Positions 1 through 45,752 of a DNA stretch of 45,752 nucleotides are shown here, piece after piece. The notes below the pieces were generated by a model. That model saw nothing but the letters and a program-made list of their open reading frames with translations. It ran no database searches and had not been told where the DNA came from. Each line of letters begins with the position of its first letter. Position 1 is the first letter of the stretch. The stretch is taken from IMG/VR virus record IMGVR_UViG_3300012917_000008, positions 1 through 45,752 of that record; one strand, written 5' to 3'. Source of the stretch: a virus. The translations under genes were made by a program, and so were the position numbers.

Positions 1-438
1 CTGGACAAAGTAAGTTAAATAACTCTATAAATGAAATGTTAAATTATGTAAAGTTAAATGCTGGTGACGAAGTAAAGAAGGACTTTGCTAGTAATATACA
101 ATCTTTGAGAACAAATTTAACTAAATTAGGAAACCTACAAGAAGGTTCAGGAAAGCATAATGATGTATTTAAAGAATTTATAGACAATTTACACCAAACA
201 CAAGATATTGTATATGGAATAAAAGGAAAAGGGTATCCAATTACTAATCCTTCTGATACTGTACTATCGTATCAATTAAGTCAAGATCCTGAGTTTATAA
301 AGGCATTGGTAAATACAAAAGTAATTTCCTCTGGACAAGCTGGTAGTATAATGAAGAATAAAGGATTAGAACAACTACTACCAGATTGGAAGGAATATGT
401 CACACAAAGAGATATTGATAGAGTAGTAGGAAGAAGTA
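1..438. repeat. Terminal near-repeat, left copy
   Basis: Bases 1-438 align without gaps to 45315-45752. I count about 31 substitutions by hand (about 93% identity), most at third codon positions; only four change an amino acid. The first 64 and last ~60 aligned bases are identical. A biological terminal repeat would normally be identical, so two strain variants of a circular or circularly permuted genome joined in one assembly is the simplest reading. Confidence 0.85.
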
Positions 439-851
439 ATACAAATACACAAAATATTGCTACTAATAGAAATGTACAAAGTCAACAAGATTTAAATATG
501 CCATTATGGCAAGAGAATATGCAGAATTTAGTAACAGAGATTAATAATATAAATAGAAGTAAAGCTGTTACTGAATCTATCCTTAATGTAAGTGATTTGA
601 GAAATACACAAGATGTTAAACAAGCAGCTTTAGAAGCTTTACAGAAGTTTGATAAAGTAGATCAAATATCTCAACAATTAGTAAATGTAGCATCTGTTAG
701 GGGAAGTAGATTATCTCAAGAAATACAAGGACGTACATTAGCAGGTGTACAGAATTATACAAGTAAAGATTATAGAGATTTATCGGGATTTCAATTATCT
801 ACTATTGGGCCTATTAATTCTTCTGTATTGGAAAAAATAAAAGGTAATTAA
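1..851 (+). CDS. Ejection-type internal virion protein, C-terminal part (partial)
   Basis: The reading frame is open from the window edge (codon phase starts at base 3), so this is the 3' part of a gene cut by the edge rather than an independent gene starting at the ATG at 36. It matches in frame the gene that begins at 44474 and runs off the other end. Joined across the circle the product would be about 563 residues. This part is rich in Q, N and S, looks helical, and carries no catalytic motif I recognise. Its place after two Q-rich proteins (41015, 42025) and before the tail genes fits a podovirus DNA-ejection or internal core protein. That role is inferred from position and composition only. 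Confidence 0.7.
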   Translation, partial: GQSKLNNSINEMLNYVKLNAGDEVKKDFASNIQSLRTNLTKLGNLQEGSGKHNDVFKEFIDNLHQTQDIVYGIKGKGYPITNPSDTVLSYQLSQDPEFIKALVNTKVISSGQAGSIMKNKGLEQLLPDWKEYVTQRDIDRVVGRSNTNTQNIATNRNVQSQQDLNMPLWQENMQNLVTEINNINRSKAVTESILNVSDLRNTQDVKQAALEALQKFDKVDQISQQLVNVASVRGSRLSQEIQGRTLAGVQNYTSKDYRDLSGFQLSTIGPINSSVLEKIKGN

Positions 852-865
852 TATAAGGAGTAAAA

Positions 866-1261
866 ATGGCTGAGGAGTATTCTAGAAATGGAAGTAAACT
901 CGTATGGTGGCTTATGGGTATATTTGCAGCTACAATATTCCTTGGTCTTGGTACTATGGTTAGCTCTATTGTTAATATAAATAACAGATTAAATAGCATA
1001 GAAATACTAGCATCTAGTAATCTAGAGAAGGTAAAATATCTAGAAGAGACTAGTAGAAATATAATACCTGATAAGCTAGATTATATTACTAAGCATGGTG
1101 AATTGGTAAATAAGATATCTGGTTTAGAAACTCAATTAAAGTTAGTAGAGAATAGAATATCTATAATGTCTGAAAGGTTATTAACAATTAATACAAGAAT
1201 AGATTCTTTATCCTTTCAAGATAAAGTAGAAGAACGTATTAAAGGTAGAGAGATTAAATGA
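866..1261 (+). CDS. Membrane-anchored coiled-coil protein
   Basis: The 131-residue product has one strong transmembrane segment at about residues 13-36 (LVWWLMGIFAATIFLG region), then roughly 90 residues with heptad-like spacing of I, L and V, consistent with a long coiled coil. A clean ribosome binding site (AAGGAG) lies upstream of the ATG. The stop overlaps the start of the next gene by four bases, so the two are probably translationally coupled. One membrane segment plus a coiled coil is seen in spanin-like lysis proteins and in some virion or infection-channel proteins, but no family is recognised and the function is open. Confidence 0.75.
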   Translation: MAEEYSRNGSKLVWWLMGIFAATIFLGLGTMVSSIVNINNRLNSIEILASSNLEKVKYLEETSRNIIPDKLDYITKHGELVNKISGLETQLKLVENRISIMSERLLTINTRIDSLSFQDKVEERIKGREIK

Positions 1262-2889
1262 TAACCTTTCAACTAGATCCTTCTGCTGAACATGTAAAGA
1301 CATTTCTTCCACCTTTCAAAGGTACATGGAAAACTTTACCTTCTCATTTACTTCCTGATGATGTGTTACAAGACTCACAGAATGTATCTTTAATAGAAGG
1401 TAAGCTACGTAGTAGAACAGGTTTAGCTACATTGGATGACTTTCTATTTCTAGATACAAGTTCTTCAGATCCATCATTAACTACAAAGATAAAAGGAGGT
1501 ATTCAATTTATAGATATATCAGGTAGTAAATATCTAGTAGCATCTTCTTTAAAGAATGTATGGATTAAGAGAGATATTGCATCTACTTGGAGTGTTTTGA
1601 ATAGTAATTATACAATACAAGGAAGTGATTTATACAACATACGAATGTGTATGTTGCAGCAGGGAAGTAATATTTATTTATTATATGCCAACGGCGTACA
1701 ACAAGTATCTGTATCTACTAATTTAGGTAATTTAAATACCATTACCTCTTTACAACCAGGTAGTTTATCTTCTCCTGTTGCTAGAGATATATGTGTATCA
1801 TTCGACAGAATAGTTGTTCTACAACCTCCTTACACAATAGCATGGTCTGATACTATTAATAATTCCTTCCCTGCATTCACATCATGGCCTGCTCTTAATC
1901 AAGTAATATTAACACAAACTACAGATGCATTAGTAAGTATATGTCCTTTAGGGGTTTTAAACTATGCAGTATATAAAGAAGGAAATATATACGCAGCAAT
2001 AGCACAAGGAGGTCCATCTTCTCAAGCTTTCCGTTTTGAACATAGAGGAGAATATGAAGGACCATGTTGTCCTAATAGTGTAGTAAATGTTAATGGTTCT
2101 CACTTCTACATGACACCTACAGGTAGAGTAGGTGTATTTGATGGTAGTAGACATGATTGGGTCTGTGATGGTCTATGGCCTTTTATACGTAGTGATTTAG
2201 ATAGATCATTTAAGAATCATGTATTTGGTGTGTATAATTATAAAACAAGTGAAGTATATTTCTGGTACCCTAAGATAGGAGATAATGGAAATTGTAAAGG
2301 TATGCTTTGTATAAACTTACCATACCAAACAGCAGGTATATCTACATATTCATATTTCTTAGGTACTTCTTCATTTGCAGTTTCATATGGATTATCTATA
2401 AGATTATTTAATAGTATTGTCTCACCAATAGTATTTGGTCATTCATCTTTACTACCAAATACCTCTACAGATGTCTTTCCTCCACAGGCATTTCTATTAG
2501 ATCAAGATACGTATAGAGATAGAGATAGAGTATTTAAATGTTCATTAAGTACAGGTCTATTTAAACCTATCTCTCAAGCTGATCAAGGTTTAATAGGTGT
2601 AGGACAGAAAGTAAAAGATAGATCAGGTATTTGTAAACCTACTATAGAGTTATACACAACTAGAGATAATACAAGAGGTTTTGTAGATCTATCTCCATTG
2701 GTATCTAGTTCATTAGAAACAGATGGAGATGTATTAGAGACAGATAGAATTGATCTATCACAGATATATGTAAATGAATATCATGGATTTAATGAAACTG
2801 GTTCATTTATAGGTATGAAATTAGAGTGGAATAGTACAAGTAAAGTAGAATATAAAGGAGCTGATATTTATGTTAGGAAGACTCCTTGA
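1258..2889 (+). CDS. Tail nozzle/stabilisation-like beta-rich protein
   Basis: This 543-residue, beta-rich protein starts with a region containing LPDDVLQDSQNVSLIEGKLR, the style of opening seen in podoviral tail tube B/nozzle and stabilisation proteins, where a 'variables and genome-fill' segment precedes a propeller. Several GRVGVFDG- and EVYFWYP-like strands follow at regular intervals, as expected of propeller blades. In T7 and P22 such proteins form the distal tail tube below the adaptor, and an adaptor candidate is present at 8483. It is coupled to the membrane coiled-coil gene upstream. Assignment to the nozzle family is by overall look and context, not by a catalytic motif. Confidence 0.6.
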   Translation: MITFQLDPSAEHVKTFLPPFKGTWKTLPSHLLPDDVLQDSQNVSLIEGKLRSRTGLATLDDFLFLDTSSSDPSLTTKIKGGIQFIDISGSKYLVASSLKNVWIKRDIASTWSVLNSNYTIQGSDLYNIRMCMLQQGSNIYLLYANGVQQVSVSTNLGNLNTITSLQPGSLSSPVARDICVSFDRIVVLQPPYTIAWSDTINNSFPAFTSWPALNQVILTQTTDALVSICPLGVLNYAVYKEGNIYAAIAQGGPSSQAFRFEHRGEYEGPCCPNSVVNVNGSHFYMTPTGRVGVFDGSRHDWVCDGLWPFIRSDLDRSFKNHVFGVYNYKTSEVYFWYPKIGDNGNCKGMLCINLPYQTAGISTYSYFLGTSSFAVSYGLSIRLFNSIVSPIVFGHSSLLPNTSTDVFPPQAFLLDQDTYRDRDRVFKCSLSTGLFKPISQADQGLIGVGQKVKDRSGICKPTIELYTTRDNTRGFVDLSPLVSSSLETDGDVLETDRIDLSQIYVNEYHGFNETGSFIGMKLEWNSTSKVEYKGADIYVRKTP

Positions 2890-2922
2890 TTTTATATATA
2901 ATTGTGAAAGTAAGAGAATATA

Positions 2923-3849
2923 ATGCCTACATTACTTCCTTTACCAATATTTGATAGATACGACTCTTTATTATACATTAAAGATATAACTCTACAAGAT
3001 TTAATAAATTTATTAATGCGAAATGATAGATCATTAATTACTTATTTAACTTCATTGAATAATCAATTTCAAGATTCAGTAGAAAGTGTTAATGCTATTA
3101 CAACTGTAATTTCAAATTTAGCATTAACCGCACAGGATATAGGATTCACAATCTCCGGAGGTACAAATCCTCGTACTTTAACAGTTGATGGTAATTTACT
3201 ATCATCTACTGGATTATATGTAACAGGTACCAGTTCTAGAATAGCGACAGTAGGTTCTACTACATTAGGTAGAGGAGGTGAAGTTGGTATAATAGACATC
3301 TCTCCTGTATATCCTGGTCAGCAGAGTATTACAATATTAGGAAGTATACATACAGGAACATGGAATGCGGGAGAAGTTACAGCACCATTATTGAGAATAG
3401 GAAATACTCCTTCACAGATTATTGTATTTATAGATGAAGCTGGTGTCCACTTTAAACCAGATATTAATAACAACGATGTTCTTCTCTTTATAGATAAAGC
3501 TATTCGTAAAGGGAATATATTATACAGTTCAAGCGATAACTTACTAACAACTTTACCTCCTAATATTACAACTACTAGAAAATACTTATCTCAAGTAGGA
3601 AATGGAAGTGTATCAAACAATCCTGAATGGATAAATATTACAAACACTGGTGTAACAAGTATTAAGAAAACTGTAGATCAAAATATACCAGTAACTACAG
3701 ATATTGGAGAATTATCCTTTCCTGTTACTGCAGGTCATACGTATCATTGTAAATTTGCTGTTGTTGGGCATGGTAATAATGCATCACAGGATATAGGCTT
3801 TAGCTTAACATATCCCACTGCAAGTGTAGTGGCAAGTAAAGTTATATAA
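2923..3849 (+). CDS. Tail fibre/structural protein
   Basis: The product has 308 residues. The N-terminal ~50 residues are helical (KDITLQDLINLLMRNDRS), followed by beta-rich, Gly/Thr/Ser-rich sequence typical of trimeric fibre shafts and heads. A short VGSTTLGRGGEVG segment and a C-terminal YHCKFAVVGHGNN beta segment resemble phage fibre tips. It lies in the run of small tail genes after the nozzle-like gene. No enzyme motif is visible. A fibre or tail-tip component is the best guess; receptor binding is possible but not shown. Confidence 0.6.
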   Translation: MPTLLPLPIFDRYDSLLYIKDITLQDLINLLMRNDRSLITYLTSLNNQFQDSVESVNAITTVISNLALTAQDIGFTISGGTNPRTLTVDGNLLSSTGLYVTGTSSRIATVGSTTLGRGGEVGIIDISPVYPGQQSITILGSIHTGTWNAGEVTAPLLRIGNTPSQIIVFIDEAGVHFKPDINNNDVLLFIDKAIRKGNILYSSSDNLLTTLPPNITTTRKYLSQVGNGSVSNNPEWINITNTGVTSIKKTVDQNIPVTTDIGELSFPVTAGHTYHCKFAVVGHGNNASQDIGFSLTYPTASVVASKVI

Positions 3850-3863
3850 AGGAGTAATATAAA

Positions 3864-4133
3864 ATGGCTAATAATTTCATTACAATTGACACAACTACTC
3901 GTCTAGGGTCTCAATTACGGAGTCTTGTTGTATCAATGGATGGTACTTTAGATGCTATGAGACGTTTAAAAGCTACTATGGATCAACAGACTGATGCTAT
4001 CGTATGGACAACTATTGAAATTCAATTTGGCCTACCAACAGGAAAAGGTCAGACTACATATAATCTACTAGCATCATTACTATCAGCATGCGATGTATCT
4101 GCAACTGATCAGTTTCTCCATTGGCTAGGATAG
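3864..4133 (+). CDS. Small conserved-looking structural-region protein, unknown
   Basis: The 89-residue protein has an N-terminal half (RLGSQLRSLVVSMDGTLDAM) that looks like one amphipathic helix with possible coiled-coil character, and a C-terminal half ending FLHWLG. A good AAGGAG site lies before the ATG. It sits between two fibre-type genes and is probably a minor virion or fibre-assembly protein; I do not recognise the family. Confidence 0.65.
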   Translation: MANNFITIDTTTRLGSQLRSLVVSMDGTLDAMRRLKATMDQQTDAIVWTTIEIQFGLPTGKGQTTYNLLASLLSACDVSATDQFLHWLG

Positions 4134-4147
4134 TATAATTACTCTAC

Positions 4148-4873
4148 ATGGCTATATCTCTATTAACTCATACTAAGGGTGCTGGTACTAATACTTTTAC
4201 CACACCAGCAATAGATACAACAGGGGCTAGTTTTCTTGTATTAGTCTATGGGTATTACGTAAATGGCCCTGCTCCATCTATTAGTGATTCTAAAAGTAAT
4301 ACATGGTCAGCTCTGACTACTCAATCAGATGCTACCTCAGGTATTGGAGTTGAGATACATTATGTTAATAATCCTACAGTAGGAACATCACATACATTTA
4401 CAGCAACAGGTACTGGAATATTTTCCGCAATAACAGTAGCATGTTTTAGTGGGACAGAAGTAGTTTCTGTGTATGATGGACATCAAAATGGAGGTGTATC
4501 AGTATCATCAACATCAAAACAACCAGGTTCTGTAACACCTGTAAATGATAATTCTCTATTAATAACAGGCTACTGTGCTGACAATAGTACAACAAGTGTT
4601 AGTATAAATAGTGGATTTAGTATTATTGAGCAATCAGATTATGGTGTAAATGGTGCTTATAGTTCATTCCTTGGATACTTTGTCCAAGGACCAGCAGCAG
4701 CTATTAACCCTACATGGAGTTGGACAGGTTCAGTCACTGTGGGAGCTGTTATTGCGTCTTTTAAACCTCTAGTAAGTACATTTCCTGGTGTTGCTGGACT
4801 TCCTATGTTTGGGAAACAAGTAGGAAGAGTAGTAGATCAACTTCCAGTTATGATACCAATTAGTGTTAGTTAA
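4148..4873 (+). CDS. Beta-sandwich tail/receptor-binding-type protein
   Basis: The 241-residue protein is almost entirely beta in character. It shows the pattern SDSKSNTWSALTT, then an IHYVNNPTVGTSHTFTA segment, then VACFSGTEVV, a layout I associate with a common beta-sandwich module in tail or adhesin-like phage proteins. The C-terminal ~35 residues (FPGVAGLPMFGKQVGRVVDQ) look like an assembly tail. No catalytic residues are recognised. It is probably a minor tail or host-contact protein; the role is inferred. Confidence 0.6.
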   Translation: MAISLLTHTKGAGTNTFTTPAIDTTGASFLVLVYGYYVNGPAPSISDSKSNTWSALTTQSDATSGIGVEIHYVNNPTVGTSHTFTATGTGIFSAITVACFSGTEVVSVYDGHQNGGVSVSSTSKQPGSVTPVNDNSLLITGYCADNSTTSVSINSGFSIIEQSDYGVNGAYSSFLGYFVQGPAAAINPTWSWTGSVTVGAVIASFKPLVSTFPGVAGLPMFGKQVGRVVDQLPVMIPISVS

Positions 4874-4894
4874 CAAGAGAAAGAGAGAAATACA

Positions 4895-5341
4895 ATGGCA
4901 AGGAATTATTATGGTAATGGATTCTGCACAGCAGGCACAAATAAGAGTGCATTGGAACTCCTAACAACTGCAGCAGTAAGACCTAAGATTTATGAAGTCA
5001 TGGTAGGCTGTTCTGCTGCACCTGCATCTCAAGCAGCATTATGGCAAGTACAACGTCATACAGCTACAGGTACGGGTACAGCTTTAACTGCTGTAAAAGT
5101 AGATCCTGCTGATCCTGCAGCATTAGTAACATGTAAGACGAATAATTCTGTAGAGCCAACAGTTACTGCTGCAGATGTACCTTGGGAATTAGCACTTAAT
5201 CAACAAGCAACATTTGATTGGCATGCTAATCCTGGTAAGGAAATAGTCTTAGCTGCTTCTGCAACTGCCGGAGCTACATTAAAAACAAGTACATCCACAG
5301 GTACTGCTGTACATCAAGGTTCTATGTATTGGGAGGAGTAA
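4895..5341 (+). CDS. Small beta-rich virion protein (decoration-like)
   Basis: The 148-residue protein is rich in Ala, Thr and Gly, with short strands (PKIYEVMVGCSAAP, ALWQVQRHTATG). It resembles small jelly-roll-like virion decoration or fibre-cap proteins, and in style resembles the 167-residue protein at 12438. No enzyme motif is present. Upstream purine-rich sequence (AAGAGAAAGAGAG) gives a plausible ribosome binding site. The role is inferred from composition and the tail-gene context. Confidence 0.6.
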   Translation: MARNYYGNGFCTAGTNKSALELLTTAAVRPKIYEVMVGCSAAPASQAALWQVQRHTATGTGTALTAVKVDPADPAALVTCKTNNSVEPTVTAADVPWELALNQQATFDWHANPGKEIVLAASATAGATLKTSTSTGTAVHQGSMYWEE

Positions 5342-5350
5342 TTTGTATAT

Positions 5351-5596
5351 ATGCTTAATGATGGATACTTAATAATCACTAGCCCCGATGGAACACTAGA
5401 AGCAGATACTCTTCAATGTGTCCATTGTAATAAGCACTACATTGTGAAACCTGGAAGCGGTAAAAGACGTGGATGGTGTACGCTATGTGCAGGAACAACC
5501 TGTGGTTCATATACATGTAATTCATGTATACCATTTGAGAAGAAATTAGATGCATTTGAACAACGGGAAAGATTACTAAATAGTATTTTGCAGTAA
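5351..5596 (+). CDS. Zinc-ribbon small protein
   Basis: The 81-residue protein carries several cysteine pairs, CVHC, CTLC, then CGSYTCNSC, which could hold one or two zinc ions. A short charged helical tail follows (KKLDAFEQRERLL). Single-ribbon proteins of this kind are common between structural genes of many phages, and their job is usually unknown. Similar Cys-rich proteins occur at 14316 and 44302 in this genome. Confidence 0.7.
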   Translation: MLNDGYLIITSPDGTLEADTLQCVHCNKHYIVKPGSGKRRGWCTLCAGTTCGSYTCNSCIPFEKKLDAFEQRERLLNSILQ

Positions 5597-5622
5597 CTAT
5601 TTAGTAATTAGATAAAGTAAAC

Positions 5623-6744
5623 ATGGTTACTTATTTCTACCAAGAGAGAGCAGATCCTAGTAGTTATATATCAACAGTAGTATCAATACCTGATCTCTCT
5701 TGGTTACAGAGTATAAGTCAGGCTGCTGAGTTACGACAGTATAATAACTATACTACACGTGCTGATGTTACTGGCTATTTGCAAAATGCAGTTGATATCT
5801 CCTGGATGAATAGTAATTCAGGATTGATTATACGACCTATTGTACAGGTCTATAGTCAAAGAGCTGATATACAATGGTATCTCTCTCCTACTGCTGCACC
5901 TAATCTACAATGGATACAAAGTGGATATCAATATGTAAAAAGTATACCAACATATCAAAGTCAACGAGCAAGTACTGTAGGATTTCTTTCACCACCATTA
6001 AATGTTTCATGGGCAACAAATACATACGATATTGTCTTACCCAGTGTCGTTACAAGAAGTAGTAAAGTTGATCCTAGTGGGTATATATCTCCACCAATTG
6101 ATTTATCTTGGCTTATATTAGTAAGTAATGCTCAAGAGATACCTCAGCGTACTTTAAATTCTTTTCAAAGTAATACTAGTTCTTTTCTTCCTATTATTAT
6201 TATACCTGATCTTTCATGGATACAAAGTAAGAGTAGTCGTGGTATACTTGTACCGGGTATTTATAGTACCTGGAATGATCCTACATGGCTCTTAACTCCA
6301 ACACCTGATATCTCCTGGTTATATCCAGGGAATAGTGTTAGAATAGTCGTACCAGGTATTGAGAGTAACTACACTAACCCTACATGGTTCCTAAATACTG
6401 TACCTGATGTATCATGGATACAAGTATCCAGTAAAGCTGGATATCTACTTCGAGGTATTAGCAGTAGATACAGTGATGTATCTTGGTTCTTAAATATCCC
6501 TCCACCACCAGATCTATCCTGGTTAGGTGTAGGGGAAATTATAAGAATACCAACTAGACTAACCTCTAGTACATACGTAATACCATTATCAATTATAACA
6601 GTTATACCAGATAGTTTATTCATAATTGAAATGAATATTATTCCATCTGTAGACGGTGTAATAAAGATACAAGCTTTTCCTATTAATTCTTCAACTAGTG
6701 TAATAGTTAAAGCTGGATCTGTTGCTTTTATATATGATGTATAG
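5623..6744 (+). CDS. Nine-repeat 'DLSW' protein, probable tail component
   Basis: The 373-residue protein contains about nine imperfect tandem repeats of 33-37 residues over residues ~4-310. The core of each is roughly RADPxxYLxxxPDLSWIQS followed by a short hydrophobic strand and a proline. Conserved tryptophans fall at residues 27, 61 and 97 and continue through DLSWIQSKS, DISWLYPGN, DVSWIQVSS and DLSWLGVG. The last ~65 residues form a separate beta domain. Regular repeats with one aromatic per unit suggest a beta-solenoid or propeller-like shaft. I do not recognise the repeat from a known family. Its position among tail genes suggests a fibre or adhesin. Confidence 0.7.
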   Translation: MVTYFYQERADPSSYISTVVSIPDLSWLQSISQAAELRQYNNYTTRADVTGYLQNAVDISWMNSNSGLIIRPIVQVYSQRADIQWYLSPTAAPNLQWIQSGYQYVKSIPTYQSQRASTVGFLSPPLNVSWATNTYDIVLPSVVTRSSKVDPSGYISPPIDLSWLILVSNAQEIPQRTLNSFQSNTSSFLPIIIIPDLSWIQSKSSRGILVPGIYSTWNDPTWLLTPTPDISWLYPGNSVRIVVPGIESNYTNPTWFLNTVPDVSWIQVSSKAGYLLRGISSRYSDVSWFLNIPPPPDLSWLGVGEIIRIPTRLTSSTYVIPLSIITVIPDSLFIIEMNIIPSVDGVIKIQAFPINSSTSVIVKAGSVAFIYDV

Positions 6745-6765
6745 TTTATACATTAGGATAAATAA

Positions 6766-7203
6766 ATGTCTCTAACACTATTAAACTTAAAGAGTGAGTT
6801 ATTAAATGATCCTTCAGGGCTAGGATACTCAACATTTATAAATCCTACATCTGCTAGAGATAACATAACCTTAGCTACTATCTTAAATACTAGAAGAGCA
6901 ACCATACAAGTCTCTAGAGAGTCTATTCCTACAATGAGATTATTTAGTAATATAAATGCTACAGATTTTCTAGCTTTAACAACTCTTCAATTACAAGAAT
7001 TACAAGTTATCTTAACACAACCTTTTATAGATTTGAATGATACATCTGTAAGAAGTATATTACAGGGTATATTCACAGGTAAAACAGCTACATTAAATAA
7101 CTTTACTAATTTAAGAAATAGAAATGGTAGTAGGTATGAGCAATTAACAAACCCAGGTGAAGTAGTGACATCTGATTATATTTCTCAAGCTTTAGATAGT
7201 TAG
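6766..7203 (+). CDS. Helical structural-region protein, unknown
   Basis: The 145-residue product looks mostly helical, with the segments LLNLKSELLNDPSGLGY and LTTLQLQELQVILTQPF. The N-terminal motif (LKSELLNDPSGLGYSTFI) looks like one seen in small phage proteins next to tail or adaptor genes, but I cannot attach a function. It is nearly contiguous with its neighbours on the same strand. Confidence 0.6.
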   Translation: MSLTLLNLKSELLNDPSGLGYSTFINPTSARDNITLATILNTRRATIQVSRESIPTMRLFSNINATDFLALTTLQLQELQVILTQPFIDLNDTSVRSILQGIFTGKTATLNNFTNLRNRNGSRYEQLTNPGEVVTSDYISQALDS

Positions 7204-7211
7204 GATACATA

Positions 7212-7691
7212 ATGGCAGGAGAGATATTCCTTAAAGAAGGTGCTATATTTACATTAGAGTCTTCAGGTAGCTCGTTAACAAATAATACAGCAGTAGCAGC
7301 TTCTAATAATTACGATGTTCGTAGTGGAGGTAGTGCAGGCATTGTACAGAATATAGAAGCTATATTTGAATTTTTATGTCAATGGTCTACAGTAACAGGT
7401 ATAGTAGCAGGTACAGCAGCAGCAGAATTACATGTTATACCTTCTATAGATGGTACTAACTTTTCAGATGTAGATACTACAAGTGGTTCTTCTTTTATAT
7501 CTTACCCTGCATATGTAGGAAGCTTTGTATGTTGTAAAACACCTACTGCATCTACAAATATGAGATTTCATTCTGCTCCTATACGTTTAAGGTCTTTCCT
7601 CTATAAACCATATATTTTAAATAGAAGTGGGCAGACGATAGCAAGTACTTGGACTTTAAAGGTTATGTCCCTAAGATTTCAGTATACGTAA
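7212..7691 (+). CDS. Beta-sandwich minor virion protein
   Basis: The 159-residue protein begins with ~35 residues of disordered Ser/Thr/Asn sequence, then alternating strands (AIFEFLCQWSTVTG, AAELHVIPSIDGTNFSDVD). The ELHVIPSIDGTNFS pattern looks like a module of small phage structural proteins that I have seen described only as hypothetical. It is probably a fibre or decoration protein; the role is inferred from the tail-gene neighbourhood. Confidence 0.6.
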   Translation: MAGEIFLKEGAIFTLESSGSSLTNNTAVAASNNYDVRSGGSAGIVQNIEAIFEFLCQWSTVTGIVAGTAAAELHVIPSIDGTNFSDVDTTSGSSFISYPAYVGSFVCCKTPTASTNMRFHSAPIRLRSFLYKPYILNRSGQTIASTWTLKVMSLRFQYT

Positions 7692-7715
7692 GTATTTATA
7701 AATAGGTAAATATAA

Positions 7716-8483
7716 ATGTTTGATCCTTTAGATTACCCTTTAGAGAGTTCATTAGAAGGTTGGTATATTTCTATCCCTGGAAGAATGGGTGGTGTAAATT
7801 TTTATGATCTTGCAATAGGAGCTATCGGCACGTTAACAAATATGTCTCAACCTTTTACATCTACAAGTGGTTGGGCTCCATCTGCACGATCAGGTGGATC
7901 AGGTGAATTACGATTCAATGGAACAAGTAATTATATTACTATACCCTGGTCAGGTGCTATCGATACTCAAGGGACATTAAGTTTCTGGTTTAAACCTACA
8001 TGGTCGAGTAATGATTCTACATTTCATATTATATTCAATCAAGGTAGTAATGATAATACATTTCTTAGAGGTGAACATGGTAATGATAATAATTGGTACA
8101 TTGGCTTTGCAGATACTTTAGAATATAGAGTTATAATTCCTGCTACTTCAATGGTTGTATTGTCTGGTACATGGTATTTCCTTACCTTTACTTGGAGTAA
8201 TGCGAGTCAAATAAGTGTTGTATATTTAAATGGAATACAGAAAGGCAGCAATAATACTTTAATAAGACCTGTATTAAATATTAACTTTGAGTTTGGTAGA
8301 CATTGGAGAAATACATTTTTCTTTAGTGGAGCTATGGATAATTTAAGATTACATAATAGACCATTTACCCCACAACAGGTAGGTGATTTATATAGTGAAA
8401 GATTAGACTTTGAAGATTTCCATAAACTTTCAGAGTTTTCCTATTTACCAAATCCAAGATTTGTACAGGAGTTAATTACATAA
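7716..8483 (+). CDS. LamG/concanavalin-like lectin domain protein
   Basis: The 255-residue protein shows the signature of a LamG-like jelly roll (LamG/Laminin_G_3 class). In order, these are SGELRFNGTSNYITIPWSG, TLSFWFKPTW, GTWYFLTFTWSNAS, a YLNGIQKGSN strand and the terminal GAMDNLRLHNRPFTPQQV motif. These domains bind carbohydrates in many adhesins, so surface-glycan contact by the tail is likely but not proven. The stop overlaps the next start (adaptor gene) by one base. Confidence 0.8.
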   Translation: MFDPLDYPLESSLEGWYISIPGRMGGVNFYDLAIGAIGTLTNMSQPFTSTSGWAPSARSGGSGELRFNGTSNYITIPWSGAIDTQGTLSFWFKPTWSSNDSTFHIIFNQGSNDNTFLRGEHGNDNNWYIGFADTLEYRVIIPATSMVVLSGTWYFLTFTWSNASQISVVYLNGIQKGSNNTLIRPVLNINFEFGRHWRNTFFFSGAMDNLRLHNRPFTPQQVGDLYSERLDFEDFHKLSEFSYLPNPRFVQELIT

Positions 8484-9223
8484 TGGGTCGTTATACTAGA
8501 GATGAGTTACTCTCACATGCACTAGATTTAGCACAATCTCCTCCATTAGATAGACACGATAGACCTGGAGATGTTATTGACCAAAATGCTTATTGTATAT
8601 CCTGGTTACAAAGTGCCCTTGACAGATGTCATGTTAAGTTTCCATTTAGTGCTGATATACAGGATGTAGATATTACATTTACATCTTCATCTACAGATGT
8701 TGTGTTAACAAGTGATAATACAAAGTATCTACCTACAGATTTTATATTAGATGTTAGAGATGGCGTTGTGTATATTTCTAACAATCAAAGAACAAGATTA
8801 AAGAGAAAATCATTTCAATATTGGTTAAGTGTTTACAACTCTACATTAAGTAGTAAAAGCTCAACACCAAGTATATATACAATTATTCAGAAAAGGATAA
8901 AAGTAGCACCTATTGTACAAGTAAATATACCAGGTACTTTATGGTATTATAAAATGCCTACATTTGTATCAAGTAATACATATATAGACTTCCCTGATGA
9001 ATGGACTTTAATTGAGTATGTACATATTAAATGTATGGAATGGAATAGGTCTACAGATTTAGGTACAGCTCAAGTATTCTTAGAGAAAGAATTAGCAAGA
9101 TTGAAAGCTGCAGGTTTATTAAATGAAACTGAATACGATGTTGTACCTATTGAGAATAATCAGGTATTTGTTGATACTTCGTTAAGAGATAGGAACAGCT
9201 GGATGGGTGACGTAGTGAGGTAA
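8483..9223 (+). CDS. Head-tail adaptor (tail tube A, T7 gp11-like)
   Basis: The 246-residue protein resembles the podoviral adaptor family in order of parts. An N-terminal helical bundle (RDELLSHALDLA, then a helix around NAYCISWLQSALDRC) is followed by a beta segment (TKYLPTDFILDVRDG), a YKMPTF stretch with SSNTYIDFPDEW, and a final helical region in which LIEYVHIKCMEWN and LEKELARLKAAG stand out. In T7 the gp11 ring bridges portal and nozzle, and this gene would do the same with the portal at 34142 and the nozzle-like protein at 1258. Length fits the family (about 200-250). No search was possible. Confidence 0.65.
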   Translation: MGRYTRDELLSHALDLAQSPPLDRHDRPGDVIDQNAYCISWLQSALDRCHVKFPFSADIQDVDITFTSSSTDVVLTSDNTKYLPTDFILDVRDGVVYISNNQRTRLKRKSFQYWLSVYNSTLSSKSSTPSIYTIIQKRIKVAPIVQVNIPGTLWYYKMPTFVSSNTYIDFPDEWTLIEYVHIKCMEWNRSTDLGTAQVFLEKELARLKAAGLLNETEYDVVPIENNQVFVDTSLRDRNSWMGDVVR

Positions 9224-9226
9224 AAT

Positions 9227-9463
9227 ATGAGAAGTATTATACTTTTAATTAGTTATTTATTAATTTTTATATATTTACTATTTAGTGCTTTAAGTTGTTA
9301 CAATCCTTCTACTAAGGAGTTACAAAGTTTAACAGATTTAATGAATAAAGCAGATAGAAAGACTTGTATATATTATACAGGTAATGCAGGTCCATATGTA
9401 AGTATAAGAGGTATTACAGCGTTAGGAGAAGTAGATTTTAATACCTGTTTAGCACATCAGTAG
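9227..9463 (+). CDS. Small secreted/membrane-anchored protein
   Basis: The 78-residue product starts with a strongly hydrophobic segment (LLISYLLIFIYLLFSALSC, residues ~4-23) ending in a cysteine, then a short polar domain with two more cysteines (TCIYY, NTCLAHQ). It could be a signal anchor. The sequence before the first cysteine (ALS) only weakly fits a lipobox, so lipoprotein status is uncertain. Small exported proteins among late genes may act in lysis or exclusion; nothing here decides it. Confidence 0.6.
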   Translation: MRSIILLISYLLIFIYLLFSALSCYNPSTKELQSLTDLMNKADRKTCIYYTGNAGPYVSIRGITALGEVDFNTCLAHQ

Positions 9464-9514
9464 GTTGTTGATATTTATAAAGACTAACAATATATCTATA
9501 AAGAGAGAAGTAAA

Positions 9515-9760
9515 ATGAATGGAGCAGAATTAGTATCCTTTCTCAATGGTGAAACAAGTATGACTGAGACTGTATTGCTAAATACAATGTTAGATTACTT
9601 CACATCTGTAGGAGAAGTACATATAGCATCTTCTTTGAAAGGATTAATGGAAAGAGCTTCCAGAGGAAATACTTCATTATTAACCACTGGTACTACATCT
9701 GCTATTGTCAATAAAGCATCTAACTATTCCTATATAGATGATAGAACTAAAAGAAGGTAA
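9515..9760 (+). CDS. Small helical protein, unknown
   Basis: The 81-residue protein reads as two helices (ELVSFLNGETS and VLLNTMLDYFTSVG) followed by a Ser/Thr-rich tail ending in RTKRR. The upstream AAAGAGAG site is well placed. It precedes three very small basic genes in a row (9766, 9932, 10077). I recognise no family. Confidence 0.6.
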   Translation: MNGAELVSFLNGETSMTETVLLNTMLDYFTSVGEVHIASSLKGLMERASRGNTSLLTTGTTSAIVNKASNYSYIDDRTKRR

Positions 9761-9765
9761 TATAT

Positions 9766-9930
9766 ATGAAAAAGAAAAGTAAGAAACATCCTGGATTTAG
9801 CTCTGTACAGAAGAGTATAGAGAAGGAAGGATACTCAGCTAAAAGTGCAGGTGCTATATTAGCAAGTAAAACTAGATCAGCTAGTAAAGGTGCTAAGAAG
9901 AAGAATCCTAAATTAAAGAAGGTAAAGTGA
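9766..9930 (+). CDS. Very small basic protein (KKSK...ASKTRSAS type)
   Basis: This 54-residue ORF reads MKKKSKKHPGFSSVQKSIEK and continues GYSAKSAGAILASKTRSAS with a lysine-rich end. The 'G-Y/F-S ... A-G-A-I-L-A-S' layout is common in tiny basic proteins of phages and microviruses, where nucleic-acid binding or DNA packaging inside the virion has been suggested. It starts six bases after the preceding stop; the preceding gene ends AAGAAGGTAA, which offers a ribosome binding site. Confidence 0.65.
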   Translation: MKKKSKKHPGFSSVQKSIEKEGYSAKSAGAILASKTRSASKGAKKKNPKLKKVK

Positions 9931-9931
9931 T

Positions 9932-10096
9932 ATGTATCATACTATACTTAATAAAATTATAAATAAGATATTTCATAGAATTCATTTCCATAAAGGACAT
10001 GGGTATGGAAATGTTCTTGAATTTCTAGATTGTAGATCATGTAATATACTCCACAAAGCTATGAGGTGTTTACAGTATGCCAGTACCAAAAGGTAA
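9932..10096 (+). CDS. Small His/Cys-containing protein, unknown
   Basis: This 54-residue ORF starts two bases after the previous stop, within TGATATG. It is basic and rich in His (FHRIHFHKGHGYG), with a CRSC pair and a third Cys further on, so metal binding is possible. It overlaps the next gene by 20 bases. Only the tight packing and strand support it, so it is less certain than its neighbours. Confidence 0.45.
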   Translation: MYHTILNKIINKIFHRIHFHKGHGYGNVLEFLDCRSCNILHKAMRCLQYASTKR

Positions 10097-10229
10097 AGAA
10101 GAACTATACGGTAAAGTAGTGGGCCATATGCAGAATTTAGGTAAATCATTAAGTGAAAGTAAAAACATTGCTGATAGAGCTGTTAAGGTTAAAAAGAGTA
10201 AAAAGATAAATAAGAAGTCTAAGTTTTAA
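10077..10229 (+). CDS. Very small basic protein
   Basis: The 50-residue product (MPVPKGKEELYGKVVGHMQN, then a Lys-rich tail KKSKKINKKSKF) is strongly basic. Like the 9766 gene it may bind DNA or another virion component. The start lies inside the end of the preceding ORF, with GAGGTG upstream as a possible ribosome binding site. Confidence 0.6.
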   Translation: MPVPKGKEELYGKVVGHMQNLGKSLSESKNIADRAVKVKKSKKINKKSKF

Positions 10230-10244
10230 TGTTTGGAGTGTACA

Positions 10245-11870
10245 ATGACTAATTACTTCCTAAGTACAACAGGAAATGACAATAACCTAGGTACTCAGAA
10301 TAGTCCTTTTGCTACATTTAAAAAGGGACTTGAGTTAATGGTACCTGGAGATGTATTATTCGTTAGAGGAGGTGTATATGATCAAAATATAAATTCATTT
10401 ACGACAAATATTCCAAGTGGTACTTCGTATACAAATGCTATAACTATAAAGAATTTCACAGGAGAAAATGTAACCCTACAGCCACAGAGCGGAATTTCTG
10501 CAATAAATCTCAATTACTCTAGTACTCCAACACCCTTACATTATGTTATATTTGACGGTATAAGTACTAATGGTTTAGGTGGTGTAGGTGGAGTATTTAT
10601 TGACGGGCCTACTGTAAATCATATTAGATATATGAATGCGTCTGTATATAATACAGCGGGTCAAGGTATAGCAATGTTTGAAGGGGCACCTGATTGTGAA
10701 ATCTTATTTTGTGATATATATAACAATGGAAGAACATTTCCATTCGATCATGGGCTATATGTAGCTGTAATAAGACTTCTTATAGATGGATGTAATATAC
10801 ATAATAATAATTCCTATGGTCTACAAGTATATAGTTTTGGTCATGGTGCTACAGAGTCTAATGGAACTATAGTTAGAAATTGCTCTATTCATAATAATGG
10901 CTATGGTGGCTGTACATTAAATATGGGAGATGGTTTAGACTTTTATAATAACTTAGTATATGATAATCCAAGTAATGGTGTTAATGTTACATACAATAGT
11001 AATAACTTTAGAGTGTATAATAATACAATATTTAGAAATAATGGTGCAGCGGTAACTATTGGTGATTCTCAAGTACAGAATGTTACTGTGAATAATAATA
11101 TATTCTTTCAAAATGCATCCGATAGTATTGTATCTAGCGGTGGAACATTTACACAAAGTAAGAACTTTACTTCTAATCCCTTATTCTTAAATACCTCTGC
11201 AACACCAGATTTACATATTCCTAGTAACTCTCTAGCTATAGACTTTGGTAGTAATGTATTATTCCCTACTACTGATAAAGATGGTAATCCAAGACCTTTT
11301 GGCTCTTTACCTGATGCGGGTGCATATGAATTTGGTGTAGTTATTCAGCCTTCAACAGTTATAACCTGTGATGATTCTTTACCTTGGACTTTAATATCAA
11401 GTGGAACATTTGTAAATAATACTTTATTAAAGACAGTAAATTTTAGTATTAAACCTGCACGATGGATATGTTTTAGAGCTATCTCAGAAGTAAATGGTAA
11501 TTCTTGGGCTTCTTGTGCTGAACTTTCAGTATTAGTAAATGGAGTATCTTTACTTCCTAAATCTTCATGGTCTATATGGTGCTTTGATAGTCAAGAAACA
11601 GGTTCAGGGAATTTAGCTAGTAACTGTATAGATGAGAATATAAATACATTTTGGCATACACAGTTTATTACTGCTAGTCCAAGTTATCCACATAACGTTG
11701 TTATAGATCTAGGAACACCACATCCTTTAAATGGGTTTACATATCTTCCTAGACAGGATGGAGGTATCAATGGTACAGTTGCTGGGTATGAGTTTTATAT
11801 ATCTGATTATTTCATTCCCATAGGAAGAGTTATGGTATTAACCATGATGCAACCATTTCTATCTATGTAG
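10245..11870 (+). CDS. Tailspike: parallel beta-helix plus F5/8-type C domain
   Basis: The start chosen is the ATG with GGAG six bases upstream; an in-frame TTG at 10233 is less likely. The product (541 residues) opens with NYFLSTTGNDNNLGTQNSPF and MVPGDVLFVRGGVY, the DUF1565-style start of right-handed beta-helix polysaccharide-active proteins. Repeated coils with YNN/IHNN/NNN turns run to about residue 340 and end with a DAGAYEFG cap. Residues ~390-530 resemble an F5/8 type C (discoidin/CBM32) module, with ASNCIDENINTFWHTQ and VVIDLGTPHPLNGFTYLP. It probably binds or cuts host surface glycan. The end of the discoidin-like part looks short (after YEFYISDYF), so the last strands may be missing or diverged. 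Confidence 0.8.
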   Translation: MTNYFLSTTGNDNNLGTQNSPFATFKKGLELMVPGDVLFVRGGVYDQNINSFTTNIPSGTSYTNAITIKNFTGENVTLQPQSGISAINLNYSSTPTPLHYVIFDGISTNGLGGVGGVFIDGPTVNHIRYMNASVYNTAGQGIAMFEGAPDCEILFCDIYNNGRTFPFDHGLYVAVIRLLIDGCNIHNNNSYGLQVYSFGHGATESNGTIVRNCSIHNNGYGGCTLNMGDGLDFYNNLVYDNPSNGVNVTYNSNNFRVYNNTIFRNNGAAVTIGDSQVQNVTVNNNIFFQNASDSIVSSGGTFTQSKNFTSNPLFLNTSATPDLHIPSNSLAIDFGSNVLFPTTDKDGNPRPFGSLPDAGAYEFGVVIQPSTVITCDDSLPWTLISSGTFVNNTLLKTVNFSIKPARWICFRAISEVNGNSWASCAELSVLVNGVSLLPKSSWSIWCFDSQETGSGNLASNCIDENINTFWHTQFITASPSYPHNVVIDLGTPHPLNGFTYLPRQDGGINGTVAGYEFYISDYFIPIGRVMVLTMMQPFLSM

Positions 11871-11880
11871 GAGTATATAA

Positions 11881-12027
11881 ATGACCGTACAACAATTCAT
11901 AGATTTGTTAAAAACATTTGACCCACATTTAAAGGTATTTATCTACTGTGATGATTGTAGTATAGAATATGAGACAGACACTACAGTAATAAGACAGGAG
12001 AATAGAGAGGTTGTTATCTCTATATGA
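11881..12027 (+). CDS. Small acidic protein, unknown
   Basis: This 48-residue ORF starts 10 bases after the tailspike stop behind an AGGAG site. It reads MTVQQFIDLLKTFDPHLKVF, then CDDC and a charged strand region. Its stop overlaps the next ATG (ATGA), so it belongs to a coupled set. The small 'FIDLLKTFDPHLKVFI' opening resembles short phage ORFs that control a neighbour, but no function is recognised. Confidence 0.6.
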   Translation: MTVQQFIDLLKTFDPHLKVFIYCDDCSIEYETDTTVIRQENREVVISI

Positions 12028-12311
12028 TCCTTGATTACATGAGGAAAGGGTACAGAACTGAATACATAACAGAAGCATACGTAAGTAGTCCTCCTGCTGC
12101 TTTTGTAGTAGATGAATATGGGAATATGTTTACTTTAGGTTTAGAATTTCAAAGATATTCTGATGCACCTAATGGAGAATATGCATTTGATATATTAAAG
12201 AATGGATATCCTACAGGAGAATATGCATCTCGTATAGAGAGGAGAAATAATAAAGTACGTATATTTACCCGTAAGGGGTGGAAAGTATTCAACGGTAGAT
12301 CATTTATATAA
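12024..12311 (+). CDS. Small protein, unknown
   Basis: The 95-residue product overlaps the preceding stop by four bases. It looks like a compact mixed alpha/beta domain with AFVVDEYGNMFTLGLEF and a basic C-terminal half (RIERRNNKVRIFTRKGWKVF). The basic end could bind nucleic acid or another virion protein. No family is recognised. Confidence 0.6.
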   Translation: MILDYMRKGYRTEYITEAYVSSPPAAFVVDEYGNMFTLGLEFQRYSDAPNGEYAFDILKNGYPTGEYASRIERRNNKVRIFTRKGWKVFNGRSFI

Positions 12312-12316
12312 TATAT

Positions 12317-12445
12317 ATGAAAAAGAAGATAAAACATAAAGGAGATAAATACTTTAAAATAGCTTCCTTTTTCTACAATATAGCATCTTTCTTTGATGCT
12401 ATTGCACATTGTTTTATATCTATAGGAGATAAGAAAAATGGCTAG
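12317..12445 (+). CDS. Tiny basic-amphipathic peptide
   Basis: This 42-residue ORF starts five bases after the previous stop. It has a basic start (MKKKIKHKGDKYFK) followed by an amphipathic or weakly membrane-seeking helix (IASFFYNIASFFDAIAHCF). The stop lies inside the next gene, whose ATG at 12438 overlaps it. No clear ribosome binding site is visible beyond the AGAGGAG-like purines further upstream. Holin- or antiholin-like activity is a speculation that would fit length and shape. Confidence 0.4.
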   Translation: MKKKIKHKGDKYFKIASFFYNIASFFDAIAHCFISIGDKKNG

Positions 12446-12941
12446 AGAATATGTAATTGCTGCCAATGCAGTTACAATGGCAGCACAAGCTGTTACATTG
12501 TCATATTTCCAAGTAATGCAAACTGCTCCTGTAACAGCTATTGAAGTACTACGAGTATATGCCTCACAGAAAGGTACAAGTACGAGTAATATGATTGGAG
12601 TACAGTTAAGTACACAGGTTACTTCATTTCCTACTTTAACAGCTCAAGCGCCTCAAAGGTTGAAATCAGGTGATCCTGTATCTTTAATTACAGGTGGTGC
12701 TGCTGGTCTTGCAGGGACATCAGGTATTAATGCAAGTGCAGAAGGAGCAGGGAGTAAGACTGTTGTCTTACCTGATAACTTTAATGTATTAAATGGATGG
12801 CTGTGGGTCCCTACACCCAATGAGACGATTATAGAAACTCCACAGGCTACAGGACATGGATTTGGACTCCATTTCCCTACGTCCTTAGCTGGAGCAACGA
12901 CGAACTGGTCAGGTGGAATAGTATTTAGGGAATTAGGTTAG
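12438..12941 (+). CDS. Beta-rich virion/fibre protein
   Basis: The 167-residue protein is Ala/Thr/Gly-rich, with strand patterns such as AIEVLRVYASQKG and IIETPQATGHGFGLHFP. In composition and length it resembles the 148-residue product at 4895. Both begin MAR- and may be related decoration or fibre-cap proteins, although I could not align them convincingly. An AGGAG site lies upstream. The role is inferred from the structural cluster. Confidence 0.6.
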   Translation: MAREYVIAANAVTMAAQAVTLSYFQVMQTAPVTAIEVLRVYASQKGTSTSNMIGVQLSTQVTSFPTLTAQAPQRLKSGDPVSLITGGAAGLAGTSGINASAEGAGSKTVVLPDNFNVLNGWLWVPTPNETIIETPQATGHGFGLHFPTSLAGATTNWSGGIVFRELG

Positions 12942-12948
12942 TATATAC

Positions 12949-13008
12949 GGGGATAGAATCTTTAGTCTAGAAAGGATTCGAGCACTATGCAGTATATTTT
13001 CTATCCCC
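12949..13008 (+). promoter_or_regulatory. Inverted repeat around the start of the 12987 gene
   Basis: GGGGATAG (12949-12956) is perfectly complementary to CTATCCCC (13001-13008), which lies inside codons 5-8 of the following gene. A second short pairing (GAATC 12956-12960 with GATTC 12975-12979) sits inside. In the mRNA the ATG at 12987 would lie in the loop region, so the fold could modulate translation. No experimental or comparative support is available. Confidence 0.35.
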
Positions 13009-13847
13009 CTCCTTCTGTCCAGGGTAGTGTACCTCCACAGGTAAAAGTTCCTATCGCTGAGGTTCCTCCACCGTCTGATAATCCACCTTTAACTACAGAT
13101 GTCTACCAGTACGTCATTGCAAGTCTATGGCAACCTGGGCCTTTCTACGAGGGAAATGTCCAACGAGAACTCTTTCCTATTGCTGCTGGAGACTCGACCA
13201 ATGATAATCCATTCTTTAGACGAGAGGAAAGTATAAATAGAATTAATCTATCCTGGTATACTCCTTATATCCCTTATACAGCCTATCAAGGTAAAGGTCC
13301 AATAGCTCCTTTCCTACGAAGTCCAGATAATCCACCATTTCATCTTCTCCAATATCCATCTACAATATATACACAGTATGAAGATATCTCTAACTGGAAA
13401 ATAATTAAACATAGACCCATTAAGGATATATTCTTTACACCAGGTGTACTACCTCCCCCTATACCTGCATCTTTTCAAGTCAACGTTAATATATACTCTG
13501 TAAGGCATAGCCTAGATATAGAGATAAATAATAATCTAAGTATACAAAATGTAAATCAAGGGAGTACTTTTTTATTTACTATACATTCATTCAATAGAAA
13601 AGGATTTCCTAGAGTTATAAATAGCGCTGATGCTGTTTCTTTATCTCTAAAAGATTCCTTAGGTAATTTAGTATTTGCAGGTCAACCTACTACTAAACTA
13701 AATAATATATTTACATATATATACCAATTAGACAATAATGCTCCATTAGGACCATGGAGTGTTCAAGCTGTAGCTTCATTTAAAGATGTAAATCTAATAA
13801 CTGATATACGAGTAACACCTTATGCTATATGTTTTACTGTTATATAG
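12987..13847 (+). CDS. Pro-rich structural protein with C-terminal Ig-like domain
   Basis: The 286-residue product starts with a proline-rich region of ~45 residues (YPPPSVQGSVPPQVKVP), has aromatic-rich middle sequence (WYTPYIPYTAYQGKG), and ends with an Ig-like/macroglobulin-like domain of ~110 residues. In that domain the features QGSTFLFTIHSF, LKDSLGNLVF and DNNAPLGPWSVQAV can be read. The last domain is similar in plan to the whole 13952 protein (DILDPLNNI ... VLGPYTARIVV). It is probably an extended tail or fibre component. A GC-richer start and proline bias set its 5' part apart from neighbours. Confidence 0.6.
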   Translation: MQYIFYPPPSVQGSVPPQVKVPIAEVPPPSDNPPLTTDVYQYVIASLWQPGPFYEGNVQRELFPIAAGDSTNDNPFFRREESINRINLSWYTPYIPYTAYQGKGPIAPFLRSPDNPPFHLLQYPSTIYTQYEDISNWKIIKHRPIKDIFFTPGVLPPPIPASFQVNVNIYSVRHSLDIEINNNLSIQNVNQGSTFLFTIHSFNRKGFPRVINSADAVSLSLKDSLGNLVFAGQPTTKLNNIFTYIYQLDNNAPLGPWSVQAVASFKDVNLITDIRVTPYAICFTVI

Positions 13848-13855
13848 GGGTATAT

Positions 13856-13939
13856 ATGTGGTTTCATATTATTGAGATATTTCTGCTCTTAATAATTATT
13901 GCTTTAATCCTAGCAAGTAATTACTACTCTGGATTATAG
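13856..13939 (+). CDS. 27-residue single-span membrane peptide
   Basis: This ORF of 28 codons encodes MWFHIIEIFLLLIIIALILA followed by SNYYSGL, that is, one clean transmembrane helix with almost nothing else. It lies between two genes with related Ig-like domains, with a GGGG-rich stretch upstream as a weak ribosome binding site. Comparable mini-membrane peptides act as holins, antiholins or exclusion peptides; here the role is unknown. Confidence 0.5.
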   Translation: MWFHIIEIFLLLIIIALILASNYYSGL

Positions 13940-13951
13940 GTAAAGAAATAA

Positions 13952-14305
13952 ATGTTAAACACAGTGAGAGGTTCTTCAGTTGTAATTGAGATAGACACTA
14001 AAAATGAAGATATGCAATACGTAAATCCTGATACTGTGAGAATTGATATCCTTGACCCTTTAAATAATATAATTATCAATCAAGCAAATATGTTATCTGA
14101 AATAGATGTAGGATTTTTTACTTACACACATGATACATCTAGTGATGCTGTATTAGGGCCATATACAGCTCGTATTGTTGTTACACAAGGTTCATTTATA
14201 TACAAACCTGAACCTTTTGTATGCTTTATATTAGATACTGTAGAAGTACCTAGACTACCTGCATTTCAAGGTAATGTGTTTCAGAATAATGCTTTTCAAG
14301 TATAG
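13952..14305 (+). CDS. Single Ig-like domain protein
   Basis: The 117-residue protein is one Ig/macroglobulin-like beta domain: GSSVVIEIDTKNED, VNPDTVRIDILDPLNN, then VLGPYTARIVVTQGSF. The last part, PAFQGNVFQNNAFQV, is an Asn/Phe-rich tail. The pattern repeats the C-terminal domain of the protein just upstream at 12987, suggesting domain duplication. Likely a virion surface or fibre accessory protein. Confidence 0.6.
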   Translation: MLNTVRGSSVVIEIDTKNEDMQYVNPDTVRIDILDPLNNIIINQANMLSEIDVGFFTYTHDTSSDAVLGPYTARIVVTQGSFIYKPEPFVCFILDTVEVPRLPAFQGNVFQNNAFQV

Positions 14306-14315
14306 GAGATACACA

Positions 14316-14507
14316 ATGGAATCAATATGTACAGGTTGCGAAGGAAAGAAAGTTATTAACTGCCATGTACAGAAGATAATAAAAGGTCATAGGGTATGTC
14401 ATGAAAGCTCTATAATTTGTCCTATATGTAAAGGTACAGGGTTTTCTACTCAGGAAGAAGTTAATAATTGGTTAAATTCAATGATTCCATACCATGAACA
14501 TGTTTAG
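14316..14507 (+). CDS. DnaJ-type zinc-ribbon small protein
   Basis: I place the start at the ATG behind AGGAGAT; a longer in-frame start at 14274 lies inside the previous gene. The 63-residue product has CTGCEGKK, a lone C and H, then CPICKGTGF, the CxxCxG(x)G form of DnaJ zinc repeats. These often bind partner proteins or act as small phage zinc factors. A final short helix (EEVNNWLNSM) follows. Confidence 0.65.
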   Translation: MESICTGCEGKKVINCHVQKIIKGHRVCHESSIICPICKGTGFSTQEEVNNWLNSMIPYHEHV

Positions 14508-14537
14508 TCTATTTATAAATAGAAAGGATACAAAACA

Positions 14538-15092
14538 ATGGCAGATCATGCAACTTTAGTACATGCCTTTGTATCAGCTGTAGCAGATTTAACAGGTTCA
14601 CTTGTTAAACCTTCAGATTGGAATCATGGACATACATTTCAAGGTGGAACTAATGGAGATTTACTTACATATGATAACACACAAACTGATAATATACTAT
14701 TTAAAAGTGTATTAACTGCTATAACAGGAAGATTATTAAGTATTACTTCTATGTTTGATACTTTATTAGGAGTAGGTAGTTCTCCATCAGTAGATATAGT
14801 GAATGGAACGTTCACACTTGTTAAATCTAATTCTAATGTAATAATCATCACACTAGCATATAGCGGTGATTCAAGTAGTGCAACGTTCCATTCAAATACA
14901 TTAGTTACTCTGTTAGATAATAGTGTGTTGAGTAATATTAATATTACAGCTAACAACACACCAAATTTATTATACACATTCCATACTAACCTATCTCTAG
15001 GAAGTCATACGTTAAAGGGCCATTTTACAACATCATTTCTTAACTTCAGCACAGGTACTACATTATCCTTTCTAGTATTAGAATTTGGTTAA
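14538..15092 (+). CDS. Tail fibre-type protein, last gene of the late cluster
   Basis: The 184-residue product begins MADHATLVHAFVSAVADLTG, followed by a VKPSDWNHGHTF segment and GGTNGDLLTYDN, a lead-in I associate with phage fibre and tail-tip proteins. A beta domain of ~120 residues follows. A good AAAGGA site precedes it. It ends four bases into the convergent minus gene at 15089, so the two transcription units meet here with essentially no spacer. Confidence 0.65.
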   Translation: MADHATLVHAFVSAVADLTGSLVKPSDWNHGHTFQGGTNGDLLTYDNTQTDNILFKSVLTAITGRLLSITSMFDTLLGVGSSPSVDIVNGTFTLVKSNSNVIIITLAYSGDSSSATFHSNTLVTLLDNSVLSNINITANNTPNLLYTFHTNLSLGSHTLKGHFTTSFLNFSTGTTLSFLVLEFG

Positions 15093-15262
15093 TCTTCATT
15101 TGTACTTATAATAACTTCTATACCATTAGCAGATTGTACCACTTCTATATCTTCATGTGTTAGTAATGATATATGTCCTAATTTACCTGTAGTATATACA
15201 TCTACATTTCCATACCTTAATAATACATCACGAAGTATAGATATAAAAGCATCTAGTTTCAT
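15089..15262 (-). CDS. Small protein, unknown; end of replication operon
   Basis: The 57-residue ORF (MKLDAFISILRDVLLRYGNV, then DVYTTGKLGHISLLTHED) is the last gene of the minus operon and overlaps the convergent fibre gene by four bases. The start has GAGAGGATAATAATAA upstream, with AGAGGA as the ribosome binding site. The sequence resembles short 'regulatory' phage ORFs with a helix then beta hairpin, but no function is known. Confidence 0.55.
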   Translation of the reverse strand: MKLDAFISILRDVLLRYGNVDVYTTGKLGHISLLTHEDIEVVQSANGIEVIISTNED

Positions 15263-15429
15263 TTATTATTATCCTCTCTATATCTATCAAGTATATCACA
15301 TAATTTATCTAACTCTTCTTTATTAAGTATCATTAAGTGGTATCCTGCATGCTTTGTATAGGTATGTAATCCAACCTCTCCAGATTGATATTCTTTTAAA
15401 GCCATAATATCATTACGTACATCTCTCAT
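15259..15429 (-). CDS. Small protein, unknown
   Basis: This 56-residue ORF (MRDVRNDIMALKEYQSGEVG ... ILDRYREDNNK) is coupled to both neighbours through ATGA overlaps at 15426-15429 and 15259-15262. It is charged and mostly helical. No family is recognised; the tight overlaps are the main support. Confidence 0.55.
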   Translation of the reverse strand: MRDVRNDIMALKEYQSGEVGLHTYTKHAGYHLMILNKEELDKLCDILDRYREDNNK

Positions 15430-15614
15430 TTACTATCCCCTTTACCTTTTATATACCCTTTATTATACCCTCTCATATATCCTGTTATAAAAATTACTTT
15501 AAATTTCAACAGTAAATGATTAAACGGTATTCTTACATAATCTCCTTTTATATGTTTATATAAATATTTTAAATATACCCTATCTGAGAGAATATTTTCA
15601 TCTTCATATTTCAT
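15426..15614 (-). CDS. Small basic protein, unknown
   Basis: The 62-residue product is basic (YLKYLYKHIKGDYVRIPF and a Lys/Gly-rich end), with a possible short amphipathic helix. Its start overlaps the stop of the ATPase gene upstream and its stop overlaps the next start, so it is co-translated with the replication genes. It could be an accessory replication factor by position only. Confidence 0.6.
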   Translation of the reverse strand: MKYEDENILSDRVYLKYLYKHIKGDYVRIPFNHLLLKFKVIFITGYMRGYNKGYIKGKGDSK

Positions 15615-16432
15615 GAAATCTTAATCCCTAATGCTTCTTCTATATCTTTAACACTCTCAGGTTCATCACTATCGAGTAAATCTCCTGATAATCTCCACAT
15701 TCCTGTTGTCTCATTCTGTATCATTGGTATTTCTCTTCTACTTCTTACTTTACTTTTTGTAAGTACAAGTAATGAGTTATCTAATGTAAGCATATTAGTA
15801 CATAACTGTCCAAATCCTCCTGAACCTGCACCAGCTTCTACACCTCTATTACGTCCTTTAGCTGGATGGTGTAGAAGTATAAAATGCTTCGTTATCCTAT
15901 CTACTCCATCTCCTTCTGTACATATATATTCTAACTTGTCCAATACAAGGGTCATAGCAGGCTTTGTATTAATATCCTGTCGAGTCATTCTATTTAAGAC
16001 ATCAAATACTACAACATCAAATGGTATATGTTTTAATACCTGTGAAGGTGATCTAGGTTCATTACTTTCAGGGTAAGTACCCCATATGAGGTGTCTAATA
16101 CTCTCAACCTCTGTAGGTATATCAAGGAATAAACTCTTCATACTATATAACGTCCATGCAGGTCCATTGGGGGCTACATTCTTTATTTGTACTTGCCATT
16201 CTAAAGTACCTGTATCTACTTGTATATATAAACAGTTGCGTTGTTTACATTTCATACCTAGAAATGTCTTCCCTTCTTGTATAGCATTTACTAATTGTAT
16301 ACATAATATAGATTTACCTGAACCTCCAGGTCCTACTAGATATGTATATCCACCACTACTTAATAAATCTTGTACTAACCAGTCTACTTGGATATTTCTT
16401 TTTGCTAATGTAGACATTCTCTCTATAATCAT
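15611..16432 (-). CDS. RecA-like ATPase (AAA_25/RepA-type)
   Basis: The 273-residue product has a Walker A site (LVGPGGSGKSILC, residues ~32-44), a Walker B strand (FDVVVFDVLNRM) and a sensor-like strand ending in LLHHPAKG. That order is typical of the AAA_25/RepA subgroup of RecA-fold hexameric ATPases found beside phage primases and recombinases. It may serve as replicative helicase, helicase loader or ssDNA translocase. No DnaB- or primase-specific domain is visible in this genome, so this could be the main replication motor besides the SF1 helicase at 26454. It is coupled to the downstream gene by overlap. Confidence 0.75.
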   Translation of the reverse strand: MIIERMSTLAKRNIQVDWLVQDLLSSGGYTYLVGPGGSGKSILCIQLVNAIQEGKTFLGMKCKQRNCLYIQVDTGTLEWQVQIKNVAPNGPAWTLYSMKSLFLDIPTEVESIRHLIWGTYPESNEPRSPSQVLKHIPFDVVVFDVLNRMTRQDINTKPAMTLVLDKLEYICTEGDGVDRITKHFILLHHPAKGRNRGVEAGAGSGGFGQLCTNMLTLDNSLLVLTKSKVRSRREIPMIQNETTGMWRLSGDLLDSDEPESVKDIEEALGIKIS

Positions 16433-16612
16433 TTACTCATCTTCTTCTTTTATAAATATTACTATACTAAAGCTTAAAAGCTCTCCCTTTAAAGGCATTG
16501 AGAATCCACCTGCATATAAAAGAGTCCAAGGTGGTGTATTTTTATATAAATTACAAAATGCATCAGCATCGTCTGGGTTGTTAAATGTACCTATAAGACT
16601 TCTAATTGCCAT
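16433..16612 (-). CDS. Small protein, unknown (between ATPase and zinc protein)
   Basis: The 59-residue ORF (MAIRSLIGTFNNPDDADAFC, LYKNTPPWTLLYAGG, ending KEEDE) sits just upstream of the ATPase start and overlaps the 3' end of the 16602 gene by 11 bases. The mixed alpha/beta pattern with an acidic end resembles small phage ORFs of unknown role. Support is the perfect spacing in the operon. Confidence 0.6.
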   Translation of the reverse strand: MAIRSLIGTFNNPDDADAFCNLYKNTPPWTLLYAGGFSMPLKGELLSFSIVIFIKEEDE

Positions 16613-16883
16613 CTTCTATATCCTCATCTTTTACATCTTCATCTTCTACATCTATAAAATTATTATCTCTTAGTTCTTGAAGTAACTTATACGTAATAAT
16701 CTCTACAGTTTCTCTATTACATATAATACAGTTAGGGTCATGTACCTTATCTTCTTTATCTACATGGGACATATTTACATATAATACTCCTACAAATCTA
16801 CATGTTGTACATTGTACAAAATGAGGCACTAATACTATACCTTCATCTGTGATTACAACTTCAGGTAAGTATGGAATATCCAT
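16602..16883 (-). CDS. Zinc-binding small protein with acidic tail
   Basis: The 93-residue protein has two CxxC pairs (CTTC at ~25-28 and CIIC at ~52-55), a rubredoxin-like zinc-ribbon arrangement, followed by a helix (LLQELRDNNF) and a very acidic tail (VEDEDVKDEDIED). Such proteins may bind polymerase or DNA. It lies directly after the C-terminal polymerase gene in the operon. Confidence 0.65.
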   Translation of the reverse strand: MDIPYLPEVVITDEGIVLVPHFVQCTTCRFVGVLYVNMSHVDKEDKVHDPNCIICNRETVEIITYKLLQELRDNNFIDVEDEDVKDEDIEDGN

Positions 16884-17068
16884 TATTCCTCTACCTCTTT
16901 TACAAGTATGGCTATATACGTATTAATAGTTTGTCCTTTATATAAAGCAGGGACGTAAGTCTTACATATCAATGTGTATCCTATTTTAGTGTAATTACCT
17001 ATCCATTTCTCTGTATCTTCTGTATCTTGATAGCCATCATTAGATAATACTACACTTTTAACTTTCAT
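16883..17068 (-). CDS. Small protein, unknown
   Basis: The 61-residue protein (MKVKSVVLSNDGYQDTEDTE, then WIGNYTKIGYTLICKTYVPA) looks like one small beta domain with an acidic loop. It overlaps the end of the polymerase C-terminal gene by 11 bases and the next gene by one. The role is unknown; a polymerase accessory is possible by place only. Confidence 0.6.
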   Translation of the reverse strand: MKVKSVVLSNDGYQDTEDTEKWIGNYTKIGYTLICKTYVPALYKGQTINTYIAILVKEVEE

Positions 17069-18284
17069 TGTTTATCCTATTCCTTATATGAAATGTAGCT
17101 GTTATTGGGACCGATTTATTGTTGTACGTTAACTCCCTTTGGGTAATATCTTTTACAATTCTCAATACTTGTTCTTCTTCATCTTTTCTACCTCCATTCG
17201 TAGAAGATTGATATCTAAATGCCCATTTTAATGAGTCATGCTGATTTTGTATTAAGTAAGAATTAGGAAACTCTTTCTGTAAAAGAATACACGACTCATT
17301 TATATACGAAGCTACAGTACCTTGTATTCTAAAATTAAATCCCTCTTTAGCTGTAGATTGATTAGTGAAGTAAAATAATCTTCTATTACCATATAAAGTC
17401 CTAGCAATTTTATCTCTGCGTATCTTCTCCATTTCTACTGCTTTTCTACTTTGTATCTCTACATTATCTTCCACGAAGCGTATAGCAATATTGATGTAAT
17501 CAGGAGCCACCATGTCACCCTTGCTGTCTTCAATAGTAAAGGATTCGATATTTGGAATCGTATATACAAAAGTTGGATTATAAATAAGCCTATGAAATAC
17601 ACGATAAGGTAGTTTAGGCTTATACTTATTATACTTATCAATGGAGACATAGAAATATTGTCCTCCATAGGTCATATTTTTAGATATTGTTCTTCTAGGG
17701 TCATCTTTACCATTCCATTTTACTTCTTCTCGCCATTTACAATGTCTACAAGTCTCCTGTAGAATTCCTCTGTCAATGCTACATGTGCATAGGCCATGAG
17801 GGTTATTTGTATCTGGTGGACTTGGTAAATTAAATAAAGTACAAGTGACAGGAGTATGAATATCAACACCATTTCGTAAATCATTTAATCTTTCTTCCCA
17901 ATCTAATATTAAACAGTATATCCTATGCTCCACAGCATCTAAATCATGTTCTATCCAGAATGTATCTTTATCAGGTTGTATACAGTCCCTGGAAGACCAG
18001 CAATATTTAGTCTTCTCATGTATTCCTCTAGGACATGAAGGGTTGATACACTTCTTAGGGAAGCCATTTAAATTAGGGTCGATAAAAGACCATCTTCCAC
18101 TACTTTGTGTGGGAAGAATAGTAGGAGATATTCTATCTTTATTTCTTAAAGAATGTATAACTGTATCTCTTAGAGTGTGTATATTAGAATATGCAAGACG
18201 CAACTCAGCTATTTCTTTTTGCTTACTTGATAGTTTATCCTTTTTTAACTCTTTTAATAATTCATCTCTAGATATGCTGGGCAT
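17058..18284 (-). CDS. Family-A DNA polymerase, C-terminal half (palm and fingers)
   Basis: The 408-residue protein carries the family-A catalytic core without thumb N-part or exonuclease. The order is a thumb/palm linker with GRWSFIDPNLNGFP (residues ~63-76), motif A HDLDAVEHR (D114), motif B RTISKNMTYGGQY (R198, K202, Y206, lined up as in T7 polymerase) and motif C QHDS (H349, D350). Motif C has Ser where HDE is usual. Two Cys-rich inserts (CINPSC with CWSSRDC at ~79-101, and CTC with CRHC at ~166-182) flank motif A and may bind zinc. Its start overlaps the stop of a 47-residue membrane ORF and has AAGGAT upstream, so it is a genuine separate gene. It must pair with the 18428 product to give a whole enzyme. 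Confidence 0.85.
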   Translation of the reverse strand: MPSISRDELLKELKKDKLSSKQKEIAELRLAYSNIHTLRDTVIHSLRNKDRISPTILPTQSSGRWSFIDPNLNGFPKKCINPSCPRGIHEKTKYCWSSRDCIQPDKDTFWIEHDLDAVEHRIYCLILDWEERLNDLRNGVDIHTPVTCTLFNLPSPPDTNNPHGLCTCSIDRGILQETCRHCKWREEVKWNGKDDPRRTISKNMTYGGQYFYVSIDKYNKYKPKLPYRVFHRLIYNPTFVYTIPNIESFTIEDSKGDMVAPDYINIAIRFVEDNVEIQSRKAVEMEKIRRDKIARTLYGNRRLFYFTNQSTAKEGFNFRIQGTVASYINESCILLQKEFPNSYLIQNQHDSLKWAFRYQSSTNGGRKDEEEQVLRIVKDITQRELTYNNKSVPITATFHIRNRINNES

Positions 18285-18427
18285 TATTTATCCTTATCTT
18301 CATTAAATAACCAAGTTAGTAATCTATACGGTAGTCTAGATACAATATACACTGCAACTAAAAGGAAAATAAGCATAGTACATATGTAAAATAGTGAAGT
18401 TACTATAAAAGAGATAATATCTACCAT
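18284..18427 (-). CDS. 47-residue membrane protein between the polymerase halves
   Basis: Translated on the minus strand, this ORF reads MVDIISFIVTSLFYICTMLI followed by FLLVAVYIVSRLPYR and a short charged end (NEDKDK). It is one long transmembrane segment of ~30 residues with a cytoplasm-facing tail. The start lies directly after the stop of the N-terminal polymerase gene, with AAGGAAG five bases upstream. The stop overlaps the polymerase C-terminal start (TAATG). Tight coupling on both sides argues for a real gene. Its role, perhaps tethering or lysis control, is unknown. Confidence 0.65.
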   Translation of the reverse strand: MVDIISFIVTSLFYICTMLIFLLVAVYIVSRLPYRLLTWLFNEDKDK

Positions 18428-20002
18428 TTACTCTTCCTTATCTTCGTTAATATTAGAAGATTCATTTATATTATTTAAATACTCCTGAGCTAAAGCTATT
18501 GCTACTTCAGCTTGTGTTAAGCTTTTCTTCTTCCTTTTAACCTTTACAGGTCTATCTCTTATGTATATATCATTATAAATAGCATCTCCTACATGCTGAT
18601 GTGAAGCGATATTAAAATCAGGATTACCTGATACTTCTTTACTTCTCTCTACAATTTCACTCATCTCCTCATCTAGTAAAGAGGCTAAGTATTCAACTCT
18701 CTCTTTATATACTTCCACTCCTATCTTTTGAAATTTATCAATTATGTATAAAAGAGGCTGTCTACGTAATGTATATTCCCGCCATGACAACTTATCCTTT
18801 GTGAATTGAACTAATTGATACTTCCATACATAATTTAACGTAGTATCAACATCTAATCCTGCATAGAAACATTTTGTATATAAATCTCTTGTAGTGCGTA
18901 TATGTTTATGTCTATTGTATTTACCTACACATGAGGTCATATAATCTAAATTAGTAGGTTCTCCAGGAAATAAAGTAGCCCACCCTAGCATGCAATCTTC
19001 TAATTTAATATTACTAACATTAAATACATCTGTAAAATGTGGCAAATCTACAAGTCCATTCTGTGTTACTACAGTAGTACCAGGCTGGATATCCAGAATA
19101 CTAGGAAAAGAAGTATTAAGAACATCAACGACGTAAATATTACCTTGAACATCTGCTAAGCTCCACATTTCTAATTTATTACCTTCAGATACATCATATT
19201 CAGTATCGAAGCCTATGTATGTAGGTATACTTTCTGGTTGTTTATTTATATGCATATGTGGTGGTAAAATAGGCCATTCTCCTTTTACAAATTTACCAAA
19301 TTTAATAAAGTCTAATACTGTTGCTCTGTAGAGAGTAGGGTCTTGATACAACGATGCAATATGTATTACAGAGTATATATTCTTTACATAAGGATCATCT
19401 CTGATAGGATTGTAATAATTATCAAATCCTAGTATTTTATTACTATTTGTAATAGAATTGTATTCAGAACCTAATACCCACCCTCTCCAATCTTTAATAC
19501 CATTTCTAGATCCTTCTAATTTGGTTAATGCGTAGAGAGATATACCACCCATAGCGAGGATATATTTATTACTATCAGGGATATACAAATAAGCTCTTGT
19601 ACAGTGTTCAATGGCTTCCTTGAGCATAGTAGGAGTAATGCCGTTAACAGATTTGTTACTGCCAATACTGGGAAGATCATTCTTTCCATATGGTCTACAC
19701 TTTATAATATTAGCTCTACTTGTATTATTATACGATATACTAGTATAAGACCAGAATTCATCTTGTAGCCACTTCCCACTCTTACCAATTAAAGGTTGCG
19801 GTCGTACACTTTCTGTAATCTCTACTTGTTTTCCATTGATATACTTTGTAGATACTAACTTTGTTCCATATTCTTCATGTCTACCTGGTGCTTGTGCAAC
19901 AATACATACCTCTGAATCTTTAACGTAGTAATCAGGAGTTATATATGGAGATAACTCATAAAATGGACATCCTTTACATTTATCAGGCTTAGGAATTGGC
20001 AT
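18428..20002 (-). CDS. UDG family-4-like domain + 3'-5' exonuclease + polymerase-A thumb N-part
   Basis: The 524-residue protein contains three parts. Residues 1-240 resemble a family-4-type uracil-DNA glycosylase: cysteines C9 and C12 (CKGC), C102 (IIKCRPYG) and C134 (EHC) could hold the 4Fe-4S cluster, with VAQAPGRHEEYG (35-46) and PLIGKSGKWLQ (70-80) as active-site-like loops. Residues ~258-395 are a DnaQ-like exonuclease with D266/E268 (FDTEYD), N315/D319 (QNGLVDL) and Y380/D384 (YAGLD). Residues ~415-500 match the start of the polymerase-I thumb (FQKIGVEVYKERVEYLASLL, PDFNIASHQHVGD). The protein then stops in the thumb, and the palm is encoded separately at 17058. UDG fused to polymerase is known in SPO1-like phages. 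I consider glycosylase activity likely but not certain. Confidence 0.85.
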   Translation of the reverse strand: MPIPKPDKCKGCPFYELSPYITPDYYVKDSEVCIVAQAPGRHEEYGTKLVSTKYINGKQVEITESVRPQPLIGKSGKWLQDEFWSYTSISYNNTSRANIIKCRPYGKNDLPSIGSNKSVNGITPTMLKEAIEHCTRAYLYIPDSNKYILAMGGISLYALTKLEGSRNGIKDWRGWVLGSEYNSITNSNKILGFDNYYNPIRDDPYVKNIYSVIHIASLYQDPTLYRATVLDFIKFGKFVKGEWPILPPHMHINKQPESIPTYIGFDTEYDVSEGNKLEMWSLADVQGNIYVVDVLNTSFPSILDIQPGTTVVTQNGLVDLPHFTDVFNVSNIKLEDCMLGWATLFPGEPTNLDYMTSCVGKYNRHKHIRTTRDLYTKCFYAGLDVDTTLNYVWKYQLVQFTKDKLSWREYTLRRQPLLYIIDKFQKIGVEVYKERVEYLASLLDEEMSEIVERSKEVSGNPDFNIASHQHVGDAIYNDIYIRDRPVKVKRKKKSLTQAEVAIALAQEYLNNINESSNINEDKEE

Positions 20003-20195
20003 CTAGTATACCTTTATAATCTTCTATATTAAACTCATTTAAATTTCTTTCAACTATTGATGAATATCTATATACATTGTAAAGCTTTGACAATTGATTA
20101 ACAGCATTCTCAGCGTTGTTAACATTAGAGAATACTGCTATTATATCTTCTTTGTAATATACTACATATACCTTTACATGTTTAACTATTGGCAC
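19989..20195 (-). CDS. Small protein, unknown (head of polymerase operon)
   Basis: The 68-residue product (MPIVKHVKVYVVYYKEDIIA, then FSNVNNAENAVNQLSKLYN) is a beta-alpha-beta type small domain of the sort found in many tiny phage proteins. It overlaps the glycosylase-polymerase gene by 14 bases. A long stem-loop element (20213-20288) lies immediately upstream and may act on this gene or on the whole polymerase block. Confidence 0.6.
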   Translation of the reverse strand: MPIVKHVKVYVVYYKEDIIAVFSNVNNAENAVNQLSKLYNVYRYSSIVERNLNEFNIEDYKGILDANS

Positions 20196-20212
20196 TATAT
20201 ACCCTTATTTAC

Positions 20213-20288
20213 AAATATAAAAGTCAGGCTGTTGACTATGGGGTACATTTAACCATGTGAAGCTAACATGCACCTGACTTCTATATTT
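20213..20288 (-). ncRNA. Long-stem RNA element E (upstream of polymerase block)
   Basis: The 16-base arms at 20213-20228 and 20273-20288 are complementary except at position 8. There the plus strand has A opposite C, but the minus-strand RNA would have a G-U pair. The inside can form two hairpins: CATGT (20254-20258) with ACATG (20266-20270), and ATGG with CCAT. Together these give a three-way-junction shape of about 76 nt. It lies in the spacer between the 20312 and 19989 genes, read in the operon direction. It shares the motif CATGGTTAAA with element A near 22.4 kb. There is no U-run, so simple termination is less likely. Confidence 0.5.
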
Positions 20289-20311
20289 ATAGGTTAATTA
20301 CGTTCTACTTA

Positions 20312-20905
20312 TTACATACTTCTAAGATTACCTAAGAAGTTACCTCCTGTTTTACTTGCTGTAATATACATATAATACGTGCCATTCTGTACCATTGTTA
20401 ACAACTCCTTAGTACCTTTAACCTCTCTTTCCATTTTATTAAAGTACAACTTAGTAAACTTTCCCCAATTATCATTGAGGAAGTCTAATGATCTTGGTTC
20501 TAAAGGATTTCCTTCACTATCCCTACGGACACGTACATCAGGAGAGATATCAAAGAAGAACCTTCCTTTACGACCCGTAGAGCTTTGTGCAGGTGTTACA
20601 ATTCCTGACACATTATACACCAATCTTCCATTAGGTGATAAATCTCCTCTTTCTCTATCCTCTTCAATATATCTCTTACGAATAGTTAATGCTAATTTAC
20701 CTTCTACTGAATCCCATTTATACTGTCCTGCAGGTAAAGATAAATTCTCTTCGATAGCTTTCGTAGATTGAGGATTGAGGTTAAAGTCTTCCTCTAATAC
20801 ATTTACCTCTTCTTCATTTCTACTACTCTCTACTTCATTTGTAAATGGATTATTCATTTCAGCGGATTCGTCTTCACCTTTGAATAAATCTTTAATATCA
20901 GACAT
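20312..20905 (-). CDS. Candidate ssDNA-binding protein
   Basis: The 197-residue protein begins with ~50 acidic, Ser/Glu-rich residues (FKGEDESAEMNNPFTNEVES) and then a ~140-residue beta-rich domain. Segments include QYKWDSVEGKLALTIRKRY, GRLVYNVSGIVTP and KGRFFFDISPD. It ends with a short basic tail (GGNFLGNLRSM). Position between polymerase and ERF genes, size and acidic extension fit a phage ssDNA-binding OB-fold protein, but I see no diagnostic motif. Alternative: another recombination mediator. Confidence 0.5.
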   Translation of the reverse strand: MSDIKDLFKGEDESAEMNNPFTNEVESSRNEEEVNVLEEDFNLNPQSTKAIEENLSLPAGQYKWDSVEGKLALTIRKRYIEEDRERGDLSPNGRLVYNVSGIVTPAQSSTGRKGRFFFDISPDVRVRRDSEGNPLEPRSLDFLNDNWGKFTKLYFNKMEREVKGTKELLTMVQNGTYYMYITASKTGGNFLGNLRSM

Positions 20906-21077
20906 TGTCTTCTTTCTCTCTATTTGAGATTCTTAATGTAAGTAGAAAATTCTCATCACATGATACACATTCAAATGTATATATAGGTTCATATTTACTT
21001 ACATCTGTACATGTATAACTTATCAACTCTTTACATATAGGACATACTAGAGAGACTTGAATATCTTTTACTTTCAT
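20898..21077 (-). CDS. Zinc-ribbon small protein
   Basis: The 59-residue ORF (MKVKDIQVSLVCPICKELIS ... TFECVSCDENF) carries CPIC and CVSC pairs with a third Cys between, a typical single zinc ribbon. It overlaps the start of the candidate SSB by eight bases and starts two bases after the 21079 stop. It is probably a small DNA- or protein-binding accessory of the recombination block. Confidence 0.6.
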   Translation of the reverse strand: MKVKDIQVSLVCPICKELISYTCTDVSKYEPIYTFECVSCDENFLLTLRISNREKEDNV

Positions 21078-21078
21078 A

Positions 21079-21558
21079 TTATTCCTTACTTTCAGTATCC
21101 TCTACATTCATTGGTAATGTTATTGTAGATTTTATACAAACAGTAGCAAATGATGGTCTGTATTCTTCTTTCATATTACGTATATAAGTATCTAATGCTC
21201 CTTTATCATACTTTAAAAACATCTGATGCTCTATACACCATGCTAGAGCTTCTACATCTTCATATTCTACTACTTTAATATCTCTCTCTTTTATACTTCT
21301 ATATATCTCCTTTCCTTGTTCAGGGTTACTTTCATATAGAGATAAAGCATAATTTCTTAATTTATCTTCTGTATTATGTACATCTTCTTGTGCTTGATCT
21401 AAATTGGATAACAACTCCTTATGTAAATCATTAAAAATATTCTTCTCATTTATATATATCTCATTTAACTCCTTTCTTAATTTACGTAAATGGGTCAATA
21501 CATGTAAGTAATCATCTAACTTTTCCTTATCTTCTAAAGTTAATCTATCATTTTCCAT
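21079..21558 (-). CDS. Coiled-coil protein next to ERF
   Basis: The 159-residue protein has a long N-terminal coiled coil (residues ~5-75: KLDDYLHVLTHLRKLRKELN, ELLSNLDQAQEDVHNTEDKL). A C-terminal globular part follows, including VVEYEDVEALAWCIEHQMF and ATVCIKSTITLP. It is directly coupled to the ERF gene (start and stop overlap). Coiled-coil partners of annealing proteins, including Gp157- or Gam-like nuclease inhibitors, sit in this place in many phages; the family here is not certain. Confidence 0.6.
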   Translation of the reverse strand: MENDRLTLEDKEKLDDYLHVLTHLRKLRKELNEIYINEKNIFNDLHKELLSNLDQAQEDVHNTEDKLRNYALSLYESNPEQGKEIYRSIKERDIKVVEYEDVEALAWCIEHQMFLKYDKGALDTYIRNMKEEYRPSFATVCIKSTITLPMNVEDTESKE

Positions 21559-22286
21559 TATTTATCCTTATTGTCTATGATACTCTGTAGGTAATTTATA
21601 ACCTTTCTTAAATGATAAGGACCCAGATCTTCAAGCTTATCTACTAAAGCTTCTTGTAGTATATCCTTCTCTGTATGTGTTGTTTGCAAAAGTAGCTTAC
21701 GTATTATCTTTATATACTCTTGAATATCTTCTGTACTTTCCTTTTGTACTACTGCTCTGCTATCCGTATCAATATTACCAGTCATTATACCAAATGCATC
21801 ACAGAATGCATATCTCTTCGCATATGTCAACGCTGCAGCATAGTGCTGAGTAGCTGACATAATATTTGTCCTCTCTCCTAATGGATACTTAACAGGAGGA
21901 TGTATAATTTCATGCCCCTCTATATGTCTAATTATACATGATACTATTCCATATTCAGTATCGGGAACAGTAATCATAGCATAGCTGAATCCATGTTTGT
22001 AGATTAAAGGCCTTACCTGGTAAATTATAGACTCTATTGGAGCGTATGGATAGAGGAATACTCCCTGTTTATTGTACACCTTTTTAGTTTTCTTAATAAT
22101 AGGACATTCATTCTGGAATTCGGCCATACTTATAAAATACGCTTCCTTAGCTTGTTGAGCTTTCCACTTCTCACGCATTATTAACAACCTTTCTAAAGTC
22201 TCCACTGATACATTTTTATCAATAGCCTGTGTAATTAATAAATCAACTTGATTGTCTCGTACTTGTTTAACTGGTAGTATTTCCAT
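21558..22286 (-). CDS. erf: ERF-family ssDNA annealing protein
   Basis: The 242-residue product shows the ERF pattern. A helical lead is followed by YPYAPIESIIYQVRPLIYKH (residues ~78-97), GFSYAMITVPD, the YGIVSCIIRHIEGHEI strand pair, and the hallmark SATQHYAAALTYAKRYAFCD (~143-162) with a following acidic GNIDTDSR. These proteins anneal complementary single strands for phage recombination and can form concatemers for packaging. Four stem-loop elements precede the gene in its transcript. Confidence 0.9.
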   Translation of the reverse strand: MEILPVKQVRDNQVDLLITQAIDKNVSVETLERLLIMREKWKAQQAKEAYFISMAEFQNECPIIKKTKKVYNKQGVFLYPYAPIESIIYQVRPLIYKHGFSYAMITVPDTEYGIVSCIIRHIEGHEIIHPPVKYPLGERTNIMSATQHYAAALTYAKRYAFCDAFGIMTGNIDTDSRAVVQKESTEDIQEYIKIIRKLLLQTTHTEKDILQEALVDKLEDLGPYHLRKVINYLQSIIDNKDK

Positions 22287-22342
22287 TTATGTATACCATT
22301 TTATATATGTACATAATATACACACTTGTAAATAGATACAAT

Positions 22343-22418
22343 AAAAGGTAGATACCATGAACGAATCATTAAACTCTATGCCCTACTTCATAGAGTTTAA
22401 CCATGATATCTACCTTTT
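22343..22418 (-). ncRNA. Long-stem RNA element A
   Basis: The 12-base arms at 22343-22354 and 22407-22418 are perfectly complementary. Inside are a 10-bp hairpin (22371-22380 with 22389-22398) and a short one (ATGA 22357-22360 with TCAT 22366-22369), giving a three-way-junction shape. In the minus strand the outer stem is followed by a TTTTATT run, so it could also act as a weak terminator or attenuator before the ERF gene. It shares CATGGTTAAA with element E. Confidence 0.5.
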
Positions 22419-22427
22419 GTTACTAAC

Positions 22428-22506
22428 AATGTAGAGCTATTCTAAGTGCCCGTATATATCATACTTGGAGGTGAATATTCTATATACCAAAGAATAGCCC
22501 TACATT
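22428..22506 (-). ncRNA. Long-stem RNA element B
   Basis: The 16-base arms at 22428-22443 and 22491-22506 match at 15 positions. The single mismatch (A22435 opposite C22499) becomes a G-U pair in the minus-strand RNA, as in element E and at the same stem position (8). The internal part holds weak short pairings, including AAGT with ACTT. Just after the 5' arm, in the minus direction, both B and C carry TGGTATATA. Confidence 0.5.
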
Positions 22507-22513
22507 ATAAACC

Positions 22514-22597
22514 CTGTAGAGTTACTCTAAGCTTCAGTTATATATTATACTGCGAGAAGGTTAGAGACAGTATATATACCAGAGAGTAACTCTACAG
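22514..22597 (-). ncRNA. Long-stem RNA element C
   Basis: The 15-base arms at 22514-22528 and 22583-22597 are perfectly complementary. An internal 7-bp stem (TATACTG with CAGTATA, minus-strand reading) closes a 15-nt loop. Like B it has GTAGAG/CTAC-type ends and TGGTATATA after the first arm, so B and C look like diverged tandem copies. It lies in the spacer between 22629 and 22286. Confidence 0.5.
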
Positions 22598-22627
22598 TTC
22601 TTCTACTCTCAATGAAGAATAGAAGAA
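22598..22627 (-). terminator. Hairpin D at the 3' end of the 22629 gene
   Basis: TTCTTCTA (22598-22605) pairs with TAGAAGAA (22620-22627) around a 14-nt loop, directly downstream of the stop of the minus-strand 22629 gene. It may be a simple 3' hairpin that, with elements A-C, sets the level of read-through into the ERF part of the operon. It is AT-rich and without a clear U-run. Confidence 0.35.
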
Positions 22628-22628
22628 A

Positions 22629-23054
22629 TTACGAAGCCAACATCTCATCGACTAAAGCTTCTACAAGGCCCACTTTATCATTAGCAAATGAATCATACGA
22701 TACAGAATGTCTCATACATAGTAAACGTACTTTATCCTCTGGTAAAGTATTAATAAAGTTACGAAGTGAAGTTCTAGCGATATCTTCTTTACTCCTTGCT
22801 TGTCTTACAGAAGGACGACCTGCACATGCATCTCGTAATTCAGCTTCAATACTATGTGCATGTGCATAGGCACTATCAAGACGTAGGACAATACGAGCTT
22901 TCTTCTTCCATCCGTAAATTTGCTTACTAAAAGCAGTATCTAACATATCATGAAGTTCTGTAGGGATTAGAACTTTGTAATCGTCTAGTACAAAGTTCTC
23001 TAGGGAGTTATCTTTCTCTTCTACCTCTTCAACTACTGCGGTATCCTCTGACAT
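22629..23054 (-). CDS. First gene of minus operon; SAP-like end, unknown
   Basis: The 141-residue protein has an acidic, disordered start (VVEEVEEKDNSLENF), a central helical part (WKKKARIVLRLDSAYAHAHS), then a C-terminal ~40-residue helix-extended-helix (LPEDKVRLLCMRHSVSYDSF, DKVGLVEALVDEML) that resembles a SAP or HeH-type DNA-binding fold. It is promoter-proximal, so probably made early and abundantly. It may be a DNA-binding or transcription-related protein. Confidence 0.65.
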   Translation of the reverse strand: MSEDTAVVEEVEEKDNSLENFVLDDYKVLIPTELHDMLDTAFSKQIYGWKKKARIVLRLDSAYAHAHSIEAELRDACAGRPSVRQARSKEDIARTSLRNFINTLPEDKVRLLCMRHSVSYDSFANDKVGLVEALVDEMLAS

Positions 23055-23110
23055 TTTACCCCTTTCCTTTTAGGACTGTATTTTGTATACTTTGTTTATC
23101 AAGTTACTTA

Positions 23111-23139
23111 AAGGTAGCACAGTAGAAAATGAATGTCAA
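23111..23139 (-). promoter_or_regulatory. Putative promoter of the minus-strand replication operon
   Basis: On the minus strand, TTGACA (23139-23134) is followed after 17 bases by TACCTT (23116-23111), about 55 bases upstream of the first gene. The -35 is a perfect consensus; the -10 matches only three of six positions, so either a weak sigma-70 site or one used by a phage factor. The same TTGACAT start appears at 24095 and 34091. Confidence 0.5.
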
Positions 23140-23167
23140 GGGTCCTTTACATAAAAATGGAGAAAGT

Positions 23168-23482
23168 ATGTTTCAGGAAGAAAAACATAGGAAATTTTAT
23201 AAATTCATTAAATGTCCAGGATTAAAGCCAAGTGATTACTTTTTATTTAAGTCTATTAGAGATTATTTCTTTCCATACCATGCTGAGTTATCCAATACAA
23301 GACAAGTACTTGTATTATCTCTTAGATTCTTATATTCACAATGGCATAATCCTTCTTGTAGAGAGAGTATTTTAGCTCTAGCAGACATAATAAACCATGA
23401 AGATCTCGATAGACAATTAGAACATATTACCTATAAATCATTACAAGATATTGTTAAAGAAACTGAAATAAAGAGACCATAA
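23168..23482 (+). CDS. Small helical protein, unknown (first rightward early gene)
   Basis: I choose the ATG at 23168 because GGAG lies five bases upstream and because an upstream in-frame ATG (23129) falls in the divergent promoter. The 104-residue product is mostly helical (EEKHRKFYKFIKCPG, LFKSIRDYFFPYHAEL, ILALADIINHEDLDRQ). It has no recognised domain. It is the first gene after the divergent control region and may be an early host-takeover or regulatory protein. Confidence 0.6.
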   Translation: MFQEEKHRKFYKFIKCPGLKPSDYFLFKSIRDYFFPYHAELSNTRQVLVLSLRFLYSQWHNPSCRESILALADIINHEDLDRQLEHITYKSLQDIVKETEIKRP

Positions 23483-23555
23483 TTTAAAAGTAAAATGAAA
23501 ATGAAAGAATTTAAAAGACTCAATTTTATATATATATACAATAGAGATATATAAA

Positions 23556-23942
23556 ATGGATAAATACTATACAGAAGAAGATGTATCACAGGAATGTATA
23601 TTAATACAATTAGAGAAAGGAGATTTAATATTAGACCAACATCTATTAAGATTAGAAGCTTTAAATAGATTAGACCCTAGAAGACAAGATAAGACTAAAG
23701 GAAGGAGAGAAGATAGATATGTTTCGTATGATTATAGAGAAGATAGAAGGTTAACTAAAGAGGACATGTTATTATCCTTTATTCTTAGATTATATAAAAT
23801 AAAGGATAATAAATTATATATTAATATTCTAGAGTATTTATTCCTAGAAGGATTAAGTTATATAGAAATATCCAATAAAGTACATAGACAAAGACAAACA
23901 GTATCAAGGATATTAGATAAGATTGTACATGTTCTTTCTTAG
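23556..23942 (+). CDS. Sigma-factor-like HTH protein
   Basis: The 128-residue product has an N-terminal DVSQECILIQLEKGD motif, reminiscent of the sigma-2 'DLVQEVFLRL' stretch. It has a clear C-terminal sigma-4-like helix-turn-helix (YLFLEGLSYIEISNKVHRQR, then TVSRILDKIV). The middle is strongly basic (RRQDKTKGRREDRY). It is shorter than a full ECF sigma factor, so it may be a reduced sigma or a late-transcription activator of the ArpU/RinA kind. It would be a candidate for reading the non-standard -10 sites seen in this genome. Confidence 0.6.
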   Translation: MDKYYTEEDVSQECILIQLEKGDLILDQHLLRLEALNRLDPRRQDKTKGRREDRYVSYDYREDRRLTKEDMLLSFILRLYKIKDNKLYINILEYLFLEGLSYIEISNKVHRQRQTVSRILDKIVHVLS

Positions 23943-24094
23943 TATTAAGAATTAAGATTCATAAATCTAAATTTATATATTGCAAGAAGTGTACCAAATA
24001 TACTTTCTCTTGAATAGAAATTTAAATAGCTATTCTAGGGCCCTTTAGAAGAGTAAAGATAGAATAAATATTATAAAATTTTCATATATACCCC
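23943..24094. other. AT-rich leader without gene
   Basis: I see no ORF. It holds a small hairpin (TTCTA 24033-24037 with TAGAA 24046-24050, loop containing GGGCCC) that may end the transcript of the sigma-like gene, then a very AT-rich stretch just before the promoter at 24095. Confidence 0.45.
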
Positions 24095-24123
24095 TTGACA
24101 TCTCTCTCTTCATTCTTCATAAT
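24095..24123 (+). promoter_or_regulatory. Putative strong promoter before structured leader
   Basis: TTGACA (24095-24100) and CATAAT (24118-24123) are separated by exactly 17 bases, eleven of twelve positions matching the sigma-70 consensus. Transcription would start near 24130, right at the first hairpin of the structured region. It is the best vegetative-type promoter I found in the window. Confidence 0.7.
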
Positions 24124-24129
24124 ATACAC

Positions 24130-24405
24130 ATCTACTCAGTAAACACTGAGATGGTGGTTAGAGTTACATATATCCCCTAGATACTGTTTTATAGGTAGAA
24201 ATTAGGTCTACGTCTCGATTGGTGTATCACTAGGATAGTCTCCTATATTTACCAACGACGTAGTAATCCCTAACAGCTAATCCTATATGACTGGTATAAA
24301 CGGTTTCTAGGCTGATATCCTTTTCTATGGATGCGTCTATAGGAAAGGCCCTGTAATGTGACTCTGTATATATTGTATATACAGAAAGGTTCACAGTCCT
24401 TCAAC
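24130..24405 (+). ncRNA. Highly structured leader RNA or ncRNA, ~275 nt
   Basis: Many nested pairings can be drawn. They include CTCAGT (24135) with ACTGAG (24145), and GTTAG plus TTAC (24157-24167) with GTAA plus CTAAC (24263-24274). CTACGTC (24208) pairs with GACGTAG (24257), enclosing TTGGT/ACCAA and TAGGA/TCCTA in one arm. A 10-bp hairpin joins 24319-24328 to 24339-24348, and another 10-bp hairpin joins 24363-24372 to 24376-24385 inside TGTGA/TCACA. CCTAGA (24176) could also pair with TCTAGG (24306) across the first domain, a pseudoknot. The one non-Watson-Crick pair in the fourth stem is U-G on the plus strand, agreeing with the promoter. I do not recognise an Rfam family. It may be an independent ncRNA or a regulatory leader for the gene at 24425. 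Confidence 0.6.
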
Positions 24406-24424
24406 ACAGATGACAGGAGATACT

Positions 24425-24598
24425 ATGGCTATAGTTATAAAGACGAAATACAATGTAGTTGAGATATCTATCGAAGATAATGATGTAGTAATAAAAAGTG
24501 GAGGAATGCCTATAGCAAGTATTGCAATTGTTGATTTATTAACATTTATAGATGAATCTTGGGCGATAGAGAAAGATGGAGAAGAAGATGTTAAATAG
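24425..24598 (+). CDS. Small protein, unknown, behind structured leader
   Basis: The start at 24425 has AGGAGA five bases upstream; an in-frame ATG at 24410 lies before that site. The 57-residue product begins MAIVIKTKYNVVEISIEDND and ends with an acidic helix. Its stop overlaps the next gene. It is the first protein behind the ncRNA-like leader, so the leader may control it. Confidence 0.6.
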   Translation: MAIVIKTKYNVVEISIEDNDVVIKSGGMPIASIAIVDLLTFIDESWAIEKDGEEDVK

Positions 24599-25145
24599 TA
24601 AAGAGGGATTTGATAATACTCTATCGATGCATGTTGATATGTTTCCTAGTGTACCTCAAGATCAAGAAGGGTATAAAGAGTTATCATTCTTCACTGATTC
24701 TCAGAAAGCTGAGATACGTACTCGTATACATGATTATGAAATGAATCCTAAAAGTAGAAATAGAGGAGCAGCGTTAATTACAAAGATTAAAAATGTAGCC
24801 ATTGCTAAAAAGGAATTGTTAAAATTCATTGAAGATATCAAAGATTTACTTGAACCCCATGAAAGAAAGGAAAGAGTCTCTGTAAAAGAGGCAGAAGTGT
24901 TAAATGAACAACGTAATATCAATAAAGTTACTGAAAGTTATAGAAAGGCATTTCCTAGTGAGAAGATGTTACGAGCATTTGCTGATACTATCCTTGGAGA
25001 GGAGATACATGGAGATTATACCTTTGAAGAGTTACCATTGGTAATTGCAACAAAGCAGATAACGGGAAAGTTGATACCTATTGATATGGGAAATTATAGC
25101 ACAAACTTGTCTATTAGTGTGACTAAAGGAGGTATGCATGCTTAA
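24588..25145 (+). CDS. Helical protein of early cluster, unknown
   Basis: The start is 24588 (GGAG upstream) or 24576. The 185-residue protein is charged and mostly helical (TRIHDYEMNPKSRNRGAALI, LLKFIEDIKDLLEPHERKER) with a small C-terminal beta part. The RIHDYEMNPKSRNRGA stretch is basic. It overlaps both neighbours. No family is recognised; host-takeover or DNA-related work is a guess from position. Confidence 0.6.
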   Translation: MLNSKEGFDNTLSMHVDMFPSVPQDQEGYKELSFFTDSQKAEIRTRIHDYEMNPKSRNRGAALITKIKNVAIAKKELLKFIEDIKDLLEPHERKERVSVKEAEVLNEQRNINKVTESYRKAFPSEKMLRAFADTILGEEIHGDYTFEELPLVIATKQITGKLIPIDMGNYSTNLSISVTKGGMHA

Positions 25146-25332
25146 GAAGTTACAGAAAGAATTAGACAGAGTTAATACTGTCATGACAAGAAAACATGAA
25201 AATAGAAAGTATCAACGATACCAAGTAGTAATACTTTCTACTTACATAACCATTGAATGTAATAATGAAATAGAACATACATTCGAAACATTAGAAGGTG
25301 CCTATAGATGGCTCACATTTATAAAGGAGTAA
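25138..25332 (+). CDS. Small protein, unknown
   Basis: The 64-residue product (MLKKLQKELDRVNTVMTRKH, then YQVVILSTYITIECNNEIEH) has a coiled-coil start and a beta end. It overlaps the preceding gene by eight bases. The function is unknown. Confidence 0.55.
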   Translation: MLKKLQKELDRVNTVMTRKHENRKYQRYQVVILSTYITIECNNEIEHTFETLEGAYRWLTFIKE

Positions 25333-25334
25333 CT

Positions 25335-25655
25335 ATGCATCAACTTGATATGTTTTGTGAACAAGAAGTTCATCAAGAACATCTCCTCAATGAGGTTGTT
25401 ATGTCATTGTATAATGCAAGTAAAGTATGTCCTTCGGGAATGTTAATCGTAGGATACGACCCTACGGTAACATGTGAGAGATGTACAATTGTAGAAGATT
25501 CATTTACTGTAAGATTTGATATGATGATTGTGTGGAATGGGAAGCATACACACTATATTAATCTCTGTGATTGTTGTTTAGATACTGTTTGTGAATGTGA
25601 GAGAGAGTTTCAAGAAGTAAATAAAGTAGGCTTTATGCCTCATACTGTGAACTAG
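25335..25655 (+). CDS. Cys-rich zinc-type protein
   Basis: I start at the ATG behind AAGGAG; an earlier in-frame start at 25308 lies inside the previous gene. The 106-residue product has CERC and a LCDCC ... CECE cluster, so a treble-clef or zinc-ribbon fold is plausible. A domain with alternating strands joins the Cys groups. A strong hairpin directly follows the gene. Confidence 0.6.
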   Translation: MHQLDMFCEQEVHQEHLLNEVVMSLYNASKVCPSGMLIVGYDPTVTCERCTIVEDSFTVRFDMMIVWNGKHTHYINLCDCCLDTVCECEREFQEVNKVGFMPHTVN

Positions 25656-25664
25656 AGTGTTGTG

Positions 25665-25710
25665 TGTATGTATAGTGTGTATATATAAAGATATACACAC
25701 TATACATACA
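25665..25710 (+). terminator. 20-bp perfect hairpin
   Basis: The arms 25665-25684 and 25691-25710 are fully complementary around a six-base loop (ATAAAG). The stem is AT/GT-rich and has no following U-run, so intrinsic termination is possible but unproven; RNase processing or mRNA stabilisation are alternatives. It sits between the 25335 and 25725 genes. Confidence 0.5.
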
Positions 25711-25724
25711 TAGTAGAGATAAAA

Positions 25725-25940
25725 ATGTTTATAAGTTTATTCATGCCAAGTAGTTTATCATTTGATAGTATTGAAAGCGTAGATAATTGGATATCATCTA
25801 TACTATCAACGATAGATATTACAGATGCATCTCAGATTATTGTCTATAGTATAGATGATCTTGAGAGATGTTATGTCTATAAGAGTAGCTATTATCAAGA
25901 AGGTATATACGACCATATATATATCGATTGGAGAGATTGA
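25725..25940 (+). CDS. Small acidic protein, unknown
   Basis: The 71-residue product (LSFDSIESVDNWISSILSTI, then IIVYSIDDLERCYVYKSSYY) is acidic with one helix and a beta hairpin. It starts 14 bases after the long hairpin with AGAGAT as weak ribosome binding site. The function is unknown. Confidence 0.55.
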   Translation: MFISLFMPSSLSFDSIESVDNWISSILSTIDITDASQIIVYSIDDLERCYVYKSSYYQEGIYDHIYIDWRD

Positions 25941-25944
25941 TTCA

Positions 25945-26103
25945 ATGGAAGACCTCACGATTCATATGTTGAATTTTTACACTGATAATGTCCAGGCATG
26001 TTATACGCAATGTGGATTATGGCGACGGCTTAAAGATGTCCTTCTTGGCTCTCTCGATGAATGTGAGTGTGTAAACTGCCTCAAGACGTACATAAAGGAC
26101 TAA
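25945..26103 (+). CDS. Small Cys-containing protein, unknown
   Basis: I use the ATG at 25945 with GGAGAG nine bases upstream; a longer frame opening at 25855 overlaps the previous gene and reads as a hydrophobic shadow. The 52-residue product has CYTQC and CECVNC groups and may bind zinc. Codon use here and in the next gene is less AT-rich than in neighbours, hinting at a different origin. Confidence 0.5.
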   Translation: MEDLTIHMLNFYTDNVQACYTQCGLWRRLKDVLLGSLDECECVNCLKTYIKD

Positions 26104-26107
26104 CCCT

Positions 26108-26452
26108 ATGTCAGACCTTCTACAACGGCTCACAGTGCATCATCTCCAGGAAGCTTACTATTCCCTACTTGAGAGTATAAAGTCGAACCTAGAGGCTGTG
26201 AAGAGGCTTGATCGAGCTTTTAACATTGTGTCCAAAGATTCGGCCTATCACATCACCTACATATCAGGAAATCCAGTCACCTTTCACGTCCAAGGGCCCA
26301 ATGACACGTATACAGTGATCAATAGTCAACGACTATGCACTTGTCCTGATAATCAAATACTCTGTAAACATCGACTCGCAATTTCATTAATATTAAACAC
26401 TATCAATCTCCAAAAGAGAGATGGTATTTCTATTGATGTGAAAGGTGAATAA
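26108..26452 (+). CDS. SWIM-type zinc-finger protein
   Basis: The 114-residue product has an N-terminal helical part and a SWIM motif at residues ~76-95, CTCPDNQILCKHRLAISLIL (C-x-C ... C-x-H). SWIM fingers bind DNA or proteins and occur beside SF2/SF1 helicases, and the next gene is an SF1 helicase. The 5' two thirds is GC-richer than the surroundings. It may be a helicase partner. Confidence 0.75.
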   Translation: MSDLLQRLTVHHLQEAYYSLLESIKSNLEAVKRLDRAFNIVSKDSAYHITYISGNPVTFHVQGPNDTYTVINSQRLCTCPDNQILCKHRLAISLILNTINLQKRDGISIDVKGE

Positions 26453-26453
26453 T

Positions 26454-27938
26454 ATGAATATACAATGGTCAGATGAACAATTGGATATATTCTCTGTGTA
26501 TGAGGATATACAAGAGAATATACAAGTTAATGCTTCTCCAGGTTCAGGGAAAACAACTATTCAATGTGAGATATGGAATAGATCATTACTAGGTAATACA
26601 TTGTATCTTGCTTTTAATAAAGCAATAGTAGAGGAGATGTGTTTAAAGACTATACCTAGACATGGAAGTAAGATATCAACATTTAATTCATTAGGCCATA
26701 GTATATGCATGAATACATGGCCCAATATTAAGTTTAATGTTCATAAGATAGCTAAACATGTACGTAGTATTGAACATTTAATCCCTGAAAGGAATCAATG
26801 TAGATATGAATTGATTAAATTGGTAAAGTATTTAAAGAATATCCCCCATGCATTACATATTGATGAAGGAGATGTAGAAGATGTTACAGAGTTTTATGAT
26901 ATAGATGTATATCCTGATATGGTAGACCATGCTCTTCATGTATTGAAGGAGAATATACATGATACGAAGGAGATTGATTATAGCGATCAGTTGTTGTTTC
27001 CAGTGGTGTACAATTTGGCTGCACCAATGTATGGAACAGTACTGATCGATGAAGCACAAGATGTGAATGCAGTACAGATTGAATTAATTAAATTACTACA
27101 AGCTAGAAATCCTTCTCTACGGCTCTGTAGTGTGGGAGACAATCACCAAGCTATCTATGCCTTCAGAGGTGCTTTGCATGACTCTATGGACCAGCTAGGC
27201 AGGGAATTTGATGTCTATGAAATGCCCTTGACCATTACAAGGAGATGTGACAGGAAAATAGTAGACTATGCCCAGGTTTTATACCCTCATGATATTACTG
27301 CTAGTCCTACTGCACAGGAAGGATGCATTACCACTATTGATCATACTCAATGGCATATTAAACCCTTCATGAGAAATTATATCGATCTCATTCCTGACCT
27401 GCATTTCGACCAGAATATTAATAACACGTTAATAGTCTGTCGAACTACTGCTCCATTGGTATCCTTTGCGTATCAATTACTGAGATGTAATATTCCTTGT
27501 TATATACGAGGGAGAGATATAGGAGAGAATTTAATAAAGTATATACAGAAGTCTCAATGTATGTATGTAAATGATTTTCTTCATTATATGGACGAGGATA
27601 TCAATGGAGAGATAGAAAGGTGTAAAGTGTTACATAAAATAGATAGAATACAAATATTACAAGATAAATATGATATGTTAGAGATATTCTGTAATAGTAT
27701 TAATTCCATATACATACAAGATGTATGTATGTATATTCAAGGCTTATTCAAAGAAGGGAAAGGTATACAGTTATCGACCGTGCATAAGAGTAAAGGATTA
27801 GAAGCTGATAGAGTGATGATACTTTGTAAAGATTTAATGCCACATCCTTTAGCAAGTAAGGAGTGGGAATTAATACAAGAGAGAAATATTGAATATGTAG
27901 CGATTACAAGGGCCAGGCATGAATTAGTATTGATGTGA
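26454..27938 (+). CDS. SF1 (UvrD/PcrA-type) DNA helicase
   Basis: I use the ATG at 26454 (AAAGGTG upstream); an in-frame GTG at 26445 is also possible. The 494-residue product shows all main SF1A motifs: motif I NASPGSGKTT (~26-35), motif II VLIDEAQDV, motif III GDNHQAIYAFRGA, motif V STVHKSKGLEADRVMIL and motif VI YVAITRARHE at the C-terminus. It is shorter than UvrD (~720), lacking most 1B/2B insertions, like other phage UvrD-like helicases (compare Dda of T4). It would unwind DNA in replication or recombination. Confidence 0.9.
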   Translation: MNIQWSDEQLDIFSVYEDIQENIQVNASPGSGKTTIQCEIWNRSLLGNTLYLAFNKAIVEEMCLKTIPRHGSKISTFNSLGHSICMNTWPNIKFNVHKIAKHVRSIEHLIPERNQCRYELIKLVKYLKNIPHALHIDEGDVEDVTEFYDIDVYPDMVDHALHVLKENIHDTKEIDYSDQLLFPVVYNLAAPMYGTVLIDEAQDVNAVQIELIKLLQARNPSLRLCSVGDNHQAIYAFRGALHDSMDQLGREFDVYEMPLTITRRCDRKIVDYAQVLYPHDITASPTAQEGCITTIDHTQWHIKPFMRNYIDLIPDLHFDQNINNTLIVCRTTAPLVSFAYQLLRCNIPCYIRGRDIGENLIKYIQKSQCMYVNDFLHYMDEDINGEIERCKVLHKIDRIQILQDKYDMLEIFCNSINSIYIQDVCMYIQGLFKEGKGIQLSTVHKSKGLEADRVMILCKDLMPHPLASKEWELIQERNIEYVAITRARHELVLM

Positions 27939-27979
27939 TGTATTATTGTAATACATCTTTATATATGAGAGGGACGACA

Positions 27980-28267
27980 ATGACTCAAGAAGAATTGGAC
28001 CAATGGATTCATGCGTTAGAGAGTGGTGTGTATCGTCAAGGGCAAGAGGTTCTCTACTCTCCAGAGGAGGATACGTATTGTTGCCTTGGTGTATTGGCCG
28101 CGTTACGTGGTGATCTTAGTGATGACATGTATGAATATCCTCAGGATATCCCTGATCATATTACGATGGCATTGATTGAGCTCAACGATAATGAGGTTCC
28201 TGATCAGTATGCACGGGTTATCAGGTACTTGACACGTGAACGTACTCAAGCTGAATTGGTCGAATGA
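27980..28267 (+). CDS. Small protein, unknown
   Basis: I start at the ATG at 27980 with GAGAGGG upstream, not the earlier frame opening at 27935. The 95-residue product (MTQEELDQWIHALESGVYRQ, then a CCLGVLAALRG stretch) is acidic. 'EEDTYCCLGVLA' is the style of a small phage protein family seen often in short hypothetical ORFs. It closes the rightward early cluster. Confidence 0.65.
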   Translation: MTQEELDQWIHALESGVYRQGQEVLYSPEEDTYCCLGVLAALRGDLSDDMYEYPQDIPDHITMALIELNDNEVPDQYARVIRYLTRERTQAELVE

Positions 28268-28359
28268 CTCTATATATCTATATATCTAAGAGGTATCTAT
28301 GTGTCTAAGAGGGAGAGAATGTATATGTGAGTATGGATGAGTGTATGTATTGATAAGTA

Positions 28360-28395
28360 TACATTCATATATATGAATGTATGTATATACATACA
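28360..28395. repeat. Two adjacent AT-rich palindromes
   Basis: A 22-base perfect palindrome at 28360-28381 is followed by an 18-base one at 28378-28395 (core GTATGTATATACATAC); the two share four bases. On either strand they form hairpins. Such sites may act as terminators or protein-binding sites. Confidence 0.55.
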
Positions 28396-28405
28396 GAATA
28401 AGTAC

Positions 28406-28454
28406 TATACCTAATAGAGTCTACACCATTTAGACATAGACTCTATTAGGTATA
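28406..28454. terminator. 18-bp hairpin, possible bidirectional terminator
   Basis: The arms 28406-28423 and 28437-28454 are perfectly complementary (ending TAGAGTCTA and TAGACTCTA) with a 13-base loop. It lies between convergent gene clusters, as expected for a two-way terminator. No U-run follows on either side. Confidence 0.5.
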
Positions 28455-28533
28455 TGTATTAGAGATTAGTATAAGTAGTCCAGGGAACCCATAGAGACCA
28501 TATATCCCCCCTTACCCCCCTAGTAAACAATAC

Positions 28534-28581
28534 ATGTACATACACATATATATAAACTATGTACATACACATATATATAAA
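28534..28581. repeat. Tandem 23-bp direct repeat (two copies)
   Basis: Bases 28534-28556 and 28559-28581 are identical and lie two bases apart, a 25-base period. Each begins ATGTACATACACA and ends in an AT run. Only two copies are seen. Iterons of this kind can bind replication initiators; the RepL-like gene lies about 3 kb away. Confidence 0.6.
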
Positions 28582-28605
28582 GTAAGTTAATTTTTTCTTC
28601 TAGAA

Positions 28606-28764
28606 TTAATCCTTACCTGTAAGCATAGGAGCATCTTTATACTCTTTTAAATTCTTATTATACCTTGATAACCAACACCAATTTCCTATACATTTCTTCT
28701 TCTTAATCTTAAAGACAATCCAACCTCTCTTTCTAAGATACTTAACCATAAAGTAAGTAATCAC
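28606..28764 (-). CDS. Small basic protein, unknown
   Basis: The ORF uses a GTG at 28764 (AAGGA upstream, overlapping the stop of the next gene as GTGA); an ATG at 28749 is the alternative. The 52-residue product is basic (MVKYLRKRGWIVFKIKKKKC, then GNWCWLSRYNKN). It is the last gene of the leftward small-gene cluster. The function is unknown. Confidence 0.5.
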   Translation of the reverse strand: MITYFMVKYLRKRGWIVFKIKKKKCIGNWCWLSRYNKNLKEYKDAPMLTGKD

Positions 28765-29027
28765 ATCTTAATCCTTTCTACATTCTTTCTATACCAATAT
28801 ATCTCACTTCTATAATCTTTAACACTTATTCTTTTAGGCTTATCATTTACAGATATATCCTGTAAAGAAGAAGATAATCGTAAAGTCCAATCTATACATG
28901 TATCTAATTCAGTCTTAAATTTAATAGTACAATATCTATCCTCTCTTTCATCAAGGAATCCTATGAGGAATAATACTGTAAAGATACCTAATCCATATCC
29001 TAATAATGCACAACATAATAGTACTAT
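28761..29027 (-). CDS. Membrane-anchored small protein without a normal start codon
   Basis: The open frame encodes about 88 residues: one N-terminal transmembrane segment (VLLCCALLGYGLGIFTVLFL), then a charged soluble part (DEREDRYCTIKFKTELDTC). There is no ATG, GTG or TTG at a sensible place. GGAG sits five bases before an ATA at 29027, overlapping the TAG of a 15-codon mini-ORF (29071-29024). The gene may start at AUA, be coupled to that mini-ORF, or carry a local sequence error. Its stop overlaps the next GTG. Confidence 0.4.
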   Translation of the reverse strand: MVLLCCALLGYGLGIFTVLFLIGFLDEREDRYCTIKFKTELDTCIDWTLRLSSSLQDISVNDKPKRISVKDYRSEIYWYRKNVERIKM

Positions 29028-29064
29028 ATATTCTCCTCTCTCTTTATATCATTTACGTAAGTTA

Positions 29065-29277
29065 CTAGCATTGTATATCTGGCTCTTGAAGAACTACATC
29101 ACTTATAACTTTATCTTGAACAAGATATATAGCAATACTATGTACTCCATCATTAACACTTACATCAAAATAATACTCCTCTACTACTTCTCCATTAAGA
29201 TCCTGCACTGTAACCTCAACATCACTCTCTACTCTTTGTAACTCTTGTAACCTTTGTACTACTTGAGATACTAACAT
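29065..29277 (-). CDS. Small acidic protein, unknown
   Basis: The 70-residue product (MLVSQVVQRLQELQRVESDV, then EVVEEYYFDVSVNDGVHSIA) has a helix then a beta hairpin, a layout common in small phage proteins that act on host or regulatory targets. It overlaps the 29222 frame by 56 bases, so one of the two starts may be off. Confidence 0.55.
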   Translation of the reverse strand: MLVSQVVQRLQELQRVESDVEVTVQDLNGEVVEEYYFDVSVNDGVHSIAIYLVQDKVISDVVLQEPDIQC

Positions 29278-29395
29278 GATTTTCCCTTTCTATTACTATA
29301 CATATATTCTTTGGTAATGATACGAGATGTGTCATCTCTTCTAAAGTCATTACTAAACATCGAGGACCATCACAGAATCTACACGGTTCTTCCAT
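29222..29395 (-). CDS. Small Cys-containing ORF, tentative
   Basis: The 57-residue ORF starts MEEPCRFCDGPRCLVMTLEE, with a CxxC plus C group, and lies just after the 29379 stop (overlap 17 bases). Its 3' end overlaps the 29065 gene by 56 bases, more than usual here. The N-terminal Cys group looks meaningful, but the extent of the gene is uncertain. Confidence 0.4.
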   Translation of the reverse strand: MEEPCRFCDGPRCLVMTLEEMTHLVSLPKNICIVIERENHVSISSSTKVTRVTKSRE

Positions 29396-29591
29396 GGTCA
29401 CTTTGAAACATCCTATACATTAATACACTTACGTTAACAAATAAATCCCAAGGATGTCTAGGATGAGTTTCTAATCCTAATCCTTTACATACTATACGTA
29501 GATGTTCGTTTCTAGAAGATATCTTCTTCTCATACTTTGGATCTATAGTTACTCCCCATTGTTCTATATCACTTTGTAATATATCTTCCAT
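29379..29591 (-). CDS. Small protein, unknown
   Basis: The 70-residue product (MEDILQSDIEQWGVTIDPKY, HPRHPWDLFVNVSVLMYRMF) is helical with a His/Trp-rich middle. Its start overlaps the stop of the upstream 29591 ORF. The function is unknown. Confidence 0.55.
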   Translation of the reverse strand: MEDILQSDIEQWGVTIDPKYEKKISSRNEHLRIVCKGLGLETHPRHPWDLFVNVSVLMYRMFQSDHGRTV

Positions 29592-29746
29592 TACTCTTTA
29601 TCCTTTTTACACTCTGTAACATATTTTACCATCTGTAAGAATTCCTCCTCTGAAATAGTAACACTAAGAGATGTATGGTTATTATTAATTCCCACCACTA
29701 CAACATCACCGTATTTACTTTCATATTTCTTGAAATATACACTCAT
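29591..29746 (-). CDS. Small protein, unknown
   Basis: This 51-residue ORF (MSVYFKKYESKYGDVVVVGI ... EEEFLQMVKYVTECKKDKE) is joined to the upstream gene by TAATG and to the downstream gene by a one-base overlap. It has a beta hairpin then a helix. The function is unknown; overlaps support it. Confidence 0.55.
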   Translation of the reverse strand: MSVYFKKYESKYGDVVVVGINNNHTSLSVTISEEEFLQMVKYVTECKKDKE

Positions 29747-30027
29747 TATTCTATATCCCCTTCTAAACCTCTACGTTTAATATTATCACAGATAAAACAT
29801 TTAACTCTCCCCTTAGAAGACTCCTCTATTACAGGTTTATTAAATAGCATATATATTCTTCTTCCTACTATCTCCTCACATGTAGCTTTAAATAATCTAC
29901 TACTCTTCTTACACTCTTCTGTTAATGCTAAATTATGCTCATTGCATAATTTAATAGTAGTACACTCAAATCCATTTAATTTATTTCTACTCTCATATTC
30001 ATCTCTAACTATTTCAAGTAGAGTCAT
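29746..30027 (-). CDS. Cys-containing small protein, possibly HNH-like or zinc
   Basis: The 93-residue product is helical and charged with five cysteines, including CFIC near the C-terminus (GRVKCFICDNIKRRG). A zinc site formed by CFIC with C/H residues further up (CNEH, CKK) is plausible. It overlaps the 30014 gene by 14 bases. The function is unknown. Confidence 0.5.
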   Translation of the reverse strand: MTLLEIVRDEYESRNKLNGFECTTIKLCNEHNLALTEECKKSSRLFKATCEEIVGRRIYMLFNKPVIEESSKGRVKCFICDNIKRRGLEGDIE

Positions 30028-30223
30028 CTTTCTTCTCCTTTACATGTTCTACTTCTACAGATTTCTGCAAAGAGAAACCATTAACTGTATACTTAGGTAC
30101 ATACATAACAGAATGCTTATCTAGCGAATGCTCATGTAACTGATTTAACGTGTAACATATAAAGTTACATAAAGGTTTATCACATTTAAACACTTCATAT
30201 CTATACTGTGTATCATCTGGCAT
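30014..30223 (-). CDS. C2H2-like zinc-finger small protein
   Basis: The 69-residue protein has CDKPLCNFICYTLNQLHEHS followed by LDKH, close to a C2H2 finger (C...C, then H...H after a helix). Basic and acidic patches follow. C2H2-like fingers occur in phage regulators of the Ros kind, so DNA binding is possible. Confidence 0.55.
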   Translation of the reverse strand: MPDDTQYRYEVFKCDKPLCNFICYTLNQLHEHSLDKHSVMYVPKYTVNGFSLQKSVEVEHVKEKKDDST

Positions 30224-30362
30224 TTAATATCTCTCTTCTTTCCCATGCTTTAAGGATATCTACTAGTACATATCGTAGTAGAAAGATAGTCTTCCCAGTA
30301 GATTCTCCTACAATTGTATTCAACTGTTCTTTAAGTATCCTATCAGCTTCAAGATCTGTCAT
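30213..30362 (-). CDS. Small helical protein, unknown
   Basis: The 49-residue ORF (MTDLEADRILKEQLNTIVGE ... FLLRYVLVDILKAWERRE) is amphipathic helical and overlaps the next gene by 11 bases. It starts one base after the 30364 stop. The function is unknown. Confidence 0.5.
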   Translation of the reverse strand: MTDLEADRILKEQLNTIVGESTGKTIFLLRYVLVDILKAWERREILNAR

Positions 30363-30363
30363 A

Positions 30364-30552
30364 TTAATTCCCTTTCAGTATATCAATGACCTTTTCTAAG
30401 TACTCTTCATATATATCCTCTGCACCTGAAGTTAATAATAGACGTACTCTCTTTTTACCATCAGCATCACTAACTATTCTTACTCCAGTGAGTATCTCTT
30501 TCTTGAATATGTATAAACCATGTGGTCCTTTTACTTGGAAGATGTTATCCAT
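30364..30552 (-). CDS. Small protein, unknown
   Basis: The 62-residue product (MDNIFQVKGPHGLYIFKKEI, then SGAEDIYEEYLEKVIDILKG) reads as a small beta domain with a C-terminal helix. It starts directly after the upstream stop. The function is unknown. Confidence 0.55.
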   Translation of the reverse strand: MDNIFQVKGPHGLYIFKKEILTGVRIVSDADGKKRVRLLLTSGAEDIYEEYLEKVIDILKGN

Positions 30553-30756
30553 TTAGAAATCTCCACTATCGCCAGGTGCATCTGTAGAGGAATCTCCAGG
30601 AGTATCATTACTTGCAGGATCATTACTAGTACTACTTTCCTCAGTTGTAGATACAATACTACGTGGCTGAAGAATAACATGAATTGGTTTAGGAATAATA
30701 GTAAAATACTTAAACCACATTAAACTTAAAAATACATATATAAATATCTTCCTCAT
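30553..30756 (-). CDS. Signal-anchored protein with Ser/Thr/Asp tail
   Basis: The 67-residue product has an N-terminal hydrophobic segment (IFIYVFLSLMWFKYFTII, residues ~4-21), then a low-complexity acidic tail (TEESSTSNDPASNDTPGDSS) of about 30 residues. This fits a small exported or membrane-anchored protein with a flexible outer arm. A spanin or superinfection-exclusion role is possible; neither is shown. Confidence 0.5.
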   Translation of the reverse strand: MRKIFIYVFLSLMWFKYFTIIPKPIHVILQPRSIVSTTEESSTSNDPASNDTPGDSSTDAPGDSGDF

Positions 30757-31073
30757 CTCTTATCTTTCTTTTCATTGAGAACATCCTGTAGAAATACTAA
30801 GAACTTCCTAGTATCTCCTTTAAATATGTACACATTTAAATACTTAAACACGTAAGTACTTGTATCTATTGTATCATTACGGAGTGTATCTTTTGCAATA
30901 GCAATCCACATATCCTTTAGTACATACTTCTGAATACACCATATAAACTTCCTTCTTAAATGTAACTTCTGTATATCTGTTAAAGTGATATACGTAGTAT
31001 ACAATTTACTCTTATATATACACCTCTCTATTTCATATACACTTTTAACAATCCCTAGATAAGGATACTTCAT
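30753..31073 (-). CDS. Basic helical protein, unknown
   Basis: The 106-residue product is rich in Lys, Tyr and Ile (YIVKSVYEIERC-like start, FIWCIQKYVLKDMWIAIAKD, LNVYIFKGDTRKFLVFLQDV). It may fold as a small helical bundle. The upstream gene overlaps its start by four bases. The function is unknown. Confidence 0.55.
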   Translation of the reverse strand: MKYPYLGIVKSVYEIERCIYKSKLYTTYITLTDIQKLHLRRKFIWCIQKYVLKDMWIAIAKDTLRNDTIDTSTYVFKYLNVYIFKGDTRKFLVFLQDVLNEKKDKR

Positions 31074-31375
31074 TTATCTTCTTCAAATCTCTTTATGAAA
31101 TCTAAATCTAGGGTAAGAGGTTTGATATCATTTCTCTTATTACTTTCTGGTAATTTAAATTTATTATATCTTTTAATACGTATAGTCTTAGGCTCAGCCT
31201 CTAATGCTTCTTTACATTGATTATCTCTCCAAGGACCATGTAATGAAATAAGTCCTTTAATTATTCTATTTTCTAATTCTTTAATTACATCATTATATCT
31301 TTGTACTTCTTCTTTAGTTAATGGAAAATTAATAAACATACTTCCCACCTTTCTTCCCAGTTCTACGTAATTCAT
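31070..31375 (-). CDS. Charged helical protein, unknown
   Basis: The 101-residue product (FPLTKEEVQRYNDVIKELEN, then IIKGLISLHGPWRDNQCKEA) is helical and charged. An in-frame ATG at 31339 would give a shorter protein and remove most of the overlap with the 31329 ORF; I cannot tell which start is used. The function is unknown. Confidence 0.5.
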   Translation of the reverse strand: MNYVELGRKVGSMFINFPLTKEEVQRYNDVIKELENRIIKGLISLHGPWRDNQCKEALEAEPKTIRIKRYNKFKLPESNKRNDIKPLTLDLDFIKRFEEDK

Positions 31376-31499
31376 TATCCTTCTTCCACTTCGCTTTAGC
31401 TCTTTTACTTTTCTCTTCAGGATGAAACCTTCTATATCTTTGTAAAACAGTATCTAAACAACTTTCTACAAAGATATCTAGTACATTCTTCTCATTCAT
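31329..31499 (-). CDS. Small basic protein, unknown
   Basis: The 56-residue ORF starts at ATGA overlapping the stop of the RepL-like gene. It is strongly basic (MNEKNVLDIFVESCLDTVLQ, then KSKRAKAKWKKDNELRRTGK). It could be a DNA- or RNA-binding partner of the replication protein. It overlaps the next gene by 47 bases if that gene uses its long start. Confidence 0.5.
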   Translation of the reverse strand: MNEKNVLDIFVESCLDTVLQRYRRFHPEEKSKRAKAKWKKDNELRRTGKKGGKYVY

Positions 31500-31930
31500 C
31501 TTTCTATTCCTTTAACCCAATCATTCCTTGCTTGTAATAATTCACCCTGGGAACCTTTCCAGACGAGAAAAGGATTTAATAAATACACATTACTATCTCT
31601 CTTCTGTATAAAACCTTCCTTTTTGAGGTCAAATAGATGATTATAAATAACCTTAACTGCTATTTTTATATCCTTTGAGAGCTGTCGTGGTGTTCCGTAG
31701 ACTACATTTCTCTCTGATATTCGTATAGTGAGAGCAAAGAATGTATGTTGTGTACTAGGAGCCTGAGAGCAAAATAGTCTTAATAGATCTAAATTAGGAA
31801 ATACTTGAAAATAGGGACAGTATCCATTTCTATCCTTTACAATCATAACCTGTCCTGGCTGAATAGCATAATTTTTATACTTTTCTAGGTGAATAATAGT
31901 TGAATCTAGGGTATAATTATCCAATTGCAT
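31496..31930 (-). CDS. RepL-like winged-helix replication protein
   Basis: The product (144 residues from the ATG at 31930; an in-frame GTG at 31972 gives 158) resembles plasmid RepL/winged-helix initiators. It has YFQVFPNLDLLRLFCS, HTFFALTIRIS, a GTPRQLSKDIKIAVKVIYNH recognition-helix region, DLKKEGFIQKRDSNVYLLNP wing, and a final FLVWKGSQGELL. RepL proteins start replication of small plasmids and occur in a few phages, where they bind sites in or near their own gene. The start is uncertain because AAGGAG lies only one base before the ATG and the whole region is in an inverted repeat. It heads the leftward small-gene cluster. Confidence 0.65.
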   Translation of the reverse strand: MQLDNYTLDSTIIHLEKYKNYAIQPGQVMIVKDRNGYCPYFQVFPNLDLLRLFCSQAPSTQHTFFALTIRISERNVVYGTPRQLSKDIKIAVKVIYNHLFDLKKEGFIQKRDSNVYLLNPFLVWKGSQGELLQARNDWVKGIER

Positions 31931-31989
31931 TCTCCTTTCAGGGATTCTCAAGCTCAGAGAAGATTTTACCACTCCTGGGAGGAGAATGC
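31927..31989. promoter_or_regulatory. Inverted repeat over the RepL-like gene start
   Basis: GCATTCTCCT (31927-31936) and AGGAGAATGC (31980-31989) are perfectly complementary, 43 bases apart, with a smaller TTCTC/GAGAA hairpin inside. The AAGGAGAATG that holds the ATG of the RepL-like gene lies in one arm, so a folded transcript would hide it. It could be an operator or a self-binding site for the initiator. Confidence 0.45.
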
Positions 31990-32090
31990 AAGGAAAATCT
32001 ACTTATTACAGCAAAGATAAAATTTCTCTAAGGCTTTTAAATTCAATAATTTATCTATTTCGTCCTTCTAAGAGTATATAAGAGGAGAAA

Positions 32091-32414
32091 ATGAATTTAA
32101 CGCAGTTATCCTATGAACTTCTCCAAGAAGCTGTTACAAAAGGAACTATGACACTTGAAAATGGAACAATTTATGAAATTACGTCTAGTCAATTAATAAC
32201 TATTACTAAATTTCTCATAGGAAATACATCTCCTCCATCGAATACTGAAAGTGAAGACAATAATATCCCTGAGGAAATGCTATTCTTTACACAACCTATT
32301 AATCAAGATATTATTGATACATGTATATCAAATATGAAAGATTTAAAAGAGACATCTGAAGATCAATTAGAACTCTTTAAGCAATCTCCATTAATATATA
32401 AAGAATCTATATAA
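32091..32414 (+). CDS. Candidate small terminase subunit or packaging accessory
   Basis: The 107-residue product starts MNLTQLSYELLQEAVTKGTM and has a helical N-terminal part with possible HTH character, then a polar middle and acidic end. It is coupled to the large terminase by a one-base overlap (TAATG), which is the usual place of a small terminase. The family is not recognised, so the role is inferred from position. Confidence 0.5.
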   Translation: MNLTQLSYELLQEAVTKGTMTLENGTIYEITSSQLITITKFLIGNTSPPSNTESEDNNIPEEMLFFTQPINQDIIDTCISNMKDLKETSEDQLELFKQSPLIYKESI

Positions 32415-34084
32415 TGTCTTGGTCACTACATAGTCTATTTCCGATATGTATCAAACCTACCTGCCCATTATTTACAAAAAGACACATGCTTCCTCATCAA
32501 GAGGAAATAGCTAAACAAATACTATCTGGAAATGAGAATTACATATACTGGCAAGGAGCAGTAGGTACTGCTAAGACAATGCTCTTTGCAGCTCTATCTG
32601 CAGCATTTATAATCACCATTCCAAATAGTAGAGCTATTCTATTTCGTAAAGATTACGGATTAAATTATGAAACTCTCTGGTTATACTTTAGACAATCTAT
32701 ACAAGCAGCATTAGACCAAGGTATAATAAAAGGAGATCCAAAGAAGATATGGAGTAGAAAGAAACAAGGTGACTATTCATATTGTGAATTACCTAATGGT
32801 TCTACGTGTAGAGCAGGACAAACGAAAAGTTGGTCTGAATTTATGGGTCCAACATATGATTTAATAGTAGTATCTGACGCAATGGAAAACAACAACTTTG
32901 GTGAAATCTTTCATGGAGAAGGCGTAGTAGGAGGTTTACAAAGTAGATTACGTGGACAGCATTCTTCATTCTTTAAATTACCAAATAATACATATAAAGA
33001 TATGCGTCGATTCTTAATTGAAACAAATCCTCCTCCTACTATTAATGAATTACATGAACTATTCGGTAGAGAACCAGGAGTAAGAAACTTAACAAATGTT
33101 CCTGATCCAATTACAGGTAAATATATTACCTATAGACACATTCAAACAACAACTTTACAAAATGACCACAACCCAGCATCATATTTCAGCGAAATAGCTG
33201 CTACACATTCTAATATAGACGATATAAAGAGAATACTAGAAGGTAAAACTGTACCATATTACGGTGGAATAAGAGTAATAGAAACATTCCATCCTGAAAT
33301 ACATGTAGCATCTTTTACTACTGACAGTGAATTACCACTATTTGTGGGCATCGACCCTGGTGGTCAACATCCTGGTGTTACATTCTCTCAAATTAAGAAA
33401 TGTGCCTATAATAAAGATCATTACATCACTCTATCAGAGATAAGTAATCTATACGATAAAACAACATACGAATTAGTAGATTATAGAAGTAACGATAAAT
33501 TAGGAATCCTTCAACACTTAAATGACTTCTACCCTGATCACTTTGATTTAGAATTCTATACTCAAGTACGAAATTCACTACTTGAAAAAGTAGATGATCC
33601 TTCTCAGATAGATTCGCATATACTGGAAAATCATTTCAAGAATATATACTTCTGTATAGATAAATCAGGAAATAATACAAGTAGAGCAAATAGAGATGCT
33701 AAATCTGATTTAACAATATTATCAAGTGAATATGGTATAAGATGTAAATATAGGACAAATATAGGCTTAGATCAATCTTTAAATAGAGTACGTAAATTAC
33801 ATAAAGAGATATGTATATGTAATCTTCCAGCAAGAATGATAGATAGGAAATGTGAGTTACTAATAGATGGATACAGTGGAGGGTATAGATACGCTAAGAA
33901 GAAAGATGGAACTCATGGAGATAAACCAGTAGAAGATCATAGATATGAAGATGTATGCGATGGAGATAGGTATTCACTGGAGAATTTCCTTTGGAGTAGT
34001 GCCTATATACACGATGTACAAGTAGAAAAGACTAAAAGAACTGATATGAAATATCCTTGGTCTTGGATGGGTGACCTCTCATAG
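32414..34084 (+). CDS. terL: Terminase large subunit
   Basis: The 556-residue product carries an ATPase part with a Walker-A-like WQGAVGTAKTM (~46-56) and a second strand LIVVSDAMENN where the usual DE is replaced by SD. A C-terminal RNase-H-like nuclease follows: GIDPGGQHPG (~310), IYFCIDKSGNN (~410) and YEDVCDGDRYSLENFLW (~530). It would power and cut DNA during packaging; circular permutation of the genome fits a headful mechanism. Family-typical length is 450-600. The coupled upstream ORF may be its small partner. Confidence 0.9.
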   Translation: MSWSLHSLFPICIKPTCPLFTKRHMLPHQEEIAKQILSGNENYIYWQGAVGTAKTMLFAALSAAFIITIPNSRAILFRKDYGLNYETLWLYFRQSIQAALDQGIIKGDPKKIWSRKKQGDYSYCELPNGSTCRAGQTKSWSEFMGPTYDLIVVSDAMENNNFGEIFHGEGVVGGLQSRLRGQHSSFFKLPNNTYKDMRRFLIETNPPPTINELHELFGREPGVRNLTNVPDPITGKYITYRHIQTTTLQNDHNPASYFSEIAATHSNIDDIKRILEGKTVPYYGGIRVIETFHPEIHVASFTTDSELPLFVGIDPGGQHPGVTFSQIKKCAYNKDHYITLSEISNLYDKTTYELVDYRSNDKLGILQHLNDFYPDHFDLEFYTQVRNSLLEKVDDPSQIDSHILENHFKNIYFCIDKSGNNTSRANRDAKSDLTILSSEYGIRCKYRTNIGLDQSLNRVRKLHKEICICNLPARMIDRKCELLIDGYSGGYRYAKKKDGTHGDKPVEDHRYEDVCDGDRYSLENFLWSSAYIHDVQVEKTKRTDMKYPWSWMGDLS

Positions 34085-34090
34085 AGAATC

Positions 34091-34119
34091 TTGACATTTC
34101 CTTTTGTATATAGTACTGT
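34091..34119 (+). promoter_or_regulatory. Putative promoter ahead of the portal gene
   Basis: TTGACA (34091-34096) is followed at 17 bases by TACTGT (34114-34119), in the 57-base gap between terminase and portal. The -35 is perfect while the -10 is weak. A CAGGAGG site for the portal follows at 34127-34133. It shares TTGACAT with the promoters at 24095 and 23139. Confidence 0.5.
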
Positions 34120-34141
34120 AATAGACAGGAGGTTTTACTAA

Positions 34142-35971
34142 GTGCCAATTTCTAAAGAAGATGAAAAGTGGATCTTATCAATCCTACTAGGACCACTAGA
34201 AGGAGTACGTCAAAGGCGTAGATATATAGAAAATGAATGGTTGCAGAATTACGCAGCATGGCGTGGATGGCCTACGTATCAACACATGGTTCCTCTCCAA
34301 GATGGAGCTATACATTACTTCATTCCTCACGCACGTAGAACGATAGAAAGAGGTAATTCACGTATTAAAAAGTTGTTATTACCAAGAAATAAATTCTTCC
34401 AAACATTTCCTAGAGATACGTACAGCCATGAGAATGCTCAATCAGTAGATGCTTATATTGACTTTGTCTATACAGAAAAGATAGAAAGAAATAGGTTAAT
34501 ATCTTCATTAATAAGATCTTTACAGTTATACAACTTCTCAGTACTAAATACATCTGTAAAAGTTACAAATGATGAAGCATGGCCTTGTCAAACTGATGTT
34601 GATCCTTTTTCCTTCTATGTATTTCCTGATACAGCATCTACAAGAGACGACGCACAGTTAATCTTCCAAGATATAGTAATTCCATATCAAGTATATTATC
34701 AATTTGTAGATAGAGATAAACCTGATAAATCTTTATATGAATATATCCCCGCTGATAAATTACATAATCCAATATGGCCTTATCATTTAATAGAAAGATT
34801 AGCCTATGCTGGTCTATCCAGTCCATCAGATTTTATTCAAGGTGTAGGTAATTATCAAAGGAAAACAGAACAACAATTACGTAGTGAATCACAGAAAACA
34901 ATAGATCAATTAACTCAGCAAAGTCATAAATTCCTCCAATTAAGTAAAGTTTACTTCCGTCTTGGTGGTACATGGTATTATACCATAATATGCTATAACA
35001 CTGAAAGTGAGTGTATTATACGCTTAGACGAAGAGGAGAATACTCCATTATACAGATGGGCTAATGAGAAACCTCTACCTGGAGAATTATATACTGGCAG
35101 TAGTCAAATGGATGATATACGTACTTTACAAACTATAGCAAATAATGCCTTATCTCAAGTAGAAAGTAATAGAAGTGTTGTAGCTGAACCTCCACAGGCT
35201 AGGGATAGAAATCTCGCTACACGGACTGAACAATACATATATAAACCACGTGCAATATGGGATGTAGAAGGTGATCCTAATAATATATTTAAAACAATAG
35301 ATGTCCATGACACAGGACCTGAAGGTATACGAGCTTTTCAAATATATCTAGGATTAATGGATAGAGGAAATGGAGGGACAATAGCAGAAGGACAACCTGG
35401 ACGTAATATGCCTAGAGCAGGATTTGCCGTTAATAACTTAGTAAATCTCTCACTAACAGATACAGAAGACTCTGCTACATGTATAGAAGAATCTTTACTA
35501 ACACCAGGACTAGGTGATATCTATCATGTAACATTAGAATATATTCCAACATCTCAATTATTAAGAATTCCTGGAAAAGCTGGTAAATTACCTCAAATAT
35601 TAAATAAATTAGATCTACGTGGTAATTACTCCTTTAAATGGCAATCAGCATTAGAATTTAGAGATACTCAACAGATAGCTGATTCTTTAAATCAATTATT
35701 ACAAATACTTGCCAATCCTCAAACTATGCAAATACTCGCATCTCAAGGATATCAAGTTAACTTTGCTCATTTAATACAAACATTATTTATATATTCTGTT
35801 GGAGAAGAAGGGTTAGATGATATAATTACTCAGCTACCTCAACAACAATTACCTCAACAACAATTACCTCAAGGAGGAGGTGTACCACAAGGTTCACAAA
35901 TTCCTCCTCAAGCTCAACAAGCATTATTAGCACTTCAACAAGGAGGGACACAAAATGGCCCAATCCAGTAA
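34142..35971 (+). CDS. Portal protein (podovirus type)
   Basis: The start is GTG at 34142 with CAGGAGG eight bases upstream. The 609-residue product is typical of podoviral portals: an N-terminal ARRTIERGNSRIKKLLLPR region, a FSFYVFPDTASTRDDAQL strand pair, a TWYYTIICYN segment, and a wing-like DDIRTLQTIANNALSQVESN helix. It ends in a Q/P-rich tail (QQLPQQQLPQGGG). The dodecameric portal would seat the terminase and, below, the 8483 adaptor. A promoter-like site directly precedes it. Confidence 0.85.
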   Translation: MPISKEDEKWILSILLGPLEGVRQRRRYIENEWLQNYAAWRGWPTYQHMVPLQDGAIHYFIPHARRTIERGNSRIKKLLLPRNKFFQTFPRDTYSHENAQSVDAYIDFVYTEKIERNRLISSLIRSLQLYNFSVLNTSVKVTNDEAWPCQTDVDPFSFYVFPDTASTRDDAQLIFQDIVIPYQVYYQFVDRDKPDKSLYEYIPADKLHNPIWPYHLIERLAYAGLSSPSDFIQGVGNYQRKTEQQLRSESQKTIDQLTQQSHKFLQLSKVYFRLGGTWYYTIICYNTESECIIRLDEEENTPLYRWANEKPLPGELYTGSSQMDDIRTLQTIANNALSQVESNRSVVAEPPQARDRNLATRTEQYIYKPRAIWDVEGDPNNIFKTIDVHDTGPEGIRAFQIYLGLMDRGNGGTIAEGQPGRNMPRAGFAVNNLVNLSLTDTEDSATCIEESLLTPGLGDIYHVTLEYIPTSQLLRIPGKAGKLPQILNKLDLRGNYSFKWQSALEFRDTQQIADSLNQLLQILANPQTMQILASQGYQVNFAHLIQTLFIYSVGEEGLDDIITQLPQQQLPQQQLPQGGGVPQGSQIPPQAQQALLALQQGGTQNGPIQ

Positions 35972-36152
35972 GAATATGTCAGGTGGGAAAGAAGCTATGC
36001 AGGCTGAGAAAAAGCGTAAAATGGCTAATTCCAAGGGAAGAGGAAGTAAACAGCCTAAAGGTAGTAAAGATAATGCTAGAGGTATGACTAAGTCTGCTAA
36101 GTTTCAGAAGGTGAATAAAACTGACAACATGATGGAAGATGTACAGTTTTAA
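35955..36152 (+). CDS. Small basic disordered protein
   Basis: The 65-residue product overlaps the portal 3' end by 17 bases and has AAGGAGGG upstream. It is Lys/Arg-rich and probably disordered (EAMQAEKKRKMANSKGRGSK). It could bind DNA inside the head or help assembly; the role is unknown. Confidence 0.6.
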   Translation: MAQSSKNMSGGKEAMQAEKKRKMANSKGRGSKQPKGSKDNARGMTKSAKFQKVNKTDNMMEDVQF

Positions 36153-36194
36153 CTTTATACTTTGTAAATAATATAAATATAAGGAGTAAAAGAA

Positions 36195-36701
36195 ATGGGC
36201 ATGCAACAGGAGTCATACGATGCAATAGCGAGACCAGGAACAGGTACAGGCCTAGGTACTACTTTCTGGCAGGCTATAGTAAGTGGTGTAAAGGCTATCT
36301 CGCCTACGAAGATGATGCAAGATAGTAATGTTCTTCATGATAAAGATCAATTTGTTCTTCCTTGTATTACAGCACCAGCAGCAGGTGCATATTCTCTATT
36401 TGTACCTACAGAAGGTATCTGGGTAGTTGATAAAGTAGTTATCTATCAAAGAGTGCTTGGAACAAGTATTACCTTTGATGTACTCTGGGTAGCATCTGGA
36501 ACAGCAATTGGATCAGGTACTACACAACTCACAGGTACTATTGATGGTAGTCAATCTGGTAATAATTTAAAGTATGTCCTAGGAACATTAATTGCTGCAC
36601 CTACTCAAAGTGGACCTGGTACTATTCTAGGTGTGAATATCGGTGGAACTGTTACAGGATTTATTGGACATGTACAAGTAGACGTAAAGAGGGTTACATA
36701 A
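36195..36701 (+). CDS. Head-region beta protein (decoration-like)
   Basis: The 168-residue product is Gly/Thr/Ala-rich and beta in character after a helical start (YDAIARPGTGTGLGTTFWQA). Segments such as VLPCITAPAAGAYSLFVP and VDKVVIYQRVLGTSITFDVL fit a capsid decoration or minor head protein. It has AAGGAG upstream and starts the capsid block. The role is inferred. Confidence 0.6.
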   Translation: MGMQQESYDAIARPGTGTGLGTTFWQAIVSGVKAISPTKMMQDSNVLHDKDQFVLPCITAPAAGAYSLFVPTEGIWVVDKVVIYQRVLGTSITFDVLWVASGTAIGSGTTQLTGTIDGSQSGNNLKYVLGTLIAAPTQSGPGTILGVNIGGTVTGFIGHVQVDVKRVT

Positions 36702-36702
36702 T

Positions 36703-37362
36703 ATGGCTGAAGAATTAGTAGATACTGTCGAAGATAAAGAAGTAGAAAGTAAACCTCAATTAGACGAAGTAAAGTTAAGTGAGTTAATTAAGAAAGGTAT
36801 GAAAGATTCCTTTGATGAATTAGCCGCTAATCAAAGGAATACTCAGCAGAGTAATCAACAAAATGTACAACAGCAAAGTACAGATCCTTGGGATGAAGTA
36901 CTAGAACCACGTATCCGTAAAGGAACTCAGCAAAGTAATAGTATAGCAGCAGCAGCAGAAGATAAGGTAGACTTCTATACAAGTGATTATTGGTTAAAGG
37001 AAATAGAAGAAATCCTTCCAGGTGATAGTACAAGTGAAGAAGGTATACAATCATTACAGAAAGCAAAGAAGGAGATACGTGAAACTCTAGAAACTACGTT
37101 CTCTAACTTACTAAAACAAGGACGTGGAATACCAAGAAGTGACATTGTAGATTTTGCTGTCGGTCAATATGTAAAGAAGAATAAATCTACATACACAGAT
37201 GGTCTTGTAAAGAAGAGTTCACTACAGAAGGAGAGAGAAGTACAAAAAGCTCGTAGAGGTGTAGATATTCAATCAGGAAATATTACAAACTTTACTCCTG
37301 AACAGTTGCATAATATGCCTCAGGATAAAATAAATGAACAATTTGGTGGTGTACTTTTTTAG
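36703..37362 (+). CDS. Scaffold-like protein
   Basis: The 219-residue product sits just before the capsid gene. It has an acidic start (ELVDTVEDKEVESKPQLDEV), a Gln-rich coil (NQQNVQQQS), long helices (GIQSLQKAKKEIRETLETTF) and a basic C-terminal segment (KEREVQKARRGVD), the layout of podoviral scaffolding proteins that bind capsid by a basic end. The assignment is by order and composition. Confidence 0.65.
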   Translation: MAEELVDTVEDKEVESKPQLDEVKLSELIKKGMKDSFDELAANQRNTQQSNQQNVQQQSTDPWDEVLEPRIRKGTQQSNSIAAAAEDKVDFYTSDYWLKEIEEILPGDSTSEEGIQSLQKAKKEIRETLETTFSNLLKQGRGIPRSDIVDFAVGQYVKKNKSTYTDGLVKKSSLQKEREVQKARRGVDIQSGNITNFTPEQLHNMPQDKINEQFGGVLF

Positions 37363-37627
37363 TGTTTTACTTATCTTTACACTATTTATCTGTAAAGATA
37401 CAGAAGGTAAATGTATATTAACTAAAAGAGATCTACATCAACGTTACTTATTCATGAAAAGTACAGGTTATCCACATGGAAGAAAAGGATATGTGGTAGA
37501 TCATATTACACCTTTATGCGCAGGTGGAGCAGATAATGTATCCAACATGCAATGGCAGACTTCACAAGAGTCATATGTAAAGGATATAAAAGAGAGGGAA
37601 TTCTGTCATAAGTTATGGAATAAGTAA
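37334..37627 (+). CDS. HNH-type protein with N-terminal membrane/signal segment
   Basis: The 97-residue product has a hydrophobic lead (NLVVYFFSVLLIFTLFIC, ~3-20), then an HNH-like core with KGYVVDHITPLCAGGADNVS and NMQWQTSQES plus KDIKERE, containing the DH pair and NxQW typical of the family. It overlaps the scaffold gene by 29 bases. HNH nucleases near terminase/capsid genes often assist DNA cutting at packaging, but the signal-like lead is unusual and would put this one in the membrane or outside the cytoplasm. Confidence 0.7.
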   Translation: MNNLVVYFFSVLLIFTLFICKDTEGKCILTKRDLHQRYLFMKSTGYPHGRKGYVVDHITPLCAGGADNVSNMQWQTSQESYVKDIKEREFCHKLWNK

Positions 37628-37637
37628 GATATATAAG

Positions 37638-37707
37638 ACTGTCTACTAATGTGTGTACTAAAGGGGTATATATCACACACATATATACCCTTTCTACTGT
37701 CTACTAA
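37638..37707 (+). terminator. Hairpin between identical 12-bp repeats, before capsid gene
   Basis: ACTGTCTACTAA occurs at 37638-37649 and 37696-37707. Between them AAAGGGGTATATAT (37660-37673) pairs with ATATATACCCTTT (37681-37693) with one bulged G around CACACAC. It may cut down or process transcripts before the highly expressed capsid gene. Confidence 0.45.
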
Positions 37708-37724
37708 CTATAAGGTATTAAGAG

Positions 37725-39050
37725 ATGGCTGATGTAATTAATAACTTTCAAAGTTTAGCTAATGATGCTCCTAATGTAATGATCACGAAACGTATGTATG
37801 AGCTATCAGAAAGAAACTTAGCATTAGGCCAGTTTGCTGATGAACGAGAATTAGAATCGAATATGTCTAAGACTATGCGTATTGTTAGATACAATAGGTT
37901 TAGTATTCCTAATGCTCAATTGGTAGACGGTGTACCTCCTGATTCCGTAGCATTAGGCTTCACCTTTGTAGATGTAACAGTGGAACAATGGGGTATTGTC
38001 GCACTACTTTCAGATGTAGGATTAGTAACTATTACACATCCTATTCTCCAAATAGCAATTGATAGATGCGCTTTAGCAATGGCTGAACTTATGGAAAGAG
38101 AAATTGCTAATACTTTGTTAAATACTGGTACATCAGTAATATACGGTAATGCTGGTGTGACGACAAGAGCATCTATTGTGAATACTGGTACTCCTAAAAC
38201 TGATAGAATGACTACTGCTACTTTAATTAGTGCAACTGCTCAACTACGAGCACAAGGAGCACCTGAATTTGATGGTGGACTCTATGGAGTAGTTATTCAG
38301 CCTCAGCAAGAAGCTGATATGCTTCTTAGCGATACTATTTTCCAAAATAGTTCTAACTTTGCTAGAGTAAGAAAGTTAGAAAATGCTGAAATTGGTATCT
38401 ACATGGGTGGACATTTTGTACGAGCAAACTTTCTACCAATATATGCGGGAGTAGCTGCTGTAGATACTGCTGCTGCTACAGCTACAAAGGCTAGAGCAGT
38501 CGTAGCAGATACAGGTGGAGCACTCGCAACTGGTAACTATCAAGTAGTAGTTGTTGGTCGTGATCTCACGAGTGACTATGAGCGTAGAATATCTCAGAAT
38601 AGTGCTAACCTTGCAGTATCAGCTTCTATTACTACTGGAAGTATTACAGTAACTACTCCTACTGCAGTATCCTATTCCTATGACATCTATCTAACAAGAG
38701 TAGGCTTAACTGTTCCTTATAAAGTTGTATCGAGGGGAACTGCTAATACGTCCTACGTACTCACAACTCAACCTGCAGGAACAGAAACTATTGCTCCTAC
38801 TGCTCCAGCAAGTGGTTTAGAGATATTCATAGCCTGGATGATGGGAAAGAATTCTTTCGCTAGAGTTAAATTAAATTCAATGTCCATGCAGTCTTATATT
38901 ACTCCAGCTGGAGCTTCATATAGTAATCCTCTAGCCCAAGGACGTAAAGTAGGTACTAAGTTAATGTTTAAATGTGCTGTACAGGATCAACAATTTCTCC
39001 AGAGAATTGAAACTGTATCAAGTATTGGCGCATTTCTACCTACTACATAG
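37725..39050 (+). CDS. Major capsid protein, N4-gp56 type, with Ig-like insertion
   Basis: The 441-residue product shows the N4-gp56 capsid family pattern: MITKRMYELSERNLALGQFA (~19-38), KTMRIVRYNRFSIPN, the HPILQIAIDRCALAMAELME helix (~105-124) and GVVIQPQQEADMLLSD. Around residues 255-370 a beta domain is inserted (ATGNYQVVVVGRD ... TGSITVTTPTAVSYSYDIYL) that looks like an FN3/Ig-like surface domain. The HK97 fold continues to the end with ARVKLNSMSMQSYITPAGAS. It follows the scaffold and precedes small head-completion genes. Confidence 0.85.
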   Translation: MADVINNFQSLANDAPNVMITKRMYELSERNLALGQFADERELESNMSKTMRIVRYNRFSIPNAQLVDGVPPDSVALGFTFVDVTVEQWGIVALLSDVGLVTITHPILQIAIDRCALAMAELMEREIANTLLNTGTSVIYGNAGVTTRASIVNTGTPKTDRMTTATLISATAQLRAQGAPEFDGGLYGVVIQPQQEADMLLSDTIFQNSSNFARVRKLENAEIGIYMGGHFVRANFLPIYAGVAAVDTAAATATKARAVVADTGGALATGNYQVVVVGRDLTSDYERRISQNSANLAVSASITTGSITVTTPTAVSYSYDIYLTRVGLTVPYKVVSRGTANTSYVLTTQPAGTETIAPTAPASGLEIFIAWMMGKNSFARVKLNSMSMQSYITPAGASYSNPLAQGRKVGTKLMFKCAVQDQQFLQRIETVSSIGAFLPTT

Positions 39051-39058
39051 GGAGATAC

Positions 39059-39283
39059 ATGAAGGCTAAGATGTTTCTAAGTCAGGTAAGTAAAACTGCA
39101 TTTACCAATAATATAGATTTAGAGTTTATACCACTTCCACATGAAGCTGGTACAGATATGACTTTTAAATCAGGTATTTTCTCTGTATCTATACCTGATT
39201 TAGGCATGTTTGAGACTCTAAAACCTGGACAGACATATCAAATAGAATTAGCTATGGTAGTAGTGAGTAAAGAAAGTATATAA
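39059..39283 (+). CDS. Small head protein, unknown
   Basis: The 74-residue protein (FLSQVSKTAFTNNIDLEFIP ... DLGMFETLKPGQTYQIELAM) is a small beta domain common just after podoviral capsid genes. It starts eight bases after the capsid stop with GGGAGA upstream. A decoration or head-completion role is inferred. Confidence 0.6.
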   Translation: MKAKMFLSQVSKTAFTNNIDLEFIPLPHEAGTDMTFKSGIFSVSIPDLGMFETLKPGQTYQIELAMVVVSKESI

Positions 39284-39922
39284 ATGGCTGAAAGATCTAG
39301 AAATAGGAGTAAGAAGAAGAAGGAAATATACCCTGTAGATTTATCTGTATTTGAAGGTATTCAAAAACAGGGTGCAAAGATACCTGAAGTGTCTCTACAA
39401 CAAGCATTAGAGACACTTCAGAAATTAGGATTTAAAGTTACTGCACCTTCAAGTGCAGATGATATACAAGCTCATCAAGATTCTGTAGATTTACTAGGTA
39501 TCGTAGAACCTTCTGTATCAAAGAGTAGAAATAAGAAGAAGAAAGTAGAAAATATAGATAATAAATTACGTGCTGTGTTATACTTTGCACATCATGTATC
39601 AAATGGAACGTATGGTCCAGGTAATATAGAATTAGATATCTCAGAGAGAGATTTATTTGTATCATTGCTAAAACAAGATCAAATGTGTGTACAGCACCAT
39701 CAGGAACCTTTAGTATCACATAATACTAGATGTTATATAATTCAACAAGGTAAGCAAATGCTTAATAGTAACTATAGAAAGGTAGAAGTATCAGAAGTAA
39801 TGTTTAATAATGATGCTGTATTAGAAGGTTTAGTAGCTGTAACAACAGGTAATGGGGATTTAAGAAGTAAAGGTATTAATATACCACAGTACGTACCTTT
39901 TAGTAGTAATCAAGGATTTTAA
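39284..39922 (+). CDS. Structural-region protein, unknown
   Basis: The 212-residue protein begins basic (MAERSRNRSKKKKEIYPVDL), has an EVSLQQALETLQKLGFKVT segment, another Lys-rich linker, and a C-terminal domain with a His-containing VQHHQEPLVSHNT region. It starts directly after the preceding stop. Possibly a head-completion or internal protein; no family is recognised. Confidence 0.55.
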   Translation: MAERSRNRSKKKKEIYPVDLSVFEGIQKQGAKIPEVSLQQALETLQKLGFKVTAPSSADDIQAHQDSVDLLGIVEPSVSKSRNKKKKVENIDNKLRAVLYFAHHVSNGTYGPGNIELDISERDLFVSLLKQDQMCVQHHQEPLVSHNTRCYIIQQGKQMLNSNYRKVEVSEVMFNNDAVLEGLVAVTTGNGDLRSKGINIPQYVPFSSNQGF

Positions 39923-39953
39923 CTTTTATACAAGGAAAAGAAAAGGATAAATA

Positions 39954-40559
39954 GTGAAGTATAAAGCATTGATAACAAGAATGTTAACAATGGCTGATGA
40001 GTCTATACAGATAATTATAAATGATGCACATAATTTTGATTCTTTAAAAGAGAGGATAAATAATGCCTTTAAATTATGTGATATGAGAGCTAATACTCAA
40101 ATGATGAGATTATTTGAAGATACAGATTTAACTAGTAAACTATCAATAGATGAGTACTTAAGAGCACAACATGCAGCTAATCTTGTATACCCTTGTAATA
40201 ACTTACCAAATAATGTAGACTTAGGTAATGGTCCACAGATAGAATTTGCTAAGAATATGGCATCAGGAGAAGTACTTAAGATATTTATCGATAAAGTACA
40301 AAGTTACGAAGATTTAGATAGTGCTATTAATGAGGTATTTTCCTTAATAGATGAGAGATTAGTAGAGACTAATAATCGGGAACTAGAATTTCTAGAATAC
40401 CTACGAAGCATACCATATGAAACTCAATTGAAAGTATGTATGATAATGGATATTCTATATGGAAGAAGTACAAAGGAATTTGTAGAGAGTAGATTAAATG
40501 AGCAAAATACAGGAGAATTACCTAATGGTGTATATATAAAGAGAGATAATACAGAATGA
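39954..40559 (+). CDS. Helical structural-region protein, unknown
   Basis: The GTG start at 39954 has AAAAGGA upstream; an ATG at 39981 is an alternative. The 201-residue product is helical, with two similar halves: IIINDAHNFDSLKERINNAF (N half) and FIDKVQSYEDLDSAINEVFS (C half) look like copies of one module. It is coupled to the next gene by ATGA. The function is unknown. Confidence 0.55.
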   Translation: MKYKALITRMLTMADESIQIIINDAHNFDSLKERINNAFKLCDMRANTQMMRLFEDTDLTSKLSIDEYLRAQHAANLVYPCNNLPNNVDLGNGPQIEFAKNMASGEVLKIFIDKVQSYEDLDSAINEVFSLIDERLVETNNRELEFLEYLRSIPYETQLKVCMIMDILYGRSTKEFVESRLNEQNTGELPNGVYIKRDNTE

Positions 40560-41014
40560 TATACAGAGTAGATCTTACTAAACCTATATGGAGATATTTA
40601 TACCATGAGATATATGATAGGATATATACAATAGGTATTGAGAATAATGTAAATGAGCAGGATATTATTAATAGAATATTAAGACTACAAACAGGTGATA
40701 GTAAGTTATATCTTCTTGTAGAGTTAAGAGATAATTCTATATCTTCTCATGGATTAGTAAATATCTTAAATACAGTAGCATTCATAGAACAGGTAAATGC
40801 TGAGCGTAAAAAGGATAATACATTTGTATATGATTTAGAGACATATATACAAACAGTTATAAAGCAAGAACACCCTGAAATTACAAAGATGGTATTTGGT
40901 ACTAAAAGAGATGAGTATAGAGCATTTGAAAGAAAATATGGATTTACAGTTATGCATATACTTATGGAGAAAGAGATTAAACCTGTATCTTTAGAAATAC
41001 AGGAGGGTATATAA
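40556..41014 (+). CDS. Helical structural-region protein, unknown
   Basis: The 152-residue product (MIYRVDLTKPIWRYLYHEIY, then INRILRLQTGDSKLYLLVEL) is helical and charged. It overlaps the upstream stop and ends directly before the 41015 gene. It precedes the putative ejection proteins and could be a head or tail completion factor. Confidence 0.55.
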   Translation: MIYRVDLTKPIWRYLYHEIYDRIYTIGIENNVNEQDIINRILRLQTGDSKLYLLVELRDNSISSHGLVNILNTVAFIEQVNAERKKDNTFVYDLETYIQTVIKQEHPEITKMVFGTKRDEYRAFERKYGFTVMHILMEKEIKPVSLEIQEGI

Positions 41015-41998
41015 ATGGGTATAGTAGGAGATGTATTTGGAACAGCTACAAGTGGAAATGCTGGAGATGTATTAGGCCAAGAGGGTCTTGGACTTACAGG
41101 TACAAAGAATAATCAAACTACACAAGTATCTCTCGATCCTACCACACAAGCGTTAGATAGTCTACGACGACAGAGTTTCCAAGATATACAGAATACAGGG
41201 AATACTGCTTATAATAATTTAGGTATGTATTATAATACAGGTGAGTCTACAAATTGGTTAATTAATCAATTGATAAATCAATCAGGTCAACCTGGTATAA
41301 ATTCTACTGACTGGTATAACCAAGCTATTGCGGGTACAGATGTATCTGGACAATCAGCTAGAGGGTATAATGCAGCTAACACAAGTGCTGCTATGGATTA
41401 CAATGCATTAGGAACTAATTTACAAGGTATACAAAATTTACAGCCACAACTACTAGGTGCTGGTAATGACTTCTTCCATCAAATACTAGGTCCACAGGTA
41501 CAGAATCAAAGTTCCTTAATGGGTCTAGGACGTAGTGGAGCAAATGAAGAAGCACAGGCTAAAGGTGCAGCGAGTATTTCATTACCTATTGCTCAATTAA
41601 TTGCTCAGTTAACTCAACAGGCATATGGTCAATATGGACAAGGTATACAAGGTATAGCTGGACAATATCAACAAGGTGAACAAGGCTTAGGTCAACAACA
41701 ATTACAGAATATCTATGGAATTAACCAAGCATATCCTGGTATAAGTAATTTACTCCAGAATGCACAATTTCAAAGGGTATTACAAGGTATAGGTGCATCT
41801 GATATTCCACGAAGTACAGCAGCTCAAGGTCAGCAAGATTTAGTACATTCATATTTATCAACATTAAATGCTATGCCTTATACTGCTGCTCCTACACAGA
41901 AGACTTCTGGAACAGGTAATACAGGAGTTGTTACATCATATCTTGGTGGTGGAGGTGGGCAAGGAGCTGGAGCTGCTGCAGGTATAGGTCTTGTATAA
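41015..41998 (+). CDS. Q/G-rich internal virion (ejection-type) protein
   Basis: The 327-residue product is rich in Q, G, N and Y (LIAQLTQQAYGQYGQGIQGI, QYQQGEQGLGQQQLQN) with a central helical region and a Gly-rich C-terminus (SYLGGGGGQGAGAAAG). A repeated Q-x-x-L/I pattern could form long helices. Place and composition resemble the smallest of the three podoviral internal core proteins (T7 gp14-like). No enzyme motif is seen. Confidence 0.6.
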   Translation: MGIVGDVFGTATSGNAGDVLGQEGLGLTGTKNNQTTQVSLDPTTQALDSLRRQSFQDIQNTGNTAYNNLGMYYNTGESTNWLINQLINQSGQPGINSTDWYNQAIAGTDVSGQSARGYNAANTSAAMDYNALGTNLQGIQNLQPQLLGAGNDFFHQILGPQVQNQSSLMGLGRSGANEEAQAKGAASISLPIAQLIAQLTQQAYGQYGQGIQGIAGQYQQGEQGLGQQQLQNIYGINQAYPGISNLLQNAQFQRVLQGIGASDIPRSTAAQGQQDLVHSYLSTLNAMPYTAAPTQKTSGTGNTGVVTSYLGGGGGQGAGAAAGIGLV

Positions 41999-42024
41999 AT
42001 ATACTTTAAAAGTAGAAAGTATAT

Positions 42025-43971
42025 ATGGTCGGTTTACAAGGTATAGATTCAGATTATACAAATTTAACGAGTGGTAATACACCTTTAACAAGTGATAGAT
42101 ATACTCCAGCTCTGACACCTATTACAGAAGGTTCATATCAAGGTTCTCAAGGAAATGTACCTGTATCATACTTACAACCTACATCTAAAGATTTAACAAG
42201 TCAGGAAACTACTCCTGGTCAAGATATACAAAGTAAAGTACAAGGTGTACAGAAACCTGATTTTGGTAAACTTTTATTATTAGGTTTAATAGGAGGTCCT
42301 AATGCTGTAAATCAGTATTACGCTAGAACAATGCAGAAACAAGTTGAGCCTATTATACAAGATATTTCTCTACAGTATAGACAAGCGTTAAATGCTGGTG
42401 ATTTCAGTGGTGCACAGAAGATTGTTTCGCAGTTAGGACCTTTAACACCGTATAGCCCTAATGCTGGTAAATTACTAGAATCATTTACAGATATTATTAA
42501 TAAAAGACAAGATAATGTAAGACAGAATAAATTATTTATAGGTGAAATCTTAAAGACTGGTCAAGCTAAGGTAGGTAGTCCTTATTATAATTATCTTACA
42601 GATCCTAGTACTTTACTCCAAGATAAAGAAGTAGTACAGAAATCTCCAGAGATATATGGACAGAGTGGGCAGGTAATTGGTGGTTTCTATACAACTACAA
42701 ATAAAATTAATGCAGAAATTACTAGTCAACAGGTTACACCTCAGCAATCTACAGTAGAGAATATGCCTAAAGCTGTACAGAATTCACTTATTGAAAAAGT
42801 AGGTCCAACTGCTCCTACTAGATTTGCATTTTTACAGAGTAAACAAAGTCTAGGACAGATTACTCCTGATGAGTTAAATGAATTAAATATGTTTAATAAG
42901 GTTGTAGGTCCACAGGCAGCTTTTAATGTAGGAGCAGAGAGATTACCAATAGAAGCGAGAATAAGAGCTAACTTACGCCCTGGATTATCAGAGGAGATGA
43001 ATAGTCCTGAAGGAAGTACATCTCAAGGACAAGGAAATACACAAGGTAAAGTAGCTAAAGGTAATGCACAGCAAGGACAGAATTTAAATCAGCAAAGGAT
43101 TATATTTGAAGTTAATGAGATGTTTAGGAATAATGAAATAAATGAACAGCAAAGGGACACTATATTAAAGAATAGAGGTATAACAGTTACTCAACCTCAA
43201 GGAAATATACCTCAAGGTCCATATCAAGAGGCTAGAGCATCTGAAACAGCAGCAAATGTTCAACAGTCAGGTCAAACTACTGCTGCTCAAGAACAGGCTC
43301 AAACACAAAATAGAACATTAGGTCTAGCAGGTAAAGTTGCATTAGGTGTAGTAAATGGTAAAATTGTTAAAGATAGTAATATGTCAGCTTCTGATGCAAA
43401 GAATAAAGGATTAATGGTAGCAGATTTACCTGGAGAGGAAAGTCAATTTGCTACGAAGGCTGATCAAGCTACATCTACAATTGATAGTATGACTCATAAT
43501 TTACTTAGTGAAACAGGTAGAAGAGCTGAATTAGGATGGTTTCAAGCAGCTATGAGAGGTGTAGCAGGTGGGTTAGGGATTTCAATATTAGGAACGACAT
43601 TAGAGTCTTCTAGTATAGATGTTCCTAATATGAATGCTACACAGAAGAGAGTATTTGCACAGGGAGAAGCTTTAGCTGAGGATTTAAAGAAGATATATGG
43701 TGATGCTCCTAAGATGTGGAAGAGTCAATTGACAAGATCAATGACTTCTAGAGATGATATGTTACAGGCATTAGGAGAGATTAGGAGTGATATATTAGAT
43801 AGAGCGGCTACGACCTTTAAATCACAGAAGAGTAGTGAACCTCCTAGAGGGAATGTTTCTGTTCCTCAGGGAAGTAAAGTTCAACCTGGACCAGTAGAGC
43901 AGGCTCCTGTACAACAACAATCTAAAGGTACTAAACTAGATAGAAGTAAGTTTAAAGCTGTAGCACCGTAA
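42025..43971 (+). CDS. Large Q-rich internal virion (ejection-type) protein
   Basis: The 648-residue product is Q/S/N-rich. It has a helical segment at ~85-130 (DFGKLLLLGLIGGPNAVNQY), low-complexity linkers (SQGQGNTQGKVAKGNAQQGQ), and a C-terminal helical domain (~480-590) with ATKADQAT-like and QAAMRGVAGGLGISILGTTL segments that could insert in membranes. It ends in a proline/lysine tail. It is the second of three consecutive large Q-rich genes, fitting an ejection-protein trio. Confidence 0.6.
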   Translation: MVGLQGIDSDYTNLTSGNTPLTSDRYTPALTPITEGSYQGSQGNVPVSYLQPTSKDLTSQETTPGQDIQSKVQGVQKPDFGKLLLLGLIGGPNAVNQYYARTMQKQVEPIIQDISLQYRQALNAGDFSGAQKIVSQLGPLTPYSPNAGKLLESFTDIINKRQDNVRQNKLFIGEILKTGQAKVGSPYYNYLTDPSTLLQDKEVVQKSPEIYGQSGQVIGGFYTTTNKINAEITSQQVTPQQSTVENMPKAVQNSLIEKVGPTAPTRFAFLQSKQSLGQITPDELNELNMFNKVVGPQAAFNVGAERLPIEARIRANLRPGLSEEMNSPEGSTSQGQGNTQGKVAKGNAQQGQNLNQQRIIFEVNEMFRNNEINEQQRDTILKNRGITVTQPQGNIPQGPYQEARASETAANVQQSGQTTAAQEQAQTQNRTLGLAGKVALGVVNGKIVKDSNMSASDAKNKGLMVADLPGEESQFATKADQATSTIDSMTHNLLSETGRRAELGWFQAAMRGVAGGLGISILGTTLESSSIDVPNMNATQKRVFAQGEALAEDLKKIYGDAPKMWKSQLTRSMTSRDDMLQALGEIRSDILDRAATTFKSQKSSEPPRGNVSVPQGSKVQPGPVEQAPVQQQSKGTKLDRSKFKAVAP

Positions 43972-43993
43972 TACCTGCACATATGTTCAGTAG

Positions 43994-44036
43994 GTATTTG
44001 TCCTACAATGTCAAGTAAAAAATGTAGGACAAATAC
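43994..44036 (+). terminator. 14-bp hairpin after the ejection-type gene
   Basis: GTATTTGTCCTACA (43994-44007) pairs perfectly with TGTAGGACAAATAC (44023-44036) around a 15-base loop ending in AAAAAA. It lies 23 bases after the 42025 gene stop. It may end or process the upstream transcript; no U-run follows. Confidence 0.55.
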
Positions 44037-44040
44037 TGAC

Positions 44041-44070
44041 TAGACAAGATTTCAGGGATGCTTGTATAAT
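44041..44070 (+). promoter_or_regulatory. Putative promoter, TAGACA-18-TATAAT
   Basis: A perfect TATAAT (44065-44070) and TAGACA (44041-44046) are 18 bases apart, between two strong hairpins. Transcription would start around 44077 and read into the second hairpin and the genes from 44193 on, including the 44474 protein and the tail cluster. Confidence 0.55.
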
Positions 44071-44095
44071 GCATTGGGTAGGGACAAAACGTAGG

Positions 44096-44131
44096 ATACT
44101 AAACCACTGGGGCACGGGAGTGGTTTAGTAT
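44096..44131 (+). ncRNA. 13-bp hairpin in the leader of the 44193 transcript
   Basis: ATACTAAACCACT (44096-44108) pairs perfectly with AGTGGTTTAGTAT (44119-44131) around GGGGCACGGG. It lies about 20 bases after the expected start of transcription, so it would cap the 5' end of that mRNA or act as a control element. The loop is G-rich, which stands out in this AT-rich genome. Confidence 0.5.
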
Positions 44132-44192
44132 AGGGAACTAGGTAGTGGATTTAGGACTATGTGTATATATGTATATTAAGGAATCTTAAATA

Positions 44193-44297
44193 ATGAGTAA
44201 ATTCTTAGGTAGTGTAGTTGACTTCTTTCTACTTTTAGGAATTGGATATATGTTTCTTATTGTTGTTCTATTGTTGGGATGTTACTTTACAAGGTAA
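44193..44297 (+). CDS. 34-residue membrane peptide
   Basis: The ORF encodes MSKFLGSVVDFFLLLGIGYM followed by FLIVVLLLGCYFTR, a single transmembrane helix with short charged ends. A TAAGGAAT site lies upstream. Position within the late transcript makes a small holin-like or virion membrane peptide possible; no evidence decides. Confidence 0.55.
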   Translation: MSKFLGSVVDFFLLLGIGYMFLIVVLLLGCYFTR

Positions 44298-44301
44298 TTA
44301 C

Positions 44302-44481
44302 ATGTACAATGAAGTAGAAGAGGTTACTACATTTAAATGTGAATATTGTAAACAGCGTTGTAATATTGATAAAATATTCCGTAAAGTTTCAGTCGTATAT
44401 ATTGCTGGAATGATAATGTATTCACCTATGGTATGTTCAGAGAGATGTTTACACTCTTTTAGAAAAGTAAATAATGCCTAG
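44302..44481 (+). CDS. Zinc-finger small protein
   Basis: I start at the ATG at 44302; an upstream frame from 44242 only shadows the membrane peptide. The 59-residue product (MYNEVEEVTTFKCEYCKQRC ... VCSERCLHSF) has CEYCKQRC and CSERC groups, a zinc-binding arrangement of the FCS/treble-clef kind. It overlaps the next gene by eight bases. Confidence 0.6.
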   Translation: MYNEVEEVTTFKCEYCKQRCNIDKIFRKVSVVYIAGMIMYSPMVCSERCLHSFRKVNNA

Positions 44482-45752
44482 TAAATCATTTACTTATGAT
44501 AATACTCCTTATACTATGTATTCAAGGAGTAACTTTACAGATGATCAAGCATTTAATGCTTTGGATAGTTACGTATCTTCAGGAAAGCAATCATTTGATC
44601 CAAGTAATGAAAAATCAATAATGGTATCCCCTGGTAATGTATCTTCTGTAAGTGATATGGCATCTCATGTACGTAGTATGTATGATCAATATATAGCTGC
44701 TCCTATTTCTCAAGGGATACAAAGTATACAGAATAATCCAACTGTACAGAATGTTACAGGACCAGGTTTCACTGCTCCACAAGGTGAAAATATTTCATCA
44801 GATAATAAAAATATACAAACTCAATTCAATGAACCCCAACAAGGAAGTGGTATTAAAGCTTTAGGTAACTATTTACAAAGCACAATTAATGATCCAGTAG
44901 CAACAGGTTTACTACTTGCTGGTGGTCCAGTAGGAAAAGGTGCAGGAACAATAATGCAGAAATTAGCACCTGTTGTTCTTACAGGGACATTAAAAGCATT
45001 AGGTATGCCATTAGGTGTAGCAGGCGGAACTTTAGCTTTAGATCAAATGTTTGATCCTAATACATCTTTAAAGGATTCTACAGAGAAAGCTTTAATAACA
45101 GGAGGAGTTACTGCAGGTTTACAGTATATGATGACAGGTTGGAATAAGATGTTAAGTTCACAAAGTGCTAAGCAAGATATGTTAAAAGACCAAAATTCAT
45201 ATAATGATATGTTACAAGGATTTAATGATGTATGGGGTAAATACTCAGTAAAAGGAGATATAGAAGGAAATCCTAAAGGATTTCTAAAAGATATTTCAAA
45301 TGTAGCATATGAAGCTGGACAAAGTAAGTTAAATAACTCTATAAATGAAATGTTAAATTATGTAAAGTTAAATGCTGGAGACGAAGTAAAGAAGGACTTT
45401 GCTGGTAATATACAATCTTTACGTACTAATCTTACAAAGTTAGGTTCCTTACAGGAAGGTTCAGGGAAGTATAATGATGTATTTAAAGAATTTATAGACA
45501 ATTTACACCAAACACAAGATATTGTATATGGAATAAAAGGAAAAGGATATCCGATTACTAATCCTTCTGATACTGTATTATCATATCAATTAAGTCAAGA
45601 TCCTGAGTTTATAAAAGCTCTTGTAAATAGTAAAGTTATATCCTCTGGACAAGCTGGTAGTATAATGAAGAATAAAGGATTAGAACAGTTACTACCAGAT
45701 TGGAAGGAATATGTCACACAAAGAGATATTGATAGAGTAGTAGGAAGAAGTA
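44474..45752 (+). CDS. Ejection-type internal virion protein, N-terminal part (runs off the end)
   Basis: The frame is open from the ATG at 44474 to the last base with no stop (426 codons). It continues in the copy at the left end of the window. The N-terminal ~130 residues are polar and Q/S/N-rich. Residues ~138-200 are hydrophobic and small-residue-rich (VATGLLLAGGPVGKG, APVVLTGTLKALGMPLGVAG), possibly membrane-interacting. After that it is helical. With 41015 and 42025 it forms the third member of a putative ejection trio. Total joined length is about 563 residues. Confidence 0.75.
   Translation, partial: MPSKSFTYDNTPYTMYSRSNFTDDQAFNALDSYVSSGKQSFDPSNEKSIMVSPGNVSSVSDMASHVRSMYDQYIAAPISQGIQSIQNNPTVQNVTGPGFTAPQGENISSDNKNIQTQFNEPQQGSGIKALGNYLQSTINDPVATGLLLAGGPVGKGAGTIMQKLAPVVLTGTLKALGMPLGVAGGTLALDQMFDPNTSLKDSTEKALITGGVTAGLQYMMTGWNKMLSSQSAKQDMLKDQNSYNDMLQGFNDVWGKYSVKGDIEGNPKGFLKDISNVAYEAGQSKLNNSINEMLNYVKLNAGDEVKKDFAGNIQSLRTNLTKLGSLQEGSGKYNDVFKEFIDNLHQTQDIVYGIKGKGYPITNPSDTVLSYQLSQDPEFIKALVNSKVISSGQAGSIMKNKGLEQLLPDWKEYVTQRDIDRVVGRS
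45315..45752. repeat. Terminal near-repeat, right copy
   Basis: This is the counterpart of bases 1-438, about 93% identical without gaps and in the same frame of the same gene. The implied repeat unit is 45,314 bases. Confidence 0.85.

Follow-up and report, generated by a model that had tools for sequence, protein, structure and literature searches.

A conserved structured RNA from an unlisted family lies between a promoter and a rightward operon in a rare phage group

The 45,752-base IMG/VR virus record IMGVR_UViG_3300012917_000008, analyzed over its whole length and called the window here, carries a structured RNA at 24,130 to 24,424. This RNA is real, conserved and rightward, and it comes from a family that is not listed. 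It is an RNA outside Rfam, supported by covariation, whose promoter and core are conserved and whose arm is exchangeable, and it occurs in a phage group that is rare and almost without relatives in annotated databases. That it acts in cis, as a structured leader at the 5' end of a rightward (early or replication) operon, is the reading that we favor, at about even chances. The features referred to below are these.

24,095 to 24,123, plus strand: sigma-70-type promoter, TTGACA-17-CATAAT (from the sequence; the 17-nt spacer is also found in relatives).
24,130 to 24,424, plus strand: whole structured RNA or putative leader, from the inferred start to just before the ATG at 24,425 (fold z score; covariance model).
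24,131 to 24,162, plus strand: helix P0 (24,131-24,134/24,159-24,162) around hairpin P1 (24,135-24,140/24,145-24,150) (double changes).
24,163 to 24,291, plus strand: possible pseudoknot, GUUA 24,163-24,166 with UGAC 24,288-24,291 (formed in all three sequences).
24,170 to 24,318, plus strand: core helix P2 (24,170-24,174/24,314-24,318, 24,176-24,180/24,307-24,311 and 24,183-24,187/24,300-24,304) (alignment).
24,190 to 24,287, plus strand: variable arm P3, with a base helix (24,190-24,195/24,282-24,287) followed by a three-stem arm (double changes at the base).
24,319 to 24,348, plus strand: P5, a 13-bp hairpin with a UGCG loop (double changes, invariant U-G pairs).
24,349 to 24,419, plus strand: P6 terminal domain, CCTGT 24,350-24,354 with ACAGG 24,413-24,417 (fold z scores, fold of the full leader).
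24,425 to 24,598, plus strand: first open reading frame (ORF) after the RNA, 57 aa (without a family match or a homologue in four relatives).

Relatives were found through the 543-aa virion protein and through the DNA polymerase, and both queries led to the same small group: the near relatives G001 (IMGVR 3300012206_000009) and G003 (3300012349_000008), the more distant G004 (3300019360_000006) and G005 (3300045740_000206), and the fragment G002. G006 (3300012351_000321) was added by DNA pattern, and its RNA is identical to that of G003. The RNA homologues are therefore on three IMG/VR contigs (G001, G003 and G006) and represent two distinct sequences, those of the two nearest relatives; together with the window, the comparisons rest on three distinct RNA sequences. 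The family A DNA polymerase of the window is split over two minus-strand ORFs (17,058-18,284 and 18,428-20,002), which is not a sequencing error, since the halves are also separate in relatives; in the upstream half there is a weak match of uracil-DNA-glycosylase type.

The search for homologues covered viral contigs (DNA patterns and proteins), genome contigs (proteins) and phages and plasmids (DNA). The protein searches of genome contigs returned no further homologues, and no homologous RNA beyond the three distinct sequences was found in any of these collections. Strong matches of our covariance model, R1, were to the homologues only, and by the same model the DNA-pattern matches outside the known homologous contigs were judged to be chance. 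The syntenic gaps of G004 and G005 gave no significant match to the model, though they are long and gene-free at the position of the RNA, and a weak match in G005 (L032:5297-5480) was rejected, being away from the syntenic gap and having many broken pairs. The G005 gap itself (L032:9765-10024) has a different fold (z = -2.2), in which the next Shine-Dalgarno sequence is fully hidden (unpaired probability 0.00), and it may hold an unrelated or highly diverged leader.

The locus is syntenic, with a conserved 117-aa gene upstream and a homologue of the gene at 24,576-25,145 downstream, and the order of promoter, RNA and ORF is kept in the three distinct phages. Between the window and G001, positions 24,288-24,440 are 82.9% identical, against 67 to 77% for the corresponding stretches nearby that lie outside the RNA. 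Elsewhere, the stretch at 9,761-10,232 has no called ORF, yet it shows 79 to 87% identity to G001 and G003; it is probably an unrecognized or shifted coding frame ahead of the ORF at 10,233.

The promoter is present exactly as the earlier note had read it, as TTGACA (24,095-24,100), a 17-nt spacer and CATAAT (24,118-24,123), pointing into a gene-free stretch. Its ranking as the best promoter in the genome holds for the interval 15,000-32,500, where it comes first (11/12); over the whole window it is only joint best, tied with TAGACA-18-TATAAT at 44,041. The counterparts are TTGACA-17-TATATT in G003 and TTGCAA-17-TATGCT in G001. In all three phages, 7 nt separate the -10 box from the first paired base of P0, as read from the sequence, and this constant gap suggests that the RNA would fold from its first bases. 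The predicted transcription start is at about 24,130, some 7 nt past the -10 box. Directly upstream of the promoter, the ORF at 23,556-23,942 encodes a small protein with a weak match to sigma-70 region 4 or phage regulators; the corresponding gaps of G001 and G003 showed no ORF like it.

Covariation was counted on a MAFFT alignment of the three distinct sequences built without structure. With three sequences the evidence is strong, not exhaustive, and the structure itself was drawn from these same sequences. All 40 core pairs (P0, P1, P2, the P3 base and P5) are formed in all three sequences (100%). Changes on both sides affect 11 of the 40, against 3.6 +/- 1.6 in shuffled controls, none of 500 reaching the observed count, and pairing falls to 30 to 55% when partners are slid by 1 to 3 bases. 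Column-shuffled alignments yield about 1.6 such helices of 4 bp and 0.2 of 5 bp, compared with 21 and 13 observed. The earlier note would have taken a lack of covariation among homologues as evidence against the RNA; the paired changes lie above every shuffle and above the slid controls. That note would also have counted homologues keeping neither helices nor promoter against the RNA; the homologues keep both the helices and the promoter spacing.

The individual helices differ in how they have changed. P5 is the clearest, with five double changes, two invariant U-G pairs and no broken pair; no second UGCG hairpin of at least 11 pairs was found among the sequences examined. P0 has one double change and P1 two, with none broken, in a hand alignment, and one each on the MAFFT columns. 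The 15 pairs of P2 are formed throughout, 13 of them invariant and two with a single-sided change. For the P6 domain, z is -3.1, -2.3 and -2.7 in the three phages, and the G003 domain is only about half identical to those of the window and G001.

The least conserved part of the RNA is the arm at 24,190-24,287. The three stacked stems noticed earlier (CTACGTC/GACGTAG, TTGGT/ACCAA and TAGGA/TCCTA) do appear in the minimum-energy fold of the window, but their sequence is not conserved: the three-stem arm is specific to the window phage, and the relatives have a dissimilar arm at the same place, with an identity to either of only 36% (window arm cut short at 24,247 for the comparison). Each of the four basal pairs of P3 has changed on both sides and is still paired. 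The pairing CCTAGA/TCTAGG, once proposed as a pseudoknot, is actually part of the nested core helix P2, which encloses the arm. Another pseudoknot is possible between GUUA and UGAC (GUYR/YGAC), which is formed in all three sequences with one double and one single change; it is close to chance level, since YGAC has a second possible partner and helices of similar size with one double change arise by chance.

The plus strand at 24,130-24,424 has a folding energy of -90.5 kcal/mol (z = -4.07), which none of 200 shuffles equals, and the homologous stretches of the two relatives likewise outdo their shuffles (z = -2.99 and -2.04). The end, placed earlier at 24,405, should move to about 24,424, since the Shine-Dalgarno strand at 24,413-24,419 takes part in the last helix, and the element becomes about 20 nt longer. 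A skeptic could take the structure for chance, or for a side effect of some DNA feature or of an antisense ORF, since a good fold is obtained for the minus strand too (z = -3.57) and G001 has a minus-strand stop-free run of 108 codons. This run is not conserved, the longest ones being 56 codons in the window and 60 in G003, and the antisense ORF was rejected on that ground. The double changes (none of 500 shuffles as high) and the invariant U-G pairs of the plus strand contradict this reading further, and we give it very little probability. Since the two U-G pairs in the P5 hairpin, invariant in all three sequences, would be A-C mismatches on the other strand, they identify the plus strand as the transcribed one; the earlier argument from a U-G pair is stronger than it was stated. 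The claim that the stretch is gene-free likewise survived, no plus-strand ORF running through the region: stop-free runs reach at most 27 codons in the window, against 37 in G001 and 38 in G003.

The RNA is conserved, lies on the plus strand and is contiguous with the promoter and the operon. For the leader that we favor, host RNA polymerase would start at about 24,130, and the first 290 nt would fold into P0/P1, the P2 core with its variable arm, the P5 hairpin and the P6 terminal domain, with transcription continuing into the operon at 24,425-28,267, which encodes a SWIM protein and a UvrD-like helicase. Recognition would fall to the conserved core, P0-P1-P2-P5; the terminal helix, by pairing with the Shine-Dalgarno sequence, would gate translation of the first ORF, and the leader would perhaps also affect how stable the entire transcript is, or its elongation. 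Transcription, action in cis and the gating step are all inferred.

The Shine-Dalgarno sequence AGGAG (24,415-24,419) shares AGG with the ACAGG strand of P6, and the ATG follows 5 to 7 nt further; a good Shine-Dalgarno sequence and ATG lie within a few bases of the RNA in all three phages. In all three minimum-energy folds, this strand is paired in the terminal helix, and AGGAG is unpaired with a mean probability of 0.05 in G001, 0.22 in G003 and 0.35 in the window. The last value is nothing unusual in this genome, where 13 of 42 genes have a lower one, and we therefore do not take the hiding of the Shine-Dalgarno sequence as proof of translational control. Such pairing would be a plausible output of the leader.

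What follows the RNA is not constant: each of the three phages has a small gene of its own as the next ORF, although visual comparison shows a resemblance between the second ORF of G003 and the first ORF of G001. A gene-specific switch is therefore unlikely. The constant promoter, the constant core, the lack of a terminator and the exchangeable first gene point instead to a leader acting on the whole transcript or operon. The RNA core is conserved better than the neighboring genes and is far more constant than the next ORF, so it may act on the whole transcript and not on one gene. That same constancy would also suit a stand-alone, trans-acting phage RNA, processed near the P6 helix and binding a host or phage protein or RNA, and the position at the extreme 5' end of the transcript and the long hairpins, which RNase could cut, fit such an RNA as well. 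However, no terminator-like site was found on the plus strand inside or just 3' of the RNA in a scan of 15,000-32,500 (the scan gave two plus-strand sites, each lying upstream of the RNA, and the overall number of sites is what chance would give), and a Shine-Dalgarno sequence and ATG follow closely in three phages; we give a trans-acting RNA a considerable chance, though a smaller one than the leader. Between the two options offered earlier, a stand-alone RNA or a leader of the gene at 24,425, the data lean to a leader without settling the matter, and a switch for that single gene is the part that fares badly.

The surroundings invite a third interpretation, in which the gap holds a replication origin and the RNA is its primer or activating transcript. 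The gap is 76 to 82% A+T in the three RNA-bearing phages, gene direction diverges nearby, the surrounding genes serve replication and recombination, and in two relatives the gap also contains tandem repeats, with a period of 14 nt in G001 and of 16 nt in G004. These arrays, upstream of the RNA position (L019:769-974 in G001 and L031:9315-9661 in G004), could be an origin or an operator. Yet the window has no repeats, G003 has no clear array, G004 has repeats but no RNA, and another noncoding element, separate and better conserved, is present at 28,478-28,524; an origin transcript is accordingly quite unlikely. That C-rich element (GTCCAGGGAACCC...CCCCCCTTACCCCCCTAGT) stands behind the rightward operon and is 90 to 95% identical in G006, G001 and the distant G004, and a terminator-like hairpin of 20 bp is found nearby at 28,407-28,453.

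As for known RNAs, a search of the whole window against the 4,227 families of Rfam 15 gave no match at the gathering threshold, and a permissive search returned only chance matches far below gathering scores; ARAGORN found no tRNA or tmRNA gene. The impression that no known family could be recognized is thus borne out by covariance models. GOLLD and ROOL resemble the window RNA as structured RNAs in phage DNA whose function is unknown; they are stand-alone and larger than its approximately 290 nt, and neither has an Rfam match in the window.

The put RNA of the lambdoid phage HK022 resembles the window RNA in being structured, nascent and placed at, or close to, the beginning of a phage operon. 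Early promoters drive its transcription, and it works without a dedicated protein (PMC9378689). Antitermination of this kind, in which the nascent RNA binds RNA polymerase so that pauses and terminators are ignored, would agree with an RNA that begins where transcription from the operon promoter starts and that does not depend on which gene comes first; putL similarly lies just downstream of its early promoter (PMC9378689). The window RNA is promoter-proximal in all three phages, behind a promoter that may be early. On the other side, put has two stem-loops in about 70 nt (PMC9378689), unlike the roughly 290 nt with five or more helices here (P0/P1, P2 core, variable arm, P5 and P6), shares no sequence or family match with the window RNA, and would have no visible terminator to overcome here, both plus-strand sites in 15,000-32,500 being upstream. 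We consider put-like antitermination improbable, and equally so a new RNA class that, put-like in function yet structurally unrelated and four times larger, would need no protein partner to reprogram operon transcription from its nascent 5' end.

For the leader that we favor, the comparison is with riboswitch-like or autoregulatory leaders that sequester the Shine-Dalgarno sequence, of which the manA and wcaG motifs of cyanophages are phage cases (PMC2864571). The window RNA matches no Rfam family, and its downstream gene is not of a constant class across homologues, which is unusual for a ligand-sensing leader; it shares with them its 5' position, a conserved core with a variable arm, and a terminal helix over the ribosome-binding site.
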